From Pseudomonas marvdashtae (GTDB lineage Bacteria > Pseudomonadota > Gammaproteobacteria > Pseudomonadales > Pseudomonadaceae), in NCBI RefSeq assembly GCF_014268655.2, contig NZ_JABWQX020000001.1, forward strand, positions 2,820,001-2,884,000: a stretch of 64,000 bases of DNA, written 5' to 3'. Below the pieces are notes generated by a model that saw only the letters and a program-made list of their open reading frames with translations, was not told the origin of the DNA and searched no databases. The translations under genes were made by a program, and so were the position numbers. Shown piece by piece: positions 1 to 64,000 of the stretch (within the stretch, counting starts at the first letter, position 1; each line of letters starts with the position of its first letter).

Positions 1-1182
1 GGCCTGCTCGGCGCGCCGATAGCCCACGCCGACTTCTTGGGCGACAGCAAAGCCAGCCTGGAGGCCCGCAACTTCTACTTCAACCGTGATTTCAGGCAAG
101 AGGGCGCTCGGGACAAGGCCGAAGAGTGGGCGCAAGGCTTCTTGTTGCGCATCGAGTCGGGGTACACCGCCGGCGCCCTTGGTATTGGCTTGGATGCCTT
201 GGGCATGGCCGGTTTCAAACTGGATTCCGGCGGCGGTACGGCGGGCACCAATTTGTTGCCCGCGGATTTGTCCGGCGGCTCCCAGGACCGCTACGGCGAA
301 GTCGGCCTGACCGCCAAGATGCGCCTGTCCAACAGCACCCTGAAAGTGGGAACGCTGCAGATCAAGGACCCGGTCGTGAACTCCAACGACACGCGCCTGT
401 TGCCGGGAACCTTCAAGGGCGGGCTGCTGAGCGTCCAGGAAATCGACCGTTTGAAACTGACCGCCGGGCAGCTCACCCAGATCAATTTCGTCGACTCCAC
501 CGACTACCAGGACATGACCGCCAACCGCATTGGCGGCACCAGCGACCGCTTCCAGTTCGCCGGAGCCGACTATCAGTTCCTGCCGAATTTCACCGCTCAA
601 TACCGGTATGGCAAGCTTGCGGACGTCTATCAGCAGAACTACCTGGGCTTCGTCCATACCCTGGATCTGGGCGCCGGGCAGTCGTTGAAAAGTGACGTGC
701 GCTATTCGCGCAGCACCGAGGACGGCAGTTTCCGCGCCATCGATAACCAGGCATTCGGTGCGCTGTTCACCTACAGCCTTGGCAGCCACGCCCTGGGCCT
801 GGGCTATCAACGCATGAGCGGCGACGATCCGTTCCCGTATATCTCGCGCAGCGATCCCTACCTGGTCAACTTCGTGCAAATTGGCGATTTCGCCAATGTC
901 GACGAGCGCTCCTGGCAGGCCCGGTACGACTACAACTTCGCCGCCCTCGGCGTGCCAGGGCTGACCTTCATGACCCGCTACATCAGCGGCGACAACGTCC
1001 AGCGCAGCGCCGCCGGCGAGGGCAAGGAATGGGAACGCAACACCGACATCGCCTATGTCATCCAGGACGGTACGTTGAAAGGGCTGGGTTTGAAATGGCG
1101 CAATGCAACGGTGCGCTCGAACTTCGGCAATGACCTGGATGAGAACCGGCTGATTGTCAGTTACACGATGGCGCTGTGGTGA
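1..1182 (+). CDS. OprD-family outer-membrane porin, 5' end outside window
   Basis: The frame is open from base 1 and ends at TGA 1180-1182, so the start lies upstream. The first codons read GLLGAPIAHA|DF, the end of a signal peptide with an AHA-type cleavage site. The mature part shows OprD hallmarks: EARNFYFNRDFR, WAQGFLLRIESGYT, KLDSGGG, LPGTFKGGLLSVQEID, FAALGVPGLTFMTRYISG, and a C-terminal beta strand ending in W (SYTMALW). OprD porins are substrate-specific 18-strand channels for small acids and peptides. It converges on the PhnD/C/E-type importer next door. It may be the outer-membrane entry for that importer's substrate, but this rests only on adjacency. Confidence 0.93.
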   Translation, partial: GLLGAPIAHADFLGDSKASLEARNFYFNRDFRQEGARDKAEEWAQGFLLRIESGYTAGALGIGLDALGMAGFKLDSGGGTAGTNLLPADLSGGSQDRYGEVGLTAKMRLSNSTLKVGTLQIKDPVVNSNDTRLLPGTFKGGLLSVQEIDRLKLTAGQLTQINFVDSTDYQDMTANRIGGTSDRFQFAGADYQFLPNFTAQYRYGKLADVYQQNYLGFVHTLDLGAGQSLKSDVRYSRSTEDGSFRAIDNQAFGALFTYSLGSHALGLGYQRMSGDDPFPYISRSDPYLVNFVQIGDFANVDERSWQARYDYNFAALGVPGLTFMTRYISGDNVQRSAAGEGKEWERNTDIAYVIQDGTLKGLGLKWRNATVRSNFGNDLDENRLIVSYTMALW

Positions 1183-1196
1183 CGCCCCGCTGGGCG
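1183..1196. terminator. Short hairpin between convergent genes
   Basis: CGCCC, loop CGCT, GGGCG lies directly after the porin stop and 5 bases before the stop of the convergent permease gene. There is no T-run, so it is a weak, possibly bidirectional terminator. Confidence 0.35.
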
Positions 1197-1200
1197 ACCA

Positions 1201-1968
1201 TCATGCCTTGACCCAGCGCTGACGGCTCCAACTGCTCAATGTGTCGACGGTGAAGACCAGCACCAACATGGCCAGGATCACCGTGCTGCCTTGGGCTTCC
1301 TGGAACAGGCTGAGGCTGACATAGAGCATCTGGCCCAGGCCGCCGGCACCGACAAAACCCAATACGCTGGCCATGCGTATGTTGTTTTCCCAGCGGTACA
1401 GCGTGTAGGCCAATAGCTGCGGCATCAGGTTGGGCAGGGTGCCGTAGCAAAAAGCCCAGAGCGCGCTGCCGCCTTGCAGGCGAATGGCGTCGGCGGCTTG
1501 CGACGGGGTGTTTTCCAGCGCCTCGGCAAACAGTCGGCCGAGCACTCCGACGGTGTGCAGGGCCAGTGCCAGCGTGCCGGCATTGGGACCGAGTCCCGCG
1601 GCGAACACCATCAACGCCGCCCACACCAGTTCCGGCACCGCGCGCAACGCGTTCAGCAACAGGCGCGACGCGCTTTGCAGGGGCCAGCCAAGTCGCCCGG
1701 CGGCAGGCAGCGCCAATGCCAACCCCAACACCGCCGCGAGCAGCGTGCCAACAGCAGACATGGCGATGGTTTCCAGCGCGCCGTGGCCGACTGCCTTCAG
1801 ATAGGCCGGGCTCAGGTCGGGGCTGAGGAAGCGTTGCGCATAAGCGCCCATTTGCTTGAGGTTGGCGTTGTCAGCCAACGCCCCCAGGTCGATGCTCAGG
1901 TAGGCAAACGAGGCAACGACCGCCGCGCCAATGCCCAGCAGCATCAGCGTGTTGAGCAAGCGATTCAT
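1201..1968 (-). CDS. phnE: PhnE-type ABC transporter permease (second permease)
   Basis: 255-residue inner-membrane permease of the phosphonate-importer class. About six hydrophobic segments are visible. The EAA loop region reads LENTPSQAADAIRLQGGS, and the PhnE signature [22 protein letters not shown] follows. Start ATG at 1966-1968 is chosen because it overlaps the upstream permease stop by four bases (ATGA), typical of translational coupling; an open extension to 2145 is out-of-frame shadow. It closes the operon 4431-1201 (binding protein, ATPase, permease, permease). It pairs with the other PhnE-like permease, probably as a heterodimer. Substrate is uncertain: phosphonate, phosphite or another oxyanion. 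Confidence 0.88.
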   Translation of the reverse strand: MNRLLNTLMLLGIGAAVVASFAYLSIDLGALADNANLKQMGAYAQRFLSPDLSPAYLKAVGHGALETIAMSAVGTLLAAVLGLALALPAAGRLGWPLQSASRLLLNALRAVPELVWAALMVFAAGLGPNAGTLALALHTVGVLGRLFAEALENTPSQAADAIRLQGGSALWAFCYGTLPNLMPQLLAYTLYRWENNIRMASVLGFVGAGGLGQMLYVSLSLFQEAQGSTVILAMLVLVFTVDTLSSWSRQRWVKA

Positions 1969-2792
1969 GCCAGCCTCCAACGCAGCAGGCGACTGAGCTG
2001 ATCGGCGAGCAGCACCAGTGCCAGGAACATCAGCAGCAGGCTGGCGACTTCTCCGCCGGCGAACATGCGCAACGACAGGTCCATTTGCTGCCCCAGGCCA
2101 CCCGCACCCACGAAGCCCATCACCACCGAGGCGCGGACGGCGCATTCCCAGCGATACACGGTGTACGACAGCAGCTCGGCGACGACGTTGGGCAGGATCC
2201 CGTAGCAGAATGCCGCGAGCCGGCCGCTACCAGCCTGCATCAAAGCGTGCGCCGGGCGCTGGTCGACCGACTCGTAGATTTCCGCGTAGACCTTGCCGAG
2301 CATGCCGCTGTAGGTGATGGCAATGGCCAACACCCCGGCGGTGGGGCCCAGGCCGACGGCGCGGACGAAGAGCAAGGCCCAGACGATTTCCGGCACGCTG
2401 CGCAGGAAAATCAGCAGGCCGCGTATCGGCCAACGCAGCCATTGTCCCCATTGACTGGGCCTACCGGCACGGTACGCAGCAGACAATGACAAGGCGCGGC
2501 TGGCCAGCAGGCTGGCCGGAACCGCAAACAGAAGCGCCAGGGCCATGCCGGCGGTGGCGATCGCCAAGGTCTGCAACGTGGCTTGCAGCAGCATCTCGAC
2601 GAACGCCTCGTCATGGGCCGGCGGCCAGAACGCGGCGACGAACCGGCCCATTTCGCTCTGGCTGTCGCTGGCCAGCAGCACGCCAAGGTTCAATTCGCTG
2701 AATCGCAGGCCTGGCCACAACAGGATAAGAGCCAAAAGGGCCATAAGCAGGCGAGGGCGGGCAGCCGGGTCCCGGGAGTCACGCTTCAGCAT
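1965..2792 (-). CDS. phnE: PhnE-type ABC transporter permease (first permease)
   Basis: 275-residue permease, paralogous to the next gene. It shares [24 protein letters not shown] with its partner's YRWENN...[10 protein letters not shown] motif and has an EAA loop around [19 protein letters not shown]. About six membrane segments are apparent, the first being [15 protein letters not shown]. Its start overlaps the ATPase stop by seven bases and its end overlaps the next permease by four. Two separate permease genes are usual for several PhnCDE1E2-type transporters. Substrate is inferred only from family. Confidence 0.88.
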
Positions 2793-3583
2793 CGGGGGAT
2801 CTGCACGCTCGAGGATGGCGATGGACTCGACAAGGACGCCAGTTGTTCATTGGCATACAGCGTGTCGAGCTGCTTGCGGTCGACCGCCTCGGCCGGCAAA
2901 TCGAAGAGGATCTGGCCGTCTCGCAAGCCAATGATCCGGGAGAAATGTCCGAGGGCCAGCTCCACCGCATGCAAGCTGGTAACCAGGGTCACGCGATGTT
3001 CCCGCGCGTGTTGGCAAAGGACGCTAAGGGTGTGCTCTGCCAGCACCGGGTCCATCGCCGATACCGGCTCGTCCGCCAACAGCACCTCGGGCGCCTGATA
3101 CAGCACGCGGGCGATGCCGACCCGTTGCAGCTGTCCGCCGGACAACTGCTGGCATTGCGCGAACAGCTTGTCGTCCAGGTCCAGCCGGGCCAAGGCCGCC
3201 CGCGCTCCTGGAATATCCAGCGGGTGCAGCAGGTTCAGCAGGCTCTTGCCCATGCCCCACTGGCCCAGTTTGCCGGCCAGCACCGCCGTGACCACGCGCT
3301 GGCGCGGGGGCAGGGGCGGCGCCTGATGGATAAGACCGATGCGCGCGCGCAAGCGCTGACGCTGACGCGCCGAGAGTTCCCAGGCTGACTCGCCCAACAC
3401 CTGCACCTCACCCTGAGCCGGACGCAGGGCAGTGGCCAGCACATTGAGCAAGCTGGATTTGCCAGCGCCCGACGGGCCGATGATAGCCACCTGTTCGCCC
3501 GCGCCAATGTGCAGGTCCACGCCACGCAACGCCTGGGCGCCGTTGGCGTGAATCACGCTGGCCTGGGTCAGACGCAGTGTCAT
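2786..3583 (-). CDS. phnC: PhnC-type ABC transporter ATP-binding protein
   Basis: 265-residue ATPase energising the adjacent importer. Walker [10 protein letters not shown] is near residues 36-44, the signature [13 protein letters not shown] near 148-160, and Walker [13 protein letters not shown] near 166-177. A switch histidine follows (TSLHAVELA). The ATP-binding fold places it with PhnC. The start overlaps the binding-protein stop by four bases and the end overlaps the first permease by seven, so the four genes are one operon. PhnC-type ATPases also serve phosphite and putative selenate importers, so the name describes family rather than proven substrate. Confidence 0.9.
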
Positions 3584-4431
3584 TTGAGCAGGTCGGCGGC
3601 GCGTGCGGCTTCTTCGATGCCCTTGTAGTTTTCAGGCTTGGTTTCGATGAAGCGGCTGGCGGCTTGCAGGTCGAGGATTTCCTTGTCCTTCGGGTTCGCC
3701 GGGTCGAGCGCCAGGAACGCCGCCTTGATCTTGGACGCCAGCGCCGGGTCGAGGGTGCCGCGCACGGTCCAGTTGTAATCGAAGTACGCCGGGGTGGTGG
3801 CAAATACCCTGACCTTGTTGGTGTCGACCTTGCCGGCAGCCACCAGTTTTTCCCAGACGCTGGCGTTGAGCACACCGGCATCGACCTTGCCCGCCTGGAC
3901 CCAGGCAGCGGTCGCGTCATGGGCGCCCGAGTAACCTACACGGCTGAAATAGCTTTCCGGCTTGATCCCGTCCTTGAGCATGAAATAACGCGGCATGAGG
4001 CTGCCCGAGGTGGACGAGATCGAGCCGAAGGCAAAGCTCTTGCCCTTGAGGTCGGCCAGGGACTTGACGGCAGGATCGGCGGTGATGAATTTGCTGGTGA
4101 ACTGGGCATCCTGCTCACGTTGCACCAAGGGAATGGCGTTGCCGGTCTTCAAGCGTGCCTGCACGAAGGTGAAACCACCCAGCCAGGCCAGGTCGATCCG
4201 GTCGGTGGCCAGCGCCTCGACCACGGCGGGGTAGTCGCTTACCGGTATGAACTCCACTTTCATGCCAGTCTGTTGCTCCAGATAGGCACCCAGCGGCTTG
4301 AACTTGCGCAGCAGTTCGGTCGGCGCTTCATCGGGGATCGCGCTGACCTTCAAGGTGTCGGCGGCCTGGGCCAAAATCGAGCTAAAGGACAGGGTCAAAC
4401 CGACGGCCAGGGCCAGGGTACGCTTGAGCAT
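3580..4431 (-). CDS. phnD: PhnD-like periplasmic oxyanion-binding protein
   Basis: 283 residues with a Sec signal peptide ([19 protein letters not shown], then AQA|AD). The mature protein has PhnD-family features: [17 protein letters not shown], a [14 protein letters not shown] segment at the ligand cleft, [12 protein letters not shown], and [18 protein letters not shown]. The family binds phosphonate, phosphite or phosphate esters. From memory the IPDEAPTEL and AWLGGFTF wording resembles a branch annotated as putative selenate-binding proteins, so selenate is a real alternative. It is the first gene of the minus-strand importer operon and is divergent from a LysR regulator of the AEP-associated type, which favours a phosphonate role. 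Confidence 0.85.
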
Positions 4432-4711
4432 GAAAATCTCCGGTGCATGAAGGCAGGAATATTCAAGCGCCAGGCATCGGCCGGGCGCAGTGTGAGGGTA
4501 GACGAATAGAGGCGATTTTGATCGTTTCTACCGACCAGGTAAATCTCGACGAATTGCAATGCCGGGATCGTACAAGGTCAAACCAGTGATGCAAGCGGTT
4601 CTTTGAGGGAATTGGTTACCGCCCGAATACACAATTCCTCACCACGGCTGCAGGTTGCCCATTCATTATTTATAGTCGCTTGCCCCGTCACCTTTCTGGA
4701 GCGTCAACAAC
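4432..4711. promoter_or_regulatory. Divergent promoter region, PhnD-like / LysR
   Basis: 280 bases without a gene. It should carry both divergent promoters. GAATTG at 4609-4614 and CAATTC at 4632-4637 form a 6-bp inverted repeat in the LysR-proximal half and could be a LysR-type binding site. No clean sigma70 promoter or Pho box was picked out by eye. Confidence 0.35.
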
Positions 4712-5575
4712 ATGCTCAGCGCCGAGCTGAAGTCTTTCCATATGGTCGCTCGCCTGGCCAGCGTCACCCAGGCGGCGAAGAAACTCGGGCTCAGCCAGCC
4801 GACGGTCACCACGCAGATACGCAACCTGGAAGCCCAGTACGGCGTGGAGCTGTTCTTCCGGGGAGGCCGGCGCCTGACGCTGAGTGATGAGGGCGCACAG
4901 TTGCTGCCGATGGTGCAGAAGCTGTTGCAGCAGGAGGCCGACATCGATTTTTTCCTGCGCAACAGTGGCCAGGTGCAAGGCACGCTGCGCATTGGCGCCA
5001 CCGCCCCTTATTACGTGCTCGATATCATCAAGGGCTTTCGCGAGCAGTTTGCGCTTTGCGAAGTGACCCTGGAGATCGGCAATTCGCTGCAGGTCATCGA
5101 GGCGCTGGAAGAGTACCGCGTGGACCTGGCCGCGTCCTCGCAACTGGTCGAGGACGCGCGTCTGACGCGGTTGGTGTTGGGGCATGACCCCTTGGTGCTC
5201 GCCGTACACCGCAGCCACCCACTTGCCAGCCATGATCGTGTGCCGCCGAGCGCCCTGGCCGGGCACTGCCTGCTGATGCGCGAGAAAGGCTCGACCACCC
5301 GCACGCTCACCATGGCGCTGCTGCGAGAGGCGGGCGTGGCGACAGGCCCGCTGTTGGAGATCGGCAGTCGCGAGTCGATTCGCGAGGCGGTCCTGCGCAA
5401 CATCGGCATCAGCATCATCGCGCGTCATGAAGTGCCGGAGAACCCGCAGCTCAAAGTCGTTGAACTGGAGGGCGCGCCGTTGATCGCGGAATACCTTTAC
5501 TGTTTGAAAGAGCGCCGCCAGGCCCGGCTGCCCTCGGCATTCCTGGTGTTGGCACGAGCGACAACCGGCTCCTGA
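4712..5575 (+). CDS. LysR-family regulator, AEP-catabolism type
   Basis: 287 residues. An N-terminal winged helix-turn-helix (FHMVARLASVTQAAKKLGL, then SQPTVTTQIRNLEAQYGVEL) is followed by a substrate-binding domain from about residue 90. The SQPTVTTQIR recognition helix resembles LysR proteins annotated as associated with aminoethylphosphonate catabolism. It stands between two importer clusters, divergent from the PhnD-type operon and upstream of the AEP operon in the same direction. It is therefore a plausible activator of both, responding to AEP or a degradation product. No strong Shine-Dalgarno is seen before ATG 4712; the start rests on the family N-terminus. Confidence 0.88.
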   Translation: MLSAELKSFHMVARLASVTQAAKKLGLSQPTVTTQIRNLEAQYGVELFFRGGRRLTLSDEGAQLLPMVQKLLQQEADIDFFLRNSGQVQGTLRIGATAPYYVLDIIKGFREQFALCEVTLEIGNSLQVIEALEEYRVDLAASSQLVEDARLTRLVLGHDPLVLAVHRSHPLASHDRVPPSALAGHCLLMREKGSTTRTLTMALLREAGVATGPLLEIGSRESIREAVLRNIGISIIARHEVPENPQLKVVELEGAPLIAEYLYCLKERRQARLPSAFLVLARATTGS

Positions 5576-5694
5576 ACCCGCTACGCAAATTTGCCGATGA
5601 CACTATCGGCAGCTTTTAGCCAACTGCCATCAAGCCTTCGTACTGCCTGCCTACCATGACTCTCGTCGAGCTGACAGCTCATCGAGGTTACGTC

Positions 5695-6747
5695 ATGACA
5701 AGTACACGCTCCGTAGACATGCAGATACGCGACATCCACAAGGGTTTCGGTGCCTTCAAGGCGCTGGATGGGGTGTCGCTGGATATCGCCGCGGGTGAGT
5801 TGGTGTGCTTGCTCGGGCCGTCCGGCTGCGGCAAGACCACGCTGCTGCGCTGCATCGCCGGCCTGGAGCGACAGGACCGCGGGACGATCATGATTGGCGC
5901 CCGGGATGTCTCGACCCTGGCGCCCCAGGCGCGTGACTACGGCATCCTGTTTCAATCCTATGCGCTGTTTCCCAACCTGACGGTGGAACAGAACATTGGC
6001 TACGGTTTGGCCGGTAATGGCCGCGAGACGATTCGCGGGCGGGTCAACGAAATGCTCGACCTCGTCGGGCTGTGCGGCAGCGAGAAAAAATACCCGGGGC
6101 AGCTCTCGGGCGGACAGCAGCAGCGGGTCGCCTTGGCGCGTGCCTTGGCCCCGGCGCCGTCGTTGCTGCTGCTCGACGAACCGATGTCGGCCCTGGATGC
6201 CCGGGTACGCGAACATCTGTGCAGCGAGTTGCGCCAACTGCAAAAACGCCTGGGCGTTACCACGTTGATGGTCACTCACAACCAGGACGAGGCGATGTTG
6301 ATGGCCGACCGCATCGCGGTGATCAATCAGGGTCGCGTTGAACAATTTGCCAGCGCTCAACAGATCTACCGCGCACCGGCGACTGCCTTCGTCGCCGACT
6401 TTGTCGGGCAGGGCAACTGGCTGCCCTTCGAGCGCGGGCAGGATGGCCAGGTGCGCGTCGGCGGGCACCGCCTCAACCTGCATGGTGCTGACGCGCGCCG
6501 CAGCGGACGACTCTTTTGCCGTCCGGAAGCCGTACGGATCAACCCGTCGACGCCGGAAGACAATCTCTTCGATGCACAGTTGCGTGAGCTGACCTTCCTC
6601 GGCAACCGTTGCCGCTTGAGCTTTGAGCTGGACGCGTTGCCGGGCCACATGCTGCTGGCGGAGCTGGAGCCGCACGCCATGCCGCAGCTGACCCATGCAC
6701 CGCTGAAGGTCGCGCTGCCGTCCCACAGTCTCCAGGTGTTCAGCTGA
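5695..6747 (+). CDS. AEP ABC transporter ATP-binding protein (PhnT-type)
   Basis: 350-residue ATPase of the spermidine/putrescine-iron superfamily. Walker A GPSGCGKTT, signature [15 protein letters not shown], Walker B LLLLDEPMSALDARVR and the H-loop MVTHNQDEAM are all present. A C-terminal TOBE-like region starts near residue 240. ATG 5695 is preferred over 5656 because GAGG at 5684-5687 is well spaced. It opens an operon running to 11592 (ATPase, double permease, phnX, binding protein, FAD enzyme), the usual neighbourhood of the AEP importer variant. It supplies energy for AEP uptake across the inner membrane. Confidence 0.9.
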   Translation: MTSTRSVDMQIRDIHKGFGAFKALDGVSLDIAAGELVCLLGPSGCGKTTLLRCIAGLERQDRGTIMIGARDVSTLAPQARDYGILFQSYALFPNLTVEQNIGYGLAGNGRETIRGRVNEMLDLVGLCGSEKKYPGQLSGGQQQRVALARALAPAPSLLLLDEPMSALDARVREHLCSELRQLQKRLGVTTLMVTHNQDEAMLMADRIAVINQGRVEQFASAQQIYRAPATAFVADFVGQGNWLPFERGQDGQVRVGGHRLNLHGADARRSGRLFCRPEAVRINPSTPEDNLFDAQLRELTFLGNRCRLSFELDALPGHMLLAELEPHAMPQLTHAPLKVALPSHSLQVFS

Positions 6748-6748
6748 T

Positions 6749-8464
6749 ATGCAAGGCACGATGTCCATCAAGCCGGCCGTGTTGCAGCCACGCCAAGTGC
6801 CCGGTGATTTGCCAGACCAAGTGTTCATTCGCGGCGGGCAATGGCTGCTTCTGCTGTTGCTGGTACTGGCGGTACTGCTGCCTTTGCTCGCCATGCTGTG
6901 GCGTGCGTTCAGCGGGGACGCCAGCCAGGGCGGCGGCCTGCAGGCGGCGCTGAGGTTGTTCACCAGCGGCCATTTTCATTGGCTGCTTGGCAACAGCCTG
7001 ACGGCTTCGCTGACCGTCGCGGCAATCGTGGTGCCGCTGGCCTATGCCTTCGCCTACGCCTTGCAACGCACCTGCATCGTGGCAAAGCCGTTGTGGCGGG
7101 GCATCTCGCTGCTGCCGTTACTGGCACCGTCGATGTTGCCGGGCATTGCGCTGATCTATCTGTTCGGCAACCAAGGGCTGCTGCGCGGCCTGGTTACCGA
7201 CAATATCTACGGGTTCTGGGGCATCGTCCTCGGGCAAGCGATCTACACCTTCCCCCATGCATTGATGGTGCTGATGTCGGCATTGGCGTTGTCGGACGCG
7301 CGGTTGTTCGATGCGGCTGCGAGCATGGGCGCCTCGCCATCGCGAGCCTTTCGCAGCATCACTTGGCCCGGCAGCCGCCAAGGTGTGTTCGCGGCTTTCT
7401 GCCTGGTATTCACCCTGTGCATCACCGATTTCGGCGTGCCCGTCACGGTCGGCGGTGATTACCAAGTGCTTGCCTTGGAAGCCTACAAGGCTGTCGTAGG
7501 CCAGCAGCAGTTTGGCCGAGGGGCGCTGATCGGCGTGGTTCTGCTGCTGCCGGCGTTACTCAGCTTTGCGGTGGACGCATGGCTGCGTCGTAGTCAGCGC
7601 GACACCCTGAGCGGTCGAGCGCAGGTTTATCACCCGTCGCCGTCACGGGGCAGGGACGCTGCCTTCCTGAGCGTAACGGCCCTGATCTGCTGCGCGCTGG
7701 TCGGCGTGTTCGGCATGGCGGTATACGCCTCACTCGTGCAGTTCTGGCCGTATGACCTGTCGTTGTCGCTTGAAAACTATGCCTTTTCCGAGCTGCCCGG
7801 CGGCTGGCTGGCTTATCGCAATAGCCTGTTGCTGGCGCTGTGCAGCGCCTTGTTCGGCAGCCTGCTGATCTTCACCGGCACTTACCTGATCGAGAAAACC
7901 CGACAGAGTCCGCTGACCCGAATCCTGCGCTTGCTCAGCTTCGTGCCAATGGCCGTGCCCGGCCTGGTCCTGGGCCTGGGCTACGTATTTTTCTTCAACG
8001 TGCCGGGCAATCCACTGAACAGTTTGTACGGCAGCCTGGCCCTGCTGGTTGTTTGCACCGTCGCCCACTTCTTGACGACCGCGCACATGACCGCAAGCTC
8101 GGCCCTGCGGCAGCTCGACGACGAATTCGAAGCCGCGGCGCTGGCGCTCAAAGTGCCGCTGGCTCGCCACTTCCTGCGGGTGACATTGCCCATGTGCCTG
8201 CCAGCGCTGCTCGACATCATCCGTTATCTGTTCGTGTCGGCGATGACCACCGTCTCGGCGGCGATCTTTCTCTACAGCCCTGACAGCGTCCTGGCCGCAG
8301 TGGCCGTATTGAACATGGACGACGCCGGCAATGTCGGCGGGGCCGCCGCGATGTCCACGCTGATCCTGCTGACCTCGGCCGGTGTGTCGCTGCTGCTCGC
8401 GGCACTCTCGCGCCGGCTGCTGCGCCGTTCCCAAGCCTGGCGCCAGCAGGTGCCGGGTCTTTGA
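6749..8464 (+). CDS. AEP ABC transporter permease, fused two-domain
   Basis: 571 residues with two tandem binding-protein-dependent permease domains in one chain, roughly 60-290 and 340-570. About twelve hydrophobic segments are visible. EAA-like loops are seen at [18 protein letters not shown] and [17 protein letters not shown] single fused permease replaces separate PhnU and PhnV, as in the second class of putative AEP importers and FbpB/AfuB-type iron permeases. ATG 6749 starts one base after the ATPase stop; ATG 6761 has an AAGG just upstream and is an alternative. It lies between its ATPase and phnX. Confidence 0.88.
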
Positions 8465-8481
8465 AAATCCTGGAGATAGTC

Positions 8482-9309
8482 ATGCATTACCAACCCCCTA
8501 CACACCTGCAGGCGGCCATTCTCGATTGGGCGGGCACTGTGGTGGACTTCGGTTCGTTCGCCCCGACGCGGATCTTCGTCGAAGCCTTCGCCAGCTTCGA
8601 CATCCAGATCAGCCTGGAAGAGGCGCGTGGCCCGATGGGCATGGGCAAATGGGAGCATATCCGCACCTTGTGCAATCAGCCGGCGGTAGCTGAACGTTTC
8701 CATCACCGCTTCGCACGTGCGCCAAGCGATGATGATGTGACCGCAATCTACCAACGCTTCATGCCGCTGCAGATTGCGAAAGTCGCCAACCATTCGGACC
8801 TGATCCCCGGCGCATTGGACAGCATTGCCGCGCTGCGCCAGCGCGGTCTCAAGATCGGCAGTTGTTCCGGGTATCCCAGGCAGGTGATGGACAAAGTCGT
8901 CGAACTGGCCGCGGCCAAGGGTTATCGACCCGATCATGTGGTTGCCACCGACGACGTTCCCAAGGGGCGGCCAAGCCCGGCGCAGGCGCTGGCCAACGTA
9001 ATTGCCCTGGGCCTGGACGACGTCGCGGGCTGCGTGAAGGTCGACGACACCGAACCCGGCATTCTCGAAGGCCGCAGGGCAGGGATGTGGACCGTGGCGC
9101 TGCGCTTTTCCGGCAATTTCCTCGGCCTCGACTGGGAGCAGTTCCAAGCCCTCTCGGCGCAACAGTTGGCGACCGAGCGTAGCCGCATCGACGGCTTGTT
9201 TGCCGCCTGCCGCCCGCATTATCTCATCGACACCATTGCCGAATTGCCCGCTGTGATTGACCAGATCAACGCGCAGCTGGCCCGCGGTGTATTGCCGTCG
9301 CATACCTGA
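8482..9309 (+). CDS. phnX: Phosphonoacetaldehyde hydrolase
   Basis: 275-residue HAD-superfamily enzyme that hydrolyses phosphonoacetaldehyde to acetaldehyde and phosphate. Motif I is [11 protein letters not shown] with the nucleophile Asp and the PhnX-type Ala/Gly. The Schiff-base lysine segment reads [15 protein letters not shown]. Motif II surrounds [11 protein letters not shown], and motif IV includes [12 protein letters not shown] 8482 is chosen over an open TTG at 8461 because GGAGA at 8472-8476 precedes it and the length then fits the family. It normally acts after PhnW transaminates AEP, but no phnW is present in this window. Confidence 0.96.
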
Positions 9310-9339
9310 AAGCCTCACTGACTGACACGGAGCCGTACC

Positions 9340-10359
9340 ATGTCCAAACGCATCGCCTTGGCCGCTGGCTTGCTGGCCGCCTGTACCTTCCAGGCCCAGG
9401 CCAATACTGAACTGACCGTATACACGGCCCTCGAGGTCGAGCAGCTCAAAGCCTACAAGCAAGCCTTCGAGCAGCAGAACCCGGAGATCGAGATCAAATG
9501 GGTGCGCGACTCCACCGGCATCGTCACCGCCAAGCTGCTGGCAGAGAAGGATCGCCCGCAAGCCGACGTGGTCTGGGGACTCGCCGGCTCCAGCCTGGCG
9601 ATTCTCAAGCAACAAGGTTTGCTCGATACCTACAGCCCGGCGAATCTTAACCAGATCGCCGCCAACTATCGGGATGCCGATACACCGCCGGCTTGGGTCG
9701 GCATGGACGTTTGGGCTGCCGCGATCTGTTTCAATACGGTGGAAGCGCAGAAGCAGGGGCTGCCCAAACCCACGCGCTGGGAAGACCTGGCGAACCCGGT
9801 GTACCAAGGCAAGATCGTCATGCCCAACCCGGCCTCGTCGGGCACCGGTTACCTGGATGTCAGCGCCTGGTTGCAAACCTTCGGCGAGGCCAAGGGCTGG
9901 GCCTACATGGACAAGTTGCACGCCAATATCGGCCAGTACACGCATTCCGGCTCCAAGCCCTGCAAGCTGGCGGCCGCCGGTGAGTTCCCTATCGGCATTT
10001 CGTTTGAATACCCGGCCATCCAGCTCAAGCGCAAAGGCGCGCCCCTGGACATCGTGCTGCCCGCTGAAGGCCTGGGCTGGGAAATCGAAGCCACCGCCAT
10101 CATCAAAGGCACCCGACACTTGGAAGCTGCCAGGAAACTCGCTGATTTCTCGGCTAGCCGCGAGGCCATGGAACTGTACAAAGCCAACTTCGCCGTCCTG
10201 GCACAACCGGGCATCGCCGAGCGTTTGCCGGAGCTGCCAGCGGACTACGAACAACGGCTGATACGCAACGATTTCGCCTGGGCATCGGAGAACCGCGACA
10301 GAGTGCTTGCCGAGTGGCGCAAGCGTTACGACGGCAAGTCAGAGCCCGTCGCCAAATAG
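9340..10359 (+). CDS. AEP ABC transporter substrate-binding protein (PhnS2-type)
   Basis: 339 residues: a Sec signal peptide ending QAQA|NT, then a class II periplasmic binding fold with ELTVYTALEVEQLKAYKQAF, DVVWGLAGSSLAIL and PNPASSGTGYLDVSAWL. These are typical of iron/AEP-type binding proteins (AfuA/PotD relatives). It follows phnX by 30 bases with GGAG upstream and matches the fused permease and ATPase earlier in the operon. It should capture AEP in the periplasm. Annotation as AEP-specific rests on context with phnX and the FAD enzyme rather than on a known ligand motif. Confidence 0.88.
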   Translation: MSKRIALAAGLLAACTFQAQANTELTVYTALEVEQLKAYKQAFEQQNPEIEIKWVRDSTGIVTAKLLAEKDRPQADVVWGLAGSSLAILKQQGLLDTYSPANLNQIAANYRDADTPPAWVGMDVWAAAICFNTVEAQKQGLPKPTRWEDLANPVYQGKIVMPNPASSGTGYLDVSAWLQTFGEAKGWAYMDKLHANIGQYTHSGSKPCKLAAAGEFPIGISFEYPAIQLKRKGAPLDIVLPAEGLGWEIEATAIIKGTRHLEAARKLADFSASREAMELYKANFAVLAQPGIAERLPELPADYEQRLIRNDFAWASENRDRVLAEWRKRYDGKSEPVAK

Positions 10360-10434
10360 CTTTCTGCAATGCCTGTCGCAGGCCCGGCGGTGTCGAGCGG
10401 GCCTCGTAATATCGATCGTTTTTAAGGAGTTTTC

Positions 10435-11592
10435 ATGTCTGAGCACGACTGCGATCTGCTGATCGTCGGCGCCGGCATTCTCGGGTTGGCCCACGCTTGG
10501 GCGGGTGCCAAGCGCGGCCTCAAGGTCAAGGTATTCGAGCGCAGCCATACGCCGCTCGGTGCCTCGATTCGCAACTTCGGCCAGGCTTTGGTCAGCGGCC
10601 AGGCGCCGGGCATCATGCTGGACCTGGCACGGGAGGCGAACGGTTTATGGAAGACCCTGGGGCAGGGGGCCGGGCTGCATATGCACCAACAAGGCTCGCT
10701 GTTGTTCGCCCGCACTGAAGTCGAAGAAGCGTTGCTCGAGGCCTTCGTGAACGGGCGGGGCGCGACGTTGGGTTATCGCACCCAACTGCTGCGTGGCGAG
10801 GCGCTGGCGGCACTCTATGACGGCCGTTTCGCCCATCATCGCGCGGCGCTGCTAGGCCTGGACGACCAGCAGTTGTATTCCCGCGAGGCGCTTACGCAGA
10901 TTGTCGATTACCTGGCCCGGGCCTTGGGTGTTGAATTCCACTTCTCGACGCTGGTGCGCGATGTTGAAAGCAACTGTGCGTTAACCAGTACCGGACGCTT
11001 TACCGCGCGGCACATTGTCGTGTGCTCAGGCCATGACTACCAGACGCTGCTGGCCGAGCAAATCGCCGCGCTAAAACCGCAGGTGTGCGGACTGCAAATG
11101 CTCCGCGTCCGCCCACGTCAGCCTTTGGCGTTGCAACATGCGTTGCTGACCGGACTGAGCTGCGTGCACTACGGCGCCTTCGCCGATCTGCCTGAAGCGC
11201 AGGCCATCCGCGCGCAGATCCGCACGAACCAACCGGAGTTGGAGACGCATGGCATCCATTTGCTCATCAGTCCCACACCGCACGGCGATCTGATCATTGG
11301 CGACTCCCATGTCTACGGCCGCGACATTTCGCCGTTCAACACCGAGCAGGTGGATCGGATTCTGATCGATCTTGCGCAAGATACCCTGGGCGGCGAAATC
11401 GAAGTACTGGAACGATGGCAAGGCGTGTATGGCGCGCGCGGACCTGGGCCGTTCAGCGTGCTCGCCGCCGCGCCGGGGGTTACCGCTGTGCTGATGCACA
11501 CCGGGTTGGGGATGAGCGTGGGCCTCGCGCTTGGCGAGCGCACTATCGCGGACTTGCTGGGTGAAGCCCGCCCGCACAGTTCGGCGGCTTGA
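10435..11592 (+). CDS. FAD-dependent amine oxidoreductase, AEP-cluster type (TIGR03364-like)
   Basis: 385-residue DAO-family flavoenzyme. The N-terminal dinucleotide motif is LLIVGAGILGLAHAWAGAKRG. SIRNFGQALVSGQAPG and a C-terminal LMHTGLGMSVGLALGERTIADL complete the fold. Members of this group sit recurrently in AEP clusters, and some related enzymes have been reported to oxidise AEP or N-methyl-AEP to phosphonoacetaldehyde (recalled, not checked). As no aminotransferase is present, this enzyme is the likely source of the PhnX substrate. It is last in the operon, 75 bases after the binding protein, with AAGGAG upstream. Confidence 0.87.
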   Translation: MSEHDCDLLIVGAGILGLAHAWAGAKRGLKVKVFERSHTPLGASIRNFGQALVSGQAPGIMLDLAREANGLWKTLGQGAGLHMHQQGSLLFARTEVEEALLEAFVNGRGATLGYRTQLLRGEALAALYDGRFAHHRAALLGLDDQQLYSREALTQIVDYLARALGVEFHFSTLVRDVESNCALTSTGRFTARHIVVCSGHDYQTLLAEQIAALKPQVCGLQMLRVRPRQPLALQHALLTGLSCVHYGAFADLPEAQAIRAQIRTNQPELETHGIHLLISPTPHGDLIIGDSHVYGRDISPFNTEQVDRILIDLAQDTLGGEIEVLERWQGVYGARGPGPFSVLAAAPGVTAVLMHTGLGMSVGLALGERTIADLLGEARPHSSAA

Positions 11593-11609
11593 TCTCAAGT
11601 GCGCTACAA

Positions 11610-11632
11610 GGGGGCCTCGTACAGCGGCCCCC
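11610..11632. terminator. Bidirectional terminator-like hairpin
   Basis: GGGGGCC (11610-11616) pairs with GGCCCCC (11626-11632) around a 9-base loop, between the convergent FAD-enzyme and ppk2 genes. There is no T-run. Confidence 0.5.
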
Positions 11633-11645
11633 AACGTGGCTCACT

Positions 11646-12563
11646 TCAATACACCTGGGGCACGATAAGTTCAGGTGGAGTGGGGCTTCGGGAATAGTCT
11701 TCTTGCCTGACGCGCTGCGGCAGTTCGATTACCGGCAGCTCAACCTCTTCATAGGCCATCTGCCCGAGAAGATGATTGATGCAGTTGAGCCTGGCTTTCT
11801 TTTTATCATCGGCCTGTACTACCCACCAAGGTGCTTCGGCAATGTGGGTGCGTTCAAGCATGATTTCCTTGGCCTTGGTATAGGCTTCCCACCGCCGGCG
11901 CGACTCCAAGTCCATGGGGCTGAGTTTCCACTGCTTGAGCGGATCATGGATGCGACTCAGAAAGCGCAGGTGCTGTTCCTGGTCGGAAATGGAGAACCAG
12001 TATTTGATCAATTGGATGCCGGAGCGGACGAGCATGCGTTCGAACTCCGGTACGGTACGGAAGAACTCTTCGTACTGATCTTCGTTGCAAAACCCCATCA
12101 CTTGTTCCACACCCGCACGGTTGTACCAGCTACGGTCGAACAGTACGATTTCGCCCGCCGCCGGCAGATGCGAGACGTAGCGCTGGAAGTACCATTGGGT
12201 ACGTTCGCGGTCGTTGGGGGCGGGCAGGGCGGCGACCCGGCAGACCCGAGGATTCAGGCGCTGGGTGATTCGCTTGATGACGCCGCCTTTGCCGGCGGCA
12301 TCCCGTCCTTCGAACAGAATGACGACTTTGTGGCCTGTCTTGACCACCCAGCTTTGCAGCTTGACCAGTTCGCCTTGCAGGCGGAACAGTTCGCTGAAAT
12401 ATAGCCTGCGAGCATCCTTCTCTGTGCCTTCCGTTACGTGCTCGTCGAAGAGCGCATTCAGGTCATGCCCGTCTTCGGATAATTCCAGTTCCAGCTCTTC
12501 ATCACTGTGATCAAGCAGCTCACGGTGGATGCGCTGTATCAAGGTGTCTGGTGCAGAGGACAT
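11646..12563 (-). CDS. ppk2: Polyphosphate kinase 2
   Basis: 305 residues; transfers phosphate between polyphosphate and nucleotides in the cytoplasm. Walker A GRDAAGKGGVIKRI, Walker B FDRSWYNRAGVEQVMGFC, and the lid region SRIHDPLKQWKLSPMDLESR are all intact, giving a one-domain PPK2. The N-terminal 60 residues are acidic (EELELELSEDGHD). It is monocistronic and divergent from pstS. A Pho-box-like 11-bp direct repeat lies 46-63 bases upstream, so it may be induced by phosphate limitation. PPK2 class (ADP- or AMP-preferring) is not decided here. Confidence 0.95.
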   Translation of the reverse strand: MSSAPDTLIQRIHRELLDHSDEELELELSEDGHDLNALFDEHVTEGTEKDARRLYFSELFRLQGELVKLQSWVVKTGHKVVILFEGRDAAGKGGVIKRITQRLNPRVCRVAALPAPNDRERTQWYFQRYVSHLPAAGEIVLFDRSWYNRAGVEQVMGFCNEDQYEEFFRTVPEFERMLVRSGIQLIKYWFSISDQEQHLRFLSRIHDPLKQWKLSPMDLESRRRWEAYTKAKEIMLERTHIAEAPWWVVQADDKKKARLNCINHLLGQMAYEEVELPVIELPQRVRQEDYSRSPTPPELIVPQVY

Positions 12564-12608
12564 AGAAGGGGCTCGCGGAGTGAGGATGGCAAAGTGTTAG
12601 GCGTAATT

Positions 12609-12626
12609 TGTTACGAGCCCATTACA
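12609..12626 (-). promoter_or_regulatory. Candidate Pho box for ppk2
   Basis: On the minus strand TGTAATGGGCT is followed by CGTAACA, giving two GTAA-type half-sites 11 bp apart as in PhoB-binding direct repeats. It lies 46-63 bases upstream of the ppk2 start. Confidence 0.4.
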
Positions 12627-12679
12627 TCGAACTGCTTTGCTGCGGTTACAGGAGGATAACCGTGCTGCTTGCCATTGAG

Positions 12680-12697
12680 CCTTCATGAAAACGTAAC
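12680..12697 (+). promoter_or_regulatory. Candidate Pho box for pstS
   Basis: CCTTCATGAAAA followed by CGTAAC has 11-bp-spaced half-sites resembling the Pho box (CTGTCAT-type then CGTAACA-type). It sits 47-65 bases upstream of the pstS ATG, a suitable activator position. Confidence 0.45.
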
Positions 12698-12744
12698 AAA
12701 ACTGCTGCAGAGTTCGGGAGCCCGTAATCACAAGGTGTCCCTTA

Positions 12745-13776
12745 ATGAAAAGTTTGATGAAGTCTGCTGCGCTCGCCATTGCGGTTTCTCTTTGTGCCAC
12801 CTCGGCGTCCTTCGCAGCAGAGAATGTCCGTCTGACAGGTTCCGGGGCGAGTTTCCCTGCACCGATCTACCTCACCTGGTTCAAGGATTTCAGCAAGAAG
12901 TCCGACAGTGTCACCGTTGATTACCAATCCAAGGGCAGTGGCGCGGGCGTACAGGATTTCCTGAACAAAACCGTCGACTTCGCCGCCAGTGACTCGGCAA
13001 TGAAAGATGAAGATATCGCCAAGGTCGCCGAAGGCGTGCAGTTGCTGCCGATGACCGCTGGGGAAATCGTGCTGGCCTATAACCTGCCGGGCAATCCCAA
13101 GGGTCTCAAGCTGCCACGCGACGTGTACTCGAACATTTTCCTGGGCAAGATCACGCGCTGGAACGATCCACAGATTGTGGCTGCCAACCCGGACCTGAAA
13201 CTGTCCGATACACCGATCACCGTCGTTGTACGTGCTGACTCCAGCGGTACGACCGCCGTGTTCACCAAACACCTGGCGACCATCAATCCAGAGTTCAAGC
13301 AGGCGCTGGGCGAGGGCAACACCGTCAACTGGCCGGCCAGTGACAAGTTCATCAAGTCGCCGAAGAACGATGGCGTCACCGCAACTGTGCGCCAGACCCC
13401 GGGCGCGATTGGCTACATCGAATACGGCTTCGCCAAGCTCGCCAAGGTTGACTTTGCCCAACTGCAGAACAAGGCCGGCAAGTACGTCGTGCCAAACGCC
13501 GAAAGCGGTGCCGAGGCCCTGGCTGCGGTGAAGATGCCGGAAAACCTGGTGGCCTGGCTGCCGGATCCGGACGGTGCCAAGTCGTACCCGATCACGTCCT
13601 ACACCTGGATGATCTTCCGCAAGGATAACGGCAATCCGGCCAAGGCCAAGGCCATGCGTGAAATGGTCGAATACAGCCTGACCGAAGGCCAGAAGATTGC
13701 CGATTCGATGGGTTATATCCCCTTGCCACAATCGGTTGTCGAGCAGGTTCGCAAAGCGTCCGCCAACATCCAGTAA
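12745..13776 (+). CDS. pstS: Phosphate ABC transporter substrate-binding protein PstS
   Basis: 343 residues. A signal peptide (MKSLMKSAALAIAVSLCA, then TSASFA|AEN) precedes the PstS fold. LTGSGASFPAPIYLTWF and YQSKGSGAGVQDF carry the phosphate loop, and RADSSGTTAVFTKHL and QTPGAIGYIEYG are further hallmarks. It binds free phosphate in the periplasm and delivers it to PstCA. It is the first gene of pstSCAB, preceded by a Pho-box candidate. The 72-base gap to pstC is long for this operon and may hold a processing or attenuation point, which would allow PstS to exceed the membrane parts. Confidence 0.96.
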   Translation: MKSLMKSAALAIAVSLCATSASFAAENVRLTGSGASFPAPIYLTWFKDFSKKSDSVTVDYQSKGSGAGVQDFLNKTVDFAASDSAMKDEDIAKVAEGVQLLPMTAGEIVLAYNLPGNPKGLKLPRDVYSNIFLGKITRWNDPQIVAANPDLKLSDTPITVVVRADSSGTTAVFTKHLATINPEFKQALGEGNTVNWPASDKFIKSPKNDGVTATVRQTPGAIGYIEYGFAKLAKVDFAQLQNKAGKYVVPNAESGAEALAAVKMPENLVAWLPDPDGAKSYPITSYTWMIFRKDNGNPAKAKAMREMVEYSLTEGQKIADSMGYIPLPQSVVEQVRKASANIQ

Positions 13777-13848
13777 TGCCGTGAGGTCTCTCTCGGTGTT
13801 GCTCTTAGCATGCCGGGGGAGTTATCCCCCTTGTTCCGGACTTAGCCA

Positions 13849-14814
13849 ATGAACAAACCTTTTGTCGTACCGGTTAATCCGGACTCCGCCTGCCAACCAC
13901 CCTCGACGAAGGACTTCCTGGTTGATCGCACGTTTCGTGCGCTTGCGCGCATCGGGGTGGTCCTGATTCTGGCGCTGGTGTTTGCACTGGTATTCGAGGT
14001 GGGACGCAAGGCGCTTCCTGGCATGGAGAAACATGGTTTCGACGTGCTCTTGGGGAGTGTCTGGGACGTTAACCAAGGTAAGTACGGCATCCTGCCGGCT
14101 ATCTGGGGCACGCTCTACAGCGCCCTGATCGCATTGTTGATCGCAGGCTTTTTCGGCGTCAGCATGGCGATCTTCCTGACCCAGGACTTCCTGCCGCCCA
14201 AGCTTGCCGCGATCTTCCGCACCATTGTCGAATTGCTCGCGGCCATTCCAAGCGTTGTCTATGGCCTGTGGGGGATCTACGTGGTGATCCCGGCGATTCG
14301 TCCGCTGACGACCTGGTTGAACAGCGAGCTCGGCTGGGTGCCTTTTTTCGGTACATCCCTGAGCGGGCCAGGGCTGCTCCCTGCGGCGCTGGTGCTTGCC
14401 ATCATGATTCTGCCGACCATTGCCGCCGTTTCCCAGGATGCTCTCACGGCCGTACCGATGAAAACCAAGCAGGCCGCCTATGGCATGGGGACTACCCATT
14501 GGGAAGCGATTCTCAAGGTGATGGTGCCGTCCGCCGCCACCGGCATTTTCGGCTCTCTGGTTCTCGGCTTGGGGCGCGCGTTGGGTGAAACCATGGCGCT
14601 GGCCATGCTGGTAGGCAATGCGAACAACATCTCCCTCTCGCTGTTCGCGCCGGCCAACACACTGGCGGCCTTGCTCGCGCTGAACTTCCCGGAAGCCGGG
14701 CCGAACGAGATCGAGGTGTTGATGTATGCCGCACTGGTGCTGATGTTAATCACCCTGATCGTGAACGTCTTCGGCTCCTTGATCATGATGTATGCCCAAC
14801 GGGGAAATAGGTGA
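13849..14814 (+). CDS. pstC: Phosphate ABC transporter permease PstC
   Basis: 321-residue permease with about six membrane helices, beginning RIGVVLILALVFALVFEVG. Family signatures include IPSVVYGLWGIYVVIPAIRP, GTTHWEAILKVMVPSAATGI and GLGRALGETMAL (EAA loop). It pairs with PstA to form the phosphate channel. The stop TGA 14812-14814 shares its last base with the pstA ATG, indicating translational coupling. Confidence 0.95.
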   Translation: MNKPFVVPVNPDSACQPPSTKDFLVDRTFRALARIGVVLILALVFALVFEVGRKALPGMEKHGFDVLLGSVWDVNQGKYGILPAIWGTLYSALIALLIAGFFGVSMAIFLTQDFLPPKLAAIFRTIVELLAAIPSVVYGLWGIYVVIPAIRPLTTWLNSELGWVPFFGTSLSGPGLLPAALVLAIMILPTIAAVSQDALTAVPMKTKQAAYGMGTTHWEAILKVMVPSAATGIFGSLVLGLGRALGETMALAMLVGNANNISLSLFAPANTLAALLALNFPEAGPNEIEVLMYAALVLMLITLIVNVFGSLIMMYAQRGNR

Positions 14815-15725
14815 TGACTGATCTCTCTGCTGCAACAGACTTGACCGCTCCTGCAGGCGCGATGCCCAGCCTGCAGCGCAAGTTCGAGGGCCGCGCCCTG
14901 CGCAGCCTGATCCTGACCACGCTGGTCTGGACGGGTGCGCTACTGGCCAGCGTGCCGCTGATTTCCGTGCTCTACATGCTGATCACCCGCGGTGGCGCTC
15001 GCCTGAACCTGGAAGTCTTTACCGAACTGCCGCCAACAGGCTTCGAGATGGGCGGGGGCTTCGGCAACGCCATGGCGGGTACCTTCGTGATGGTCGGTAT
15101 CGCAGCGGCAATCGCGGTGCCGGTCGGCATCATGGCGGCGATCTTCCTGGCTGAACTGGGGCCGGACAGCAAACTGGCGAACGCCTCGCGTTTTGCCGCC
15201 AAGATGCTTACGGGCCTGCCTTCGATCCTGGCCGGGGTTTTCGCTTATGCCTTGGTGGTGATGACCACCGGTACTTATTCGGCACCGGCGGGTGGCGTAG
15301 CGCTGGCGGTACTGATGCTACCGATCGTCGTGCTGACGGCGGAAGAATCGATGCGCATGGTGCCCAAGATCATGAAGGATGCCGCCTACGGCATGGGCTG
15401 CACCCGCTCACAGGTGATCTGGAAAATCGTCTTGCCTACCGGCATGCCGGCAATCCTGACCGGCGTCATGCTGGCCGTGGCACGTGCCGCGGGCGAGACG
15501 GCACCGTTGTTGTTCACCGCGCTGTTCAGCAACTACTGGATCTATCACCAAGGCAGTCTTGAGGTGATGAACCCGACTGCATCGCTTGCAGTGTTGATCT
15601 ACAACTTCTCCGGCATGCCTTTCGATAACCAGCTCGAGCTCGCATGGGCGGCCTCGTTGGTGCTGGTGATGATTGTGCTGTTCGTGAACATCATCAGCCG
15701 CATTTTCGGCAAGCCTAAGTATTAA
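14814..15725 (+). CDS. pstA: Phosphate ABC transporter permease PstA
   Basis: 303-residue permease partner of PstC with about six helices. Family motifs seen are FLAELGPDSKLANASRFAAK, LTGLPSILAGVFAYALVVM, DAAYGMGCTRSQVIWKIVL and ARAAGETAPLLFTALF. ATG 14814 is chosen over GTG 14811 because it overlaps the pstC stop as TGATG. It is followed after 18 bases by pstB. Confidence 0.95.
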   Translation: MTDLSAATDLTAPAGAMPSLQRKFEGRALRSLILTTLVWTGALLASVPLISVLYMLITRGGARLNLEVFTELPPTGFEMGGGFGNAMAGTFVMVGIAAAIAVPVGIMAAIFLAELGPDSKLANASRFAAKMLTGLPSILAGVFAYALVVMTTGTYSAPAGGVALAVLMLPIVVLTAEESMRMVPKIMKDAAYGMGCTRSQVIWKIVLPTGMPAILTGVMLAVARAAGETAPLLFTALFSNYWIYHQGSLEVMNPTASLAVLIYNFSGMPFDNQLELAWAASLVLVMIVLFVNIISRIFGKPKY

Positions 15726-15743
15726 GAACGGGAGCATCTGATT

Positions 15744-16562
15744 TTGAACGTATCCACTGCGCAAATAGCCGCTCCGTTTGTCACCCAGGCGCCTGTAGTC
15801 ATGGACTGCAAACTGGACAAGATTTTCTACGGGAACTTCATGGCGGTACGTGACAGCCATGTGCCGATCGAGAAGAACAAGATCACCGGATTCATCGGTC
15901 CTTCCGGCTGTGGCAAGAGCACTGTGCTGCGCAGCCTCAACCGGATGAATGACCTGGTGAAGGGGTTTCGTTTCGAAGGGCACGTACATTTCCTCGGACA
16001 GGACGTCTACGGCAAGGGCGTCGATCCCGTGGTCGTGCGCCGCTACATCGGCATGGTGTTCCAGCAGCCGAACCCGTTTTCGATGAGCATCTTCGACAAC
16101 GTCGCGTTTGGCCTGCGCCTCAATCGCTACAAGGGCGATATCGGTGATCGGGTCAAGCACGCGCTGCAAGGCGCCGCGCTGTGGGATGAGGTCAAGGACA
16201 AGCTCAAGGTCAGCGGCCTGTCGCTCTCCGGTGGCCAGCAACAACGTCTGTGCATTGCCCGCGCCATCGCCACCGAGCCGGAAGTATTGCTGCTGGATGA
16301 GCCGTGTTCGGCGCTCGATCCGATCGCTACCCGGCGGGTCGAGGAGTTGATGGTCGAGTTGAAGAAGGACTACACCATCGCGCTGGTGACCCACAACATG
16401 CAGCAAGCCATCCGTGTCGCTGACACCACGGCGTTTTTCTCCGTGGATATTTCCCAGGGCACGCGCACCGGCTATCTGGTCGAGATGGGCCCGACGACGC
16501 AGATTTTCGATAACCCGCGTGAACAGATGACCGGGGATTACATCAGCGGTAAGTTCAGCTAA
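15744..16562 (+). CDS. pstB: Phosphate ABC transporter ATP-binding protein PstB
   Basis: 272-residue ATPase. Walker [22 protein letters not shown]-loop [10 protein letters not shown], signature [16 protein letters not shown], Walker [14 protein letters not shown] and H-loop LVTHNMQQA are all intact. It probably starts at TTG 15744, with GGGAG about ten bases upstream; ATG 15801 is a poorer alternative because no Shine-Dalgarno precedes it. No phoU follows, unlike the standard pstSCAB-phoU arrangement, so this may be a second Pst system of the genome. The next gene encodes a Fic-like protein. Confidence 0.94.
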
Positions 16563-16597
16563 GCAACACGCCCGGTCAAGGCCGTATACCTGCAGAA

Positions 16598-16613
16598 GCC
16601 AAATGGATTTGGC
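16598..16613 (+). other. Intercistronic hairpin after pstB
   Basis: GCCAAA, loop TGGA, TTTGGC lies 36 bases after the pstB stop and 43 before the Fic-like start. With no T-run it could be an mRNA-stabilising or partial-termination structure separating pst from the two downstream genes. Confidence 0.35.
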
Positions 16614-16655
16614 GGGCATCCGGTAGACATTTACCCGCGTTACCAAGGAGTACTA

Positions 16656-17354
16656 ATGCCCGCGACGCATCGGCTTGATTTGCCAGCAATTGAACGCGCA
16701 CTGCGTGAAGTACAGAGCCGCTTCGCCGAACTTAGCCGGCATTTCACGGAGCCCCGAGACCCCCTGACCGACGAAGTGCTGCACAATGTGCTTGAAGGTT
16801 ACGCATTGGTTGATGAGTATGTTGCCCGCGGCGTTGACCTGTTCGATCTTCAGCAACTGAACCTGATGCTGGAGATCAATGCCACGGTACTCTGTGGCCG
16901 CGACCCGGCACGCCGTTTGGAATATGCCCAGCACCTGGCAGCGACCGAGGAGCATTTCTTCAACAACGTTGAAGGAGGCATCAAGGATTTGTTCAATTGG
17001 TACTGCGCGTATCGCAGCGAATCAGTCTGGAAACGTGCGGCTGGCGTCTATGTCCGCATCCTCAGCAAGCCGCAGTTGTTCATTGAGGGTAACAACCGCA
17101 GTGGGTCGCTGATCGTCAGCTATTTGCTCATGCGCGCTGGATTGCCTCCTTTCGTGCTGACGCTGGAGAATGCCCAGGGCTACTTCAACCCGTCCTCGGT
17201 CATACGCAACTCGGCCAAGCATGGCGTCAAGGCATTGTACGAATTGCCCAAGATCAAGAAAAAATACGCAGCTTTTTTAGAAGAACAGGCACCTGATCCG
17301 ATGAAGTTTTTTCTCAAAGGCAAGTCTTTGCCCCTTTATCAAGGTGGTCATTGA
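16656..17354 (+). CDS. Degenerate Fic-fold protein linked to pst
   Basis: 232 residues, start ATG behind AAGGAG. Residues about 100-175 follow the Fic core: a helix (IKDLFNWYCAYR), WKRAAGVYVRILS, then QLFIEGNNRSGSLIVSYLLM and RAGLPPFVLT. The usual Fic motif HPFx(D/E)GNGRxxR is degenerate: the catalytic His position reads Q, the Gly after GN is Asn, and the last Arg is Ser. Fic enzymes transfer AMP, phosphate or phosphocholine to proteins; this one may be inactive, altered, or only nucleotide-binding. Its stop overlaps the next gene's ATG. No inhibitory helix motif was recognised. Function unknown. Confidence 0.72.
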   Translation: MPATHRLDLPAIERALREVQSRFAELSRHFTEPRDPLTDEVLHNVLEGYALVDEYVARGVDLFDLQQLNLMLEINATVLCGRDPARRLEYAQHLAATEEHFFNNVEGGIKDLFNWYCAYRSESVWKRAAGVYVRILSKPQLFIEGNNRSGSLIVSYLLMRAGLPPFVLTLENAQGYFNPSSVIRNSAKHGVKALYELPKIKKKYAAFLEEQAPDPMKFFLKGKSLPLYQGGH

Positions 17355-18007
17355 TGAGCGGATCTCCAGCGCTTGCCAAGTGCAAAACTTTCAGCAGCCG
17401 GGTAGGGCAGGCCATTCGCTGCGCTCTGCCTACGCAGTTGTTCAAGCGTCAGCGCGTACGAATCTCGTTTGATATTGACGACACACTCGCGTGCCAACTT
17501 CACCACTGCGCAGCCGAACAAAGCAGACTGCCAGCCTGTGTTCATCGTTGGTTGGGTGAGCCGTTGCGCGAAGGCACACGTTCCCTGATCCGAGAGTTGC
17601 GCCGTCAGGATTGCAGCATCTGGGTCTATACGTCGTCTGGTCGCACACCGTCCTATATCAGGCGATGGTTGCTGCTATACGGTATCCGCGTCGATGGCGT
17701 GGTCAACAGCGTGCTGCACAATCGCGCACTGACGGTGCATGGGCTGGCGAATTCGCCTTCAAAGTATCCGCCGGCGTTCGATATCGACTTGCACGTCGAT
17801 GATTCCGAAGGCGTGCAGATTGAAGGTAACGACCATGGGTTTCGCGTTGTCGTCGTGCATCCGGAGGATGACCGCTGGGCACAGAAAGTCCTGGATGCGG
17901 TCGCCATGGTCCAGGCGCAGCTCGCTTGGCAGCAAATGTGCAGACATGAAGAGCCGGTCTATCAACGAGCACAAGCTTTCCTTGAAGAAGCAGTCAGTTC
18001 TCAATGA
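17354..18007 (+). CDS. HAD-superfamily hydrolase-like protein, partner of Fic-like gene
   Basis: 217 residues. Motif I FDIDDTLAC (nucleophile and acid Asp) is near residues 38-46. Motif II is YTSSGRTPSYIRRWL. A lysine-containing NSPSKYPPAFDIDLH segment comes before motif IV VDDSEGV. The core is thus complete, and metal-dependent phosphatase or phosphotransferase activity is plausible. ATG 17354 overlaps the Fic-like stop as TGATG, so the pair is co-translated. A HAD phosphatase coupled to a Fic-like protein could reverse or oppose a phosphoryl or nucleotidyl modification, but that is inference. It is the last gene before dif. Confidence 0.75.
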   Translation: MSGSPALAKCKTFSSRVGQAIRCALPTQLFKRQRVRISFDIDDTLACQLHHCAAEQSRLPACVHRWLGEPLREGTRSLIRELRRQDCSIWVYTSSGRTPSYIRRWLLLYGIRVDGVVNSVLHNRALTVHGLANSPSKYPPAFDIDLHVDDSEGVQIEGNDHGFRVVVVHPEDDRWAQKVLDAVAMVQAQLAWQQMCRHEEPVYQRAQAFLEEAVSSQ

Positions 18008-18038
18008 GGACATGGGGAGCCACAAGAGCTGATACGGC

Positions 18039-18066
18039 GGTTCGCATAATGTATATTATGTTAAAC
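18039..18066 (+). other. dif: dif site (XerC/XerD chromosome dimer resolution)
   Basis: 28 bp: XerC-type arm GGTTCGCATAA, central TGTATA, XerD-type arm TTATGTTAAAC. From memory E. coli dif has arms GGTGCGCATAA and TTATGTTAAAT around the same central hexamer, so the site differs at only two positions. It lies in a 205-base gap between the HAD gene and an MFS gene. This marks the replication terminus. Confidence 0.95.
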
Positions 18067-18212
18067 AAGATGTTTGCGACGGATGTTTATGATTCGATTG
18101 TCTACTCGCCGGATCTGGATCCGCTCCCCTGCAACTAATCCTAAAATGCACGAGTCTCTAACTTCACCGAGGTTGAGCCATTTCGCCGAGCCTCACATCG
18201 AAAAGACTACCT

Positions 18213-19469
18213 GTGAGCACGACCACCTACCTGGAACGCCGCAACAACCTGTCGCTGGACAGCCTCAACTTCTTTCTCGCCGACGTGCGCGACGGCCTCG
18301 GGCCGTATCTGGCGATCTACCTGCTGGCGGTGCATCACTGGGACCCAGCGAGCATCGGCGTGGTGATGACGATCGCTGGCGTCGCCGCCCTGATCACACA
18401 GACGCCAGCGGGAGCGTTGGTTGACAGCAGCCGTGCCAAGCGCGGGTTGATTGTGATTGCCGCGCTGATCGTGACCGTCAGTTGCCTGGTGTTGCCCTTT
18501 GTCTCTTCATTCAGCCTGGTGGCGCTCACGCAGGCCTTGAGTGCGGTGGCGGCATCGATTTTTGCCCCGGCCATTTCGGCGATTACCCTGGGCATCACCG
18601 GTCCTCGCGCTTTCACGCGGCGAACCGGGCGCAACGAAACTTTCAACCATGCCGGCAACGCCTGCGCGGCCTTGCTGGCCGGTTTGTTTGCTTATTTGTT
18701 CGGCCCGGTGGCGGTGTTTTACCTGATGGCGTTCATGGCCTTGGCAAGCATGTGCGCCGTGGCGTTCGTCTCAGCTGAAGCCATCGACCATGATCTGGCT
18801 CGCGGTCTCGAACCTCGTGGCGCCAATCACCCTCAGCCCTCCGGGTTTGCCGTGTTGCTCAGCCACCGGCCGTTGCTGATGTTTGCGGTTTGCTGCGCGC
18901 TGTTCCACCTGGCAAATGCAGCCATGCTGCCGCTGGTGAGCCAAAAGCTTGCCCACGCCAATCTGCACATGGCCACCCCGCTCACCTCCGCCTGCATCGT
19001 CGCGGCGCAGCTGGTCATGGTGCCGATGGCGCTGCTGGCTGGCGCCAAAGCCGATCAATGGGGCCGCAAACCGCTGTTGTTGGCGGGTTTTCTGATTCTG
19101 CCGTTGCGCGGTGTGCTCTATACCCTGTCGGATGATCCGTACTGGCTGGTCGCGGTACAACTGCTCGACGGCGTCGGCGCCGGCCTTTTCGGCGCGTTGT
19201 TCCCGGTCATGATCAAGGACCTCACGCTTGGTTCCGGCCACTTTAATATCAGCCTCGGTGCACTCACCACGGTGTTCGGTCTGGGCGCGGCGTTGAGCAA
19301 CGGTCTGGCGGGATTTGTAGTTGAAGCGGCTGGCTACGATGCAGCATTCCTGACACTTGCTGGCGTCGCCGGGACGGCGTTTTTACTGCTATGGTTTGGG
19401 GTTCCGGAAACCATGCAACGTTCTGAAGGCGTCAAAACTGATCGAATCGAGATCAGCTCTGGCGCCTGA
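18213..19469 (+). CDS. MFS transporter
   Basis: 418 residues with about twelve hydrophobic segments, consistent with a complete major facilitator. The loop after helix 2 reads GALVDSSRAKRG and the mid-protein counterpart is AGAKADQWGRKPLLLAGF, a typical MFS signature. GTG 18213 is used; only a weak AAAAGA-like sequence precedes it. It is the first gene right of dif and stands alone. The substrate cannot be inferred from the neighbours. Confidence 0.85.
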   Translation: MSTTTYLERRNNLSLDSLNFFLADVRDGLGPYLAIYLLAVHHWDPASIGVVMTIAGVAALITQTPAGALVDSSRAKRGLIVIAALIVTVSCLVLPFVSSFSLVALTQALSAVAASIFAPAISAITLGITGPRAFTRRTGRNETFNHAGNACAALLAGLFAYLFGPVAVFYLMAFMALASMCAVAFVSAEAIDHDLARGLEPRGANHPQPSGFAVLLSHRPLLMFAVCCALFHLANAAMLPLVSQKLAHANLHMATPLTSACIVAAQLVMVPMALLAGAKADQWGRKPLLLAGFLILPLRGVLYTLSDDPYWLVAVQLLDGVGAGLFGALFPVMIKDLTLGSGHFNISLGALTTVFGLGAALSNGLAGFVVEAAGYDAAFLTLAGVAGTAFLLLWFGVPETMQRSEGVKTDRIEISSGA

Positions 19470-19474
19470 AGCAA

Positions 19475-19561
19475 TCAAACCGAAGCCTTCAAATCCACGC
19501 CCAGCGCTTGGACAAACGCCTTGACCCGCGGGCTGCGCACCGTGTTGTATTGCCGGATGTC
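19475..19561 (-). pseudogene. Possible 3' remnant of a LysR-type gene
   Basis: On the minus strand about 28 codons end in NTVRSPRVKAFVQALG, then VDLKASV and a stop (19475-19477), resembling LysR-family C-termini. The codon upstream (19562-19564) is TAG and no start exists, so it can only be a fragment. The rest of the 19470-19682 gap shows no gene. Confidence 0.35.
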
Positions 19562-19682
19562 CTATGCCTTGATTGCACTGACCGCCATGGGTGGATTCTT
19601 GTGTTTCATGAACGGTCGTCGGGTGGCTGGCGTGCAGAACTGATGCGTCGGCTGTTTCAGCGAACAGAACCATTGCCCTCAC

Positions 19683-21536
19683 CTACTCCACCGCCTCAAC
19701 CACCCCCTGATCCTCGCCCAGAAACCCGCCGCTCTGGTGGTGCCACAATCGCGCATAGGTGCCGTTCTTGCCGAGCAATTCGGCGTGGGTGCCCTGCTCG
19801 ATGATCCGCCCTTCATCCATGACGATGAGCCTGTCCATCGCCGCGATCGTGGACAGCCGATGGGCGATGGCGATCACAGTCTTGCCCTTCATCATTTCAT
19901 CGAGGCTTTCCTGAATGGCCACTTCGACTTCCGAATCCAGCGCGCTGGTGGCCTCGTCCAGCAGCAGGATCGGCGCGTTCTTGAGCATGACCCGGGCAAT
20001 GGCGATGCGTTGGCGCTGGCCGCCTGAAAGCTTGATGCCACGCTCGCCCACCAGGGTGTCGTAGCCGCTGTGGCCTTGCTTGTCGCTCAGTTGATTGATG
20101 AACCCATCCGCTTGGGCGCTGGCGGCGGCACTGCGTATTTCCTCATCGGTGGCGTCGGGGCGACCGTAGGCAATGTTGTCGCGGATGGACCGGTGCAACA
20201 GCGACGTGTCCTGGGTGACCATGCCGATGGCGCTGCGCAGGCTGTCCTGCGTGACATGCGCGATGTTCTGCCCATCGATTCGAATCTCACCGCTGTCCAC
20301 GTCGTAGAAGCGCAGCAGCAGGTTGATCAGCGTGGATTTGCCGGCACCGGAGCGACCTACCAGGCCGATCTTTTCACCTGGCCGGATGCTCAGGCTCAGG
20401 CCATCAAGCACCTGGCGTTCGCCGTTGTAATTGAAGCTGACGTTGTCGAAGGTCACCGCACCACCGGTGGTCACCAGCACACCGGCGTCCGGCGCATCCT
20501 TAACCTTGGGACCGCGCGTCAAGGTCTCCATGCCATCCTGCAGAGTGCCGATGTTCTCGAACAGCGAGGTCATTTGCCACATGATCCAGTGCGACATGCC
20601 ATTGATGCGCAAAGCCATGGCCGTAATCGCCGCCACGGCACCGGTGCCGACTTCGCCTTGATGCCATAGCCACAGCGCATAACCGCCCGAACCCATGATC
20701 AATGCGACGACCAAAGCCTGATTGACGATCTCGAACTGGCTGACCAAGCGCATCTGGCGAAAACCGGTTTGCTTGAAATCTTCCATGGCAGCGCGGGCGA
20801 AGTGTGCTTCGCGTTTTGAGTGGGAGAACAGCTTCACCGTGGTGATGTTGGTGTAGGCGTCCGAGATACGCCCGGTCATCGACGACCGCGCATTGGCCTG
20901 CTCCTGGCCGACTTTCTCCAGGCGCGGCACGAAGTACCGCATGGCCAGGCCGAACAACGCAACCCAGGCAATGAAAGGCAGCATCAGCTTCAAATCAAAG
21001 CCGCCAGCCAGAGCAATGATCGCGATGAAATACACGCCAATCCCCGGCGCGATCTCGATGATGGTGAACAGCACCTCGCGCACGGACAGCGCCGTTTGCA
21101 TCACTTTGGTAGTGACCCGGCCGGAGAACTCATCCGAGAAGAACGAAAGGCTTTGCCGCAGCATCAGCCGATGAAAATCCCAACGCAGTCGCAACGGCAG
21201 ATTGATCGCCAATATCTGGTGCTGCACCATCGTGCGCAACGCCACCAGCCCGATGCTGGTCACCAGCATGATGCCGATGCCCCAAAGGACTCGGCTTTCC
21301 TGCCTGGTCGCATCACCACCGGCCTGCCAGGTCGAGAGCAGGTCGACGACCTGGCCGAGAAAAGAAAACAGCCAGGCTTCGTAAATAGACACTCCGGCGC
21401 TAAGCAGCGCAAGCGCCAGGATGTAACCGCGGGCACCCCGCGTACAGGCCCACAGGAACCGCGCCAGACCGTCCGGTGGTGGCGGCGCCTCGTCGGGCGG
21501 AAAAGGGTCGAGCCGTTGTTCAAATGCGTGAAGCAT
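19683..21536 (-). CDS. ABC transporter, fused membrane and ATPase domains (exporter type)
   Basis: 617 residues. The N-terminal six-helix transmembrane domain covers about 30-330 (SFFSDEFSGRVTTKVMQTA is typical of MsbA-like exporters). The nucleotide-binding domain starts near residue 365 with Walker A GLVGRSGAGKSTLINLLLRF, signature VGERGIKLSGGQRQRIAIAR, Walker B PILLLDEATSALDSEVE and an H-loop IAHRLSTI. ATG 21536 is preferred over 21572 because GGAGA lies just upstream. It is a half-transporter expected to homodimerise and export a lipid, peptide or drug. No substrate clue is seen nearby. Confidence 0.92.
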   Translation of the reverse strand: MLHAFEQRLDPFPPDEAPPPPDGLARFLWACTRGARGYILALALLSAGVSIYEAWLFSFLGQVVDLLSTWQAGGDATRQESRVLWGIGIMLVTSIGLVALRTMVQHQILAINLPLRLRWDFHRLMLRQSLSFFSDEFSGRVTTKVMQTALSVREVLFTIIEIAPGIGVYFIAIIALAGGFDLKLMLPFIAWVALFGLAMRYFVPRLEKVGQEQANARSSMTGRISDAYTNITTVKLFSHSKREAHFARAAMEDFKQTGFRQMRLVSQFEIVNQALVVALIMGSGGYALWLWHQGEVGTGAVAAITAMALRINGMSHWIMWQMTSLFENIGTLQDGMETLTRGPKVKDAPDAGVLVTTGGAVTFDNVSFNYNGERQVLDGLSLSIRPGEKIGLVGRSGAGKSTLINLLLRFYDVDSGEIRIDGQNIAHVTQDSLRSAIGMVTQDTSLLHRSIRDNIAYGRPDATDEEIRSAAASAQADGFINQLSDKQGHSGYDTLVGERGIKLSGGQRQRIAIARVMLKNAPILLLDEATSALDSEVEVAIQESLDEMMKGKTVIAIAHRLSTIAAMDRLIVMDEGRIIEQGTHAELLGKNGTYARLWHHQSGGFLGEDQGVVEAVE

Positions 21537-21610
21537 GGTGTCTCCATGACGATCCAAGAAGGAGATTGGCATCTAAAGATTGCTTTGAAGGGTTTGGATG
21601 GAGGGCAAGA

Positions 21611-22066
21611 TTATCCGTTCAAAGATTTTTCCATGACGATTGTGCGCTCTGCGCCGTGAAACGCGTCGCGGACTTTGCGGAAACCCAGGGAGTAATAAAA
21701 CGTCTCTGCCGTGATCGAGGAAGGGACTCGCAACCATTCAACGCCGTTTTCCGAGGCCGCCGACTCGATCGTGGCCATCAACTGACGACCAATGCCCCTG
21801 CCCTGATAGGACGGGTCAACAAATACGCTTCGGACGGTGTCTTTATCAAGACTTCCCGTTGCGACGAGCTGACCATCGAAGCTCGCGACATACACCTCGC
21901 GCAGGCTTAGAAAGTCCAGGATTGCCGACGGTGAAAAGCTTCGCTGCACCTGCTCGATGATGTCTGATGAATAGTCTTGGGCATTGGACTCGCGCAGTGC
22001 CGCTGCCACGACCAGGCTGATTGCTACGGCATCCGTACTGATTGCCTTTCGAATAACGCAGTCCAT
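21611..22066 (-). CDS. GNAT-family N-acetyltransferase
   Basis: 151 residues. The acetyl-CoA binding motif A reads VRSVFVDPSYQGRGIGRQLM (Q/RxxGxG/A). The preceding strand EVYVASFDGQLVATGSL and a C-terminal ETFYYSLGFRKVRD complete a GNAT fold. ATG 22066 with AAGGA upstream is preferred to the open extension to 22264. It likely acetylates a small molecule or amino-terminal amine. It diverges from an aldo/keto reductase gene, and no functional link is evident. Confidence 0.85.
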   Translation of the reverse strand: MDCVIRKAISTDAVAISLVVAAALRESNAQDYSSDIIEQVQRSFSPSAILDFLSLREVYVASFDGQLVATGSLDKDTVRSVFVDPSYQGRGIGRQLMATIESAASENGVEWLRVPSSITAETFYYSLGFRKVRDAFHGAERTIVMEKSLNG

Positions 22067-22275
22067 TGAGCGCTGTTCCTTGCGTTCGGTTGTTGAAATG
22101 CCAGTGTAGGCGACTGCATACCCACCGCACCACGTCGCCGAACAGCTTCTATCAGGCCCGTCCAGAATCCCGCACCAACGGCACATGTATGCAGCGCCCG
22201 GGCCTAAATCCGACGCCTGTCTATGCTTCAAGCACCTCGACGCGCTCATCAGTGGCTGGATCAACGGAGTAGACC

Positions 22276-23280
22276 ATGAAATATCTATCGTTTGGCAAGA
22301 CTGGGCTCAGGGTTTCCCAAGTCGCCCTCGGCACCGGCAATTTTGGCACGGGCTGGGGATACGGTGCCGATCCAGACACCAGCGAGACCGTGTTCAATGC
22401 GTATGCCGAAGCCGGAGGAAATTTCATCGACACGGCGGACGCCTACCAGTTCGGCCAGTCTGAAGAGCTACTCGGCAAGCTGCTCGCAGGCCGGCGCGAT
22501 CAATTCGTCCTCGCGACGAAATTCAGCAATGGCGCCGCGCCAAACGCCGACAGGCTAGTCACTGGCAACAGCCGCAAGGCCATGGCCGCCTCAGTGGAAG
22601 CGAGCCTTAAACGGCTGAAGACCGATCACATTGATCTCTACTGGGTGCACCATCCTGACGGCGTAACCCCCGCCGAGGAAATAGTCCGCGGTTTCGAGGA
22701 CCTTGCCCGCGCTGGCAAGATCCTCTATGCGGGCCTGTCGAATTTTCCCGCGTGGCGACTCGCCCGAGTGGCCACGCTGGCTGAGCTCAATCGCGTGATA
22801 CCTATTGCCGCCGCCCAGTTTGAACACAGCCTGGTCCACCGCGATCCTGAAGCCGATCTTTTCCCCGCGAGCCATGCCCTTGGGCTGGGCGTCGTCACGT
22901 GGTCGCCGCTGGGTGGCGGGATGCTCACCGGAAAATATCGCAAAGGTGAAAAAGGCCGTGCCGAAGGCTTCGGCGGTCGCGTGTTTCAACCCGAGGACTC
23001 GGCGCAACGCACACAAGTACTCGACACGGTACTCGCCATCGCTGGCGAACTGGGCGCCAGCCCGGGCCAAGTCGCCATCGCGTGGGCGGGCACGCACGGG
23101 GCCGTGCCGATTCTCGGCCCACGCACCCTGCCCCAACTCGCCGACAACCTCGGCGCGCTCTCGCTTGAGCTTTCGGCTGAACACATCGACCTGCTTGATA
23201 GTGTCAGCAACCTTGTACCCTCCGCGCCGGTGAGAAAGGCCATTTCATGGGAGGCAGGAGACAACCCGGTGGTTGCATAA
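22276..23280 (+). CDS. Aldo/keto reductase
   Basis: 334-residue NADPH-dependent TIM-barrel oxidoreductase. The catalytic tetrad is visible as FIDTADAY (Asp, Tyr), ATKFSNG (Lys) and YWVHHPD (His). The cofactor region near the C-terminus is GAVPILGPRTLPQLADNL. It starts at ATG 22276 behind GGAG. It reduces aldehydes or ketones, and substrate is unknown. A hairpin follows its stop. Confidence 0.92.
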   Translation: MKYLSFGKTGLRVSQVALGTGNFGTGWGYGADPDTSETVFNAYAEAGGNFIDTADAYQFGQSEELLGKLLAGRRDQFVLATKFSNGAAPNADRLVTGNSRKAMAASVEASLKRLKTDHIDLYWVHHPDGVTPAEEIVRGFEDLARAGKILYAGLSNFPAWRLARVATLAELNRVIPIAAAQFEHSLVHRDPEADLFPASHALGLGVVTWSPLGGGMLTGKYRKGEKGRAEGFGGRVFQPEDSAQRTQVLDTVLAIAGELGASPGQVAIAWAGTHGAVPILGPRTLPQLADNLGALSLELSAEHIDLLDSVSNLVPSAPVRKAISWEAGDNPVVA

Positions 23281-23295
23281 CTCAGGCTTTCATCG

Positions 23296-23315
23296 ATGGG
23301 CGTCTTTTCGCCCAT
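23296..23315 (+). terminator. Hairpin after aldo/keto reductase
   Basis: ATGGGCG (23296-23302) pairs perfectly with CGCCCAT (23309-23315) around a six-base loop, 16 bases after the stop. It lacks a long T-run. Confidence 0.45.
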
Positions 23316-23358
23316 TTAAGGCGGCGGTATTCGGCGGCGCATATGTCTTGCCTGCGTG

Positions 23359-23422
23359 TTTGACATGTTCCTGTCAGCCGACCGTCACCCTGACGTCAGA
23401 TCCTCTCCCCTAAAGTACTGCC
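23359..23422 (+). promoter_or_regulatory. Duplicated promoter-like block, copy A
   Basis: Contains TTTGACATGTTCCTGTCAG, then GTCACCCTGACGTCAG and a possible -10 TAAAGT, 94 bases before the ATG of the gene at 23516. By hand count about 50 of 64 bases match, in reverse orientation, the block at 45867-45930 upstream of the DUF2790 gene. TGACA and TGTCA half-sites 6 bp apart look like a response-regulator operator. Confidence 0.6.
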
Positions 23423-23515
23423 TGACTGCCCCTGCGGTGCAGCCGTGACCAGGTACCGATACAGGGCCCACCGCTTTAGCTGGAACTCTTGCTATCAGCC
23501 GGAAGGAGAAACGCA

Positions 23516-24262
23516 ATGAGCCATCCTGATGCGCACGTCAGTGCTCTCGAGCAATTTACCTGGCAATCGACACTCGACAGCAATCTGGACAGAAAAGGCC
23601 TGTTGCTCCGGCTGTTCGCCGAACAGCGATTCATGGCCGCGCAGGTGCGCGCCTGCAAACTTGATCACAAGGATTACCTGCTTTCGCTGATTGATCCGGC
23701 GTCGACGACGAACGACGACACTCGGCACTCATCAAGCGTCGATAGCCATCGAATGCGGAGCGTCATCACCGAAGCGGCAAGGAAAGCCCATTGGGGCACG
23801 CTCCCAAGACATGGTCGGGCGCAAGGCATCGCCGCCCACTATGACGCGCAGACCTGCATGGCGGTCGTACTCGATATCGAGGTGAGCGACGAAGGTCGCT
23901 TGATCATTCATGACGCGGTCGTGGTTGCGGACTTGGGTTTCGTGGCAAATCCTGGTCGCGTGCGCTCGCAGCTCGAAGGCGCTTGCCTGATGGGGATAGC
24001 GTTTGTGACGTCCAGTGATTTTGATCCGACCACTAAAGACGCCCGGGCTAAACCTGCCTATCGCACCCGCTGGCCACTCCTCTCTTGGCTGCCAGGACAG
24101 ATCGCGGTGCACCTGATCAATCCCACCGGGGATTGCGAAGCCGGCCAGCCCAGCCAGACCAGCTACGCACCTGTTGCCCGGGCCCTGTGCAATGCAATTT
24201 TGAAGGCTACGGGTAACGAGTCGGTCCGGATCCAGTCACTGGAAAGATCGAGCGCAAGTTAA
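23516..24262 (+). CDS. Orphan protein with a molybdo-hydroxylase C-terminal fragment
   Basis: 248 residues, ATG behind AAGGAG. The first 75 residues are unlike anything I recognise and polar (LEQFTWQSTLDSNLDRKGLL). Residues about 85-230 resemble the end of aldehyde or isoquinoline oxidoreductase large subunits: ITEAARKAHWG, GRAQGIAAHYDAQTCMAVVL, VVVADLGFVANPGRVRSQLE and GACLMGIAF. The rest of that 700-plus-residue family, including most molybdopterin contacts, is absent. It has its own promoter block (23359-23422) and Shine-Dalgarno, so it may be expressed rather than being debris. Function unknown; a decayed fusion is the alternative. Confidence 0.6.
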   Translation: MSHPDAHVSALEQFTWQSTLDSNLDRKGLLLRLFAEQRFMAAQVRACKLDHKDYLLSLIDPASTTNDDTRHSSSVDSHRMRSVITEAARKAHWGTLPRHGRAQGIAAHYDAQTCMAVVLDIEVSDEGRLIIHDAVVVADLGFVANPGRVRSQLEGACLMGIAFVTSSDFDPTTKDARAKPAYRTRWPLLSWLPGQIAVHLINPTGDCEAGQPSQTSYAPVARALCNAILKATGNESVRIQSLERSSAS

Positions 24263-24300
24263 CTCGCAGTTTCGCCTGGCTTACTAGGCAGCTATGCGAG
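24263..24300. terminator. Long hairpin between convergent genes
   Basis: Outer stem CTCGCA/TGCGAG (24263-24268 and 24295-24300) with an inner GCCT/AGGC stem lies between the orphan gene stop and the diguanylate cyclase stop. Confidence 0.4.
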
Positions 24301-24310
24301 AACTCTTCGC

Positions 24311-26023
24311 TCAAACGGCTCCCACTTTGCGCACCGGCCAGGATTCAACCCGGTTTTTGCCCAGTCGCTTGGCCGCGTAAAGCGCCGAGTCAGCCGCTTT
24401 TAACAGAGTACCTTGATCGGCCCCGCTGGTTTCTGTGGAAGCCACCCCAAACGAAGCCGACACCGTGAATGTCTGCCCGTGGTCTGTCAGGCTCGTCTCT
24501 TCCAACGATGCTCGTATGGCTTCGGCTCGTGACGCCGCGACCTCGGCTGAACATTCCGGCAGGATCACAATCAGCTCCTCGCCGCCAAAGCGACAGGCAA
24601 TATCGGATGACCTGAGCGATTGCACGATCAACGCGGAGACCGCACGCAGCACGGCATCGCCGGCTGCATGGCCGTAAGAGTCATTCAACTGCTTGAAGTT
24701 ATCGAGGTCCAGCATGATGACGCTCAGGCAAGAGCCGTTGCGCTCGGAGCGCGCGAGTTCGCGCTTGAGCGTCTCATCCATGAAGCGCCGGTTGTACAGC
24801 CCCGTCAGCGGATCCTTGATGGACTGGGTTTCCAGTACTTGCCGCATCCTGCCATTCGCCAACGCCAACGCGGTTTGTTCGGCCACGGCTTCAGCGACTT
24901 GGAGCCCCTCCTCGGCCAAGTCACGCAGCCCAACTTGACGGATATGCAACAGCCCCAGGATCTCGCCGTACGCCATTAACGGCAGACAACAATCGGTCAC
25001 TTGCTCTGTGTCCGACGACGCCGCGGGGTAATGTGGGCAGCAGAGATCGCGGTGATGCTCGGTCAAATGCGATCGCCCTCGCCTGATTGCCCAGCAATCC
25101 TTGGGGTTGAGCATGACATCAGCGCCCTTTTCCTCAGCCCGCCCCCAGGACGCAGCGTGCTGCAGGACGTCAGCAGAGTTGCGATAGAGAAAAAACTCCC
25201 CTTCGCTGGCAGGTATCAAACGCTGGCAGTAAGTGCTGGCCAGCTGGAGTATTTCCATCTGGGACAGCTCTGTCTGCAGCAACCTCGCCATGTCAGCAAG
25301 AAGGCCGATCTCGCCGTTACGGCGTTTCAAGCGCTCCAGGCTCTGGCTCAGTTGGTCGCTGGCCAGGATCGCCGCTGCTGCGGACTCCGACTGACGACGG
25401 ACGCTGCGGCGCATGGATACGTAAATGAAGCGACCTAAACCTAGGGTAACGATGAAACTTGCGATCGAAATCGCAACGGCCCAGCGAATGTTGCTTAAAA
25501 GCTGACGTTCGAGCGCCGCCAGTTCCTTTGTTTCGTCAATGATCAGTTCTGCGCCGATGGTACGGACGACGTCCATCAGGTCTTTACCACCGCCAGCAGT
25601 AACTTCCTCTTCGGCAGCATCATTTCCGTGAAGACTTACCAGCTTCACCACGCGATCCAGGTGCACCATCTTCAGTTCAGCATGGCGGATGAATTCTTCA
25701 ACACGCCCAACCTCTTCGGCTGGATCGCCTTGATAGGAAAGGCGCAGGCTCTTGAGGGCCGAAGGCAGTTGGGATACGGCGATATAGTAAGGTTGTAGAA
25801 ATATGTCCTTTTCCGTCAACGCGTACCCGCGCTCACCGGTTTCGGCATCAACCAACAAGCCCTGGACGTTGCGGATACGATCTATCTGCACCTCGACAAC
25901 GTTTCGCTCCAGGCGCGTCTCGTTTGTCCAGAACAACGTGATGGGACCAACGGCCGCCGTGACGGCCATCACAAACGTCGCGGCACCCGCGGCGAAAAGA
26001 AGGCTTGCTTTACGATCAGGCAT
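24311..26023 (-). CDS. Diguanylate cyclase with CHASE3, GAF and GGDEF domains
   Basis: 570 residues. An N-terminal helix (LLFAAGAATFVMAVTAAVG) and a second near residue 190 flank a periplasmic CHASE3-like helical domain (LLVDAETGERGYALTEKD). A cytoplasmic GAF-like region, about 250-390, contains a cluster of Cys (DLCCPHYP, TDCCLPLM). The GGDEF domain from about 405 has DPLTGLYNRRFMDE, the active-site variant GGEEL and an inhibitory I-site RSSD five residues upstream. It should make cyclic-di-GMP with product inhibition. It is monocistronic. The GAF cysteines could bind a metal or sense redox, which is inference. Confidence 0.93.
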   Translation of the reverse strand: MPDRKASLLFAAGAATFVMAVTAAVGPITLFWTNETRLERNVVEVQIDRIRNVQGLLVDAETGERGYALTEKDIFLQPYYIAVSQLPSALKSLRLSYQGDPAEEVGRVEEFIRHAELKMVHLDRVVKLVSLHGNDAAEEEVTAGGGKDLMDVVRTIGAELIIDETKELAALERQLLSNIRWAVAISIASFIVTLGLGRFIYVSMRRSVRRQSESAAAAILASDQLSQSLERLKRRNGEIGLLADMARLLQTELSQMEILQLASTYCQRLIPASEGEFFLYRNSADVLQHAASWGRAEEKGADVMLNPKDCWAIRRGRSHLTEHHRDLCCPHYPAASSDTEQVTDCCLPLMAYGEILGLLHIRQVGLRDLAEEGLQVAEAVAEQTALALANGRMRQVLETQSIKDPLTGLYNRRFMDETLKRELARSERNGSCLSVIMLDLDNFKQLNDSYGHAAGDAVLRAVSALIVQSLRSSDIACRFGGEELIVILPECSAEVAASRAEAIRASLEETSLTDHGQTFTVSASFGVASTETSGADQGTLLKAADSALYAAKRLGKNRVESWPVRKVGAV

Positions 26024-26317
26024 TGAAGATTACGCTCTCGGAAATCCAGCGAGGTCGGCCTAATGGAGAGCCAGGCGCCAAGAGACAGAACCGACAAACG
26101 GTTTATTGCTTTGCACAATAAGGCAACCAAGCTGTATCCGCCAGATACCGCCAACGCTCGGGAAAACCCGTCGCAGCATGACAAGCTCCGCACGAAGCCG
26201 GGTAAATCAACGCTTCCAGGCCCGCCGATGTGCTGCTTCCCTGCCTTTAGGATCCAATGTTTTTTCGATATCCGCGTGCAACGCGGCGCTGCCCTGTCGG
26301 GAAAAGTAGTGATCCAA
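26024..26317. other. Intergenic stretch, nothing recognised
   Basis: About 294 bases between the cyclase start and the ene-reductase stop. I see no convincing gene, repeat or RNA; it must hold the promoter of the cyclase. Confidence 0.4.
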
Positions 26318-27457
26318 TCAAGCGTGGGCTTTGCCCGGGAAATATCGCGGGTAATCCGTGAACCCTTGTTCATCGCCGCCGTACAGCCCCACGGTGTTCA
26401 GGGTATTCAACGGCCAGCCATTGGCGATGCGCCGTGGCAAGTCGGGGTTGGCGATAAATGGCCGACCGAACGCAACCAGATCGGCCATGCCTGACTCGAT
26501 CAGGCGCGCCGCGCGGGTGGCGGTGTACAACCCGGCATAGATAATCCGTCCGGTGAAGGTACTTCTTACCTCACGGCGAAACGCTTCGGGCAGGTCCGGA
26601 GCGTTCGGCCAATCGGCTTCGGCGATGGACAGGTAGGCAACGCCCTCTTGCTCAAGCACCTTGATGGCTTCGATGTACGTCTGATGCGGGTCGTCCTCGA
26701 CGAAGCCGATGTAGACGCGGTCTTCCTCGGTGCTTGAGAACAGCGGCGAGAAGCGCACACCCAGGCGATCGGACCCGACCACCGCGCTGACGGCTTGCAC
26801 GACCTCACGCAAGAAACGCAGGCGATTGTGCAGCGAACCACCGTATTCATCGGTGCGCTGGTTGGCATGGGCGGAAATGAACTGGTTGACCAGGTAGCCG
26901 TTGGCCGAGTGGATTTCGACGCCATCGAACCCGGCGCTCAAGGCGTTGCGCGCGGCCTGGGCGTAGAGTTCGACCAGCGCCTTGATTTCGGCAACGCTCA
27001 GCTCTCGGGGGATGGACGGCTCGACCAGCGTGCCGGTGCCTGGGCCGGTTTCGATAAAAGCCTTGGCTTTCTGCGCCTGAACCGCCGACGGCGCGATGGG
27101 AGCGGCATTGTCCGGTTGTAGTGCGTGATGGGACACGCGGCCGACATGCCACAGCTGGGCAAAAATCACCCCGCCTTCAGCGTGCACGGCCTCGGTCACG
27201 GTGCGCCAGCCATCGATCTGCGCTTGGCTGTGGATGCCCGGCGTCCAGGCATAGCCCTTGCCGCGGGGTTCGATCTGGGTGCCTTCGCTGATGATCAAGC
27301 CAGCGCTGGCACGCTGCTGGTAATAACGCGCCATAAGGGGCGTCGGTACGTCGCCGGGCTGGCTACTGCGCTGGCGGGTAAGCGGCGGCATGACGATGCG
27401 GTTTTTCAGGGTGATGGCGCCCATTGAAGTGGGCTCGAACAGCGAGCGGTGTTCCAT
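26318..27457 (-). CDS. nemA: Old-yellow-enzyme family alkene reductase
   Basis: 379-residue FMN enzyme of the NemA/XenB type that reduces N-ethylmaleimide, nitro compounds and other activated alkenes. MPPLTRQRSSQPGDVPTPLM, ISEGTQIEPRGKGYAWTPGI, AQLWHVGRVSHHALQPD (substrate-binding His pair) and FDGVEIHSANGYLVNQF are family signatures. It lies 135 bases downstream of, and in the same direction as, a DJ-1/PfpI protein, and next to a NemR-like TetR regulator. The grouping looks like an electrophile-defence unit. No own operator was found in the 135-base gap, so it is probably co-transcribed. Confidence 0.93.
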   Translation of the reverse strand: MEHRSLFEPTSMGAITLKNRIVMPPLTRQRSSQPGDVPTPLMARYYQQRASAGLIISEGTQIEPRGKGYAWTPGIHSQAQIDGWRTVTEAVHAEGGVIFAQLWHVGRVSHHALQPDNAAPIAPSAVQAQKAKAFIETGPGTGTLVEPSIPRELSVAEIKALVELYAQAARNALSAGFDGVEIHSANGYLVNQFISAHANQRTDEYGGSLHNRLRFLREVVQAVSAVVGSDRLGVRFSPLFSSTEEDRVYIGFVEDDPHQTYIEAIKVLEQEGVAYLSIAEADWPNAPDLPEAFRREVRSTFTGRIIYAGLYTATRAARLIESGMADLVAFGRPFIANPDLPRRIANGWPLNTLNTVGLYGGDEQGFTDYPRYFPGKAHA

Positions 27458-27592
27458 GATTCGCTTCCTGGGTGCGTCAGTCTCGGCGGCTCGAAGACCG
27501 CCCAGGCTGGGTATCTACAGTTGAGGTATTCGTCGAGGCCACTGGGCCGAGCCTTCGCGGCCGCAGCCCTGGCCCCGGCGAAGGGCGTTTCT

Positions 27593-28276
27593 TCAGACGT
27601 AGTTGAGCAGGTCTATCAGCGCCGTCGCGGCTTCGCTTGACGAACCCGGGTTCTGGCCGGTGATCAGCAGGCCGTCCCGAACCACGTAGGAAGACCAGTC
27701 AACGCCTTTGGAATAAACGCCGCCGTTGGCCTTGAGCATGTCCTCCACCAGGAACGGCACTACGTCGGTCAGGCCCACTGCCTCTTCTTCAGTATTGGTG
27801 AAGCCGGCGACTTTTTTGCCCTGGACCAGCGGAGTGCCGTCAGGCTTCTTGACGTGGCGGAGCACGCCAGGTGCGTGGCATACCAACGCCGCGGGTTTGC
27901 CGGCGGATTGGAAGGACTCGATCAACTGGATCGAGACCGGATCCTCCGCCAGATCCCACAGCGGGCCGTGACCACCCGGATAGAAGACAGCATCGAAATC
28001 GTCTGGCGAGACACTGTCCAGACGCACGGTGCTGGCGAGCAATGCGGAGGCTGCGCTGTCAGCCTCGAAACGGCGAGTCAGCTCAGTCTGAAACGAAGGC
28101 TCGTTACTCTTCGGATCAAGCGGCGGCTGCCCTCCTTTCGGCGAAGCCAGGACGACCTCAGCGTTGGCGTCCAGGAACGCGTAGTAAGGCGCCGCCAATT
28201 CTTCGAGCCAGAAGCCGGTTTTACGGCCGGTGTCACCAAGAGTGTCGTGGGAAGTCAGTACCATGAGAATTTTCAT
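27593..28276 (-). CDS. DJ-1/PfpI family protein (glyoxalase III or amidotransferase-like)
   Basis: 227 residues. The nucleophile-elbow Cys lies in ALVCHAPGVLRHV, with the acidic partner in a DDFDAVFYPGGHGPLWDL segment. GFTNTEEEAVGLTDVVPFLV and LITGQNPGSS are typical of the HchA/Hsp31-like branch that includes glutathione-independent glyoxalases. ATG 28276 is used; an in-frame TTG lies 15 bases upstream. Two palindromic sites in its upstream region match the site before the TetR gene. A close paralog lies at 42293-42985. It likely detoxifies methylglyoxal or related aldehydes. Confidence 0.88.
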   Translation of the reverse strand: MKILMVLTSHDTLGDTGRKTGFWLEELAAPYYAFLDANAEVVLASPKGGQPPLDPKSNEPSFQTELTRRFEADSAASALLASTVRLDSVSPDDFDAVFYPGGHGPLWDLAEDPVSIQLIESFQSAGKPAALVCHAPGVLRHVKKPDGTPLVQGKKVAGFTNTEEEAVGLTDVVPFLVEDMLKANGGVYSKGVDWSSYVVRDGLLITGQNPGSSSEAATALIDLLNYV

Positions 28277-28310
28277 TTTTGGATTTTCCAATTTCAGATA
28301 AAGAGTTTAT

Positions 28311-28325
28311 TAGACTGGTCGTCTA
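28311..28325. promoter_or_regulatory. NemR-like operator 1
   Basis: TAGAC, spacer TGGTC, GTCTA, 35 bases upstream of the DJ-1-like start. It has the same arms as the sites at 28386 and 29111. Confidence 0.7.
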
Positions 28326-28385
28326 CTAGCGGGACGGATCGAAAGTTGCTGGGCCTTCTTGACGTGTGGCTACCTTAATAACAAT

Positions 28386-28400
28386 TAGACCAGTCGTCTA
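28386..28400. promoter_or_regulatory. NemR-like operator 2
   Basis: TAGAC, spacer CAGTC, GTCTA. This second copy, 75 bp from operator 1, lies in the 210-base gap between the DJ-1-like gene and the TetR stop. Confidence 0.7.
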
Positions 28401-28486
28401 GTTCTCTTTTGGTTTTTTTTCGATCGCTTTACTGGAGGTTCTGAAGGTGTATCGGGACCGCGAGGAACGCGGCCCGCCCACAGGGA

Positions 28487-29098
28487 TCAGGAAAGGTTGA
28501 GAATCTGACGCGTCGTCGACATCGCCGTCCCAAAGGGCTGGACACTCTTGGTGATTTTCACCATGACACTGGCGCCGACCCACAATTGATAGAGGCTCTG
28601 CGCGACCGCATGGGGCTCCCCGGCGGTTGTCAGTGACCCTTGCGCGACGCCGGTCTCGATCGCCTGCGCAATGCGGTCGGTAATACCCGACGTACCTCGC
28701 TTGAGCACTGCACGCATCGTCTCCGAAAGGTCGGCCACCTCCACGCCCAGTTTCACCGCCAGGCATTTACCCTGGCAGTCCTGGAACGATTGGGTTTGCT
28801 GCCAGATGTCCCAGTATTTCATCAGGCGCTGGGCCATGGTCAGGCCAGGCAGCGCAAGGACTTCATCCAGCTCGGCCAGATAGGCCTCGAAATAGCTTTC
28901 CAGCAGCGCCTCGCCGAAAGCGTCCTTTGAACCAAAGTAATGGTAAAACGACCCTTTCGGCACACCAGCGGTGGCCAGGATTTCATTCAAGCCCACGGCG
29001 GAATATCCTTTCGCGGCCATGATTCGTTGGCCTACATCGAGGATTTCCTGGCGGACGTCGGTGGTTTCGCGGGTCTTTGGACGGCTCATGGGCGGCAT
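28487..29098 (-). CDS. TetR-family regulator, NemR-like
   Basis: 203 residues. The DNA-binding domain is at residues 15-60 (QRIMAAKGYSAVGLNEILAT, then AGVPKGSFYHYFGSKDAF). The ligand domain carries FQDCQGKCLAVKL; two cysteines here recall the redox-active Cys of E. coli NemR, which senses electrophiles and hypochlorite. Three matching palindromes (28311, 28386, 29111) indicate that it represses itself and the DJ-1-like/ene-reductase genes downstream. ATG 29098 is used; ATG 29089 is possible. Confidence 0.9.
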   Translation of the reverse strand: MPPMSRPKTRETTDVRQEILDVGQRIMAAKGYSAVGLNEILATAGVPKGSFYHYFGSKDAFGEALLESYFEAYLAELDEVLALPGLTMAQRLMKYWDIWQQTQSFQDCQGKCLAVKLGVEVADLSETMRAVLKRGTSGITDRIAQAIETGVAQGSLTTAGEPHAVAQSLYQLWVGASVMVKITKSVQPFGTAMSTTRQILNLS

Positions 29099-29110
29099 CT
29101 TATTCTTTAC

Positions 29111-29125
29111 TAGACGATCAGTCTA
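29111..29125. promoter_or_regulatory. NemR-like operator 3 (autoregulation)
   Basis: TAGAC, spacer GATCA, GTCTA, 13 bases upstream of the TetR start. It matches the two operators before the DJ-1-like gene. Confidence 0.7.
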
Positions 29126-29169
29126 CTAGGGGCTCAAGCGCCCTCCTCCACTTGGCCCCGACAGGGCGA

Positions 29170-29484
29170 TCAGGGGAAAGGCGCGAGATCCGAAAACGCC
29201 GCCTCCTCAATATGGTAGACCGTCGGCTCTTCGGAAAAATATTCCTCCAAGCCCATCATGAACACCCGATGGTCTTCACTCTCTTCAAAACCTGGCGTGT
29301 GGTCCTCAAGCGATTGCCATCGCACGATCAGATTGAATTGCTCGGGCGTTTCAATCCCTTGCGCCAGCAAATGACCGCAGTAACCCTTTGCGCGGGTAAG
29401 CAAGGGAGCGACCTCGGCAAATGAACCTTTGAACGATTCAATGCGTTCTTTGTGAATGGGCAGCAGAGCGATCTCGTAGATCAT
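29170..29484 (-). CDS. Antibiotic biosynthesis monooxygenase (ABM)-domain protein
   Basis: 104 residues forming one dimeric alpha/beta ABM fold: MIYEIALLPIHKERIESF, FNLIVRWQSLEDHTPGFEES, and YHIEEAAF at the end. Such small proteins act as quinol or heme monooxygenases or as stress proteins. ATG 29484 with GGAG upstream is chosen over an open extension. It follows a quinone-reductase-like gene by 34 bases in the same direction, so both probably answer to the ArsR repressor upstream and may act on quinones. Confidence 0.85.
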   Translation of the reverse strand: MIYEIALLPIHKERIESFKGSFAEVAPLLTRAKGYCGHLLAQGIETPEQFNLIVRWQSLEDHTPGFEESEDHRVFMMGLEEYFSEEPTVYHIEEAAFSDLAPFP

Positions 29485-29518
29485 GGCGTTTCTCCAGATT
29501 GATTTGATGACTGCGCAC

Positions 29519-30493
29519 TCACGGAATGAGCGATGGCTCGACTGCAATCGCGATTTTTCCTTGGAGACCATTGTTGGGGCTCTCCAGCCGCGCATGGGCG
29601 AGCGCGAGGTCGGCGAGTGAATAGACGGCGCCGACGTGCGGGCGCAGCTGACCGCGCTCTATCAGGGTACTCAACTCGTCCAGCTTGCCGCGGTTTTGTC
29701 GAGTGAAAACGAAGTGATAACTCGCGTTCTTGCCCCAGGCCTGGATGACGTTTTGTGGCTGGGCAATGTCCACGATGCTGACAACCCGGCCAAGTTGAGC
29801 GAGGGCGTCGGAGCTGCGGGATAATGTGTTGCCGCCGATGGTGTCAAACACCACATCGACGCCGCGGCCATTGGTTTCCCGATTGATGGCGTCGACGTAA
29901 TCCTCCTTTTCGTAGTCGATGAGCACATCGGCACCCATGCTTCGTGCGAATTCAAAGTTCACTTCTCGCACCGTCGTGAAGACCCGCGCTCCAATGGCCT
30001 TCGCCAACTGGATCGCTACATGACCGACGCCCCCCGCGCCGCCGTGTATCAGAATGCTCTCGCCCACTTTGAGGGCTGCACGCACGACCAATGCTTCCCA
30101 CGCCGTGCCGCCAACCAAGGTCAGGCTCGCCGCCTCAAGATGGCTCAGCGAGGCGGGTTTCTTCCCGACGATGCTTTCGGCAGCGACGTGGTACTCGGCA
30201 TAGCTTCCTGGCCCATCAAATATTTGCGGGGTGTACCAGACTTCGTCTCCTGGAACGAAGGCCGTCACACCCGGCCCAACGGCTTCGACAACGCCAGATA
30301 CGTCGTGGCCGGTACTCGCCGGCAGTGGCACTAGGTCGGCGTAATCACCCCGTCGGACCTGGAAATCCAATGGGTTGATGGAGGTTGCGTGGACTCGGAC
30401 CAGGACTTGTCCCGACTGGGGCACGGGCTTGGGCACGTCGCTGAGCTCGAACGATTCAGGGCCGCCAAATGATTTCAGGATCATCGCTTTCAT
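29519..30493 (-). CDS. NADPH:quinone reductase-like oxidoreductase (MDR family)
   Basis: 324 residues. A GroES-like N-terminal domain ([31 protein letters not shown]) and a Rossmann domain with [19 protein letters not shown] are present. The zinc-ligand Cys/His set of classical alcohol dehydrogenases is missing, placing it with zeta-crystallin/quinone oxidoreductases. A perfect 20-bp palindrome 29-48 bases upstream of the start and an adjacent ArsR gene suggest repression by ArsR until a thiol-reactive compound arrives. Confidence 0.9.
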
Positions 30494-30521
30494 GGGTATC
30501 TCCTCATATCTACAAAAAGGG

Positions 30522-30541
30522 ATATCGAGATATCTCGATAT
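30522..30541. promoter_or_regulatory. ArsR-type operator, perfect palindrome
   Basis: A 20-bp perfect palindrome (ATATCGAGAT followed by its reverse complement), 29 bases upstream of the quinone-reductase-like start and 15 bases past the ArsR gene end. Confidence 0.7.
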
Positions 30542-30555
30542 GCTGCGGTAAAAAA

Positions 30556-30858
30556 TTACAGCTCTTTTCCAATGATCTCGGCCAGGGCGCTGATGGTTGC
30601 TTCATTCCGTTTGTAGTAAGTCCACTGACCGATGCGCCTGACCTCTACCAGGCCCACTCGTTGCAACGTGGCCAGATAACCCGACACCGTTGACTGCGAG
30701 AGTCCGATGCCTTCTTGAATACTGCTGACGCAGACTCCCACCGTGAGAACGTCACCCTCATCCTGCGGAGGGAAGTTCTTTGCGGGATCCTTCAAGCCTT
30801 TCAAGATTTCAAGGCGTGTAGGATTCGAGAGGGCTTTGAATATTTCGATCAGTTCCAT
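30556..30858 (-). CDS. ArsR/SmtB-family repressor
   Basis: 100 residues. The winged helix comprises [17 protein letters not shown] and the recognition region [20 protein letters not shown], followed by [10 protein letters not shown] (wing). A single Cys (VGVCVSS) is present, with no paired metal-binding Cys motif, so it more likely senses an organic electrophile than arsenite. Matching palindromes lie upstream of its own start (30868-30887) and downstream before the oxidoreductase (30522-30541), giving autoregulation plus control of the neighbouring operon. Confidence 0.92.
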
Positions 30859-30867
30859 ACCCCGAGG

Positions 30868-30887
30868 ATATCGAGATTTTTCGATAT
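30868..30887. promoter_or_regulatory. ArsR-type operator, autoregulatory copy
   Basis: ATATCGA, six-base spacer GATTTT, TCGATAT, ten bases upstream of the ArsR start; it shares most bases with the palindrome at 30522. Confidence 0.7.
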
Positions 30888-30925
30888 GTCAATACGCAAC
30901 GTCAATTCAGTTTCTGGCCAGCCTG

Positions 30926-31840
30926 CTATCTCTCCAGCCACTGCCCAAAGAGCTGAGGTAATTGCACGCGCATCCACTCGATAAACGCTTGAACTTGCGG
31001 GGCCAGGTGAGACCTGCTCGGATACAAGACCGATACAGGTCTAGGACGAGGTCGATAGCGCCGAAGCACCTCGACCAATGAACCGTCAGCAAGGTAACGG
31101 TCAAGGGTAATGCCAGGCGCTTGCAGAATGCCGAAGCCGGCAACGCCGCATTCCACATAGGCGTTGGACTCGTTGACTGTGATGCCATGGCGACTGACGT
31201 AGGCTCGCTCGCTAGCACCATCGATAAACTGCCAAGGCAACGGGCGCTGGTTCTGGCCGGAGAGAAACGTGACGCCACGGTGCGCGCTCAGGTCATCAAG
31301 CGTCTTGGGTTCTCCATGCTCCTGAAGGTATCTGGGCGCAGCGCAAGTGATCATCGTGGCGTGGCCGATGCTACGGGCGACGAGACTCGAATCGGGCAGA
31401 TCGCCGATACGCAGCGCGCAGTCCACGCCCTCCGCCACCAAGTCCACTGTCCTATCCGTCACGCCAAGTGCCAGCTCGATGGCCGGGTATCGCGTGGTGA
31501 AATCCCTGAAGCTCTCGATGAGCGCCGGCTGGGAAAAAGCTGTCGGGATGTCGACACGTAGCCGTCCGCGCATCGCCGAGCCTGGCAGCCCAAACATCGA
31601 AGTGGCCTGCGCAACGTCGCCAAGAATGCCTTTCACTCGCTCGTAAAAGCGCTCACCTTCAGAAGTGAGCCGCACCTTTCGCGTGGTTCGCTGGAATAGC
31701 CGCACGCCTAACGAAGTCTCCAGCTCTTGAATCGCACGACTGACTTGGGGGCGGCCTAGCTGCAAGGCGTCTGCCGTTCGGGTGAAGCTGCCGAGTTCGG
31801 CCAGCCTGGCGAACACCTGCATTGACTGAAGCAACTCCAT
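30926..31840 (-). CDS. LysR-family regulator
   Basis: 304 residues. Helix-turn-helix: MQVFARLAELGSFTRTADAL followed by GRPQVSRAIQELETSLGVRL and FQRTTRKVRLT; substrate domain from about residue 90. It belongs to the CrgA/YafC-like LysR group by its HTH wording. It is divergent from the alcohol dehydrogenase at 32002 across 161 bases containing a palindrome, so it probably controls that gene. The effector is unknown. Confidence 0.9.
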   Translation of the reverse strand: MELLQSMQVFARLAELGSFTRTADALQLGRPQVSRAIQELETSLGVRLFQRTTRKVRLTSEGERFYERVKGILGDVAQATSMFGLPGSAMRGRLRVDIPTAFSQPALIESFRDFTTRYPAIELALGVTDRTVDLVAEGVDCALRIGDLPDSSLVARSIGHATMITCAAPRYLQEHGEPKTLDDLSAHRGVTFLSGQNQRPLPWQFIDGASERAYVSRHGITVNESNAYVECGVAGFGILQAPGITLDRYLADGSLVEVLRRYRPRPRPVSVLYPSRSHLAPQVQAFIEWMRVQLPQLFGQWLER

Positions 31841-31881
31841 GGGACCTCTTTCTGTTGTTGATTGTTAACGCCAGAACGACA

Positions 31882-31896
31882 AGTTTTAGCAAAACT
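31882..31896. promoter_or_regulatory. Candidate LysR operator
   Basis: AGTTTT, spacer AGC, AAAACT forms a 15-bp palindrome in the divergent LysR/dehydrogenase region. Confidence 0.45.
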
Positions 31897-32001
31897 ATTG
31901 CCATAAGACATACCAATCTTGTGCCTGTCCGCGCATTTATTGCGCCCCTCCCCTGCGCAACACTGTCGCCAGTTGGTTCCTGTCCCTCTGGAGAAAGACA
32001 A

Positions 32002-33012
32002 ATGAAAGCGTGGCTTCTGAAAGATTTTGGTCTCGACAATCTTGTACTGGATGAAACTCCCACCCCTGTACCCAAGGTCGGCGAGTTGTTGGTGAAAATT
32101 GGCTCGGTCTCCCTGAATTTTCGTGACAAAGCGATCATCGATGGTATTTACGAACCCCATCTGGTGCCCAAGCCGTTGATCCCGGTGAGTGACGCAGCAG
32201 GGACCGTGGTCGCGGTCGGCGAAGGCGTCAGCCGCTTCAAGGTGGGTGACCGCGTTAACTCGCATCTGTATTCGAGCTGGATCGATGGCGAGCCTGGCCC
32301 GAACGAGCCTGCCTACTGCTTGGGCATGCCGCTCCCAGGCGGCTTGGCCGAGTACATGATCATTCACGAAGAAAGTGCCGTTCGGGCGCCAGATAACATG
32401 TCGGATGAAGAAGCGTCGACCTTGCCGATTGCAGCGCTGACGGCTTGGTATTCGTTGGTGGATTATGGCCAGATTCAGCCAGGTCAGACAGTCCTCGTAC
32501 AGGGGACCGGGGGCGTCTCGATTTTCGCGGTGCAGCTGGCGACCGCGCTTGGCGCCAAGGTTATCGTCACCTCAAGCAGTGACGAAAATCTGCAAGCGGT
32601 GAAGAAGCTCGGCGCTGTCGCCGGCGTGAACTATCGGACCTTCCCACGCTGGGAAGAACAAGTGCTGAAACTGACCGACGGCAAGGGCGTGGACCTTCTG
32701 CTTGATGTTGCCGGCGGTGAAGGCCTGAATCAATCCATCCTGGCGACCAAGGCCGCCGGCAAGATCGCGCAGATCGGCTTTCTGACCGGGCAAATCACCA
32801 CGCTGAGCCTGATGCCGCTGATCTTCCGCCAGACCACCATCCGCGGCATTGCGGTCGCGCCTCGCTCATCGTTCGACCGCATGAACGAATTCCTCAACCA
32901 GCACGCGATCCGCCCGGTGATCGAGCAGACCTATGCGTTCGAAGAAGCGCAGCAGGCCTTCCAGCACTTGGCTCGTGGGGCGTTTGGCAAGGTGGTGATC
33001 AAGGTTTCGTAG
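32002..33012 (+). CDS. MDR-family alcohol dehydrogenase/quinone oxidoreductase
   Basis: 336 residues. The N-terminal GroES-like fold (KIGSVSLNFRDKAIIDGIY, PVSDAAGTVVAVGEGVSRFK) is followed by a Rossmann domain (TVLVQGTGGVSIFAVQLATALGAKV). The catalytic-zinc ligands are not conserved. ATG 32002, behind GGAGAAAG, is preferred to an open extension that overlaps the LysR gene. It oxidises or reduces an alcohol, aldehyde or quinone of unknown identity. A good terminator follows. Confidence 0.9.
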   Translation: MKAWLLKDFGLDNLVLDETPTPVPKVGELLVKIGSVSLNFRDKAIIDGIYEPHLVPKPLIPVSDAAGTVVAVGEGVSRFKVGDRVNSHLYSSWIDGEPGPNEPAYCLGMPLPGGLAEYMIIHEESAVRAPDNMSDEEASTLPIAALTAWYSLVDYGQIQPGQTVLVQGTGGVSIFAVQLATALGAKVIVTSSSDENLQAVKKLGAVAGVNYRTFPRWEEQVLKLTDGKGVDLLLDVAGGEGLNQSILATKAAGKIAQIGFLTGQITTLSLMPLIFRQTTIRGIAVAPRSSFDRMNEFLNQHAIRPVIEQTYAFEEAQQAFQHLARGAFGKVVIKVS

Positions 33013-33023
33013 AACTGCAGTAG

Positions 33024-33050
33024 CCGCCCTCGCCTTTTGGCGGTTGTTTT
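33024..33050 (+). terminator. Rho-independent terminator
   Basis: CCGCC (33024-33028) pairs with GGCGG (33039-33043), with an inner CGCC/TTTT/GGCG hairpin, followed by TTGTTTT, 12 bases after the dehydrogenase stop. It separates it from the convergent gene. Confidence 0.6.
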
Positions 33051-33055
33051 GCAAG

Positions 33056-34063
33056 TCAATACACCTGCAACTGGCGCAACTCCCCACCCTCTTCCTTGAG
33101 GCGCTCCAGATACACATCGGCGTTCAGCAATTGATAAGGAAAATGGAGCCCCGGTGAAGTCGGTGGATACCCATCCAACCCAGTCAGACGCTCCAGCAGC
33201 ATGGCGACGCTGAGGCCGGTCAGTGCCGCCGCACCCGCAGGGTGAATCACGGCATGACGTGTGCGCAGCGGTTCACCCTTCAGGCCTTCGCCGGCGAGCT
33301 CGATGATGATCTCGGTCGACATTGGTTTACCCTGGCGTCGGGTTGAACTCACCCCAATACCAATGTTGAACTGGACGTTAGCCGCGCCCGTCGCGGCGGC
33401 CAGGCCGGCGACATCGATGGAGGAGAAACCAGAGGCTTCGATTTCCGTGCCGTCTACCGCGTGGAATCTAGTCTTGGACTCTTCTCCTTCGCGCCAGACG
33501 AACACACCGTCGCGCCGCGTCATTGCGGCGGGCAGCATTTTATTCAGGTGTTCAAAGTCGCTGGCGACGGTCGGGCCGCCGGTGTCCTGCTCATCGACCA
33601 ACGCGTTGATACGGATGGCGTTGACCCGTCTGAACGCCCGGGCAATGCTCAACGCCGATACGGTCGTCGCGCCCACCAACCATTCATAACCGAGGACGAT
33701 AGGCGAGGCGTCAGGCGTGTGAATATGCATTGCGATTTCCGGCGCGATCTCGAAGACTCCGGAGGAAATGCTCAGGTGCGGCACTCGACGTTTTTGCGCA
33801 TAACGTAATCCAGCAAGTGCGTGGTCCATATAAAAAACCACGACGGCGCTGATCGGGCGATCGCCGAGGCCCAGGTCTTCGGCGGCGGAGTCAATCACCA
33901 CGGCCTGCGCCCCACTCATTTGCTCGGCGGCCCGCTGTGCCTTGGCAAGATCGCGACCGCCAATCAACAGCGGCACGTCAGGATGGATCGCGCGCAGGGC
34001 GCGGGCGGTTTGATGACCAATGGCGCCAGAACCGCCCATGAACAAGATAGGATCAAGTGACAT
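33056..34063 (-). CDS. Saccharopine-dehydrogenase-like NAD(P)-binding protein
   Basis: 335 residues. The N-terminal Rossmann motif is ILFMGGSGAIGHQTARALR with a following basic loop LIGGRDLAKAQRAAE. The C-terminal half (YLERLKEEGGELRQLQVY end) is typical of uncharacterised saccharopine-dehydrogenase-like proteins. Divergent from a TetR gene with two operator palindromes in the shared gap, so it is probably the TetR target. The substrate is unknown. Confidence 0.8.
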   Translation of the reverse strand: MSLDPILFMGGSGAIGHQTARALRAIHPDVPLLIGGRDLAKAQRAAEQMSGAQAVVIDSAAEDLGLGDRPISAVVVFYMDHALAGLRYAQKRRVPHLSISSGVFEIAPEIAMHIHTPDASPIVLGYEWLVGATTVSALSIARAFRRVNAIRINALVDEQDTGGPTVASDFEHLNKMLPAAMTRRDGVFVWREGEESKTRFHAVDGTEIEASGFSSIDVAGLAAATGAANVQFNIGIGVSSTRRQGKPMSTEIIIELAGEGLKGEPLRTRHAVIHPAGAAALTGLSVAMLLERLTGLDGYPPTSPGLHFPYQLLNADVYLERLKEEGGELRQLQVY

Positions 34064-34091
34064 TGCAAATTCTCCTCGTTTTTTGGGTTAC

Positions 34092-34108
34092 ACCTACTGT
34101 TAGTAGGT
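34092..34108. promoter_or_regulatory. TetR operator 1
   Basis: ACCTACT, spacer GTT, AGTAGGT in the gap between the saccharopine-dehydrogenase-like and TetR genes. Half-sites match operator 2. Confidence 0.65.
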
Positions 34109-34135
34109 AAGCTAGCACAACATCACAAACTTTTG

Positions 34136-34150
34136 CCTACCATTGGTAGG
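34136..34150. promoter_or_regulatory. TetR operator 2
   Basis: CCTACC, spacer ATT, GGTAGG, 44 bp centre-to-centre from operator 1 and 23 bases before the chosen TetR start. Confidence 0.65.
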
Positions 34151-34172
34151 TTTCTTGATTTGGAACGACAAC

Positions 34173-34784
34173 GTGCAGAAAAAAATCGAGCCCTCCTCCA
34201 CCGATTCATCGCCCCGTCGGCTTTCCAAAGCCGAACGGCGCAAGCAGTTGCTCGACACCGCCTTATTGATCGTGCGCGAGGAGAACGCCGACCGCTTGAC
34301 CCTGGGCCATCTTGCCGTTCGCGCTGGCGTGTCCAAGCCTGTCGTGTACGATCATTTCGGCACCCGTTCGGGCCTGCTGATCGAGCTCTACAAGTGGATC
34401 GATACCGAGCGGGTCAGCGCTTTTCGTGAGGCGATGGCCAACACTGCGCGTAGCCCGCAGGAGACAGCTCAAGTCCTGGCCAGTGCCTACATCCAGTGCG
34501 CTGCGGACAATACCGACGAATTTCATGCGGTGGGCGCTGCCCTGGCCGGCAGCGAAGAGAAGGCGGCGGTTTTTCAGGAACTGCTGGATAACTGCGTGCA
34601 GATGTTCGTGACCGTGCTCGCGCCTCACGCAACGTTGCCCGCCGTCGAGCTTGACCGCTGCTGCGTTGGCCTGATTGGTGCGGGAGAGGCGCTTTCGGGT
34701 GCCTTGGTCAGGGGGCGACATGGCGAGGACGAAGTCATTGAAGCGTTCGCTTCGCTGATCCGAGGCGTTTTGAGTTCGAACTGA
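34173..34784 (+). CDS. TetR-family regulator
   Basis: 203 residues from GTG 34173 (GGA eight bases upstream); the open frame extends to TTG 34143 but that would run through operator 2. HTH at residues about 20-65: LDTALLIVREENADRLTLGH, then LAVRAGVSKPVVYDHFGTRS. The C-terminal ligand domain has no recognised subfamily. Two palindromes upstream with CCTAC/GTAGG arms are its likely operators, serving itself and the divergent dehydrogenase-like gene. Confidence 0.88.
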   Translation: MQKKIEPSSTDSSPRRLSKAERRKQLLDTALLIVREENADRLTLGHLAVRAGVSKPVVYDHFGTRSGLLIELYKWIDTERVSAFREAMANTARSPQETAQVLASAYIQCAADNTDEFHAVGAALAGSEEKAAVFQELLDNCVQMFVTVLAPHATLPAVELDRCCVGLIGAGEALSGALVRGRHGEDEVIEAFASLIRGVLSSN

Positions 34785-34814
34785 GCAAGCCCCCTTTCGT
34801 AGCAACAAGCTTGA

Positions 34815-35060
34815 TCAATACCTGCCAACCTGATCGTTGGCGTCACCTTGGCAACCTCGGCGGCCATGGTGATCGGCGAGTTCAACGCCGGCAAGGACAA
34901 CTATGCCGGTTTGCTGGTGGCGTTGCTGGCATCGCCGTTGGGCACGTAGCGGGTGATCCTGATCCTGGCCGTGCTGACCACGTTCCTGGGAGCCGCCGCG
35001 CTGTGGTGGTTTGCCAAGACACGAAGCCCGTTGATGCTTGAGGCTGACCGGGAAGCCTGA
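34815..35060 (+). pseudogene. Remnant of a membrane transporter C-terminus
   Basis: One plus-strand frame reads NLIVGVTLATSAAMVIGEFN, AGLLVALLASPLGT, an in-frame TAG at 34947-34949, then VILILAVLTTFLGAAALWWF and AKTRSPLMLEADREA to a stop. Two hydrophobic segments and a polar tail look like the end of an MFS-type transporter. No start or upstream part exists, so the gene is truncated and interrupted. It fills most of the 305-base gap before the DUF1810 gene. Confidence 0.5.
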
Positions 35061-35089
35061 GCGTGAGATCGGCGTTACATCGGCTAGGT

Positions 35090-35515
35090 TTACTGCCCAA
35101 GCAAGAGCAGGGTCTTGCGGTCTGGCTCCCCCGAATAAAACTGGTCGAGTGCCTGTTGATACACAGGGGATCCGGACGGGACATTCATGAAAAGCGTAAG
35201 ACAAGAGCGAAACTTCAGGTCATCGGGCGAACCGAATATCTGCTCGGCACTGACCCCTCGGTGCTGCAAAACGGCTGCAACGCTCGCCTCCAGCCTGGGG
35301 CCGAGCAACTCGTGCTGTAGATAAGCGCGAGCCTCGGCAGGGCCGGAAATCGCAAAGCGTCCGGCCATTTCGGAACGTCCGAGCCCCTGGAGTTGCGGAA
35401 AGACGAACCACATCCAGTGACTGGTCTTGCGGCCCGCGCGCAGCTCGTCCATGACTCGACTGAACACCGGGCGCTGGGCCTCGACGAAACGGGACAGATT
35501 GAAAGTATCCTGCAT
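35090..35515 (-). CDS. DUF1810 family protein
   Basis: 141 residues, cytoplasmic. NLSRFVEAQRPVFSRVMDEL, KTSHWMWFVFPQLQGLGRSE and LGPRLEASVAAVLQ match the DUF1810 family, a helical protein of unknown function. ATG 35515 behind GGAGAGAG is chosen over a longer open frame that overlaps the next gene. Its length is usual for the family. It follows the acyl-CoA synthetase by 64 bases in the same direction but has its own Shine-Dalgarno, and membership of that operon is doubtful. Confidence 0.85.
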   Translation of the reverse strand: MQDTFNLSRFVEAQRPVFSRVMDELRAGRKTSHWMWFVFPQLQGLGRSEMAGRFAISGPAEARAYLQHELLGPRLEASVAAVLQHRGVSAEQIFGSPDDLKFRSCLTLFMNVPSGSPVYQQALDQFYSGEPDRKTLLLLGQ

Positions 35516-35579
35516 GATTCTCTCTCCTGCGTCAGTGAGCGCGTCAGGCAGCGTGACGCCCGTCCGCGCTCCGCTCTTA

Positions 35580-37202
35580 TCAAAGTGCCCCGGCCCAGTC
35601 GCGCAGCAGATATTTCTGGACCTTGCCTGTCGAGGTTTTCGGCAGCTCACTGAACACCACGGTCCTGGGCACCTTGAAGCCCGCCAAATGCTCACGACAG
35701 AACAGGATGATGTCGGCTTCCTGAGTGTCCTGGCAGTCAGCTTTTAGATGGATGTAGGCGCAAGGGGTTTCACCCCATCTTTCGTCGGGCCGGGCAACCA
35801 CGGCCGCCTCGAGTACACCAGGGTGGCGGTAGAGAACGGCCTCGACTTCGATGGTGGAAATGTTCTCCCCGCCGGAAATGATGATGTCCTTGAGACGATC
35901 CTTGATTTCGATATAGCCGTCAGCATGACGAACGGCCAGGTCACCGGTATGGAACCAGCCACCTTCGAACGCTTCTAGCGTCGCCTTGGGATTTTTCAAG
36001 TAGCCCTTCATGACGGTGTTCCCGCGCATGAAGATCTCACCAACACGTGTGCCGTCGAAAGGCACCGGCTCAAGGGTTTGCGGATCGGCAACCATCAACC
36101 CTTCCAGGGTCGGATAGCGCACGCCTTGACGCGACTTGATCTTCGCACGCTCAGTCAATGGTTGTTCGTCCCATTGCGCTTGCCAGGCGCACACGGTCAC
36201 CGGTCCATAAACTTCGGTCAGGCCATAAACGTGGGTGACTTTGATGCCCATCTCTTCGACCGCACCGATAACCTTGGCTGGCGGTGCCGCGCCCGCCAGC
36301 ATGGCATCAACCGGATGATCAAGGACGACCTTCGCCGATTCGGGCAGGTTGGCCAACCCATTGAAGACAATCGGCGCACCACATAGATGGCTGACCCGGT
36401 GTTCGTTGATCAACGAAAGGATCTTTTGGGGATCAACTCGACGCAGAAATACATGAGTCCCAGCCAGTGCGGTGACTGTCCACGGGTAGCACCACCCGTT
36501 GCAATGGAACATCGGCAAGGTCCAAAGAAACACCGGGTGGTGCCCCATCGCCCAAGTCATTTGGTTGCCCAGCGAATTGAGATAGGCACCACGATGGTGG
36601 TAGATGACGCCCTTCGGATTTCCGGTGGTGCCAGATGTGTAGTTGAGCGAGATGGCCTGCCATTCATCTTCAGGCCATTGCCAGGCGAACTGCGGGTTGC
36701 CTTCAGCAAGAAACGCTTCATAGTCCAGGTCGCTGACGGCGGTGCCCTCGCCGAACTCCGGATCGTTCACATCGACCACCAGTGGCGGATGAGCGAGCAA
36801 CCTCAGGGCGTCACGAATAACGGCGTGAAACTCCCGATCGGTGATCAGCACCTTGGCTTCGCCGTGTTCAAGCATGAAGGCTATGGCCTGCGCATCCAGG
36901 CGAACATTCAGGGTGTTAAGGACCGCGCCGATCATCGGCACGCCGAAATGCGCTTCGAGCATCGCCGGGATATTGGGCAGCATGACCGCCACCGTATCGC
37001 CCTTGCCGATACCTCGCCGGCTCAGTGCACCGGCAAGGCTGCGGCAGCGCTCGTAGGTGTGTTGCCAGTTGCGGCGTATCGAGCCGTGGATGACCGCCGG
37101 ATACTGACCGTAGACAGAGGCCGTGCGCTCAATGAAGCTCAGGGGGGACAGCGCAATATGATTGACTGCCGAGGGCGCCAGGTCCGTTTCGAAAATCGAC
37201 AT
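35580..37202 (-). CDS. Acyl-CoA synthetase (AMP-forming), DmdB-like
   Basis: 540 residues. AMP-binding motif YTSGTTGNPKGVIYHHRGAY, HVYGLTEVYGPVTVCAW, adenylate motif GGWFHTGDLA, hinge KDRLKDIIISGGENIS and a C-terminal catalytic Lys in TSTGKVQKYLL are intact. The N-terminal PLSFIERTASVYGQYPA is typical of the medium-chain/methylmercaptopropionate CoA-ligase group. It activates a carboxylic acid with ATP and CoA. It is the last gene of an operon with an AcoX-like protein and GcvPA/GcvPB-like subunits, suggesting that the pathway produces or consumes a short carboxylic acid. Confidence 0.92.
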   Translation of the reverse strand: MSIFETDLAPSAVNHIALSPLSFIERTASVYGQYPAVIHGSIRRNWQHTYERCRSLAGALSRRGIGKGDTVAVMLPNIPAMLEAHFGVPMIGAVLNTLNVRLDAQAIAFMLEHGEAKVLITDREFHAVIRDALRLLAHPPLVVDVNDPEFGEGTAVSDLDYEAFLAEGNPQFAWQWPEDEWQAISLNYTSGTTGNPKGVIYHHRGAYLNSLGNQMTWAMGHHPVFLWTLPMFHCNGWCYPWTVTALAGTHVFLRRVDPQKILSLINEHRVSHLCGAPIVFNGLANLPESAKVVLDHPVDAMLAGAAPPAKVIGAVEEMGIKVTHVYGLTEVYGPVTVCAWQAQWDEQPLTERAKIKSRQGVRYPTLEGLMVADPQTLEPVPFDGTRVGEIFMRGNTVMKGYLKNPKATLEAFEGGWFHTGDLAVRHADGYIEIKDRLKDIIISGGENISTIEVEAVLYRHPGVLEAAVVARPDERWGETPCAYIHLKADCQDTQEADIILFCREHLAGFKVPRTVVFSELPKTSTGKVQKYLLRDWAGAL

Positions 37203-37294
37203 AAGAATATCCTGTATGGCTGATTGTTAGCTCTGTTCAGGCGCTAACGGCCCCACCTGATCGATGAGACCGCTGCAACGGCGTAGCTGGCGCC

Positions 37295-38851
37295 TCAAGC
37301 AGTCTGCTGCTTGTTCTTGCGCAAGTAAGCGCGCCAGGTCATGGCCCAGTGTTCCGGGTCTTCCAGCGGTGCGCTTTTCAATCGGTGGATCGCCTGGTTA
37401 TGCGGTGACGTCTTGACGATCTCCGGGTTTGAGTAGGCCTCGTCGGATATCTGCGCGAGCACCGCAATCCAGGTGTCCAGCGCCTCCTTACCGTACATCT
37501 CGCCCGGCTCGGGCGTAAAAGGTTCCGGCACCAGCCATGGGTGATGGCTGCTCCACATCGGGTCAATACCGAAATCGCTCATGCGATTCTGCACATCGTG
37601 GACGTCGACGCCGGTGTCTTCCTTGAGTTGCTCGAGGCTATAGCGTGTCATCTCCATCCTCGGGCTCGTGGCTTCGGGATGGGAACGGGTTACGCCGCGT
37701 ATCGCCAGCAGGCCTTTTTCCATGTAGTTGTTGGCCAGGACCGAGATGTCCGAGGCCTCTGCCATCCCGTCCGCCCCCATGGAACGGCACCATGCATAGG
37801 CCTTGAGGATGACCGGAACGTTGCCCCAGAACTCGCGGATCTTGCCCGAACTCAGTGGACGGTCGTAATCGAGACTGTAGCGATCACCGTCAAAGTCCAC
37901 CACCGGTGCCGGCAGGAACGGAGCAAGTTGCGCCGAACAACCATAGGCTCCCACTGCCGGTCCCCCTACTCCACTTTTAGGCGCGCCGAATGTCTTGTGC
38001 AGCATGAACATGCACGCGTCGAAGCCCAGCTCTCGCGCACGAATCTTGGTCATCGCACCGTTGAAATTGGCGTGGTCGTAGAAACACAAGCCGCCTGCTT
38101 CGTGCACCACCTGCACCCACTCGCGGATGTGCGGGTTGTACACGCCCATGTCGTCGGGATTGTTCACCATCAACGCGGCCGTGCGATTGGACACCGCGGC
38201 CTTGAGCGATTCGAGTGATGGGTACCCGTTCTCCTCGATCATCAGGGTGATGACCTTGAACCCGGCGGCAGCGGCAGTCGCGGCACTGCTGGGGTGGGTC
38301 TGGATCGTGGTGATGATCTCGTCCCGTTGTTCCAGTTCGCCACGGGACGCGTGGTAGGCACGGGTCACGGCGCAGCTGGTATACGCGGCGTCGGCACCGC
38401 CGCCCGCCTGGAAGATGAACTGATCCATGCCGGACAACTCGCGCAGGATGGTGTCCATGCCATGGACGATTTGCAGCGCGCCTTGCAACGTGTCCTCGTC
38501 CTGATACGGATGAACATGAGTGATTTCCGGACGCCAGGCCATCGCCTCGTTGATTTGGGCGTTGTACTTCATGGTGCAGGTACCGAACAGGCTGATGTTC
38601 ATCATGCCCAGCGTCTGCTGGGACAGTCGTAGGTAGTGATACAGCACTTCGGGCTCCGACATCTGCGGCAAGGCCGGCTGACGTGAGCGGCGCATGTTCG
38701 CCGGAATCAAATCCCCGGCACTGCCGACCGCTGCCTGAATGTCCGCTTCGGCCTCGGAAAAAATCACCCCCCGACGGCCCGGATAGCCCATTTCCAGAAT
38801 GACGGGTTCGCTCCAGACCGGCGCATGGTATTGCTTGAGTGTCGTGCTCAT
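37295..38851 (-). CDS. GcvPB-like PLP-dependent protein (divergent glycine decarboxylase subunit 2)
   Basis: 518 residues of fold-type I PLP enzyme. SLFGTCTMKYNAQINEAMAW corresponds to the PLGSCTMK region of P-protein subunit 2, and the PLP lysine lies in MLHKTFGAPKSGVGGPA. Several otherwise strong GcvPB motifs differ: SAHGTNPA is THPSSAATA, YDGANLNA is YDHANFNG, and TPHGGGGPG is APKSGVGGPA. This argues for a different amino-acid substrate. It overlaps its partner by four bases. True Pseudomonas GcvP is a single fused chain, which also sets this pair apart. Exact reaction unknown; PLP-dependent decarboxylation is a reasonable guess. Confidence 0.85.
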   Translation of the reverse strand: MSTTLKQYHAPVWSEPVILEMGYPGRRGVIFSEAEADIQAAVGSAGDLIPANMRRSRQPALPQMSEPEVLYHYLRLSQQTLGMMNISLFGTCTMKYNAQINEAMAWRPEITHVHPYQDEDTLQGALQIVHGMDTILRELSGMDQFIFQAGGGADAAYTSCAVTRAYHASRGELEQRDEIITTIQTHPSSAATAAAAGFKVITLMIEENGYPSLESLKAAVSNRTAALMVNNPDDMGVYNPHIREWVQVVHEAGGLCFYDHANFNGAMTKIRARELGFDACMFMLHKTFGAPKSGVGGPAVGAYGCSAQLAPFLPAPVVDFDGDRYSLDYDRPLSSGKIREFWGNVPVILKAYAWCRSMGADGMAEASDISVLANNYMEKGLLAIRGVTRSHPEATSPRMEMTRYSLEQLKEDTGVDVHDVQNRMSDFGIDPMWSSHHPWLVPEPFTPEPGEMYGKEALDTWIAVLAQISDEAYSNPEIVKTSPHNQAIHRLKSAPLEDPEHWAMTWRAYLRKNKQQTA

Positions 38852-40251
38852 TGTGCGATGACCTTTTTCAGTGCAGTGCTTAGCCGCTGGATATCAGCCT
38901 GGGTGTGGATCTCGGTGACGCAGTACAGGGCGCTGGCCCCCAACGCTGGAAAATCCTGCGTCAGGTCTTTGCCGCCGAAGATTCCGAGTACGAGCAGCTG
39001 CTTATTGATGTCCTTGACGCTCAACCCAGTGGCGTCGAAATTCACGACGAACTCTTTGAAGAAACCGGAAGGGAACGTCACCTTTACGCCCGGGATTTCG
39101 CCAAGGAGCTTCGCTGCGTAGTGGGCACGTTGCAGAATGAGATTGCCCACGTCCTCGAAGCCTTTTGGTCCCATCATCGCCATGTACACGGCATTGGCGA
39201 TGGCCCACATGTACACTGAGTGGCCAGTCCAGTCGTTGCCCTTGTCGCGCAAGCCGTAGGACGATTGTTCGAATAGGCTCAGGCCAAAACCGAATTCACC
39301 AGGCTCGATGGTTTCGGCGATGCTGATGAACAGCGTCGGGTATTGGTGGGCGTACAGCTCCTCGTCGCGGGTGGCAATAAAGCCGCTGACGCCGCCACCG
39401 CAGTTCATGTGCACGCCGAGCGGCTGGGTAGTGCCCACTACAATGTCAGCGCCGAAATCAATCGGTGCAGCGAGCACGCCCAGGGAAATCGGATCGACAC
39501 CGACGATGACTTCGGCACCCACGGCATGGGCGATGGCGGCGATCTCCGCGCCCTGCTGCTCGATCACACCGAAGTACGACGGCGTTTCGAAATAGACAGC
39601 CGCCGTTTGCGCCCCGACGCAAGCGCGAAGGTGATCCAGGTCAAGCAAGCCGGTGTTCGGGTCGTAGTCGATAAGTTGGACTGCGATGTGGCCGGGCATC
39701 TCCACGGGCTCGCAATAGTTGCGGATGACCGACAATCGCTCAGGGTCGATGGCACGAACCACCGCCACTTCGCTGCGCCCGGTGATGCGCGTGGCCATGC
39801 GGATGGCGTGGCCTGCGGCACAGCCCCAACTGCGCACAGGCAGACCGACCAGGTCCATGTTGAGCAATTCACCGAGCTGGCTGCAGAATTCAAACCAGGC
39901 CTGATTGCGACCGTGGTCGGAACTCGGCTCGCCAAAGACTGAGGTCAGCCACTCGTTGCGACGAACGACCTCGTCGCACGCCGCGGGAACGTGGTGCTGC
40001 CAACAACCGGCGCCGAGGAAATTCAGGTTCTGCTCGCAGGTCCTGTTCTTCGACAACGTACTGACCAGGTGCCGGCGCAGCTCGCTTTCATTAAGTGCCG
40101 GCGGCAAATCGATCGGACGTTGCAGTCGGTGCTCAGGGGGAATCTGTCGGAACAAATCCTCTATGCTGTCGACACCGATCGAGTCGAGCATCTCCTGTTT
40201 GAGCGCGGGAACAGAGTTCGCCATGTAGGGGTGGGCGACATGATGATTCAT
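38848..40251 (-). CDS. GcvPA-like protein (divergent glycine decarboxylase subunit 1)
   Basis: 467 residues. NLNFLGAGCWQHHVPAACDE corresponds to the FLGAGxYxHxxP start of P-protein subunit 1. The usual YTPYQxExSQG and NxSxYDG motifs are replaced by GEPSSDHGRNQAWFEF and GLPVRSWGCAAGHA. The second half keeps the fold (PSYFGVIEQQGAEIAAIAHA, GGGVSGFIATRDEELY). It forms the non-lysine half of an alpha2beta2 P-protein. The start ATG 40251 lies 33 bases after the AcoX-like stop. No gcvH, gcvT or lpd is nearby, so aminomethyl transfer to a local lipoyl carrier is not supported. Confidence 0.85.
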   Translation of the reverse strand: MNHHVAHPYMANSVPALKQEMLDSIGVDSIEDLFRQIPPEHRLQRPIDLPPALNESELRRHLVSTLSKNRTCEQNLNFLGAGCWQHHVPAACDEVVRRNEWLTSVFGEPSSDHGRNQAWFEFCSQLGELLNMDLVGLPVRSWGCAAGHAIRMATRITGRSEVAVVRAIDPERLSVIRNYCEPVEMPGHIAVQLIDYDPNTGLLDLDHLRACVGAQTAAVYFETPSYFGVIEQQGAEIAAIAHAVGAEVIVGVDPISLGVLAAPIDFGADIVVGTTQPLGVHMNCGGGVSGFIATRDEELYAHQYPTLFISIAETIEPGEFGFGLSLFEQSSYGLRDKGNDWTGHSVYMWAIANAVYMAMMGPKGFEDVGNLILQRAHYAAKLLGEIPGVKVTFPSGFFKEFVVNFDATGLSVKDINKQLLVLGIFGGKDLTQDFPALGASALYCVTEIHTQADIQRLSTALKKVIAQ

Positions 40252-40284
40252 GGGGTTATCCTCATTTTCGAATGAAACAAATGA

Positions 40285-41451
40285 TCAGGCGCGAACCCTG
40301 AAGAAGACGGACCGGTCAGGTCCTGTGTGCACGCGTATAGGGCTGCTGAGCATGGCGTCGACTTCGGCGTCACCCGTGTCGACCCGCAGGCAGCCGGAAT
40401 CCAGGGAAAGCAGCTTGTTCATTGAAGCGATGACGATGATGCGTTCACGCCCTACCCGGCGGATGATCTCGGCACTGATCTGCTGATTGCCACGGCCGAA
40501 CAGGCTGCCGTGACCGCCAAGGACGCCAACCACGATGTGGGTTTCGCGCCCTTTCATCAGACGGATCAACCCATGTTCATCGAGATCAGCGCCAACCAGA
40601 GCCCCGTCCATGATGGCGTCTACGCCCAGCAGCGTCGAAGGCAGGCCGAGTCTGTCCGTGACCCGCCGTGTCGTGGTGCCCGGTCCCAACAGGTACAGGC
40701 AGCCGGGTTTCATTTCCCTGACAACCTGCCGGGATACGGCATCGAGCGCCATGTCTTCATTGGCAACGGAACCTGACTTGGCGTTTTGCGTCAAATGCCG
40801 CTCGTGCGGGCTGCGCGCATACCCATAAAGGCGCGCCGAGAGCTGATCGCTGCGCATTGCAGCCTCGTCGATGTCCATCACCTCGGCGTCGCGAACGCGT
40901 ACCGAAGGTTGGGCGGCAATGAATCGTGCAGCCAGATTTCCAGCGCTTTGCGCCGTGGTGCCGAAAACGGCGGAATACATCTTTACACCCGCGGGGATGC
41001 CGAGGATCGGCAGCCGGTCCCCGACGATGCTCAGCACATCCCGTGCCGTGCCGTCACCACCGGCAAACAGCAGCAGGTCAACCGATGTATAAGCCATGAC
41101 CAACGCAGCGTTTCGCGTGTCGTCGGGCCGGCTCTCGCCCTGTGGAGACGCGTAGACGACAAGTGGGTCGAGACCGGCGGCCCGAGCGACGTCTTCGCCC
41201 AACGCCCCAGAGCCGGTCACCAGTCGGAACGACGTCGCCGAAGCCGCCAGCCGCTGAAGCGCGAGCAAAGCCCGCTCGCTTGAGACGGGCCGCGCACCAC
41301 GGCGGCGCGCTTCCTGCAGCACCTCGACACCATCGGTGCCCTTCAATCCCACAGCTCCCCCCATGCCGGCCACCGGGTTGACGATAAATCCGATGGTTTT
41401 TTCTAAACCGGCGGGATGAAGTGGAACTTCGAAATCGCGCTGTTCACGCAT
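40285..41451 (-). CDS. ATP-NAD/AcoX-family kinase-like protein
   Basis: 388 residues. IGFIVNPVAGMGGAVGLKG and the kinase motif LLFAGGDGTARDVLSI mark the ATP-NAD/AcoX family; GIPAGVKMYSAVFGTTAQSA follows. The C-terminal half (RETHIVVGVLGGHGSLFGRG) is shared with AcoX-like proteins. AcoX genes occur in acetoin-dehydrogenase operons but their reaction is unproven. ATG 41451 behind AGGA is preferred to an upstream open extension. It is the first gene of the four-gene operon and faces the TetR gene across two palindromes. It may phosphorylate a cofactor or substrate of the GcvP-like enzyme. Confidence 0.85.
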   Translation of the reverse strand: MREQRDFEVPLHPAGLEKTIGFIVNPVAGMGGAVGLKGTDGVEVLQEARRRGARPVSSERALLALQRLAASATSFRLVTGSGALGEDVARAAGLDPLVVYASPQGESRPDDTRNAALVMAYTSVDLLLFAGGDGTARDVLSIVGDRLPILGIPAGVKMYSAVFGTTAQSAGNLAARFIAAQPSVRVRDAEVMDIDEAAMRSDQLSARLYGYARSPHERHLTQNAKSGSVANEDMALDAVSRQVVREMKPGCLYLLGPGTTTRRVTDRLGLPSTLLGVDAIMDGALVGADLDEHGLIRLMKGRETHIVVGVLGGHGSLFGRGNQQISAEIIRRVGRERIIVIASMNKLLSLDSGCLRVDTGDAEVDAMLSSPIRVHTGPDRSVFFRVRA

Positions 41452-41515
41452 TGGTCGGTATCCTGTGCTGAATGGCGGGCCGCAGGGCCGGAAAACCGGC
41501 CCACAGGGCCAATTG

Positions 41516-41530
41516 CATACGCCGCGTATG
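41516..41530. promoter_or_regulatory. TetR operator, AcoX/TetR divergent region, copy 1
   Basis: CATACG, spacer CCG, CGTATG, 65-79 bases upstream of the AcoX-like start. Confidence 0.65.
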
Positions 41531-41543
41531 TCAGACACAATAC

Positions 41544-41562
41544 GACATACGCCTTGTATGTC
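41544..41562. promoter_or_regulatory. TetR operator, AcoX/TetR divergent region, copy 2
   Basis: GACATAC, spacer GCCTT, GTATGTC, sharing CATAC/GTATG arms with copy 1. A further half-site CACATACG follows at 41568. Confidence 0.65.
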
Positions 41563-41609
41563 AATTCACATACGCAGCGAATGTTAAATTTTCTTCAAGG
41601 AAACGACCG

Positions 41610-42218
41610 ATGGCGCAAAAGCGTGCGGACATGATTGCAGAGACCCGTGGCAAGCTGATCAAGGCTGCGCGAGACGCATTTGCCGCGAAGGGATATGCGG
41701 AGAGTTCGATGGATGACCTGACCGGTCAAGCGGGCCTGACCCGTGGGGCGCTGTACCATCACTTTGGAGACAAAAAGGGTTTGCTGCAGGCGGTGATCGC
41801 CCAGATCGACGAAGAGATGATGGCGCGCTTGTCGGTGATCATTGACGAAGCGAGCACGACCTGGGACGGCTTCATCGATGAATCCATCGCCTATATCAAG
41901 ATGTCCCTGGAGCCGGAAATCCAACGCCTGGTATTCCTCGATGGGCCGGCTGTGCTGGGCGATCCATCGCAATGGCCGAGCCAGAACGCGTGTATTCGCA
42001 GCACCCAGCACAGCCTGGAAAAGCTGATCGATGAGGGAACGATCCGCGCGGTCGACACCGAAGCAACGGCGCGGCTGGTCATGGGTGCCCTGCTTGGCGC
42101 TTCCTTGTGGATCGCACATGCCGCGGATCCAGAGGCGGCTTCGGAAAAAGCCGTCGAAAGTTTCCGGGCATTGGCTTCCGGATTGCTGCTGACAGGCAAT
42201 GCTGCGAATCAGTCGTGA
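41610..42218 (+). CDS. TetR-family regulator of the GcvP-like operon
   Basis: 202 residues. HTH: LIKAARDAFAAKGYAESSMD, then DLTGQAGLTRGALYHHFGDK. ATG 41610 behind AAGGAAACG is the start, although the frame is open farther upstream through the operator region. The C-terminal domain is of the TetR_C type seen in many YxHFGDKKGLL regulators. Two CATAC/GTATG palindromes between it and the divergent AcoX-like gene make it the probable repressor of the four-gene operon. The inducer, presumably the pathway substrate, is unknown. Confidence 0.9.
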   Translation: MAQKRADMIAETRGKLIKAARDAFAAKGYAESSMDDLTGQAGLTRGALYHHFGDKKGLLQAVIAQIDEEMMARLSVIIDEASTTWDGFIDESIAYIKMSLEPEIQRLVFLDGPAVLGDPSQWPSQNACIRSTQHSLEKLIDEGTIRAVDTEATARLVMGALLGASLWIAHAADPEAASEKAVESFRALASGLLLTGNAANQS

Positions 42219-42292
42219 ACAAATGGCGGCTAGCCGAATGACCTAGAGCCCAGCCGCCTGGGCAATCCGCAACCGCCAGTTGCGACGCTGAC

Positions 42293-42985
42293 TCAGGCCG
42301 TCTGTTCCTGCTTCAGCCGCTTGAGCAGCGCCTCGGCAGCGGCTTCGGAGGAGGCAGGATTCTGACCGGTGATCAGGTGCCCATCCTCGACTACATAGCT
42401 CGCCCAGTCCGCGCCTTTGGCGTACTCGCCTCCCTTGGCCTTGAGCATGTCCTCCACCAGAAACGGCACCACGTGCGTCAGCCCCACCGCCTCTTCCTCT
42501 GAGTTGGTGAACCCGGTGACTTTTTTGCCTTTTACCACGGGTTGGCCATCCGGTGCGTTGACGTTCTTCAACACGCCAGGGGCATGACAAACCGCCGCGA
42601 TGGGTTTGTTCGAGGCATAGAAGGCTTCGATGAGAGTTTTGGAATCGGTGTTCTCAGCGAGATCCCAAAGGGGCCCGTGGCCTCCTGGATAGAACACGGC
42701 ATCGAAGTCATAGGGGTCGACCTCGCCCAGTGGCAGCGTATTGGCCAATGCCGCTTGGGCCTTGGTATCGGCACCGAAGCGGCGAGTCGCATCGGTCTGG
42801 GCATCCGCTTCATCGCTCTTGGGGTCCAGCGGCGGTTGGCCGCCCTTTGGAGAAGCCAGCGTAACCGTGGCCCTGGCGTCGACGAACGCGTAATAGGGCG
42901 CGGCAAATTCTTCCAGCCAGAAACCGGTCTTCTGGCCGGTGTCGCCCAACTGATCGTGAGATGTGAGGACCATTAGAATCTTCAT
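42293..42985 (-). CDS. DJ-1/PfpI family protein, paralog of 27593-28276
   Basis: 230 residues, clearly a duplicate of the protein at 27593: MKILMVLTSHDQLGDTGQKT, APYYAFVDARATVTLASPKG, YPGGHGPLWDLAEN, AVCHAPGVLKNV (nucleophile Cys) and FTNSEEEAVGLTHVVPFLVE are nearly the same. It likely acts as a glyoxalase III-type or deglycase-like enzyme. It is monocistronic, converges on the TetR gene, and none of the TAGAC/GTCTA operators of the first copy are seen upstream, so its control differs. Confidence 0.88.
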   Translation of the reverse strand: MKILMVLTSHDQLGDTGQKTGFWLEEFAAPYYAFVDARATVTLASPKGGQPPLDPKSDEADAQTDATRRFGADTKAQAALANTLPLGEVDPYDFDAVFYPGGHGPLWDLAENTDSKTLIEAFYASNKPIAAVCHAPGVLKNVNAPDGQPVVKGKKVTGFTNSEEEAVGLTHVVPFLVEDMLKAKGGEYAKGADWASYVVEDGHLITGQNPASSEAAAEALLKRLKQEQTA

Positions 42986-43078
42986 GTGAACCTATCCTCC
43001 GAACGTGAATGGGCGAAGTGCGTTCGCCCTGCATTACTGTCAGAGGCTGTGTTGAGATGGACGTTCAACAAACGTTCT

Positions 43079-44401
43079 TCATGCCCTGGCCGAAATCGCC
43101 GCCAAGCGCAGCTCCCGGGAAGCGGCATAGTCGGCCTGCCGGCCCAGTTGCCAGCCCAGGTATCCCCACAGCAACGCGCAACACGCCCCCACCATCGCGG
43201 CCATACCGGCGCCCTGCCCCAGCATGTCGAGAAGACTCTTGGCCCAGCCACTCATGGCGTCGCCGGCACGATAGACCACGGTGTCGATAAAATTCTTGGC
43301 CTTGTATTTACTCTCGGCATCCAACGGCGCAAAGAGCATTTCCCTGCCCGGGCGCACGAACGCGTACTCGCCGATGCGTCGCACGATCATCAATGTCGCA
43401 AGCAGCGCAAATCCAGGCGCCAATGCAAGACCGACGAAGCCGATGCACATAAGCAACGGCACGATGGCCAACAACGCACGGATCCCCAGCTTCGGCGCGA
43501 TACGACCGGTGATGAACAGCTGGGACAGCAAGGCGCCCGCCTGGACAATGATGTCGATGGTGCCAAAGATGCGGACTTGCGAGGCTCGGTCCGGGTAAAG
43601 CTCGGCCACCAGGCGTGCCTGCTCAAAATAGAGAAAGGTGCTGACCGTCGCCAACAGCACCACGAACCCGGCGATCCCCAGCAGGTATGGCGACTGGAAC
43701 ACCGCCGTCAAACCACTGAGCGGGTTGCCCTGCAATGGCTGGCGCGGGCTTTGCGTCGGCGCGGCGCCAGGTCGGCCAGCGCCGCCCGTTTCGCGCCATT
43801 TCATCAGCGCCCGCTTCAATACCAGCGTGACACCGAGCAGCAAGGCCGCCAGCAGCATCAAGCCTGACGCACCGATGGACTCGATGAACAGCGCACTCAG
43901 GGCCGGCCCCAGCAGGCCGCCGATGCTGGCGCCCGCCGCGATGAAGGCGAATAAACGCTTGGCCTGCTCGCTGTCGAAGACATCCGCCATCAAGCTCCAG
44001 GCCACCGACACCACGAACAGGTTGTAGACCGAAATCCAGACGTAAAAGACCCTGGCCAACCAGATACTGTCCGGCTGGAACTGGAAGACCTCGACGAACA
44101 TCAGCAGGTTGAAGCCGAAGAAGCCGTACACCCAGTCGATGAGGCGCAGGCGCGGCACTCGGGCACTGAGCCAGGCGAATAAAGGAACGGCCACCAGCAT
44201 GGCTACGAAAGTAGCGGTAAACAACCATTGCAGGTTCTCCACGCCCGCCGCGATGCCCATCGACTCGCGGATCGGACGCAGCATGAAATAACCGGTGAAC
44301 AGACACAGGAACAGCAAAAAACCGCACAGCGCCGGGCGCAGTTCACCGTCGCGAGCATTTAGGGCGAGGCTCAGCCGATGCAGATAGGAAGGCGTACGCA
44401 T
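43079..44401 (-). CDS. MFS-like / NTP-NDP exchange-type transporter
   Basis: 440 residues with about twelve membrane segments. LRPALCGFLLFLCLFTGYFM, LRPIRESMGIAAG and the loop FIAAGASIGGLLGPALSALF resemble the ADP/ATP-exchange-related branch of the MFS (TlcC-like), often annotated so in Pseudomonas although free-living bacteria need no ATP import. The real substrate is unknown. It lies 67 bases before the SDR stop, in the same direction, and may be co-transcribed with it. Confidence 0.78.
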   Translation of the reverse strand: MRTPSYLHRLSLALNARDGELRPALCGFLLFLCLFTGYFMLRPIRESMGIAAGVENLQWLFTATFVAMLVAVPLFAWLSARVPRLRLIDWVYGFFGFNLLMFVEVFQFQPDSIWLARVFYVWISVYNLFVVSVAWSLMADVFDSEQAKRLFAFIAAGASIGGLLGPALSALFIESIGASGLMLLAALLLGVTLVLKRALMKWRETGGAGRPGAAPTQSPRQPLQGNPLSGLTAVFQSPYLLGIAGFVVLLATVSTFLYFEQARLVAELYPDRASQVRIFGTIDIIVQAGALLSQLFITGRIAPKLGIRALLAIVPLLMCIGFVGLALAPGFALLATLMIVRRIGEYAFVRPGREMLFAPLDAESKYKAKNFIDTVVYRAGDAMSGWAKSLLDMLGQGAGMAAMVGACCALLWGYLGWQLGRQADYAASRELRLAAISARA

Positions 44402-44468
44402 GGGAACTCCAAAAAACAGCTACGGACCAGAGGGGTGGGCACGGAACGAGACCGTGTCCGAGGCGGCA

Positions 44469-45527
44469 TCAGGGATAGATAACGCCGGTCAACCGTTCGG
44501 AGACCGCCCAAAGCCGCTCGGCATCCGCTACGTTGGTCGCCGCGACGGGCGTCTTGGCGAAGCCCAGCGGACCGCGTTTCTCCTCGTCCCCAGTCGGGCC
44601 GTAATAAGCCCCGCCCACGGTCTGCGGCGCCGTGGCGGCATACAGCGTGGGCAACGCCCCTTGCGCGGCTGAGTGGTACACGTCGCGGTCCTTTGCCCAG
44701 CGCTGGCCGAACTCGCTGTTGAGACCCGGACCCCGCGCAATCAACTCGGTGACCGCAACGCCTGGGTGCGCGGCAATGCTGCGAATTCCCCACTTCTGGG
44801 CATCACTGCGCCGTTGCAACGCAAAGGACCAATGCAGGATCGCCAGTTTCGACTGCGCGTAAGTCACATAGGGGTCGTACTTCTGCTCGGCCTGAAGGTC
44901 ATCGAAGTTCACCGTACCGCGCGCCGCTGCAATGCTTGAAAGGCTTATCACACGGGCGTCCTCGCTTTGACGCAAGAGCGGCACTAGCAGGCCGGTCAAT
45001 GCGAAATGGCCCAGGTAATTGGTCGCCAACTGGAGTTCGTAACCGTCTGCCGAAGTGCCGCGTTCGGGCGGCGCCATGATGGCGGCATTGTTGATCAGCA
45101 CGTCGAGGCGCGGCAGCTTCTGGTTAAGGCGCTGGGCCAGGCCGCGCACGGATGAAAGGTTAGCCAGGTCCACGGCCTCGAACTGCACCTTGGCGTCGGG
45201 CACCGCCTGTTGGATCCGGGCGATGGCCTCGGCGCCGCGTTCTGGATTGCGCGCCGCAATAATCACTTCGGCACCGGCGCGCGCCAGCGCCAGCGCATCC
45301 TCGTAACCCATGCCGCTGGTGCCGCCGGTGATCAGTACGATCCGGCCCTTCTGGGATGGCATGTCGTTGGTCGACCAGTCGGGTTTCGGGGCAACTCGTG
45401 CCGAAGCCTCGATGCTCATGACGCTGAGCAGCGCAACGCCGGCGGCCAGCGTCCGGGCCAGTCTCATCAGCGGACTTGTGCGGTTTTTTGAGTCGATTGC
45501 GCAAAAGCTTGTTGTTGTATTCCACAT
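44469..45527 (-). CDS. Short-chain dehydrogenase/reductase with N-terminal membrane segment
   Basis: 352 residues. An N-terminal hydrophobic stretch (LARTLAAGVALLSVMSIEAS, then ARV) looks like a signal or anchor, unusual for an SDR. The Rossmann motif VLITGGTSGMGYEDALALAR, NNAAIM and the catalytic set ISLSSIAA then YAQSKLA (Ser, Tyr, Lys) are intact. It resembles the retinol-dehydrogenase/WWOX-like SDR group. ATG 45527 is used. It lies between the transporter and the DUF2790 gene, all minus strand, with 45 bases to the DUF2790 stop, so it may be read from the 45867-45930 promoter block. Confidence 0.88.
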   Translation of the reverse strand: MWNTTTSFCAIDSKNRTSPLMRLARTLAAGVALLSVMSIEASARVAPKPDWSTNDMPSQKGRIVLITGGTSGMGYEDALALARAGAEVIIAARNPERGAEAIARIQQAVPDAKVQFEAVDLANLSSVRGLAQRLNQKLPRLDVLINNAAIMAPPERGTSADGYELQLATNYLGHFALTGLLVPLLRQSEDARVISLSSIAAARGTVNFDDLQAEQKYDPYVTYAQSKLAILHWSFALQRRSDAQKWGIRSIAAHPGVAVTELIARGPGLNSEFGQRWAKDRDVYHSAAQGALPTLYAATAPQTVGGAYYGPTGDEEKRGPLGFAKTPVAATNVADAERLWAVSERLTGVIYP

Positions 45528-45572
45528 GGTTGAGTGCTCTCTATTTAAAGGATTAACCGACACGGCCGGCGC

Positions 45573-45833
45573 TCACTGGATGGCGCACGCATCAGCCAGT
45601 TGCAGAAAACTCACCTGGCGGATTTCGCCGTGCGTATCCACGTAGGTCATTTTTGCCGGCACCACTTCGCACACCGGCGATTGCGGTGCCTCGATACGAA
45701 TGGCCTGGGCGACGTCCAGCGGCATGCCGTACTCGTAGGCCGGTGGTTGCGCTTGTTCTTTGGCGAAGAGAGGTGAACCGCTCAAGGAGATGACCGCCAG
45801 CAGGCTGACGATCGATAGGTGCTGGATATTCAT
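45573..45833 (-). CDS. DUF2790 small periplasmic protein
   Basis: 86 residues: signal peptide (LSIVSLLAVISLSGSPLFA|KE), then the DUF2790 pattern YEYGMPLDVAQAI, CEVVPAKMTYVDTHGE and a second Cys in LADACAIQ. The two cysteines are spaced as in other Pseudomonas members, some of which respond to copper. It lies 34 bases after promoter block 45867-45930 and next to a heavy-metal-type sensor kinase. A role in metal or envelope stress is plausible. Confidence 0.88.
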   Translation of the reverse strand: MNIQHLSIVSLLAVISLSGSPLFAKEQAQPPAYEYGMPLDVAQAIRIEAPQSPVCEVVPAKMTYVDTHGEIRQVSFLQLADACAIQ

Positions 45834-45866
45834 GATGGACTCCGCGACTGCCTTTACCGGGATGGT

Positions 45867-45930
45867 GGTAGCACTCTAGGAGGGGGACGCTGACGTCAAG
45901 GTGACTGGCGCCTGACAGGAACATGTCAAG
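45867..45930 (-). promoter_or_regulatory. Duplicated promoter-like block, copy B
   Basis: Read on the minus strand: CTTGACATGTTCCTGTCAG, then GTCACCTTGACGTCAG and a possible -10 TAGAGT, ending 34 bases before the DUF2790 ATG. It is the reverse-orientation twin of 23359-23422. TGACA/TGTCA arms suggest a response-regulator site, perhaps for the adjacent two-component pair. Confidence 0.6.
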
Positions 45931-45997
45931 CGCCGGCGAGGGAGAAACGTCGGCTTGCGCTGACTGCAACAGCGCCAAGCCGATCGTTTGGCGGCGA

Positions 45998-47371
45998 CTA
46001 ACGCGCCGCCTGGCTCGTCAGGGAAAAACCGAAGGTATTGAGGCCGTTCTTGCTGTAGGCGAACACACGGCCGCCGTGCATGGAGGCCACCGCCCGCACG
46101 ATGGAAAGCCCCAGGCCATGATGCGCATCACTTCGCGCCCGGGCGGCGTCGGCCCGATAGAAACGCTCGAACAAGCGCTCCAGGTGCACGTTGTCAATCG
46201 GCTCGCCGGCGTTGGAAACGCTCACTTCAGCCTGCATGCCATGGCTGACCAGACTCACCGTGATGGTGCTGGTCGGCACCGCGTAGCGCGCCGCGTTCTG
46301 AATCAAATTGGCCAGGGAGCGATGGAACAGGCGTCGGTCGATACACACCTGCATGTCGCCCTGGATCACCACGCTCAGCTGCTTGTCGTGCAGGACCGGC
46401 TCCAGATACTCCACCGTCTTCAACGCCTCTTCATTCAGCGAGACATCGCTGAGTTCGGTTGCCCGTTGCCCGCTTTCGGCACCTGCCAGGAACAGCATGT
46501 CGTTGACGATGGTGCCCATCCGTTCCAGCTCTTCGAGATTGGACTGCAACAGATCCTGAAGCTCGTTGACGTCCCGCCCGTGGGCCAACGCGACCTGCGT
46601 CTGGCCGATCAGGTTGGTCAGCGGCGTTCGCAGTTCATGGGCGACGTTGGCGTTGAACCCTTCGAGCTGGCACCAGGCTGCTTCCTGGCGCGCCAGGGCA
46701 CCATTGAATGACACGGCCAATTCCTGCAATTCCCCTGGCAGCGCCTCGGTGTCCAGTCGCTGCTTCGAATCCCCCGGCGGCAGGCTGTTGGCCTGGCGGC
46801 TCAGGCGCCTGACCGGCCCCAGGCCGAAACGCGCGATCCAGTAGCCCAGCAGCGCGACCAGCACGACGCCCAGCGCCGAGGTCAGGACCAGGGTCTTGGT
46901 GAAATTGTCCAGGGTCTTCATGAACGGCGTTGAATCGAGCCCGACGATAAAGCGCACCTCCGGTCGGCTGCCCATGGCCGCGATGGTCTCGACCATCAGC
47001 ATCATGGGCCGATCCCGGCCAGGTACCTCGACGGTGGAAAAACCATCCGGGCGCTTGGACCAATCCTGGCCGTCCGGCATCGCGCCGCCATAACTGTAGG
47101 CCGGGTTGTCGCCCAGGACCCAATAACGCACCCGCTCGTCCGCGGGCGTCAGGCCATCGAGCTTCTGGCGCAAGCCTACCCAGAATTCCGGCGAATCATA
47201 TTTCGCGAGCACGGGGTCGAGTACGGAGTGGCGCAGGGTCAGTTCGTTTTGCATCTGGTCTTCAAGCGATTGCTTCAAGGAACAGCGCAACAGCGTCGCG
47301 CTCACGGCGGTGATGAGCGTGACCGCGAGGGCAAACATCAGGGCAAGCCGCTTGGCTATCGATCCTTTCAT
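45998..47371 (-). CDS. Heavy-metal-type sensor histidine kinase
   Basis: 457 residues. Helix 1 (LALMFALAVTLITAVSATLL) and helix 2 near residue 165 flank a periplasmic sensor domain of about 130 residues. HAMP follows at about 185-240, then the H-box NVAHELRTPLTNLIGQTQ, N-box LIQNAARYA and G-box HHGLGLSIVRAVASMHGG. The layout matches CusS/CopS-like sensors. ATG 47371 overlaps the regulator's stop by one base (TGATG). It phosphorylates the upstream response regulator, and its likely signal is a metal such as copper. Confidence 0.92.
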   Translation of the reverse strand: MKGSIAKRLALMFALAVTLITAVSATLLRCSLKQSLEDQMQNELTLRHSVLDPVLAKYDSPEFWVGLRQKLDGLTPADERVRYWVLGDNPAYSYGGAMPDGQDWSKRPDGFSTVEVPGRDRPMMLMVETIAAMGSRPEVRFIVGLDSTPFMKTLDNFTKTLVLTSALGVVLVALLGYWIARFGLGPVRRLSRQANSLPPGDSKQRLDTEALPGELQELAVSFNGALARQEAAWCQLEGFNANVAHELRTPLTNLIGQTQVALAHGRDVNELQDLLQSNLEELERMGTIVNDMLFLAGAESGQRATELSDVSLNEEALKTVEYLEPVLHDKQLSVVIQGDMQVCIDRRLFHRSLANLIQNAARYAVPTSTITVSLVSHGMQAEVSVSNAGEPIDNVHLERLFERFYRADAARARSDAHHGLGLSIVRAVASMHGGRVFAYSKNGLNTFGFSLTSQAAR

Positions 47372-48075
47372 CACTGCGCGCCGACTTGCCTGTCGCAGGC
47401 CTCACGACTCTCCAACACATAGCCCATGCCCCGGACGGTGTGCAGCAGCTTGCGCGGATACGGCGCGTCAACCTTGGCGCGCACGCGCTTGATCGCGACC
47501 TCGACCACATTGGCGTCGCTGTCGAAGTTCATGTCCCAGACCTGTTCGGCAATCATCAACTTGGAAAGAATTTCGCCCTGGTGCCGTGCCAGCAGGCTCA
47601 ACAGGCAGAACTCCTTGGCCGTCAGGTCCAGCCGCAAGCCGCCACGCGTTACCTTGCGCGCTTGCAGGTCGACTTCCAGATCGTCGATGCGCAAGTGCGT
47701 CGGGTCGGCGCTGTCATCGGCGCGACGTCGGATCAAGGCCTGGACGCGCGCTACCAGCTCGGCAAAGGAAAATGGTTTGGCCAGGTAGTCATCGGCGCCC
47801 TCTCGCAGTCCGCGGACACGATCATCCACCGTGCCCCTGGCCGACAACATGATCACCGGGGTTTTCTTTTGCAGGCGCAGCCCTTGCAGCACGCCGTAGC
47901 CGTCCTTGCCTGGCAGCATCACGTCGAGGATCACCACGTCGTAATCCATCTCCAGCGCATAGTGCAGGCCATCGATGCCATTGGTGGCGACATCGACAAT
48001 GTAGCCGAGCTCACTCAAGCCGCGATGGACGTAGGAGGACGTCTTTTCTTCGTCCTCGACAATGAGCAGACGCAT
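47371..48075 (-). CDS. OmpR-family response regulator, CusR/CopR-like
   Basis: 234 residues. Receiver: acidic LLIVEDEEKTSS, phosphoacceptor VVILDVMLPGKDG, and Lys in YLAKPFSFAELVARV. The C-terminal winged helix ends DAPYPRKLLHTVRGMGYVLE. ATG 48075 behind GAGGAA is chosen. Palindrome CTGACA/TGTCAG at 48151-48166 lies upstream and resembles the half-sites of blocks A and B, so autoregulation and control of the DUF2790 gene and the orphan gene at 23516 are proposed. Confidence 0.93.
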   Translation of the reverse strand: MRLLIVEDEEKTSSYVHRGLSELGYIVDVATNGIDGLHYALEMDYDVVILDVMLPGKDGYGVLQGLRLQKKTPVIMLSARGTVDDRVRGLREGADDYLAKPFSFAELVARVQALIRRRADDSADPTHLRIDDLEVDLQARKVTRGGLRLDLTAKEFCLLSLLARHQGEILSKLMIAEQVWDMNFDSDANVVEVAIKRVRAKVDAPYPRKLLHTVRGMGYVLESREACDRQVGAQ

Positions 48076-48150
48076 CAAGTAATTCCTCTGCGGAAACGGG
48101 GGCAACCTACAGAGTCTAGACAGCAAAGGTGTCTGGAGGCTGACCGCTTC

Positions 48151-48166
48151 CTGACATTCCTGTCAG
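48151..48166. promoter_or_regulatory. Candidate operator upstream of the response regulator
   Basis: CTGACA, spacer TTCC, TGTCAG, 76 bases upstream of the regulator start. Arms match TGACA/TGTCA in blocks 23359-23422 and 45867-45930, though the spacer is 4 instead of 6. Confidence 0.5.
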
Positions 48167-48235
48167 AAATGGATCCGGTTGCCCATTTGCACGAAGCATC
48201 GACGCACTGCCAAGGGCGCGGTAGCGGTCATGAAA

Positions 48236-49489
48236 CTACCAAAGCGCCACATCATAAGTGAGGTAGAGACGGTTGCTATCGCGTCCCCGTGAAAAATCCG
48301 AGCGATAGACATAGTTGCGCAGTTTCACGCCCAGCCCCTTGAAGTTGCCTTGCTGCACCACATAGGCAATTTCTGCGTCACGCTCCCATTCCTTCACGGC
48401 GGTGTTGGACTTGCCATCGTTGCCGCTGAGGTAACGGGTGGAAAACGTCAGGCCGGGCACGCCGAGGCGAGCGAAATCGTAGCCGTAACCGAGCATCCAG
48501 GTCTTTTCGTCTTCTTCGATGAATTTGCCGATCCCGGCGTTGCTGAAGGAATAGACGGTGGCGCCGCTGATGTAAGGCAAGCCCCCTTCCCCGCTGAGCC
48601 TTTGATAGCCGGCGCTGAGTGTGTGGCCGGAGACGGCGTACGACAGCAGACCGCTGAGCATGTCGTTATCGACTTTACCGCCGTAGGCTGAGCCCGAATC
48701 GGCACTGTTGAAGTAGCGCAGGTCGCTGGTCAGCACGCCGGCGCCCAGCGGCAAGTCATGTTGGATGCCAGCAAAGTTCTGCCGGTAGAAGTTTTCCAGC
48801 TCGCCGTAGAAGTAGCTCAAGCGGACAGTTTTACCCAGCTTGTAGTCGCCGCCGGCATAACTGAAGTCGCCTGACTGGTCGCCGCCATAGCCGTCGGGCA
48901 CGATCGGCATGCTGTCGCTTGAGTCCCGCAGTTTGAAACGCTCCAGGTGCCCGCCGGTGAGGGTGAGGTTGTCAATGTCGTTGCTGCTGACCTGGGTCCC
49001 CTGGTAGGTCTGGGGCAACAGGCGCGCATCGTTGTAGATCAGCACCGGATTCTTCGGCAATAAGGTGCCGTATTTGACCGTGGTCTTGGCGACACGGGCC
49101 TTGGCGGTCATGCCCGCGCTGGCAAACTCATCGGCGGCGCGGCCGTCGTCATGCACCGGTAGCAGCCCGGTGCCGCTGTGGCCACGCCCAGAGTCGAGCT
49201 TGACCCCGAGCAGGCCGAGGGCATCGACGCCAAAACCGAGAATGCCTGGCGTGTAGCCGGACTGGTAATCCAATAGAAACCCCTGGGCCCATTCGGTCCG
49301 TTCACTCTTTGCGGTCCTCGCCGACCGTGCGCTCATGCCGTGCTCATCGCGAAAGTTTTCGTTGAAGTAGACGTTGCGCAGTTGCAACTTCAGCTTGCTG
49401 TCGTCGATGAATCCTTCGGCGTTGGCCGTGGCCAGCGGCAACAGGCCAAAGAATGGAAACAAAGCCCTGCGGGTCAGGTAAATACTCAT
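48236..49489 (-). CDS. OprD-family outer-membrane porin
   Basis: 417 residues with signal peptide ending LPLATANA|EG. Family motifs LQLRNVYFNENFRDEHG, WAQGFLLDYQSGYTPGILGF, KLDSGRGHSGTGLLPV, FARLGVPGLTFSTRYLSGND and the terminal strand YDVALW are present. ATG 49489 is chosen over a long upstream open frame. It lies 92 bases after the CitMHS stop in the same direction, so it is probably the outer-membrane channel for the carboxylate taken up by that carrier. It resembles, but is not a copy of, the porin at the left end of the window. Confidence 0.93.
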   Translation of the reverse strand: MSIYLTRRALFPFFGLLPLATANAEGFIDDSKLKLQLRNVYFNENFRDEHGMSARSARTAKSERTEWAQGFLLDYQSGYTPGILGFGVDALGLLGVKLDSGRGHSGTGLLPVHDDGRAADEFASAGMTAKARVAKTTVKYGTLLPKNPVLIYNDARLLPQTYQGTQVSSNDIDNLTLTGGHLERFKLRDSSDSMPIVPDGYGGDQSGDFSYAGGDYKLGKTVRLSYFYGELENFYRQNFAGIQHDLPLGAGVLTSDLRYFNSADSGSAYGGKVDNDMLSGLLSYAVSGHTLSAGYQRLSGEGGLPYISGATVYSFSNAGIGKFIEEDEKTWMLGYGYDFARLGVPGLTFSTRYLSGNDGKSNTAVKEWERDAEIAYVVQQGNFKGLGVKLRNYVYRSDFSRGRDSNRLYLTYDVALW

Positions 49490-49581
49490 GTCGACTTTCT
49501 CATTGTTGTTATTAGGCACGCACGCCAGCGCACTCCCGCGGGCGGGAGCGTCAGGCAAGCAATAGAGGGTGCGAGGGTGAA

Positions 49582-50886
49582 TCAGGAAAACAGCGTCAGC
49601 GCCCCGGTCAGCAGCGCCAGTGCGGTAATCACCAGGGAAGTGAGCACCGCCCATTTGATCGTGGCTTTCTGGAAATCGCCGAGATCGCGGTCGACCATGC
49701 CCACCAGCAACAGCGTCGAGGCCACCAACGGACTCATCAGGTGCACCGGCTGGCCGAGAATGGAAGCCCGGGCGATTTCCACCGGATGAATGCCGTAAGC
49801 CGCGGCAGCGTTGGCGAGGATCGGCACGACGCCGAAGTAGTAGGCATCGTTGGACAATACGAAGGTCAGCGGCATGCTGGTAATTGCCACCACCAGCGGG
49901 AACAGATGGCCCCAGGACGGCGGAATCCAGTCGACCAGGGTCTGCGCCAGCGCATCGACCATTTTCGTCCCGGAGAAGATCCCGGCAAAGATGCCCGCCG
50001 CGAACACCAGCAAGACCACGGTCATGGCGTTGCCCGAATGAGCGAGGATGCGCTCCTTCTGAATATCCAGTTGCGGATAGTTGATCATCAGCGCCAGGAC
50101 GAAACCGATCAGGAACAGGATCGCCGAGTGCATGATCCCCATCACCAGCGCGACCATCACCGCGATCACCAACAGCAGATTGACGTAGGCCAGTTTCGGG
50201 CGCTTGTGTGGCGTGTCTTCCATGATCGCGTTGATGTAGCAGTTACCGCCGCCGCTTTGCAGCTGGACGTTGCCGATGCGCTTGCGCTCGGCACGGCCCA
50301 ACAGGAATGCCGTGAACACCACCCATGCGGCCCCACCGATCATGGTCGGCAGCAACGGCACGAAGTACTCACCGGCATCCAGGCCCAGCGCTGCGATGGC
50401 ACGGGTCGCCGGGCCGCCCCAAGGGGTCATGCCGCTCATGATGCTCAAGGAGAGCATGGACACGGTCGCCAGGATCATCGGGTTCATGCCGATGCGTTTG
50501 TACAGCGGCAGCATCGCGGCACAGGTGATCATGTAGGTGGTCGTGCCGTCACCGTCCAGCGCCACCAACAGCGACAGCAGCGCAGTGCCCACGGCGATCT
50601 TCATCGGGTCGCCATTGACCCGTTTGAGAATCTTGCGGATCAGCGGATCGAACAGGCCGGCGTCGATCATCAGGCCGAAAAACAGGATCGCGAACAACAG
50701 CAGTGCCGCCGACGGTGCGACCATCTTCAGGCCATCCAGCATCATCTTGCCGGTGGTCCCGCCAAAGCCGCCAAGCACCGCAAAGACGATCGGCACCACC
50801 GTCAGGGCGACGATGGGCGACAGCCGTTTGGTCATTATCAGGAAGGTGAAGACCACCACCATGGCCAAGCCAAGTAAAGCGAGCAT
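49582..50886 (-). CDS. CitMHS-family carboxylate:proton symporter
   Basis: 434 residues with about twelve membrane segments. Starts LALLGLAMVVVFTFLIMTKR; GDGTTTYMITCAAMLPLYKR, SGMTPWGGPATRAIAALGLD and FVLSNDAYYFGVVPILANAA are CitMHS hallmarks. The family imports citrate or related di/tricarboxylates with metal and protons. It is 55 bases downstream of the PrpF/GalD-like gene and upstream of the porin, forming an uptake-plus-isomerisation operon read from 52024. Confidence 0.92.
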   Translation of the reverse strand: MLALLGLAMVVVFTFLIMTKRLSPIVALTVVPIVFAVLGGFGGTTGKMMLDGLKMVAPSAALLLFAILFFGLMIDAGLFDPLIRKILKRVNGDPMKIAVGTALLSLLVALDGDGTTTYMITCAAMLPLYKRIGMNPMILATVSMLSLSIMSGMTPWGGPATRAIAALGLDAGEYFVPLLPTMIGGAAWVVFTAFLLGRAERKRIGNVQLQSGGGNCYINAIMEDTPHKRPKLAYVNLLLVIAVMVALVMGIMHSAILFLIGFVLALMINYPQLDIQKERILAHSGNAMTVVLLVFAAGIFAGIFSGTKMVDALAQTLVDWIPPSWGHLFPLVVAITSMPLTFVLSNDAYYFGVVPILANAAAAYGIHPVEIARASILGQPVHLMSPLVASTLLLVGMVDRDLGDFQKATIKWAVLTSLVITALALLTGALTLFS

Positions 50887-50941
50887 ATGTCAGATCTCTT
50901 GTTGTTATTGAGTCGCTGATGCAATGACGAGGTCTGCCTGG

Positions 50942-52024
50942 CTATCCGGCCATGCGCCGGGAAACCTTGGCGTAGACGAAACCTGAGAAAAGCCTGCGCG
51001 CGGTACGTACCACCGACGCGCGAATGGTCTCACCCTTTTCACCGGTGTAGGACAACACGACATCGATGCCACCGCTGGGGTGCTCGATGCGAACCTGCTG
51101 CAGACGCGGCTCGCTGACGCCACCGATCAGGTTGGCCGCGACGCTGCCGTCGGTCACGCAAGCCGTCGCGATACCGATGGAGCCGGTGATCGCCAAGGCG
51201 CGATGACAGTTGTGGGGCATGAAGTAGCGCACCTGGAGGGTCCCGCCAGACGAGGCCGGCGACACCAGGACCGGCTTGGGAATCACCTTGTCGCTGACAT
51301 CACCCAGGCCCATCGCCAGGCCGGCTTTGAGCCGCAAGGATTCCAGGCGCTGCATGAATGCCTTGTCAGCGTCCAGTTCAGCGGGGCTTTCGTCACCGCG
51401 CTTGCCCAGGTGGCTGGCCTCGACGATCAGCATCGGCATCGCCATGTCGATGCAGGTCACCGCAATGCCGTCGATCATGTCCAGGGGTTGCCCGGTCGGG
51501 AAGAGTTTCCCCGTCTTGCTGCCTGCAGCGTCGAGAAAGGTCAGTTGCACCGGAGCGGCGGTGCCGGGCACGCCGTCGATGGCGGTGTCGCCTTCATAGC
51601 TGACCTTGCCTCGGGGGGTGTGCACGTCGGAATTCACGAACGTCCCGGTATTGAGGTTGCGAATACGCACCCGGGTCAGGTCGCCGGTAGCCTTGACAAG
51701 CCCCTGCTCGATGGCGAACGGGCCGACGGCGCAGAGCATGTTGCCGCAGTTGGGCGCGGTGTCGACCCGGCGCTGGGAAACCATGACTTGGACGAACAAA
51801 TAATCCACGTCTGCTTCGGGATGCAGCGATGGGCTGACAATCGCGACTTTGCTGGTCTGTGGGCTGCCGCCGCCGATGCCGTCGATTTCCAGTTCGTGAC
51901 CGGAACCCATCAGGTTGATCAGCAGCTCGTCACGTTCGGCGATGGCGACCGGCAAATCCCAGGCGAGAAACACCGGGCCTTTTGACGTACCGCCGCGCAT
52001 CAGCACACAAGGAATTCGTTTCAT
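50942..52024 (-). CDS. PrpF/GalD-family isomerase (4-oxalomesaconate tautomerase-like)
   Basis: 360 residues. RIPCVLMRGGTSKGPVFLAW, IDGIGGGSPQTSKVAIVSPS, APNCGNMLCAVGPFAIEQGL (catalytic Cys region) and VEHPSGG-like RIEHPSGGID are typical of PrpF proteins and close in wording to GalD of the gallate pathway. The family tautomerises or isomerises unsaturated tri- or dicarboxylates such as 4-oxalomesaconate or 2-methylaconitate. ATG 52024 fits the family N-terminus; ATG 52030 is also possible. No gallate dioxygenase, hydratase or aldolase is present, so the substrate could be a tricarboxylate fed by the CitMHS carrier. Confidence 0.88.
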   Translation of the reverse strand: MKRIPCVLMRGGTSKGPVFLAWDLPVAIAERDELLINLMGSGHELEIDGIGGGSPQTSKVAIVSPSLHPEADVDYLFVQVMVSQRRVDTAPNCGNMLCAVGPFAIEQGLVKATGDLTRVRIRNLNTGTFVNSDVHTPRGKVSYEGDTAIDGVPGTAAPVQLTFLDAAGSKTGKLFPTGQPLDMIDGIAVTCIDMAMPMLIVEASHLGKRGDESPAELDADKAFMQRLESLRLKAGLAMGLGDVSDKVIPKPVLVSPASSGGTLQVRYFMPHNCHRALAITGSIGIATACVTDGSVAANLIGGVSEPRLQQVRIEHPSGGIDVVLSYTGEKGETIRASVVRTARRLFSGFVYAKVSRRMAG

Positions 52025-52042
52025 GAACATTAACTCTTGTTG

Positions 52043-52061
52043 ATCAATCTGGATAATTGAT
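52043..52061. promoter_or_regulatory. Candidate LysR site, PrpF/LysR divergent region
   Basis: ATCAAT, seven-base spacer, ATTGAT, a T-N11-A-like palindrome in the 168-base gap between divergent genes. Confidence 0.35.
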
Positions 52062-52192
52062 GTTCTGGACACAAGAGTGGCAGGGTTTAAAAAGTGTTTC
52101 CAATGCAAAGATCGTAGAGATTATTGCGTTTCACAAATGAATTACCTTACGATAATTGGCATCGCGCAGCCCCTCTCCGCCGAGGTAAAAAC

Positions 52193-53083
52193 ATGGAATA
52201 TGAGCTTCAGGACATACGATCTTTCGTGAAAATCGCCGAACTCGGAAGTTTCCACGAAGCTGCCGATGCGCTGCATCTGTCGCAACCGGCCCTGAGCCGA
52301 CGGATGAAAAAACTCGAGGAAGGCCTGGGCACCGCACTGCTCGATCGCACCACCCGCAAGGTCAGCCTGACGAGCGTCGGCCGTGACTTCCTGCCCAAGG
52401 CCCGGCGTTTGCTGGACGATTTCGACGATTCGATTCTCAACATCCGCGAACTGGCTGAACGGCAGATCGGCCGGGTGACCTTGGCCTGCATCCCGACGGC
52501 AGCATTCTATTTCCTGCCGTCGGTGATCCGTCTCTACAACGAACGCTACCCCAAGATCCGTATCCGCCTGCTGGATCTCAGCGCCAATGAAGGACTGGAA
52601 GCGGTCCTGCGCGGCGAAGCCGATTTCGGCATCAATATGATGAGCGGCCAACACCCGGATATCGAGTTCGTGCCACTGGTCAACGAACCCTTTGTCTTGG
52701 CCTGTCGGCGCGACCATGAGCTGGCTGGACGCAGCGCCGTGACCTGGTCTGAACTCAGCGACTATCGACTGATCGGCGTGGGACGCCTGAGCGGTAACCG
52801 CATGCTGCTCGACCACGCCTTGTCCGGCCTGAGCTGGCGTCCGCAGTGGTTTTATGAAGTGCAGCACCTGTCCACCTCGCTGGGTCTGGTCGAGGCGGGC
52901 CTTGGGGTGTCGGCGATGCCAAGCCTGGCAATGCCTGCCGGCGACCATCCAACCTTGGTCAGCGTGCCGCTGATTGAGCCGGTGGTGAATCGATCGCTGG
53001 GCCTGGTCTATCGACGGGGCGCATCGCTGTCCCCCGCTGCGGAGAAATTTGTCTCGATCCTGCTGGAACAGTGGCCGCAATAG
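52193..53083 (+). CDS. LysR-family regulator of the carboxylate operon
   Basis: 296 residues. HTH: FVKIAELGSFHEAADALHLS, then QPALSRRMKKLEEGLGTALL; ligand domain from about residue 90 (IPTAAFYFLPSVIRLYNERY). The HTH wording resembles GalR/CatM-like regulators of PrpF/GalD clusters. ATG 52193 behind GAGG is used. It diverges from the isomerase-carrier-porin operon and probably activates it in response to the carboxylate substrate. Confidence 0.9.
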   Translation: MEYELQDIRSFVKIAELGSFHEAADALHLSQPALSRRMKKLEEGLGTALLDRTTRKVSLTSVGRDFLPKARRLLDDFDDSILNIRELAERQIGRVTLACIPTAAFYFLPSVIRLYNERYPKIRIRLLDLSANEGLEAVLRGEADFGINMMSGQHPDIEFVPLVNEPFVLACRRDHELAGRSAVTWSELSDYRLIGVGRLSGNRMLLDHALSGLSWRPQWFYEVQHLSTSLGLVEAGLGVSAMPSLAMPAGDHPTLVSVPLIEPVVNRSLGLVYRRGASLSPAAEKFVSILLEQWPQ

Positions 53084-53131
53084 CGGCTGCCCGATGCAGC
53101 TCTTTTTCGCTGCCATACTCGTCAGTGGTGA

Positions 53132-53242
53132 CTGACACCGCTGCGTACTCATCAAGTCAACACCGGTGAAACCATGGTGGTGGATGGTGGCAATTGCCTG
53201 GTGGAGAACAAGGCGCCTTACTCAGCCACCGCCAACACCTGA
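53132..53242 (+). pseudogene. Possible C-terminal remnant of an SDR/FabI-like gene
   Basis: A plus-strand frame reads LTPLRTHQVNTGETMVVDGG followed by NCLVENKAPY and a stop at 53240-53242. TGETMVVDGG resembles the conserved C-terminus of short-chain dehydrogenases and enoyl-ACP reductases. A stop lies just upstream and no start exists, and it overlaps the 3' end of the hydrolase gene on the other strand. A fragment left by rearrangement is likely, but chance is possible. Confidence 0.35.
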
Positions 53243-54435
53243 CGAATCACCCCCGATTGCCACTGGAAATAAGGGTTGTAGGTCAGCCGCGCATGGATTT
53301 TACCCGGCTCGCTGTAACCCCAATCCGAATACCAGACCTCTTCCCCCGCTTCGCACCGGGCCACTTCGTCGGCGTTGCGGCTGTTGCGGCAGAACCGCAG
53401 GGTGCCGGAACGACCGTAGAGCGGGTTCGTTGGCGAGAACAGAATGCCCATGTGGGAGAACTGGCTGATTCGTTCGTCGGCGATGCGGTCGGTACGCGTC
53501 AGGACGCGTGAATCGTGGGGGGCGCCGCTGTTGTCGGCCGGCGCCGCCTGCCCATACCAGATCAACCGGCTGGAGGAATGGGTAAATCGGTGTTTGAACA
53601 GTTCCCGCACGTAGCGCACGTCGACCACTGAATCCTGCTCAGTCAGGACAATGGCCACGGGACGGTCGAAGTCTTGGTGTTCGATGAGCCGACGAACCGC
53701 GACGCTGCTGCGGTAGAACTGGGCGAAGCCGTTGGTGGGGACGTTGTGGTAGCGCACCGCCGATTGTTGTGGCCGGGTGTTGTCGGGGGCCAATATCCAG
53801 GTCTTGAAATGCGCCAGCCAGGGCGTGGCCCAGTCATAGGATTCGCTCGATCGAAAGGCCGGCGAAAACAGCACGAGGCCCCTGATGTCCGGGTCGTTGA
53901 TGGCGTATGCCAGCGCAAGATTGGCGCCGGTTGAGAAACCGCCCAGGTAAACGTCCGGATAATCCTTGCGCAGCAGAGCAACTTGCTCTTCGACCAACTG
54001 TTGCCACTGTTCCAGCTGCACGTCGATCAAGTCAGCCGGCTGGGTGCCGTGCCCCGGCAACAACGCAACGCGCACAACGAAGCCTTGCTCCGAGAGATCC
54101 TGGGCGATGTCGACGAAAGACCAGGGTGAATCCCCCAGGCCATGCAACAGGAGGATAGCTTTGCTGGACGGCCCGTCGGGGCGCACTTCGTAAGGCGCGT
54201 TCCAGGCAAGTTCATCGCTGCGGTTGGCAGTCTGGAACACCCGCCGTTCCTCGATCCATGCCCGTGATGCCTGCGTGTAATCATCAAAGGTCGCAGGCTC
54301 CGTCCGGGCGTCGGCCGCGCTGGGTTGCCGGGCACACCCGGCCATCAGCGCCAGGCACGCCACGGTAGCGGCGACGCCCAGCATGAGCGGACGCCACGAC
54401 GGAAAAACAGTGCTGATCCTTGCTGGAACCTTCAA
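53218..54435 (-). CDS. Lipoprotein alpha/beta hydrolase in the RND operon
   Basis: 405 residues. N-terminus LMLGVAATVACLALMAGC is a lipoprotein signal with lipobox LMAGC. The hydrolase fold follows: ILLLHGLGDSPWSFVDIAQD (oxyanion-hole HG), nucleophile elbow YLGGFSTGANLALAYAI (Ser in GFSTG), and candidate acid Asp and His later (LTEQDSVVDVRYVR, FSHMGILFS). Residues 300-405 form a large extension. Its ATG overlaps the RND pump stop by four bases, so it is the third gene of the pump operon and probably anchored at the periplasmic face. A substrate-processing or lipase-like role alongside efflux is inferred. Confidence 0.85.
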   Translation of the reverse strand: MKVPARISTVFPSWRPLMLGVAATVACLALMAGCARQPSAADARTEPATFDDYTQASRAWIEERRVFQTANRSDELAWNAPYEVRPDGPSSKAILLLHGLGDSPWSFVDIAQDLSEQGFVVRVALLPGHGTQPADLIDVQLEQWQQLVEEQVALLRKDYPDVYLGGFSTGANLALAYAINDPDIRGLVLFSPAFRSSESYDWATPWLAHFKTWILAPDNTRPQQSAVRYHNVPTNGFAQFYRSSVAVRRLIEHQDFDRPVAIVLTEQDSVVDVRYVRELFKHRFTHSSSRLIWYGQAAPADNSGAPHDSRVLTRTDRIADERISQFSHMGILFSPTNPLYGRSGTLRFCRNSRNADEVARCEAGEEVWYSDWGYSEPGKIHARLTYNPYFQWQSGVIRQVLAVAE

Positions 54436-57400
54436 CGCTTACTCCCCGCTTCGCTGCCCAAACCGTTCGCCTCGTCAGGTAGCTCCCCTTGCGAGAGCAC
54501 GCCATGGATGCGCTTGTACAACCACTGCGCGCCATCGTCCACGTAGGAAAACACTACGGGAATGACCAACAGGCTCAGCACGGTCGAGGTGACCAGCCCG
54601 CCGATCACCACGATCGCCATCGGCGCGCGAAAGCTCGGGTCGGTTCCCCAGCCCAGTGCGATGGGCATCATGCCTGCGCCCATCGCGATTGTCGTCATGA
54701 TGATCGGTCGTGCGCGCTTGGCGCAGGCATCCAGGATCGCTTCGTGGCGACCCAGGCCGTGGTCCCGACGGGCCAGGATGATGTAGTCGATCAGCAGGAT
54801 CGAGTTCTTCGTCGCAATGCCCATCAGCATGATCAAGCCGATCATCGAGGGCATCGATAAGGTCGAGCCGGTGATGAACAGTGCCAGGAACGCGCCGGGC
54901 ACCGAGAGCACCAGGGCGACGAGGATAGTCACCGGTTGCATGAAATCTTTCAGCAGCAGGACCAGCACCATGTAGATGCACAGCACCCCGGTCAGCATCG
55001 CTACGCCAAACCCCGAGGCTAGCTCGCCCATCGCTTCTGCATCGCCGACGGACGTCTGCACCAAACCTGGCGGCAGCTCGCGCAAGCTCGGCAGGGCAAG
55101 CACGGCTTGCTCGATGTCGCCCAGCGCCTGGCCATTCGTCTCGATCTCGATGTTGACGTTGCGCATGCGGTCGAATCGTTCGATTTGCGCGGGGCCACTG
55201 GCGATTTCCAGCGTTGCGACATTCTCCAGCGCGACCGGACCACGGGCACCGGGTACCGGCAGCCGCTTCAGCGTCTCGAAGTCCTGGCGAGCGGCATCGG
55301 TCAGCCGCACGACAACGGGTACCTGCCGCTCGCTGAAATTGAGCTTGGCCAGTTCCTGGTCGTAGTCGCCCAAGGTTGCAACGCGCAGCGTATCGGCGAT
55401 TGCGTTCGAGGTGACGCCCAGGTCGGCGGACCTGGCGAAATCGGGCCGGACCACCAGCTCGGGGCGCATCAGGCTGGCGGTCGAAATAACGCCGCCGACG
55501 CCCGGCACCCCGCGCAGTTCACGTTCGACCTTCTGCGCATGCCGGGTGAGCAAGGCGCCGTCCTCGCCAGCCAGCACCAGCACATAGTTTTCCGATTCAC
55601 CCATGCCGACTTTGACGCGCACGCCAGGCAAAACCGTGAGTGTTTCGCGCAGCTGGTTTTCGATCTGCTGTTTGGTCAGGCCCGGACGGTCGTCGCGGTG
55701 AGTCAGGTTCAGCGTCAGCACCGCCGTGCGGACATTGGCGAGTCCGCTGCCGGCCGGCGCCATCGGATCAGCGCCGGCGCGGCCATCGCCCACGGCGGTG
55801 TAGACCTTCTTGACGTGTGGGTTCTGTCCGACAAGCTCCCGCGCCTGTTCGGCCAGCACCAGTGTGTCACCCAGCTTGCTGCCGGGCGCAAGTGTGAGGG
55901 TCACTTGGGTCTGCCAGTCGTCCTCCGGCGGAATGAAGGTGCCCGGCAACACCGCCGCGAGCATCAGCCCCGCAGCGAAAAAAACCACAGCGCCGAGACT
56001 GGTCACGGCACGATGGCGCAGGCACCAGCCTGCCCAGGACAAATACGGGGCCAGCCACCAAGCCGGCCTGCGCTCAGGCTTCTGCGGCGCCCGCAGCAGG
56101 TAGGCGGCCATCATCGGCGTCAGCAGGCGGGCAACGACGAGGGAGAAAAACACCGCTGTCGCCGCCGTCCAGCCGAACTGGACGAAAAACCTGCCGACCG
56201 TGCCGCTCATGAATGCGGTGGGCAGAAACACGGCGATCAGCGTAAACGCCGTGGCGACCACCGCCAGCCCGATCTCATCGGCGGCGTCCATGGCCGCCTG
56301 ATAGGGTTTCTTGCCCATCTGCAAATGTCGCCCGATGTTCTCGACCTCGACGATGGCGTCGTCCACCAGCACGCCAATCACCAGCGACAGCGACAGCAGC
56401 GTGACGATGTTGAGGGTGAAGCCCATCCAATGCATCACCGCAAAAGTCGGTATCGCCGACAATGGCAACGCGACTGCCGTGACGAAGGTCGCTCGCCAAT
56501 CCGGCAGGAACAGGAACACCACCAGCACCGCCAGCGCCGCCCCTTCGTAAAGCAGGTGCATGGAGCCCTGGTAATTCTCGATCACCGGATCGACCAGGTT
56601 GAAGGCTTGGGCGATGGTGATTTCAGGGTGCCGCGCCTTGAGTGTGTCGAGGGCCGCGCGCACCCCTTCGTCGACTTCTATTTCTCCGGCGCCTTTTGCC
56701 CGGAGGATTTCGAAGCCGACCACCGGCTCGCCGTCCAGGAATGCCGCCGAACGGCGCTCGCCGACGGTGTCGGACACCGTGGCAACCTGGTCGAGCCGAA
56801 TGCGCCGGCCGTCGCTCAAGGTCACATCAAGCAAGGCGATTTCCTCGGCCGACTGCACCGTGGCAAGGGTGCGTACCGTTTGCTCGATCCCGCCCAGGTC
56901 GACACGACCGCCCGAGGCTTCTTGTTGGATCTGGCGCAGTTGCCGCGAAATGTCCAACGCCGTGGTGTTCAGCGCCAGCAGGCGCGCCGGGTCGAGGTCG
57001 ATGCGAATTTCCCGGGTCACCCCGCCGACACGATTGACCGCCCCCACGCCAGGCACCGCCAGCAAGGTCTTGCTGAGGGTGTTGTCGACGAACCAGGACA
57101 GCGCTTCGTCGTCCATGCGCGTGGCCGCCACCGTGTAGGTCAGGATCGGCGAGCCGGCGAGCTCGTTCTTCTGGATCACTGGGTCGCGCAGGTCGGCGGG
57201 CAGGTCCGCCCGTACCCGGGAGACGGCGTCACGCACATCATCCAGCGCTTCCTGCGTGGGCTTCTCGAGGCGGAACTCGACCGTGATATCGGCGTTGCCG
57301 TCGGTCAAGATGCTCTGGATATGCTTGACGCCCTGCACCGTCGCCAGCGAATCCTCGATCTTGCGCGCCACATCGTTTTCCAGTTGTTCGGGTGAAGCGC

Positions 57401-57563
57401 CGGGCAGCTCCACCGAAACGGTGACCATGGGCAGGTCGACATCGGGGAAGTTCTGGACCTTCATCTTCCAGAAACCCATCAAGCCAGCGAGGGTCAGCAA
57501 GAGGAACAACAGGACGGAAGGCGTCGGATTGCGGATCGACCAGGACGATAGATTAAGGCTCAT
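54432..57563 (-). CDS. RND efflux pump inner-membrane transporter
   Basis: 1043 residues. The hydrophobic-amphiphilic efflux family layout: helix 1 (PSVLLFLLLTLAGLMGFWKM), two large periplasmic loops, and twelve helices in two repeats. SLSLVIGVLVDDAIVEVENI carries the proton-relay Asp pair (DD) of helix 4, and GLIMLMGIATKNSILLIDYI is the second-half motif. Lacking metal-pump features, it is a drug or organic-compound exporter. Overlaps: four bases with the adaptor stop and four with the hydrolase start. No outer-membrane channel gene is in the operon, so a TolC-like partner must be encoded elsewhere. Confidence 0.94.
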   Translation of the reverse strand: MSLNLSSWSIRNPTPSVLLFLLLTLAGLMGFWKMKVQNFPDVDLPMVTVSVELPGASPEQLENDVARKIEDSLATVQGVKHIQSILTDGNADITVEFRLEKPTQEALDDVRDAVSRVRADLPADLRDPVIQKNELAGSPILTYTVAATRMDDEALSWFVDNTLSKTLLAVPGVGAVNRVGGVTREIRIDLDPARLLALNTTALDISRQLRQIQQEASGGRVDLGGIEQTVRTLATVQSAEEIALLDVTLSDGRRIRLDQVATVSDTVGERRSAAFLDGEPVVGFEILRAKGAGEIEVDEGVRAALDTLKARHPEITIAQAFNLVDPVIENYQGSMHLLYEGAALAVLVVFLFLPDWRATFVTAVALPLSAIPTFAVMHWMGFTLNIVTLLSLSLVIGVLVDDAIVEVENIGRHLQMGKKPYQAAMDAADEIGLAVVATAFTLIAVFLPTAFMSGTVGRFFVQFGWTAATAVFFSLVVARLLTPMMAAYLLRAPQKPERRPAWWLAPYLSWAGWCLRHRAVTSLGAVVFFAAGLMLAAVLPGTFIPPEDDWQTQVTLTLAPGSKLGDTLVLAEQARELVGQNPHVKKVYTAVGDGRAGADPMAPAGSGLANVRTAVLTLNLTHRDDRPGLTKQQIENQLRETLTVLPGVRVKVGMGESENYVLVLAGEDGALLTRHAQKVERELRGVPGVGGVISTASLMRPELVVRPDFARSADLGVTSNAIADTLRVATLGDYDQELAKLNFSERQVPVVVRLTDAARQDFETLKRLPVPGARGPVALENVATLEIASGPAQIERFDRMRNVNIEIETNGQALGDIEQAVLALPSLRELPPGLVQTSVGDAEAMGELASGFGVAMLTGVLCIYMVLVLLLKDFMQPVTILVALVLSVPGAFLALFITGSTLSMPSMIGLIMLMGIATKNSILLIDYIILARRDHGLGRHEAILDACAKRARPIIMTTIAMGAGMMPIALGWGTDPSFRAPMAIVVIGGLVTSTVLSLLVIPVVFSYVDDGAQWLYKRIHGVLSQGELPDEANGLGSEAGSKR

Positions 57564-58723
57564 TGCGCGCTCCCGCGTGTCAGGCTGTATGCCGAATGGC
57601 TGGCTGGGTTGCTGCTCGGATGGCTGCGCGACTGGACCACCCGCACGAGGTCTCCCTCGGCGAGAAAACCGGCACCGGCCTCGACCACGGCCGCCGTGCC
57701 GTCAATACCGCCGATGATCTCGACGCGATCGCCGACGCGGCGTCCCACCGTCACTTTGACCCGGCTCACCTTGAACTCGGGTCCGATCTGAAGGACGTAA
57801 CTGAAACCGTCATGCTGCAGCACCGCGCTCTGGGGCAGCGTCATCATCCGCTCGGCGCCGACCTCGAACTCGCCGCGCGCGAACATCCCGGCACGCGCCG
57901 CGGTGCCCGCCGGGAGGTCGACGTAGACCAAACCATTGCGTACCTGCATGTCCACCGTCGGCGCGACCCTGCGCACCCTGCCCTCGATAGCCTCGCCGTT
58001 GGCCGCGATCACCCGCACCAACTGGCCAGGAGTGAATTTACCCAGGTCCGCTGCGGCGACTTCAGCGCGCCATTCGAGCCGACCGTCGCGAATCAGCCGG
58101 AACAGTTCCTGGCCGGCGGGCAGCACCGCACCCACCGTGGCATTGCGCGCGGAAATCACCCCGTCGTCGGGCGCCATGACCTGAGTCTGGGCCAGGCGCA
58201 GATGTTGCAACCGCTCCAGCGCCCTCGCTGCGTCCAGCCTCGCCCGCGCCGTGTGTTCGGCCGTCACGTGCAGATGAACCTGTTGCTTGGATAACGCCCC
58301 GCTCGATTGCAGCTCCCGGGCGCGCTGGGCATTGCCCCGTGCTTCGGCGAGCGTCGCCTGCGCTTCGGCGGTGGCGGCGCGACGCTGCGCGAGTTCGGCG
58401 GCGAGCGTTTCCGGAGCAAATGTGGCGAGCACCTGGCCGCGCCGGACCTCATCGCCGACGTTCACCTTGACCTCGGCCAACCGCAAGCCATCGGCTTCGG
58501 TGCCGACGCTCGCTTCCTGCCACGCCATGACGTTGCCATACGCCAGGACGCGGGTCGGCTGCATGGCCGATTGGAGTTGGGTGACGGCCACCGTGAGCGC
58601 AGGCCTGGCCGGAACTTCGGCGCTATTGGGGCCCGCGTCAGGCGAAACGGTCATCATCACGACGACGATGGCGCAGGCCAAGGTCACGACAAACAGAACG
58701 ACATGCCGTGTCTTTTTTTTCAT
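57560..58723 (-). CDS. RND efflux periplasmic adaptor subunit
   Basis: 387 residues from ATG 58723 (AGGAA upstream; an in-frame TTG lies at 58744). N-terminal anchor RHVVLFVVTLACAIVVVMMT, lipoyl-like halves VGTEADGLRLAEVKVNVGDE and APDDGVISARNATVGAVLPA around a helical hairpin rich in Ala, Glu and Arg (about 110-175), then beta-barrel and membrane-proximal domains. It links the pump to an outer-membrane channel. It is the first gene of the operon, 179 bases from the divergent MipA gene. Confidence 0.93.
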   Translation of the reverse strand: MKKKTRHVVLFVVTLACAIVVVMMTVSPDAGPNSAEVPARPALTVAVTQLQSAMQPTRVLAYGNVMAWQEASVGTEADGLRLAEVKVNVGDEVRRGQVLATFAPETLAAELAQRRAATAEAQATLAEARGNAQRARELQSSGALSKQQVHLHVTAEHTARARLDAARALERLQHLRLAQTQVMAPDDGVISARNATVGAVLPAGQELFRLIRDGRLEWRAEVAAADLGKFTPGQLVRVIAANGEAIEGRVRRVAPTVDMQVRNGLVYVDLPAGTAARAGMFARGEFEVGAERMMTLPQSAVLQHDGFSYVLQIGPEFKVSRVKVTVGRRVGDRVEIIGGIDGTAAVVEAGAGFLAEGDLVRVVQSRSHPSSNPASHSAYSLTRGSAQ

Positions 58724-58902
58724 GGGGATCGTATTCCTGCGCAAGAGGCCGCGTGATTGCTTGAGGCGGCCACTATCCGACAGGGAACCTTTCGGAACTC
58801 TTACCAGCGAAAAGGTTGTTATCCAGACCCAACGGTAAGTGTCCAGTAAGAAGAAGTTTTCAACGATAGGGACGCTTTCATCCTATTGATCTGGAGACCG
58901 TC

Positions 58903-59712
58903 ATGCGTTCCATGCCCTTGCCCACCTCGAAAAATTCAATTGCGACACGGCTGACTACGGCCACCTCTGTGTTTGTGCTGGGCTTGTGCGCGTCAATGGC
59001 GGCCAGCGCCGACGAGCCGGAAGGTTCCCAATGGGGGCTTGGCGTGGGTGCGGTCAGCAGCCAGCAGCCGTACAAGGGCATCGACCGGGACAGTGAAGCC
59101 CTGCCGCTGATCTACTTTGAGAATGAATATGTGCGGGTATTCGGCCCTACCGCCGAGATCAAGTTGCCGGGCCTGGACCTCAGCGAGACCCAACAGCTCG
59201 AATTCAGCATCGTCGGCGAGTACGACTTCAGCGGCTACGACGACGATGACGCGCGGATTCTCGATGGCATGAGCGATCGCGACGGTGGTTTCTGGGCAGG
59301 CGCCAAGGTGAAATGGCTCAACGAGGTGGCCGATGTCAGCGCCGAGTGGCTGGCCGACGTTTCAGGCAACAGCAAGGGCCAGCGCTTTGCCCTGGGACTG
59401 GAGAGGTCGTGGACATTTGGCGAGCACATCATGCTGACGCCACGCCTGGCGGCCCTATGGCAGGACGATAAATACGTCGACTACTACTTCGGCGTTCGCG
59501 AAAGTGAAGCTCGCGCCGACCGGGCGGCCTATGATGCGAAGTCCGGTATCAATACCGAATTCGGCGTTCGTGGAAATTATATGTTCGATGATCATCACTC
59601 CGTATTCCTGGACCTCAAGGCGACGCGCCTGTCCGATGAAATCAAGGACAGCCCGCTGGTGGATCGATCAACCGAGAACAGCGTGCTGTTCGGCTACCTG
59701 TACCGTTTCTGA
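58903..59712 (+). CDS. MipA/OmpV-family outer-membrane protein
   Basis: 269 residues: signal peptide ending AASA|DEPEG, then WGLGVGAVSSQQPYKGIDRD typical of MipA/OmpV, alternating beta strands, and a C-terminal aromatic FGYLYRF. MipA-like proteins are outer-membrane barrels linked to murein hydrolase assembly or antibiotic and cation response. TGA 59710-59712 overlaps the response regulator ATG, so the three genes form an operon divergent from the RND pump. Joint regulation from the shared gap is likely. Confidence 0.9.
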   Translation: MRSMPLPTSKNSIATRLTTATSVFVLGLCASMAASADEPEGSQWGLGVGAVSSQQPYKGIDRDSEALPLIYFENEYVRVFGPTAEIKLPGLDLSETQQLEFSIVGEYDFSGYDDDDARILDGMSDRDGGFWAGAKVKWLNEVADVSAEWLADVSGNSKGQRFALGLERSWTFGEHIMLTPRLAALWQDDKYVDYYFGVRESEARADRAAYDAKSGINTEFGVRGNYMFDDHHSVFLDLKATRLSDEIKDSPLVDRSTENSVLFGYLYRF

Positions 59713-60398
59713 TGAGCCGCATTCTGCTGGTCGAGGACCATGAACGCCTGGCGCACCTGGTGAGCAAAGGCTTGTCGAGCGCCGGGATCGCCGTCGACGT
59801 CATCAGCCGCATCGATGCCGCCTGGGCGGCCATCCAGCAGGTGCCTTACCAGGCGCTGATCCTCGATCGGGGCTTGCCGGACGGCGATGGGCTGGTCCTG
59901 CTGCAGCGTTTGCGCACTGCCGGGCTGGGCCTGCCGTGCCTGGTCCTGACAGCGCGGGACGCGCTGCATGATCGGGTCGAAGGCCTCGACGCCGGGGCGG
60001 ATGATTATTTGCCCAAGCCGTTCGCCATGGACGAAATGGTTGCCCGCGTACGGGCATTGCTGCGTCGCCCGGCGGAACACCGGCCATTGGCGCCTGCCCA
60101 CGGCGACCTCAGCGTGCAACCCGACACGGGCATCATGTGCAGCACCGAAGGCAGCGTGCCGCTGGCGCCTGCGGAAATGCAGATCATGCTGTTGCTGCTG
60201 CGCAAACCCGGTGAAATCGTCCGCCGCAGCGCCATAGAGGCGGCTGCGTGGGGCCTGAGCGAAGCCGTGACGCCGAACGCCCTGGACGTGGCCCTGCATC
60301 GTATCCGCCGAAAGCTGCTGGCGATCGGCTCCCATCAACGGATAGTCAATTTGAGAGGCCTGGGTTATGCCCTTCGTCAGGACGACTTGGCGCAATAG
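59712..60398 (+). CDS. OmpR-family response regulator
   Basis: 228 residues. Receiver: ILLVEDHERLAHLV, phosphoacceptor ALILDRGLPDGDG, YLPKPFAMDEMVARV (Lys). DNA-binding domain with EIVRRSAIEAAAWGLSEAVT and RIRRKLLAIGSHQRIVNLRG. The start overlaps the MipA stop by one base and the end overlaps the kinase start by 32. It probably controls the MipA and RND promoters in the 58724-58902 gap, where an imperfect AACCTTTCG/CGAAAAGGTT repeat (58786-58817) is visible. Confidence 0.93.
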   Translation: MSRILLVEDHERLAHLVSKGLSSAGIAVDVISRIDAAWAAIQQVPYQALILDRGLPDGDGLVLLQRLRTAGLGLPCLVLTARDALHDRVEGLDAGADDYLPKPFAMDEMVARVRALLRRPAEHRPLAPAHGDLSVQPDTGIMCSTEGSVPLAPAEMQIMLLLLRKPGEIVRRSAIEAAAWGLSEAVTPNALDVALHRIRRKLLAIGSHQRIVNLRGLGYALRQDDLAQ

Positions 60399-61752
60399 CA
60401 TCAGCTTCAAGGTGCTGCTCGCCTACGTCGCGGGCGTGGGATTGAGCATTTTGCTGATTGCACTCGGCGTGTTCGCACTGGTCACTTCCAGGAGCGACAT
60501 CCTGCTGAGTACGGACGTCGCCGAGCGCACCCATGAACTGTCCGGCAAGCTGCTGTTCGACGCTACCGGCCGGCCCACCGGGTTCGACAACAGCGAGGGT
60601 GACCGGATCTGGACCTTCAAGAGCCTGGGGGCAGAAATCGGCTACCGCGTGCTGGATTCGGAGGCAAACGTCGTCCAGACGTCCACTGACGCGGCGTTCT
60701 GGTCGTCCGTTGCAACGGAGCATCCGACGAAGCAGTCGCGCTTCAAATTCGAGCGAGAAGGCATCCTGATGTACGCCGCCACCGCCCCGCTGGAACATGA
60801 CGGCAAGGTCTGGTATCTGCAATTCGCCGCCAGCGAACGGCTCATGGAACTGCTGCATGAGGGGTTCGCCTGGCCGTTCATGGGCGCCGGAATCGTCCTG
60901 TTCAGCCTGGTGCTGCTTTTCGTCTTCGGCGCCTGCGCCTACTTTACCTTGGGCTATGCGCTCAAGCCCTTGCGGGAGGTCTCGGAATCAGCGGCGGCCA
61001 TTTCCCCGCGCTCCTTGCACTCGCGGCTGGAGGTCAAGGCCGTGCCGTCCGAGGTGGCGCCGCTGGTGACCAGTTTCAACAGTGCGCTTGAGCGCCTGGC
61101 GCATGGCTACCGCGTCCAGCAGGAATTCCTGGCGACCGCGGCGCACGAGCTCAAGACGCCCCTGGCGTTGATCCGCGCCCAGATCGAATTGATGGAACCC
61201 AGCAAGGGCCGCGACTCGCTGCTCGACGATGCCCGGCACATGACCCGCCAGGTCCAGCAACTGTTGCTGCTGGCCGAGACGAGCGAAGCGCACAACTACA
61301 GCCTCGCCGCCGTGGATGTCATGGAGGTCGCCCAGGAAGCCGCCAGTTATCTTCAACGCATGGCCGATGCGGCCAATGTGCGCGTCGTCCTGGCGGGCCA
61401 TGTAGATGCGCAAGCGCCTTGGCAGGCCGACCGCAGCGCCCTCTTCACCCTGCTGAAAAACCTTCTGGAAAACGCCATCCAGCACGCCCCAGCCGAAACC
61501 GAGATACGCGTTGAGCTGAGCGCAGATACGTTGACCCTGCGCGATTGGGGCCCCGGGGTTGAACAAGGCCAACTCGCTCAGATATTCACCCGTTTCTGGC
61601 GCGGCGCTCATCGACGCGACCACGGCGCGGGACTGGGCCTGACGATCTGCCAGGAGATCGCCCAGGCCCACGGATGGACGCTCGTCGCGCGCAGGGCCGA
61701 GCCGGGGTTGTTGTTTTGTCTGTCCCGGCCCGCCCCTGAGCAACCCGCCTGA
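60367..61752 (+). CDS. Sensor histidine kinase, partner of the MipA-operon regulator
   Basis: 461 residues. Helices near 15-40 and 170-195 (FMGAGIVLFSLVLLFVFGAC) flank a periplasmic domain of about 130 residues. HAMP follows, then H-box FLATAAHELKTPLALIRAQI, N-box LLKNLLENAIQHAP, and ATP lid HGAGLGLTICQEIAQAHG. ATG 60367 lies inside the regulator's last codons (32-base overlap), a common coupled arrangement. The signal is unknown; envelope-active compounds exported by the neighbouring pump are a reasonable guess. Confidence 0.92.
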   Translation: MPFVRTTWRNSISFKVLLAYVAGVGLSILLIALGVFALVTSRSDILLSTDVAERTHELSGKLLFDATGRPTGFDNSEGDRIWTFKSLGAEIGYRVLDSEANVVQTSTDAAFWSSVATEHPTKQSRFKFEREGILMYAATAPLEHDGKVWYLQFAASERLMELLHEGFAWPFMGAGIVLFSLVLLFVFGACAYFTLGYALKPLREVSESAAAISPRSLHSRLEVKAVPSEVAPLVTSFNSALERLAHGYRVQQEFLATAAHELKTPLALIRAQIELMEPSKGRDSLLDDARHMTRQVQQLLLLAETSEAHNYSLAAVDVMEVAQEAASYLQRMADAANVRVVLAGHVDAQAPWQADRSALFTLLKNLLENAIQHAPAETEIRVELSADTLTLRDWGPGVEQGQLAQIFTRFWRGAHRRDHGAGLGLTICQEIAQAHGWTLVARRAEPGLLFCLSRPAPEQPA

Positions 61753-61767
61753 GCGCATGCGCTCAGG
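61748..61767 (+). terminator. 20-bp perfect palindrome after the kinase stop
   Basis: CCTGAGCGCA followed by its reverse complement spans the kinase stop region. It forms a strong hairpin without a T-run; terminator-like. Confidence 0.5.
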
Positions 61768-61899
61768 CGTGCTCACTGCCAACCAAACCTACAGGGTATT
61801 TCTGCAAGATTGGGCAATCATCGGACCGGATCGTGCAAGCTATCCCAGCCGATGCTTTCTATATTAATCGGTGCCAAACCTTCTGGAGCTGGTCCGACA

Positions 61900-62373
61900 A
61901 TGAGCGCCCTCAATATCAATGGCCGTGAGCACACGGTAGACGTAGACCCCGGTACCCCGATTCTTTGGGCCTTGCGCGACACGCTGGGCATGACCGGTAC
62001 CAAATTCGGCTGCGGTGCGGCCTTGTGTGGCGCCTGTACCGTTCACTTGGATGGCCAGGCCATCCGGTCCTGCGTGACGCCGATCGCCGCGGCGGTTGGC
62101 AAGAAGATCACCACCATTGAAGCGGCGACCGATGGCAGCGACCCGGTGGGCAGCGCCGTGCATGAGGCCTGGGTCAAGCACGATGTGGCGCAATGCGGTT
62201 ACTGCCAGAGCGGCCAGATCATGAGCGCCACGGCGTTCCTCAAGGCCCAGCCCAAGGGCAAGCAACCTACGCCGGCCGAGATCGATTCGGCCATGGCCGG
62301 CAATATCTGCCGCTGCGGCACTTACGCCCGCATCCGCGCCGCAGTGGCCGATGCCGCCAAAGCCCTCGCCTGA
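61900..62373 (+). CDS. Isoquinoline 1-oxidoreductase-type 2Fe-2S subunit (IorA-like)
   Basis: 157 residues. A plant-type ferredoxin domain, about 1-75, has [18 protein letters not shown], a standard four-Cys set ending IRSC. The second 2Fe-2S helical domain has [11 protein letters not shown] and [12 protein letters not shown]. It passes electrons from the molybdenum subunit. ATG 61900 behind GGAG is preferred to an open extension from 61810. It is followed after 13 bases by the large subunit. No FAD subunit is present, as in the IorAB and Tat-exported aldehyde oxidase types, which use cytochromes as acceptors. Confidence 0.93.
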
Positions 62374-62386
62374 CAGGAGCTAGCCC

Positions 62387-64000
62387 ATGCTGAACGAGAT
62401 TTTTCCAAATGAGCTGCCGCGCGCGCTGCAACACCTGCTGGATCGCGACGGGACTGAAGGCCCAGCCACCCTGCCCCGGCGCAGCTTTCTCAAGATCGTC
62501 GGCATCGGCGGCCTGGCCTTGGGCGCGTTCCCTCACCTCGCCTTGGCGCAACAGGCCAATGGCGCGAGCGAAGGACCGCTCAAGCCCACTCAGCAACCTT
62601 TGGCCTTCGTACAGATCGCGCCCAACGGCGAAGTTACCGTGACGATCAATCGCCTGGAGTTCGGCCAGGGTGTGCAGACTGGCTTGCCAATGATCCTCGC
62701 CGAAGAACTCGACGCCGACTGGACCCTGGTGCGCACGCGCAACGGCAGCAACGATGCGGCCTACATGGACCCGGCGTTTGGCATCCATCTCACCGGCGGC
62801 TCCAATTCGATCAAGAACAGCTACACCCAGTACCGCGAACTGGGCGCCCGCGCCCGCGCCATGTTGCTCGCCGCCGCAGCCGCGCGCTGGAACGTCGACG
62901 CCGCGAGCCTGACCACGCAAAACGGCAAAGTGCTGGGCCCGGGTGGCCGCAAGGCGACTTACGGCGAGCTGGCCGAAGCCGCCATGGCGATGCCCGTGCC
63001 GGAGAAAGTCACGCTCAAGGATCCCAAGGATTTCCGCATCATCGGCCAGGCCACGACCCGCCTCGATGCCAAGGTCAAGAGCAGCGGCCAGCAGGATTTC
63101 GGCATCGACATGCGTCTGCCGGGACAACTGACCGCCGTGGTCGCTCGCCCGCCGGTGTTCGGTGCCAGGATCGCGTCTCTGGACGACAGCGCGGCGCGCG
63201 CAACCAAAGGCGTGAAAGCCGTGCTGCGCGTGCCGCTGGATGGCGGTGCCGAAGGCGTTGCCGTGGTCGCCGACGGTTACTGGCAGGCAAAACTTGCGCG
63301 TGATGCGCTGAAGGTCGAATGGGACGTGGCTAAAGTCGAAAAGGTCGACACGGAAAAACAACTGGCCCAGTACCGGGAGCTGGCCGGCCAACCCGGCGCG
63401 CTCCATTTCGATGCCGACATGACACCCCTCGCCTCGGCCCCGCACCGGTTGGAGGCTGAGTTTGTGTTCCCCTATCTGGCCCACGCCCCAATGGAGCCGT
63501 TGAACTGCACTGTTCAGCTATCCGAAGGCCGCGCCCAGTTGTGGGTCGGCACCCAGTTCCCAGGCGGCGACGCCGCGGCAGCGGCGAAGGTGCTGAACCT
63601 CAAGCCCGAGCAAGTCCAGGTAAATGTACAGACGGCGGGCGGCGGTTTCGGTCGTCGTGGCGTGCCGACCAATGATTTTGCAGTGCAGGCTTGTGAAGTG
63701 GCCAAGGCCGCGCGCGCTGCGGGGCTTGATGCGCCAATCCGCACCCTGTGGAGTCGCGAGGACGATATCAAGGGCGGCTACTACCGTCCGCTGAATCTGC
63801 ACCGCGCGCGCATCGGCTTTGATGACAGCGGCAAGGTGTTGGCGTGGGATCACGCCCTGGTCGGGCAGTCCATCCTCGTCGGCACCCCGTTCGCGGGGCA
63901 GATAAAGAACGGCATCGACCCCACCGCGACGGAAGGCATGCGTGATCCCTATCCCTTGCCGATGCGACTGACCGTGCATCACCCCAAGCTCAACGTGCCT
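62387..64000 (+). CDS. Molybdopterin-binding large subunit (IorB-like), 3' end outside window
   Basis: 538 codons are visible and the frame runs off the window end. ATG 62387 has GGAG nine bases upstream. N-terminal [20 protein letters not shown] is a twin-arginine signal, so the cofactor-loaded complex is exported folded with its small subunit. [38 protein letters not shown] and [20 protein letters not shown] are hallmarks of the xanthine-dehydrogenase-like Mo subunit (GGGFGRR contacts the cofactor). It oxidises an aldehyde or N-heterocycle in the periplasm. Cytochrome or maturation genes may follow beyond the window. Confidence 0.93.

What the first reader, a model, noticed from the sequence alone, without database searches (positions are those of the whole stretch)
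18039..18066. Chromosomal dif site fixes the replication terminus inside the window
Seen directly: arms GGTTCGCATAA and TTATGTTAAAC around TGTATA, in an intergenic gap with no integrase. Established knowledge: XerC/XerD resolve chromosome dimers at dif, with nearly invariant arms in gamma-proteobacteria. Only two bases differ from the E. coli site as I remember it. So this window is the terminus, not an ordinary accessory region.
Basis: partly seen in the sequence, partly recalled or inferred. Interest (0 to 1): 0.85.

Follow-up and report, generated by a model that had tools for sequence, protein, structure and literature searches.

The report
Ordinary Pseudomonas chromosomal dif site
This is the single spot where a Pseudomonas chromosome is cut and rejoined to separate two fused copies before the cell divides; it is genuine and well placed, but of a kind already well known.

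Summary
Confirmed, and ordinary. The 28-mer at 18039-18066 is the only dif-like site found in the 5.9 Mb draft genome (25-base core, up to 3 mismatches; reversed control 0). It differs from the published E. coli dif at two bases. The strongest evidence is the FtsK signposts (KOPS, GGGNAGGG): within 400 kb on each side they run 46+/2- left and 2+/42- right, flipping between -639 and +3757 bases of the site. XerC, XerD and the FtsK gamma domain are present over curated cut-offs. Of 199 genus genomes, 190 hold the site. dnaA lies 0.473-0.518 of a chromosome away in the 11 relatives measured, and about 0.50-0.52 by inference here. One correction: dif marks where segregation ends and dimers are resolved; it need not fix where replication stops. 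In P. aeruginosa replication ends opposite oriC, wherever dif is (PMC6199493). Here the cumulative GC-skew peak is 56 kb left of dif on a flat plateau; in three relatives it lies 30 bp, 40 bp and 25 kb from dif. The flanking genes are not generally at dif in relatives.

The parts
18039..18066 (+). dif site: putative XerC arm GGTTCGCATAA (18039-18049), centre TGTATA (18050-18055), putative XerD arm TTATGTTAAAC (18056-18066)
   Evidence: two differences from the E. coli dif printed in PMC3025954. Assignment of arms to XerC and XerD is by analogy with E. coli (recalled)
1432..1439 (+). KOPS (GGGNAGGG), outermost of 8 on the + strand left of dif in the window; the others start at 3308, 6406, 7648, 9077, 10660, 12222 and 17400; none on the - strand
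   Evidence: offsets from dif -16607 to -639
17400..17407 (+). KOPS nearest to dif on the left, pointing towards dif
   Evidence: offset -639; letters seen
21796..21803 (-). KOPS nearest to dif on the right, pointing back towards dif; 8 further ones start at 23126, 31946, 40450, 43212, 43342, 48584, 57976 and 62469; none on the + strand right of dif in the window
   Evidence: offsets +3757 to +44430

Best explanation
It is the single chromosomal dif site of a Pseudomonas genome. XerC and XerD bind the two 11-base arms and exchange strands at the ends of the 6-base centre; two dif copies in a dimeric chromosome are thereby resolved into two monomers. KOPS octamers on both arms point towards the site, so that septum-bound FtsK pumps DNA towards dif and its gamma domain switches on XerD. 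Shown here: the site, its uniqueness, the KOPS convergence, and genes for the three proteins. Inferred here: the position about half a genome from dnaA (through relatives, as this genome is in 18 contigs). Inferred from what is established for E. coli and P. aeruginosa: binding, strand exchange and dimer resolution.
For: One match in the whole genome, reversed-pattern control 0. KOPS 46+/2- left and 2+/42- right over 400 kb each side, flip between -639 and +3757 of the site; 88 of 92 in the expected direction, binomial P about 1e-21. XerC 354.3 bits (cut-off 335.15), XerD 390.3 (329.6), FtsK_gamma 95 (30.6), all in this genome. 190 of 199 genus genomes (this one included) hold the site with up to 3 mismatches on the 25-base core: 189 once, one (G197) twice. 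dnaA-to-dif distance 0.473-0.518 of the contig in the 11 relatives measured. In three relatives the KOPS flip also brackets dif.
Against: The cumulative GC-skew maximum is 56 kb left of the site (8409 against 8302 at dif). A two-level step model puts the change 56-74 kb left and disfavours dif itself; a block bootstrap about dif gives an offset that large in 0.3% or 1.2% of 5000 draws (400- or 200-kb half-widths). The distance from oriC is inferred: the start of contig C1 lies 91 to 215 kb from dnaA in the 7 relatives where I could work it out. Nine of 199 genus genomes had no match at 3 mismatches; a looser pattern found one in 5 of these 9, but the reversed control also matched in 3 of 9.
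Confidence: 0.97

Rival explanations
1. A dif-like attachment site left by, or belonging to, a mobile element that uses XerCD, not the host's own dif.
For: Of the 17 window proteins searched, none of those on the left of dif was found within about 1.5 kb of dif in 30 relatives, and the HAD-like gene has a patchy spread (52 of 199 genus genomes), so the neighbourhood has been reshuffled. A relative, G197, has a second dif-like site on a 135-kb contig.
Against: It is the only such site in the genome, KOPS converge on it, the same site occurs once in 189 of 199 genus genomes, no second copy with up to 3 mismatches is in the window and no inverted repeat or dif-like direct repeat lies in 17500-18700. 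A more diverged half-site further off was not looked for.
Confidence: 0.01
2. dif is real, but replication in this genome ends mostly elsewhere, opposite oriC; that point is inferred to lie a few tens of kb left of dif, near where the GC skew peaks.
For: P. aeruginosa replication ends opposite oriC, not at dif (PMC6199493). Using the C1-start-to-dnaA distance of three relatives (149-170 kb in G125, G098, G034), the point opposite oriC is 37-58 kb left of dif; the GC-skew maximum is at -56 kb.
Against: Using all 7 relatives where the distance could be worked out (91-215 kb) the point lies anywhere from about 105 kb left to 22 kb right of dif. In three relatives the GC skew turns 30 bp, 40 bp and 25 kb from dif, not at the antipode 107-154 kb away, so skew is no guide to the antipode there and the agreement here may be coincidence. 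The estimate also assumes that all 18 contigs are chromosomal, that no bases are missing and that the origin region is syntenic.
Confidence: 0.4
3. A chance match.
For: None.
Against: 0 of 100 shuffles; 1 match in 5.9 Mb with 0 control matches; the KOPS flip at the same place.
Confidence: 0.001

Closest known systems
E. coli chromosomal dif (sequence read in PMC3025954, passage)
   Same: 26 of 28 bases, including the whole 6-base centre and all of the XerD-side arm but its last base
   Different: T for G at position 4 and C for T at position 28; neighbouring genes were not compared with E. coli
Pseudomonas dif sites, including P. aeruginosa PAO1-UW (PMC6199493, abstract and passages)
   Same: KOPS GGGNAGGG on both arms pointing to dif; dif near the GC-skew turn; same 25-base core with up to 3 mismatches in 190 of 199 genus genomes
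   Different: Within 400 kb either side KOPS polarity is 88 of 92; the paper's counts for PAO1-UW are for whole arms (153/34 and 271/57), so this is no direct comparison. The GC-skew peak is further from dif (56 kb) than the 13 kb average quoted there.

Membership tests
chromosomal dif site (XerCD/FtsK) | 28 bases, two 11-base arms around a 6-base centre, close to the dif consensus | tested here: met
   26 of 28 as in E. coli
chromosomal dif site (XerCD/FtsK) | one copy per chromosome | tested here: met
   1 match in 5,899,198 bases (18 contigs) with up to 3 mismatches
chromosomal dif site (XerCD/FtsK) | KOPS converge on the site from both arms | tested here: met
   46+/2- left, 2+/42- right, flip between -639 and +3757
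chromosomal dif site (XerCD/FtsK) | near the GC-skew turn | tested here: met
   maximum 56 kb to the left, just under 1% of the genome, flat plateau; within the 0-1.39% (one sigma) quoted in PMC3025954 but far more than the 13 kb average in PMC6199493; the bootstrap says that the offset is not noise
chromosomal dif site (XerCD/FtsK) | about opposite oriC/dnaA | tested here: met
   0.473-0.518 in the 11 relatives measured; for this draft genome only inferred, about 0.50-0.52 (with contig lengths)
chromosomal dif site (XerCD/FtsK) | XerC, XerD and FtsK gamma domain encoded in the genome | tested here: met
   each over the curated cut-off
chromosomal dif site (XerCD/FtsK) | recombination by XerCD, dependent on FtsK; dimer resolution in cells | not testable with these tools
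   needs an experiment
replication terminus fixed by the site | forks meet at the site | not testable with these tools
   needs marker-frequency data; in P. aeruginosa the published answer is no (PMC6199493)
XerCD-using mobile-element attachment site | an element flanked by two dif-like copies | tested here: not met
   a single copy at 3 mismatches in the genome; repeats searched only in 17500-18700, so a strongly diverged partner is not excluded

The most novel reading that the evidence does not exclude
In this genome two marks of the terminus have come apart: KOPS still flip within 4.4 kb around dif (24 of 24 correctly oriented within 60 kb either side), while the GC-skew turn lies about 56 kb to the left, perhaps close to the point opposite oriC. 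If real, a small shift of dif or of its left flank was followed by selection on KOPS but not yet by mutation bias, which would allow the two processes to be dated apart.
Probability: 0.1. Interest if true: 0.35.

Novelty: new member of a known kind. Interest (0 to 1): 0.15.

Why it matters
It places the window at the segregation terminus of a Pseudomonas chromosome and explains the strand-polarised GGGNAGGG octamers in it. It adds no new mechanism. The useful correction is that dif marks where segregation and dimer resolution end, not necessarily where replication forks meet.

Tried and rejected
Mobile-element origin: rejected on uniqueness, absence of a second copy in the window, absence of flanking repeats in 17500-18700, and KOPS convergence.

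A conserved dif neighbourhood: of 30 relatives (30 of the 190 with a site; flanks of 1.5 kb, L085 shorter on one side), one (L089) shares one of the 17 window proteins that I searched (aldo-keto-reductase-like); matches under 40% of the protein's length were dropped, so a long protein cut by the end of a flank would be missed. The window shares no homologous flank of 150 bp or more with any of the 30; among the 30 themselves one group of 7 and three pairs share flanks, and 17 stand alone. In 59 loci holding the HAD-like gene (flanks about 1.5 kb for L091-L110, up to 4 kb for L111-L149) a dif pattern was found only in this genome's own locus L091. Against this: in G105 the HAD-like gene lies 8.7 kb from dif, outside those flanks.

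That the GC-skew turn tracks the antipode of oriC: suggested by this genome, not borne out in the three relatives G125, G165 and G015. A fourth relative (G098) could not be fetched.

In one search the table of 28-mers is of mixed strand (16 of 30 loci are printed as the reverse complement), so I draw no per-position conservation from it. The dif column was likewise forward-strand only; its protein search covered both strands.

dnaA-to-dif fractions were worked out by hand, from the best dnaA match, for 11 of the 34 relatives whose dnaA I located: G078, G194, G197, G165, G015, G192, G190, G185, G125, G017, G139, those whose exact contig length and dif place were in hand; the other 23 were not computed. 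The distance of the C1 start from dnaA was worked out by hand for 7 of the 12 relatives: G190 91 kb, G015 115 kb, G165 149 kb, G125 149 kb, G034 169 kb, G098 170 kb, G078 215 kb; for the other 5 the exact contig length was not in hand.

Full report
Observation. In the whole genome (5,899,198 bases, 18 contigs; the window is C1:2820001-2884000) a pattern for its 25-base core, one position left free, finds one place with up to 3 mismatches, and the reversed control none. The E. coli dif printed in PMC3025954 (passage seen) differs at positions 4 and 28 only. The site lies between an ORF ending at 18007 and an MFS-transporter ORF starting at 18213, and no listed ORF of 80 aa or more covers it. 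No match to the XerC or XerD models lies in the window.

KOPS. FtsK-orienting GGGNAGGG octamers were counted over 400 kb on each side (tiles). To the left 46 are on the + strand and 2 on the -, to the right 2 on the + and 42 on the -; the best switch point lies between -639 and +3757 bases of the site. Inside the window it is 8+/0- left and 0+/9- right; within 60 kb either side all 24 point to dif. KOPS are also denser close to dif: 15 within 25 kb either side against 5.75 expected from the 800-kb mean (Poisson P 0.0009; the radius was chosen after seeing the data).

GC skew. Of the 35 C1 tiles of 20 kb (15 sparse, 20 dense), 18 of 20 left of dif have positive skew and 14 of 15 right of it negative skew; the exceptions are two weakly negative tiles at C1:2778001 and 2798001 and one weakly positive tile at 2898001. 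Over the 800 kb around dif the cumulative skew is greatest at C1:2781616, 56 kb left of dif, on a plateau (8409 against 8302 at dif). A two-level step model puts the change 56-74 kb left of dif and disfavours dif itself, and a block bootstrap gives so large an offset in 0.3% or 1.2% of draws. So the offset is probably real, though under 1% of the genome.

Distance from the origin. dnaA is on contig C5, so the distance can only be inferred. In 7 relatives where it could be worked out, the DNA matching the start of C1 lies 91-215 kb from dnaA; in G125, G098 and G034 (86-90% identity there) it is 149, 170 and 169 kb. If this holds here, dif is 2.93-3.05 Mb from oriC on that arm, 0.50-0.52 of the genome (0.51 with the last three). 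This assumes a syntenic origin region and only chromosomal contigs. In the 11 relatives measured the dnaA-dif distance is 0.473-0.518 of the contig.

Machinery. XerC (C1:65096, 354.3 bits against a cut-off of 335.15), XerD (C2:521828, 390.3 against 329.6) and the FtsK gamma domain (C1:2017583, 95 against 30.6) are all encoded.

Relatives. Of 199 genus genomes (this one included, drawn evenly from a larger group) 190 hold the site: 189 once and one, G197, twice. Of the other nine, a looser pattern finds one exact match (G057) and four weaker ones, with reversed-control matches in three of the nine, so the weaker ones are uncertain. That the genus is Pseudomonas is inferred from the named relatives of the neighbouring protein: 29 of 39 records are titled Pseudomonas, 1 Pantoea and 9 Bacteroidota. 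The flanks of dif are not generally conserved: see Tried and rejected.

Does dif fix the replication terminus? PMC6199493 (abstract and passages) reports that in P. aeruginosa PAO1-UW segregation ends at dif but replication ends opposite oriC, and that GC skew switches near dif, on average 13 kb away over the chromosomes examined there. PMC3025954 (passages) concludes that replication ends near but not at dif. I tested the skew part in three relatives whose dif is 107-154 kb from the antipode: the cumulative skew over 400 kb peaks 30 bp (G165), 40 bp (G125) and 25 kb (G015) from dif, and the KOPS flip brackets dif in all three, loosely in G015 (-32.6 to +3.2 kb). So in these relatives skew follows dif. 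In the present genome the peak at -56 kb falls near the antipode as inferred from the three relatives above (-37 to -58 kb), but with all seven the antipode may lie anywhere from about -105 to +22 kb. I take the agreement as coincidence or as a local disturbance of the left flank.

Verdict. A genuine, ordinary chromosomal dif; the window is the segregation terminus.

Noticed in passing
16656-17354 and 17351-18007 (+): Two overlapping ORFs directly left of dif with no Pfam match at E 0.001 and no NCBIfam match at E 1; at looser limits the first resembles Fic (PF02661, E 0.035, under the cut-off) and the second a HAD hydrolase (PF00702, E 0.13, under the cut-off). Relatives of the second are in 52 of 199 genus genomes (this one included, two of them weak or partial) and, at 35-46% identity, in nine Bacteroidota records; perhaps a two-gene unit with patchy spread.
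   Followed up: partly
G197 contig C2:94802-94826 (locus L162): A second dif-like site, one mismatch in the centre, on a 135-kb contig; the fetched 20 kb have 52% GC, one KOPS on each strand, and a 451-aa ORF nearby that looks like a tyrosine recombinase by eye only.
   Followed up: partly
23489-24262 (+): A 257-aa ORF whose C-terminal half matches only the end of large molybdopterin oxidoreductase models (TIGR03194 positions 608-732 of 746, E 8e-6, far below its cut-off); perhaps a remnant of such a gene.
   Followed up: no
C1:2778001-2838038 (window 1-18038 is its right end): GC skew near zero over about 60 kb left of dif while KOPS keep strict polarity.
   Followed up: partly
11646-16562: A PPK2-type polyphosphate kinase (-) beside a phosphate-transport-like set of a binding protein, two permeases and an ATPase (+), ending 1.5 kb from dif (reading it as pstSCAB is mine, from order and families).
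   Followed up: no
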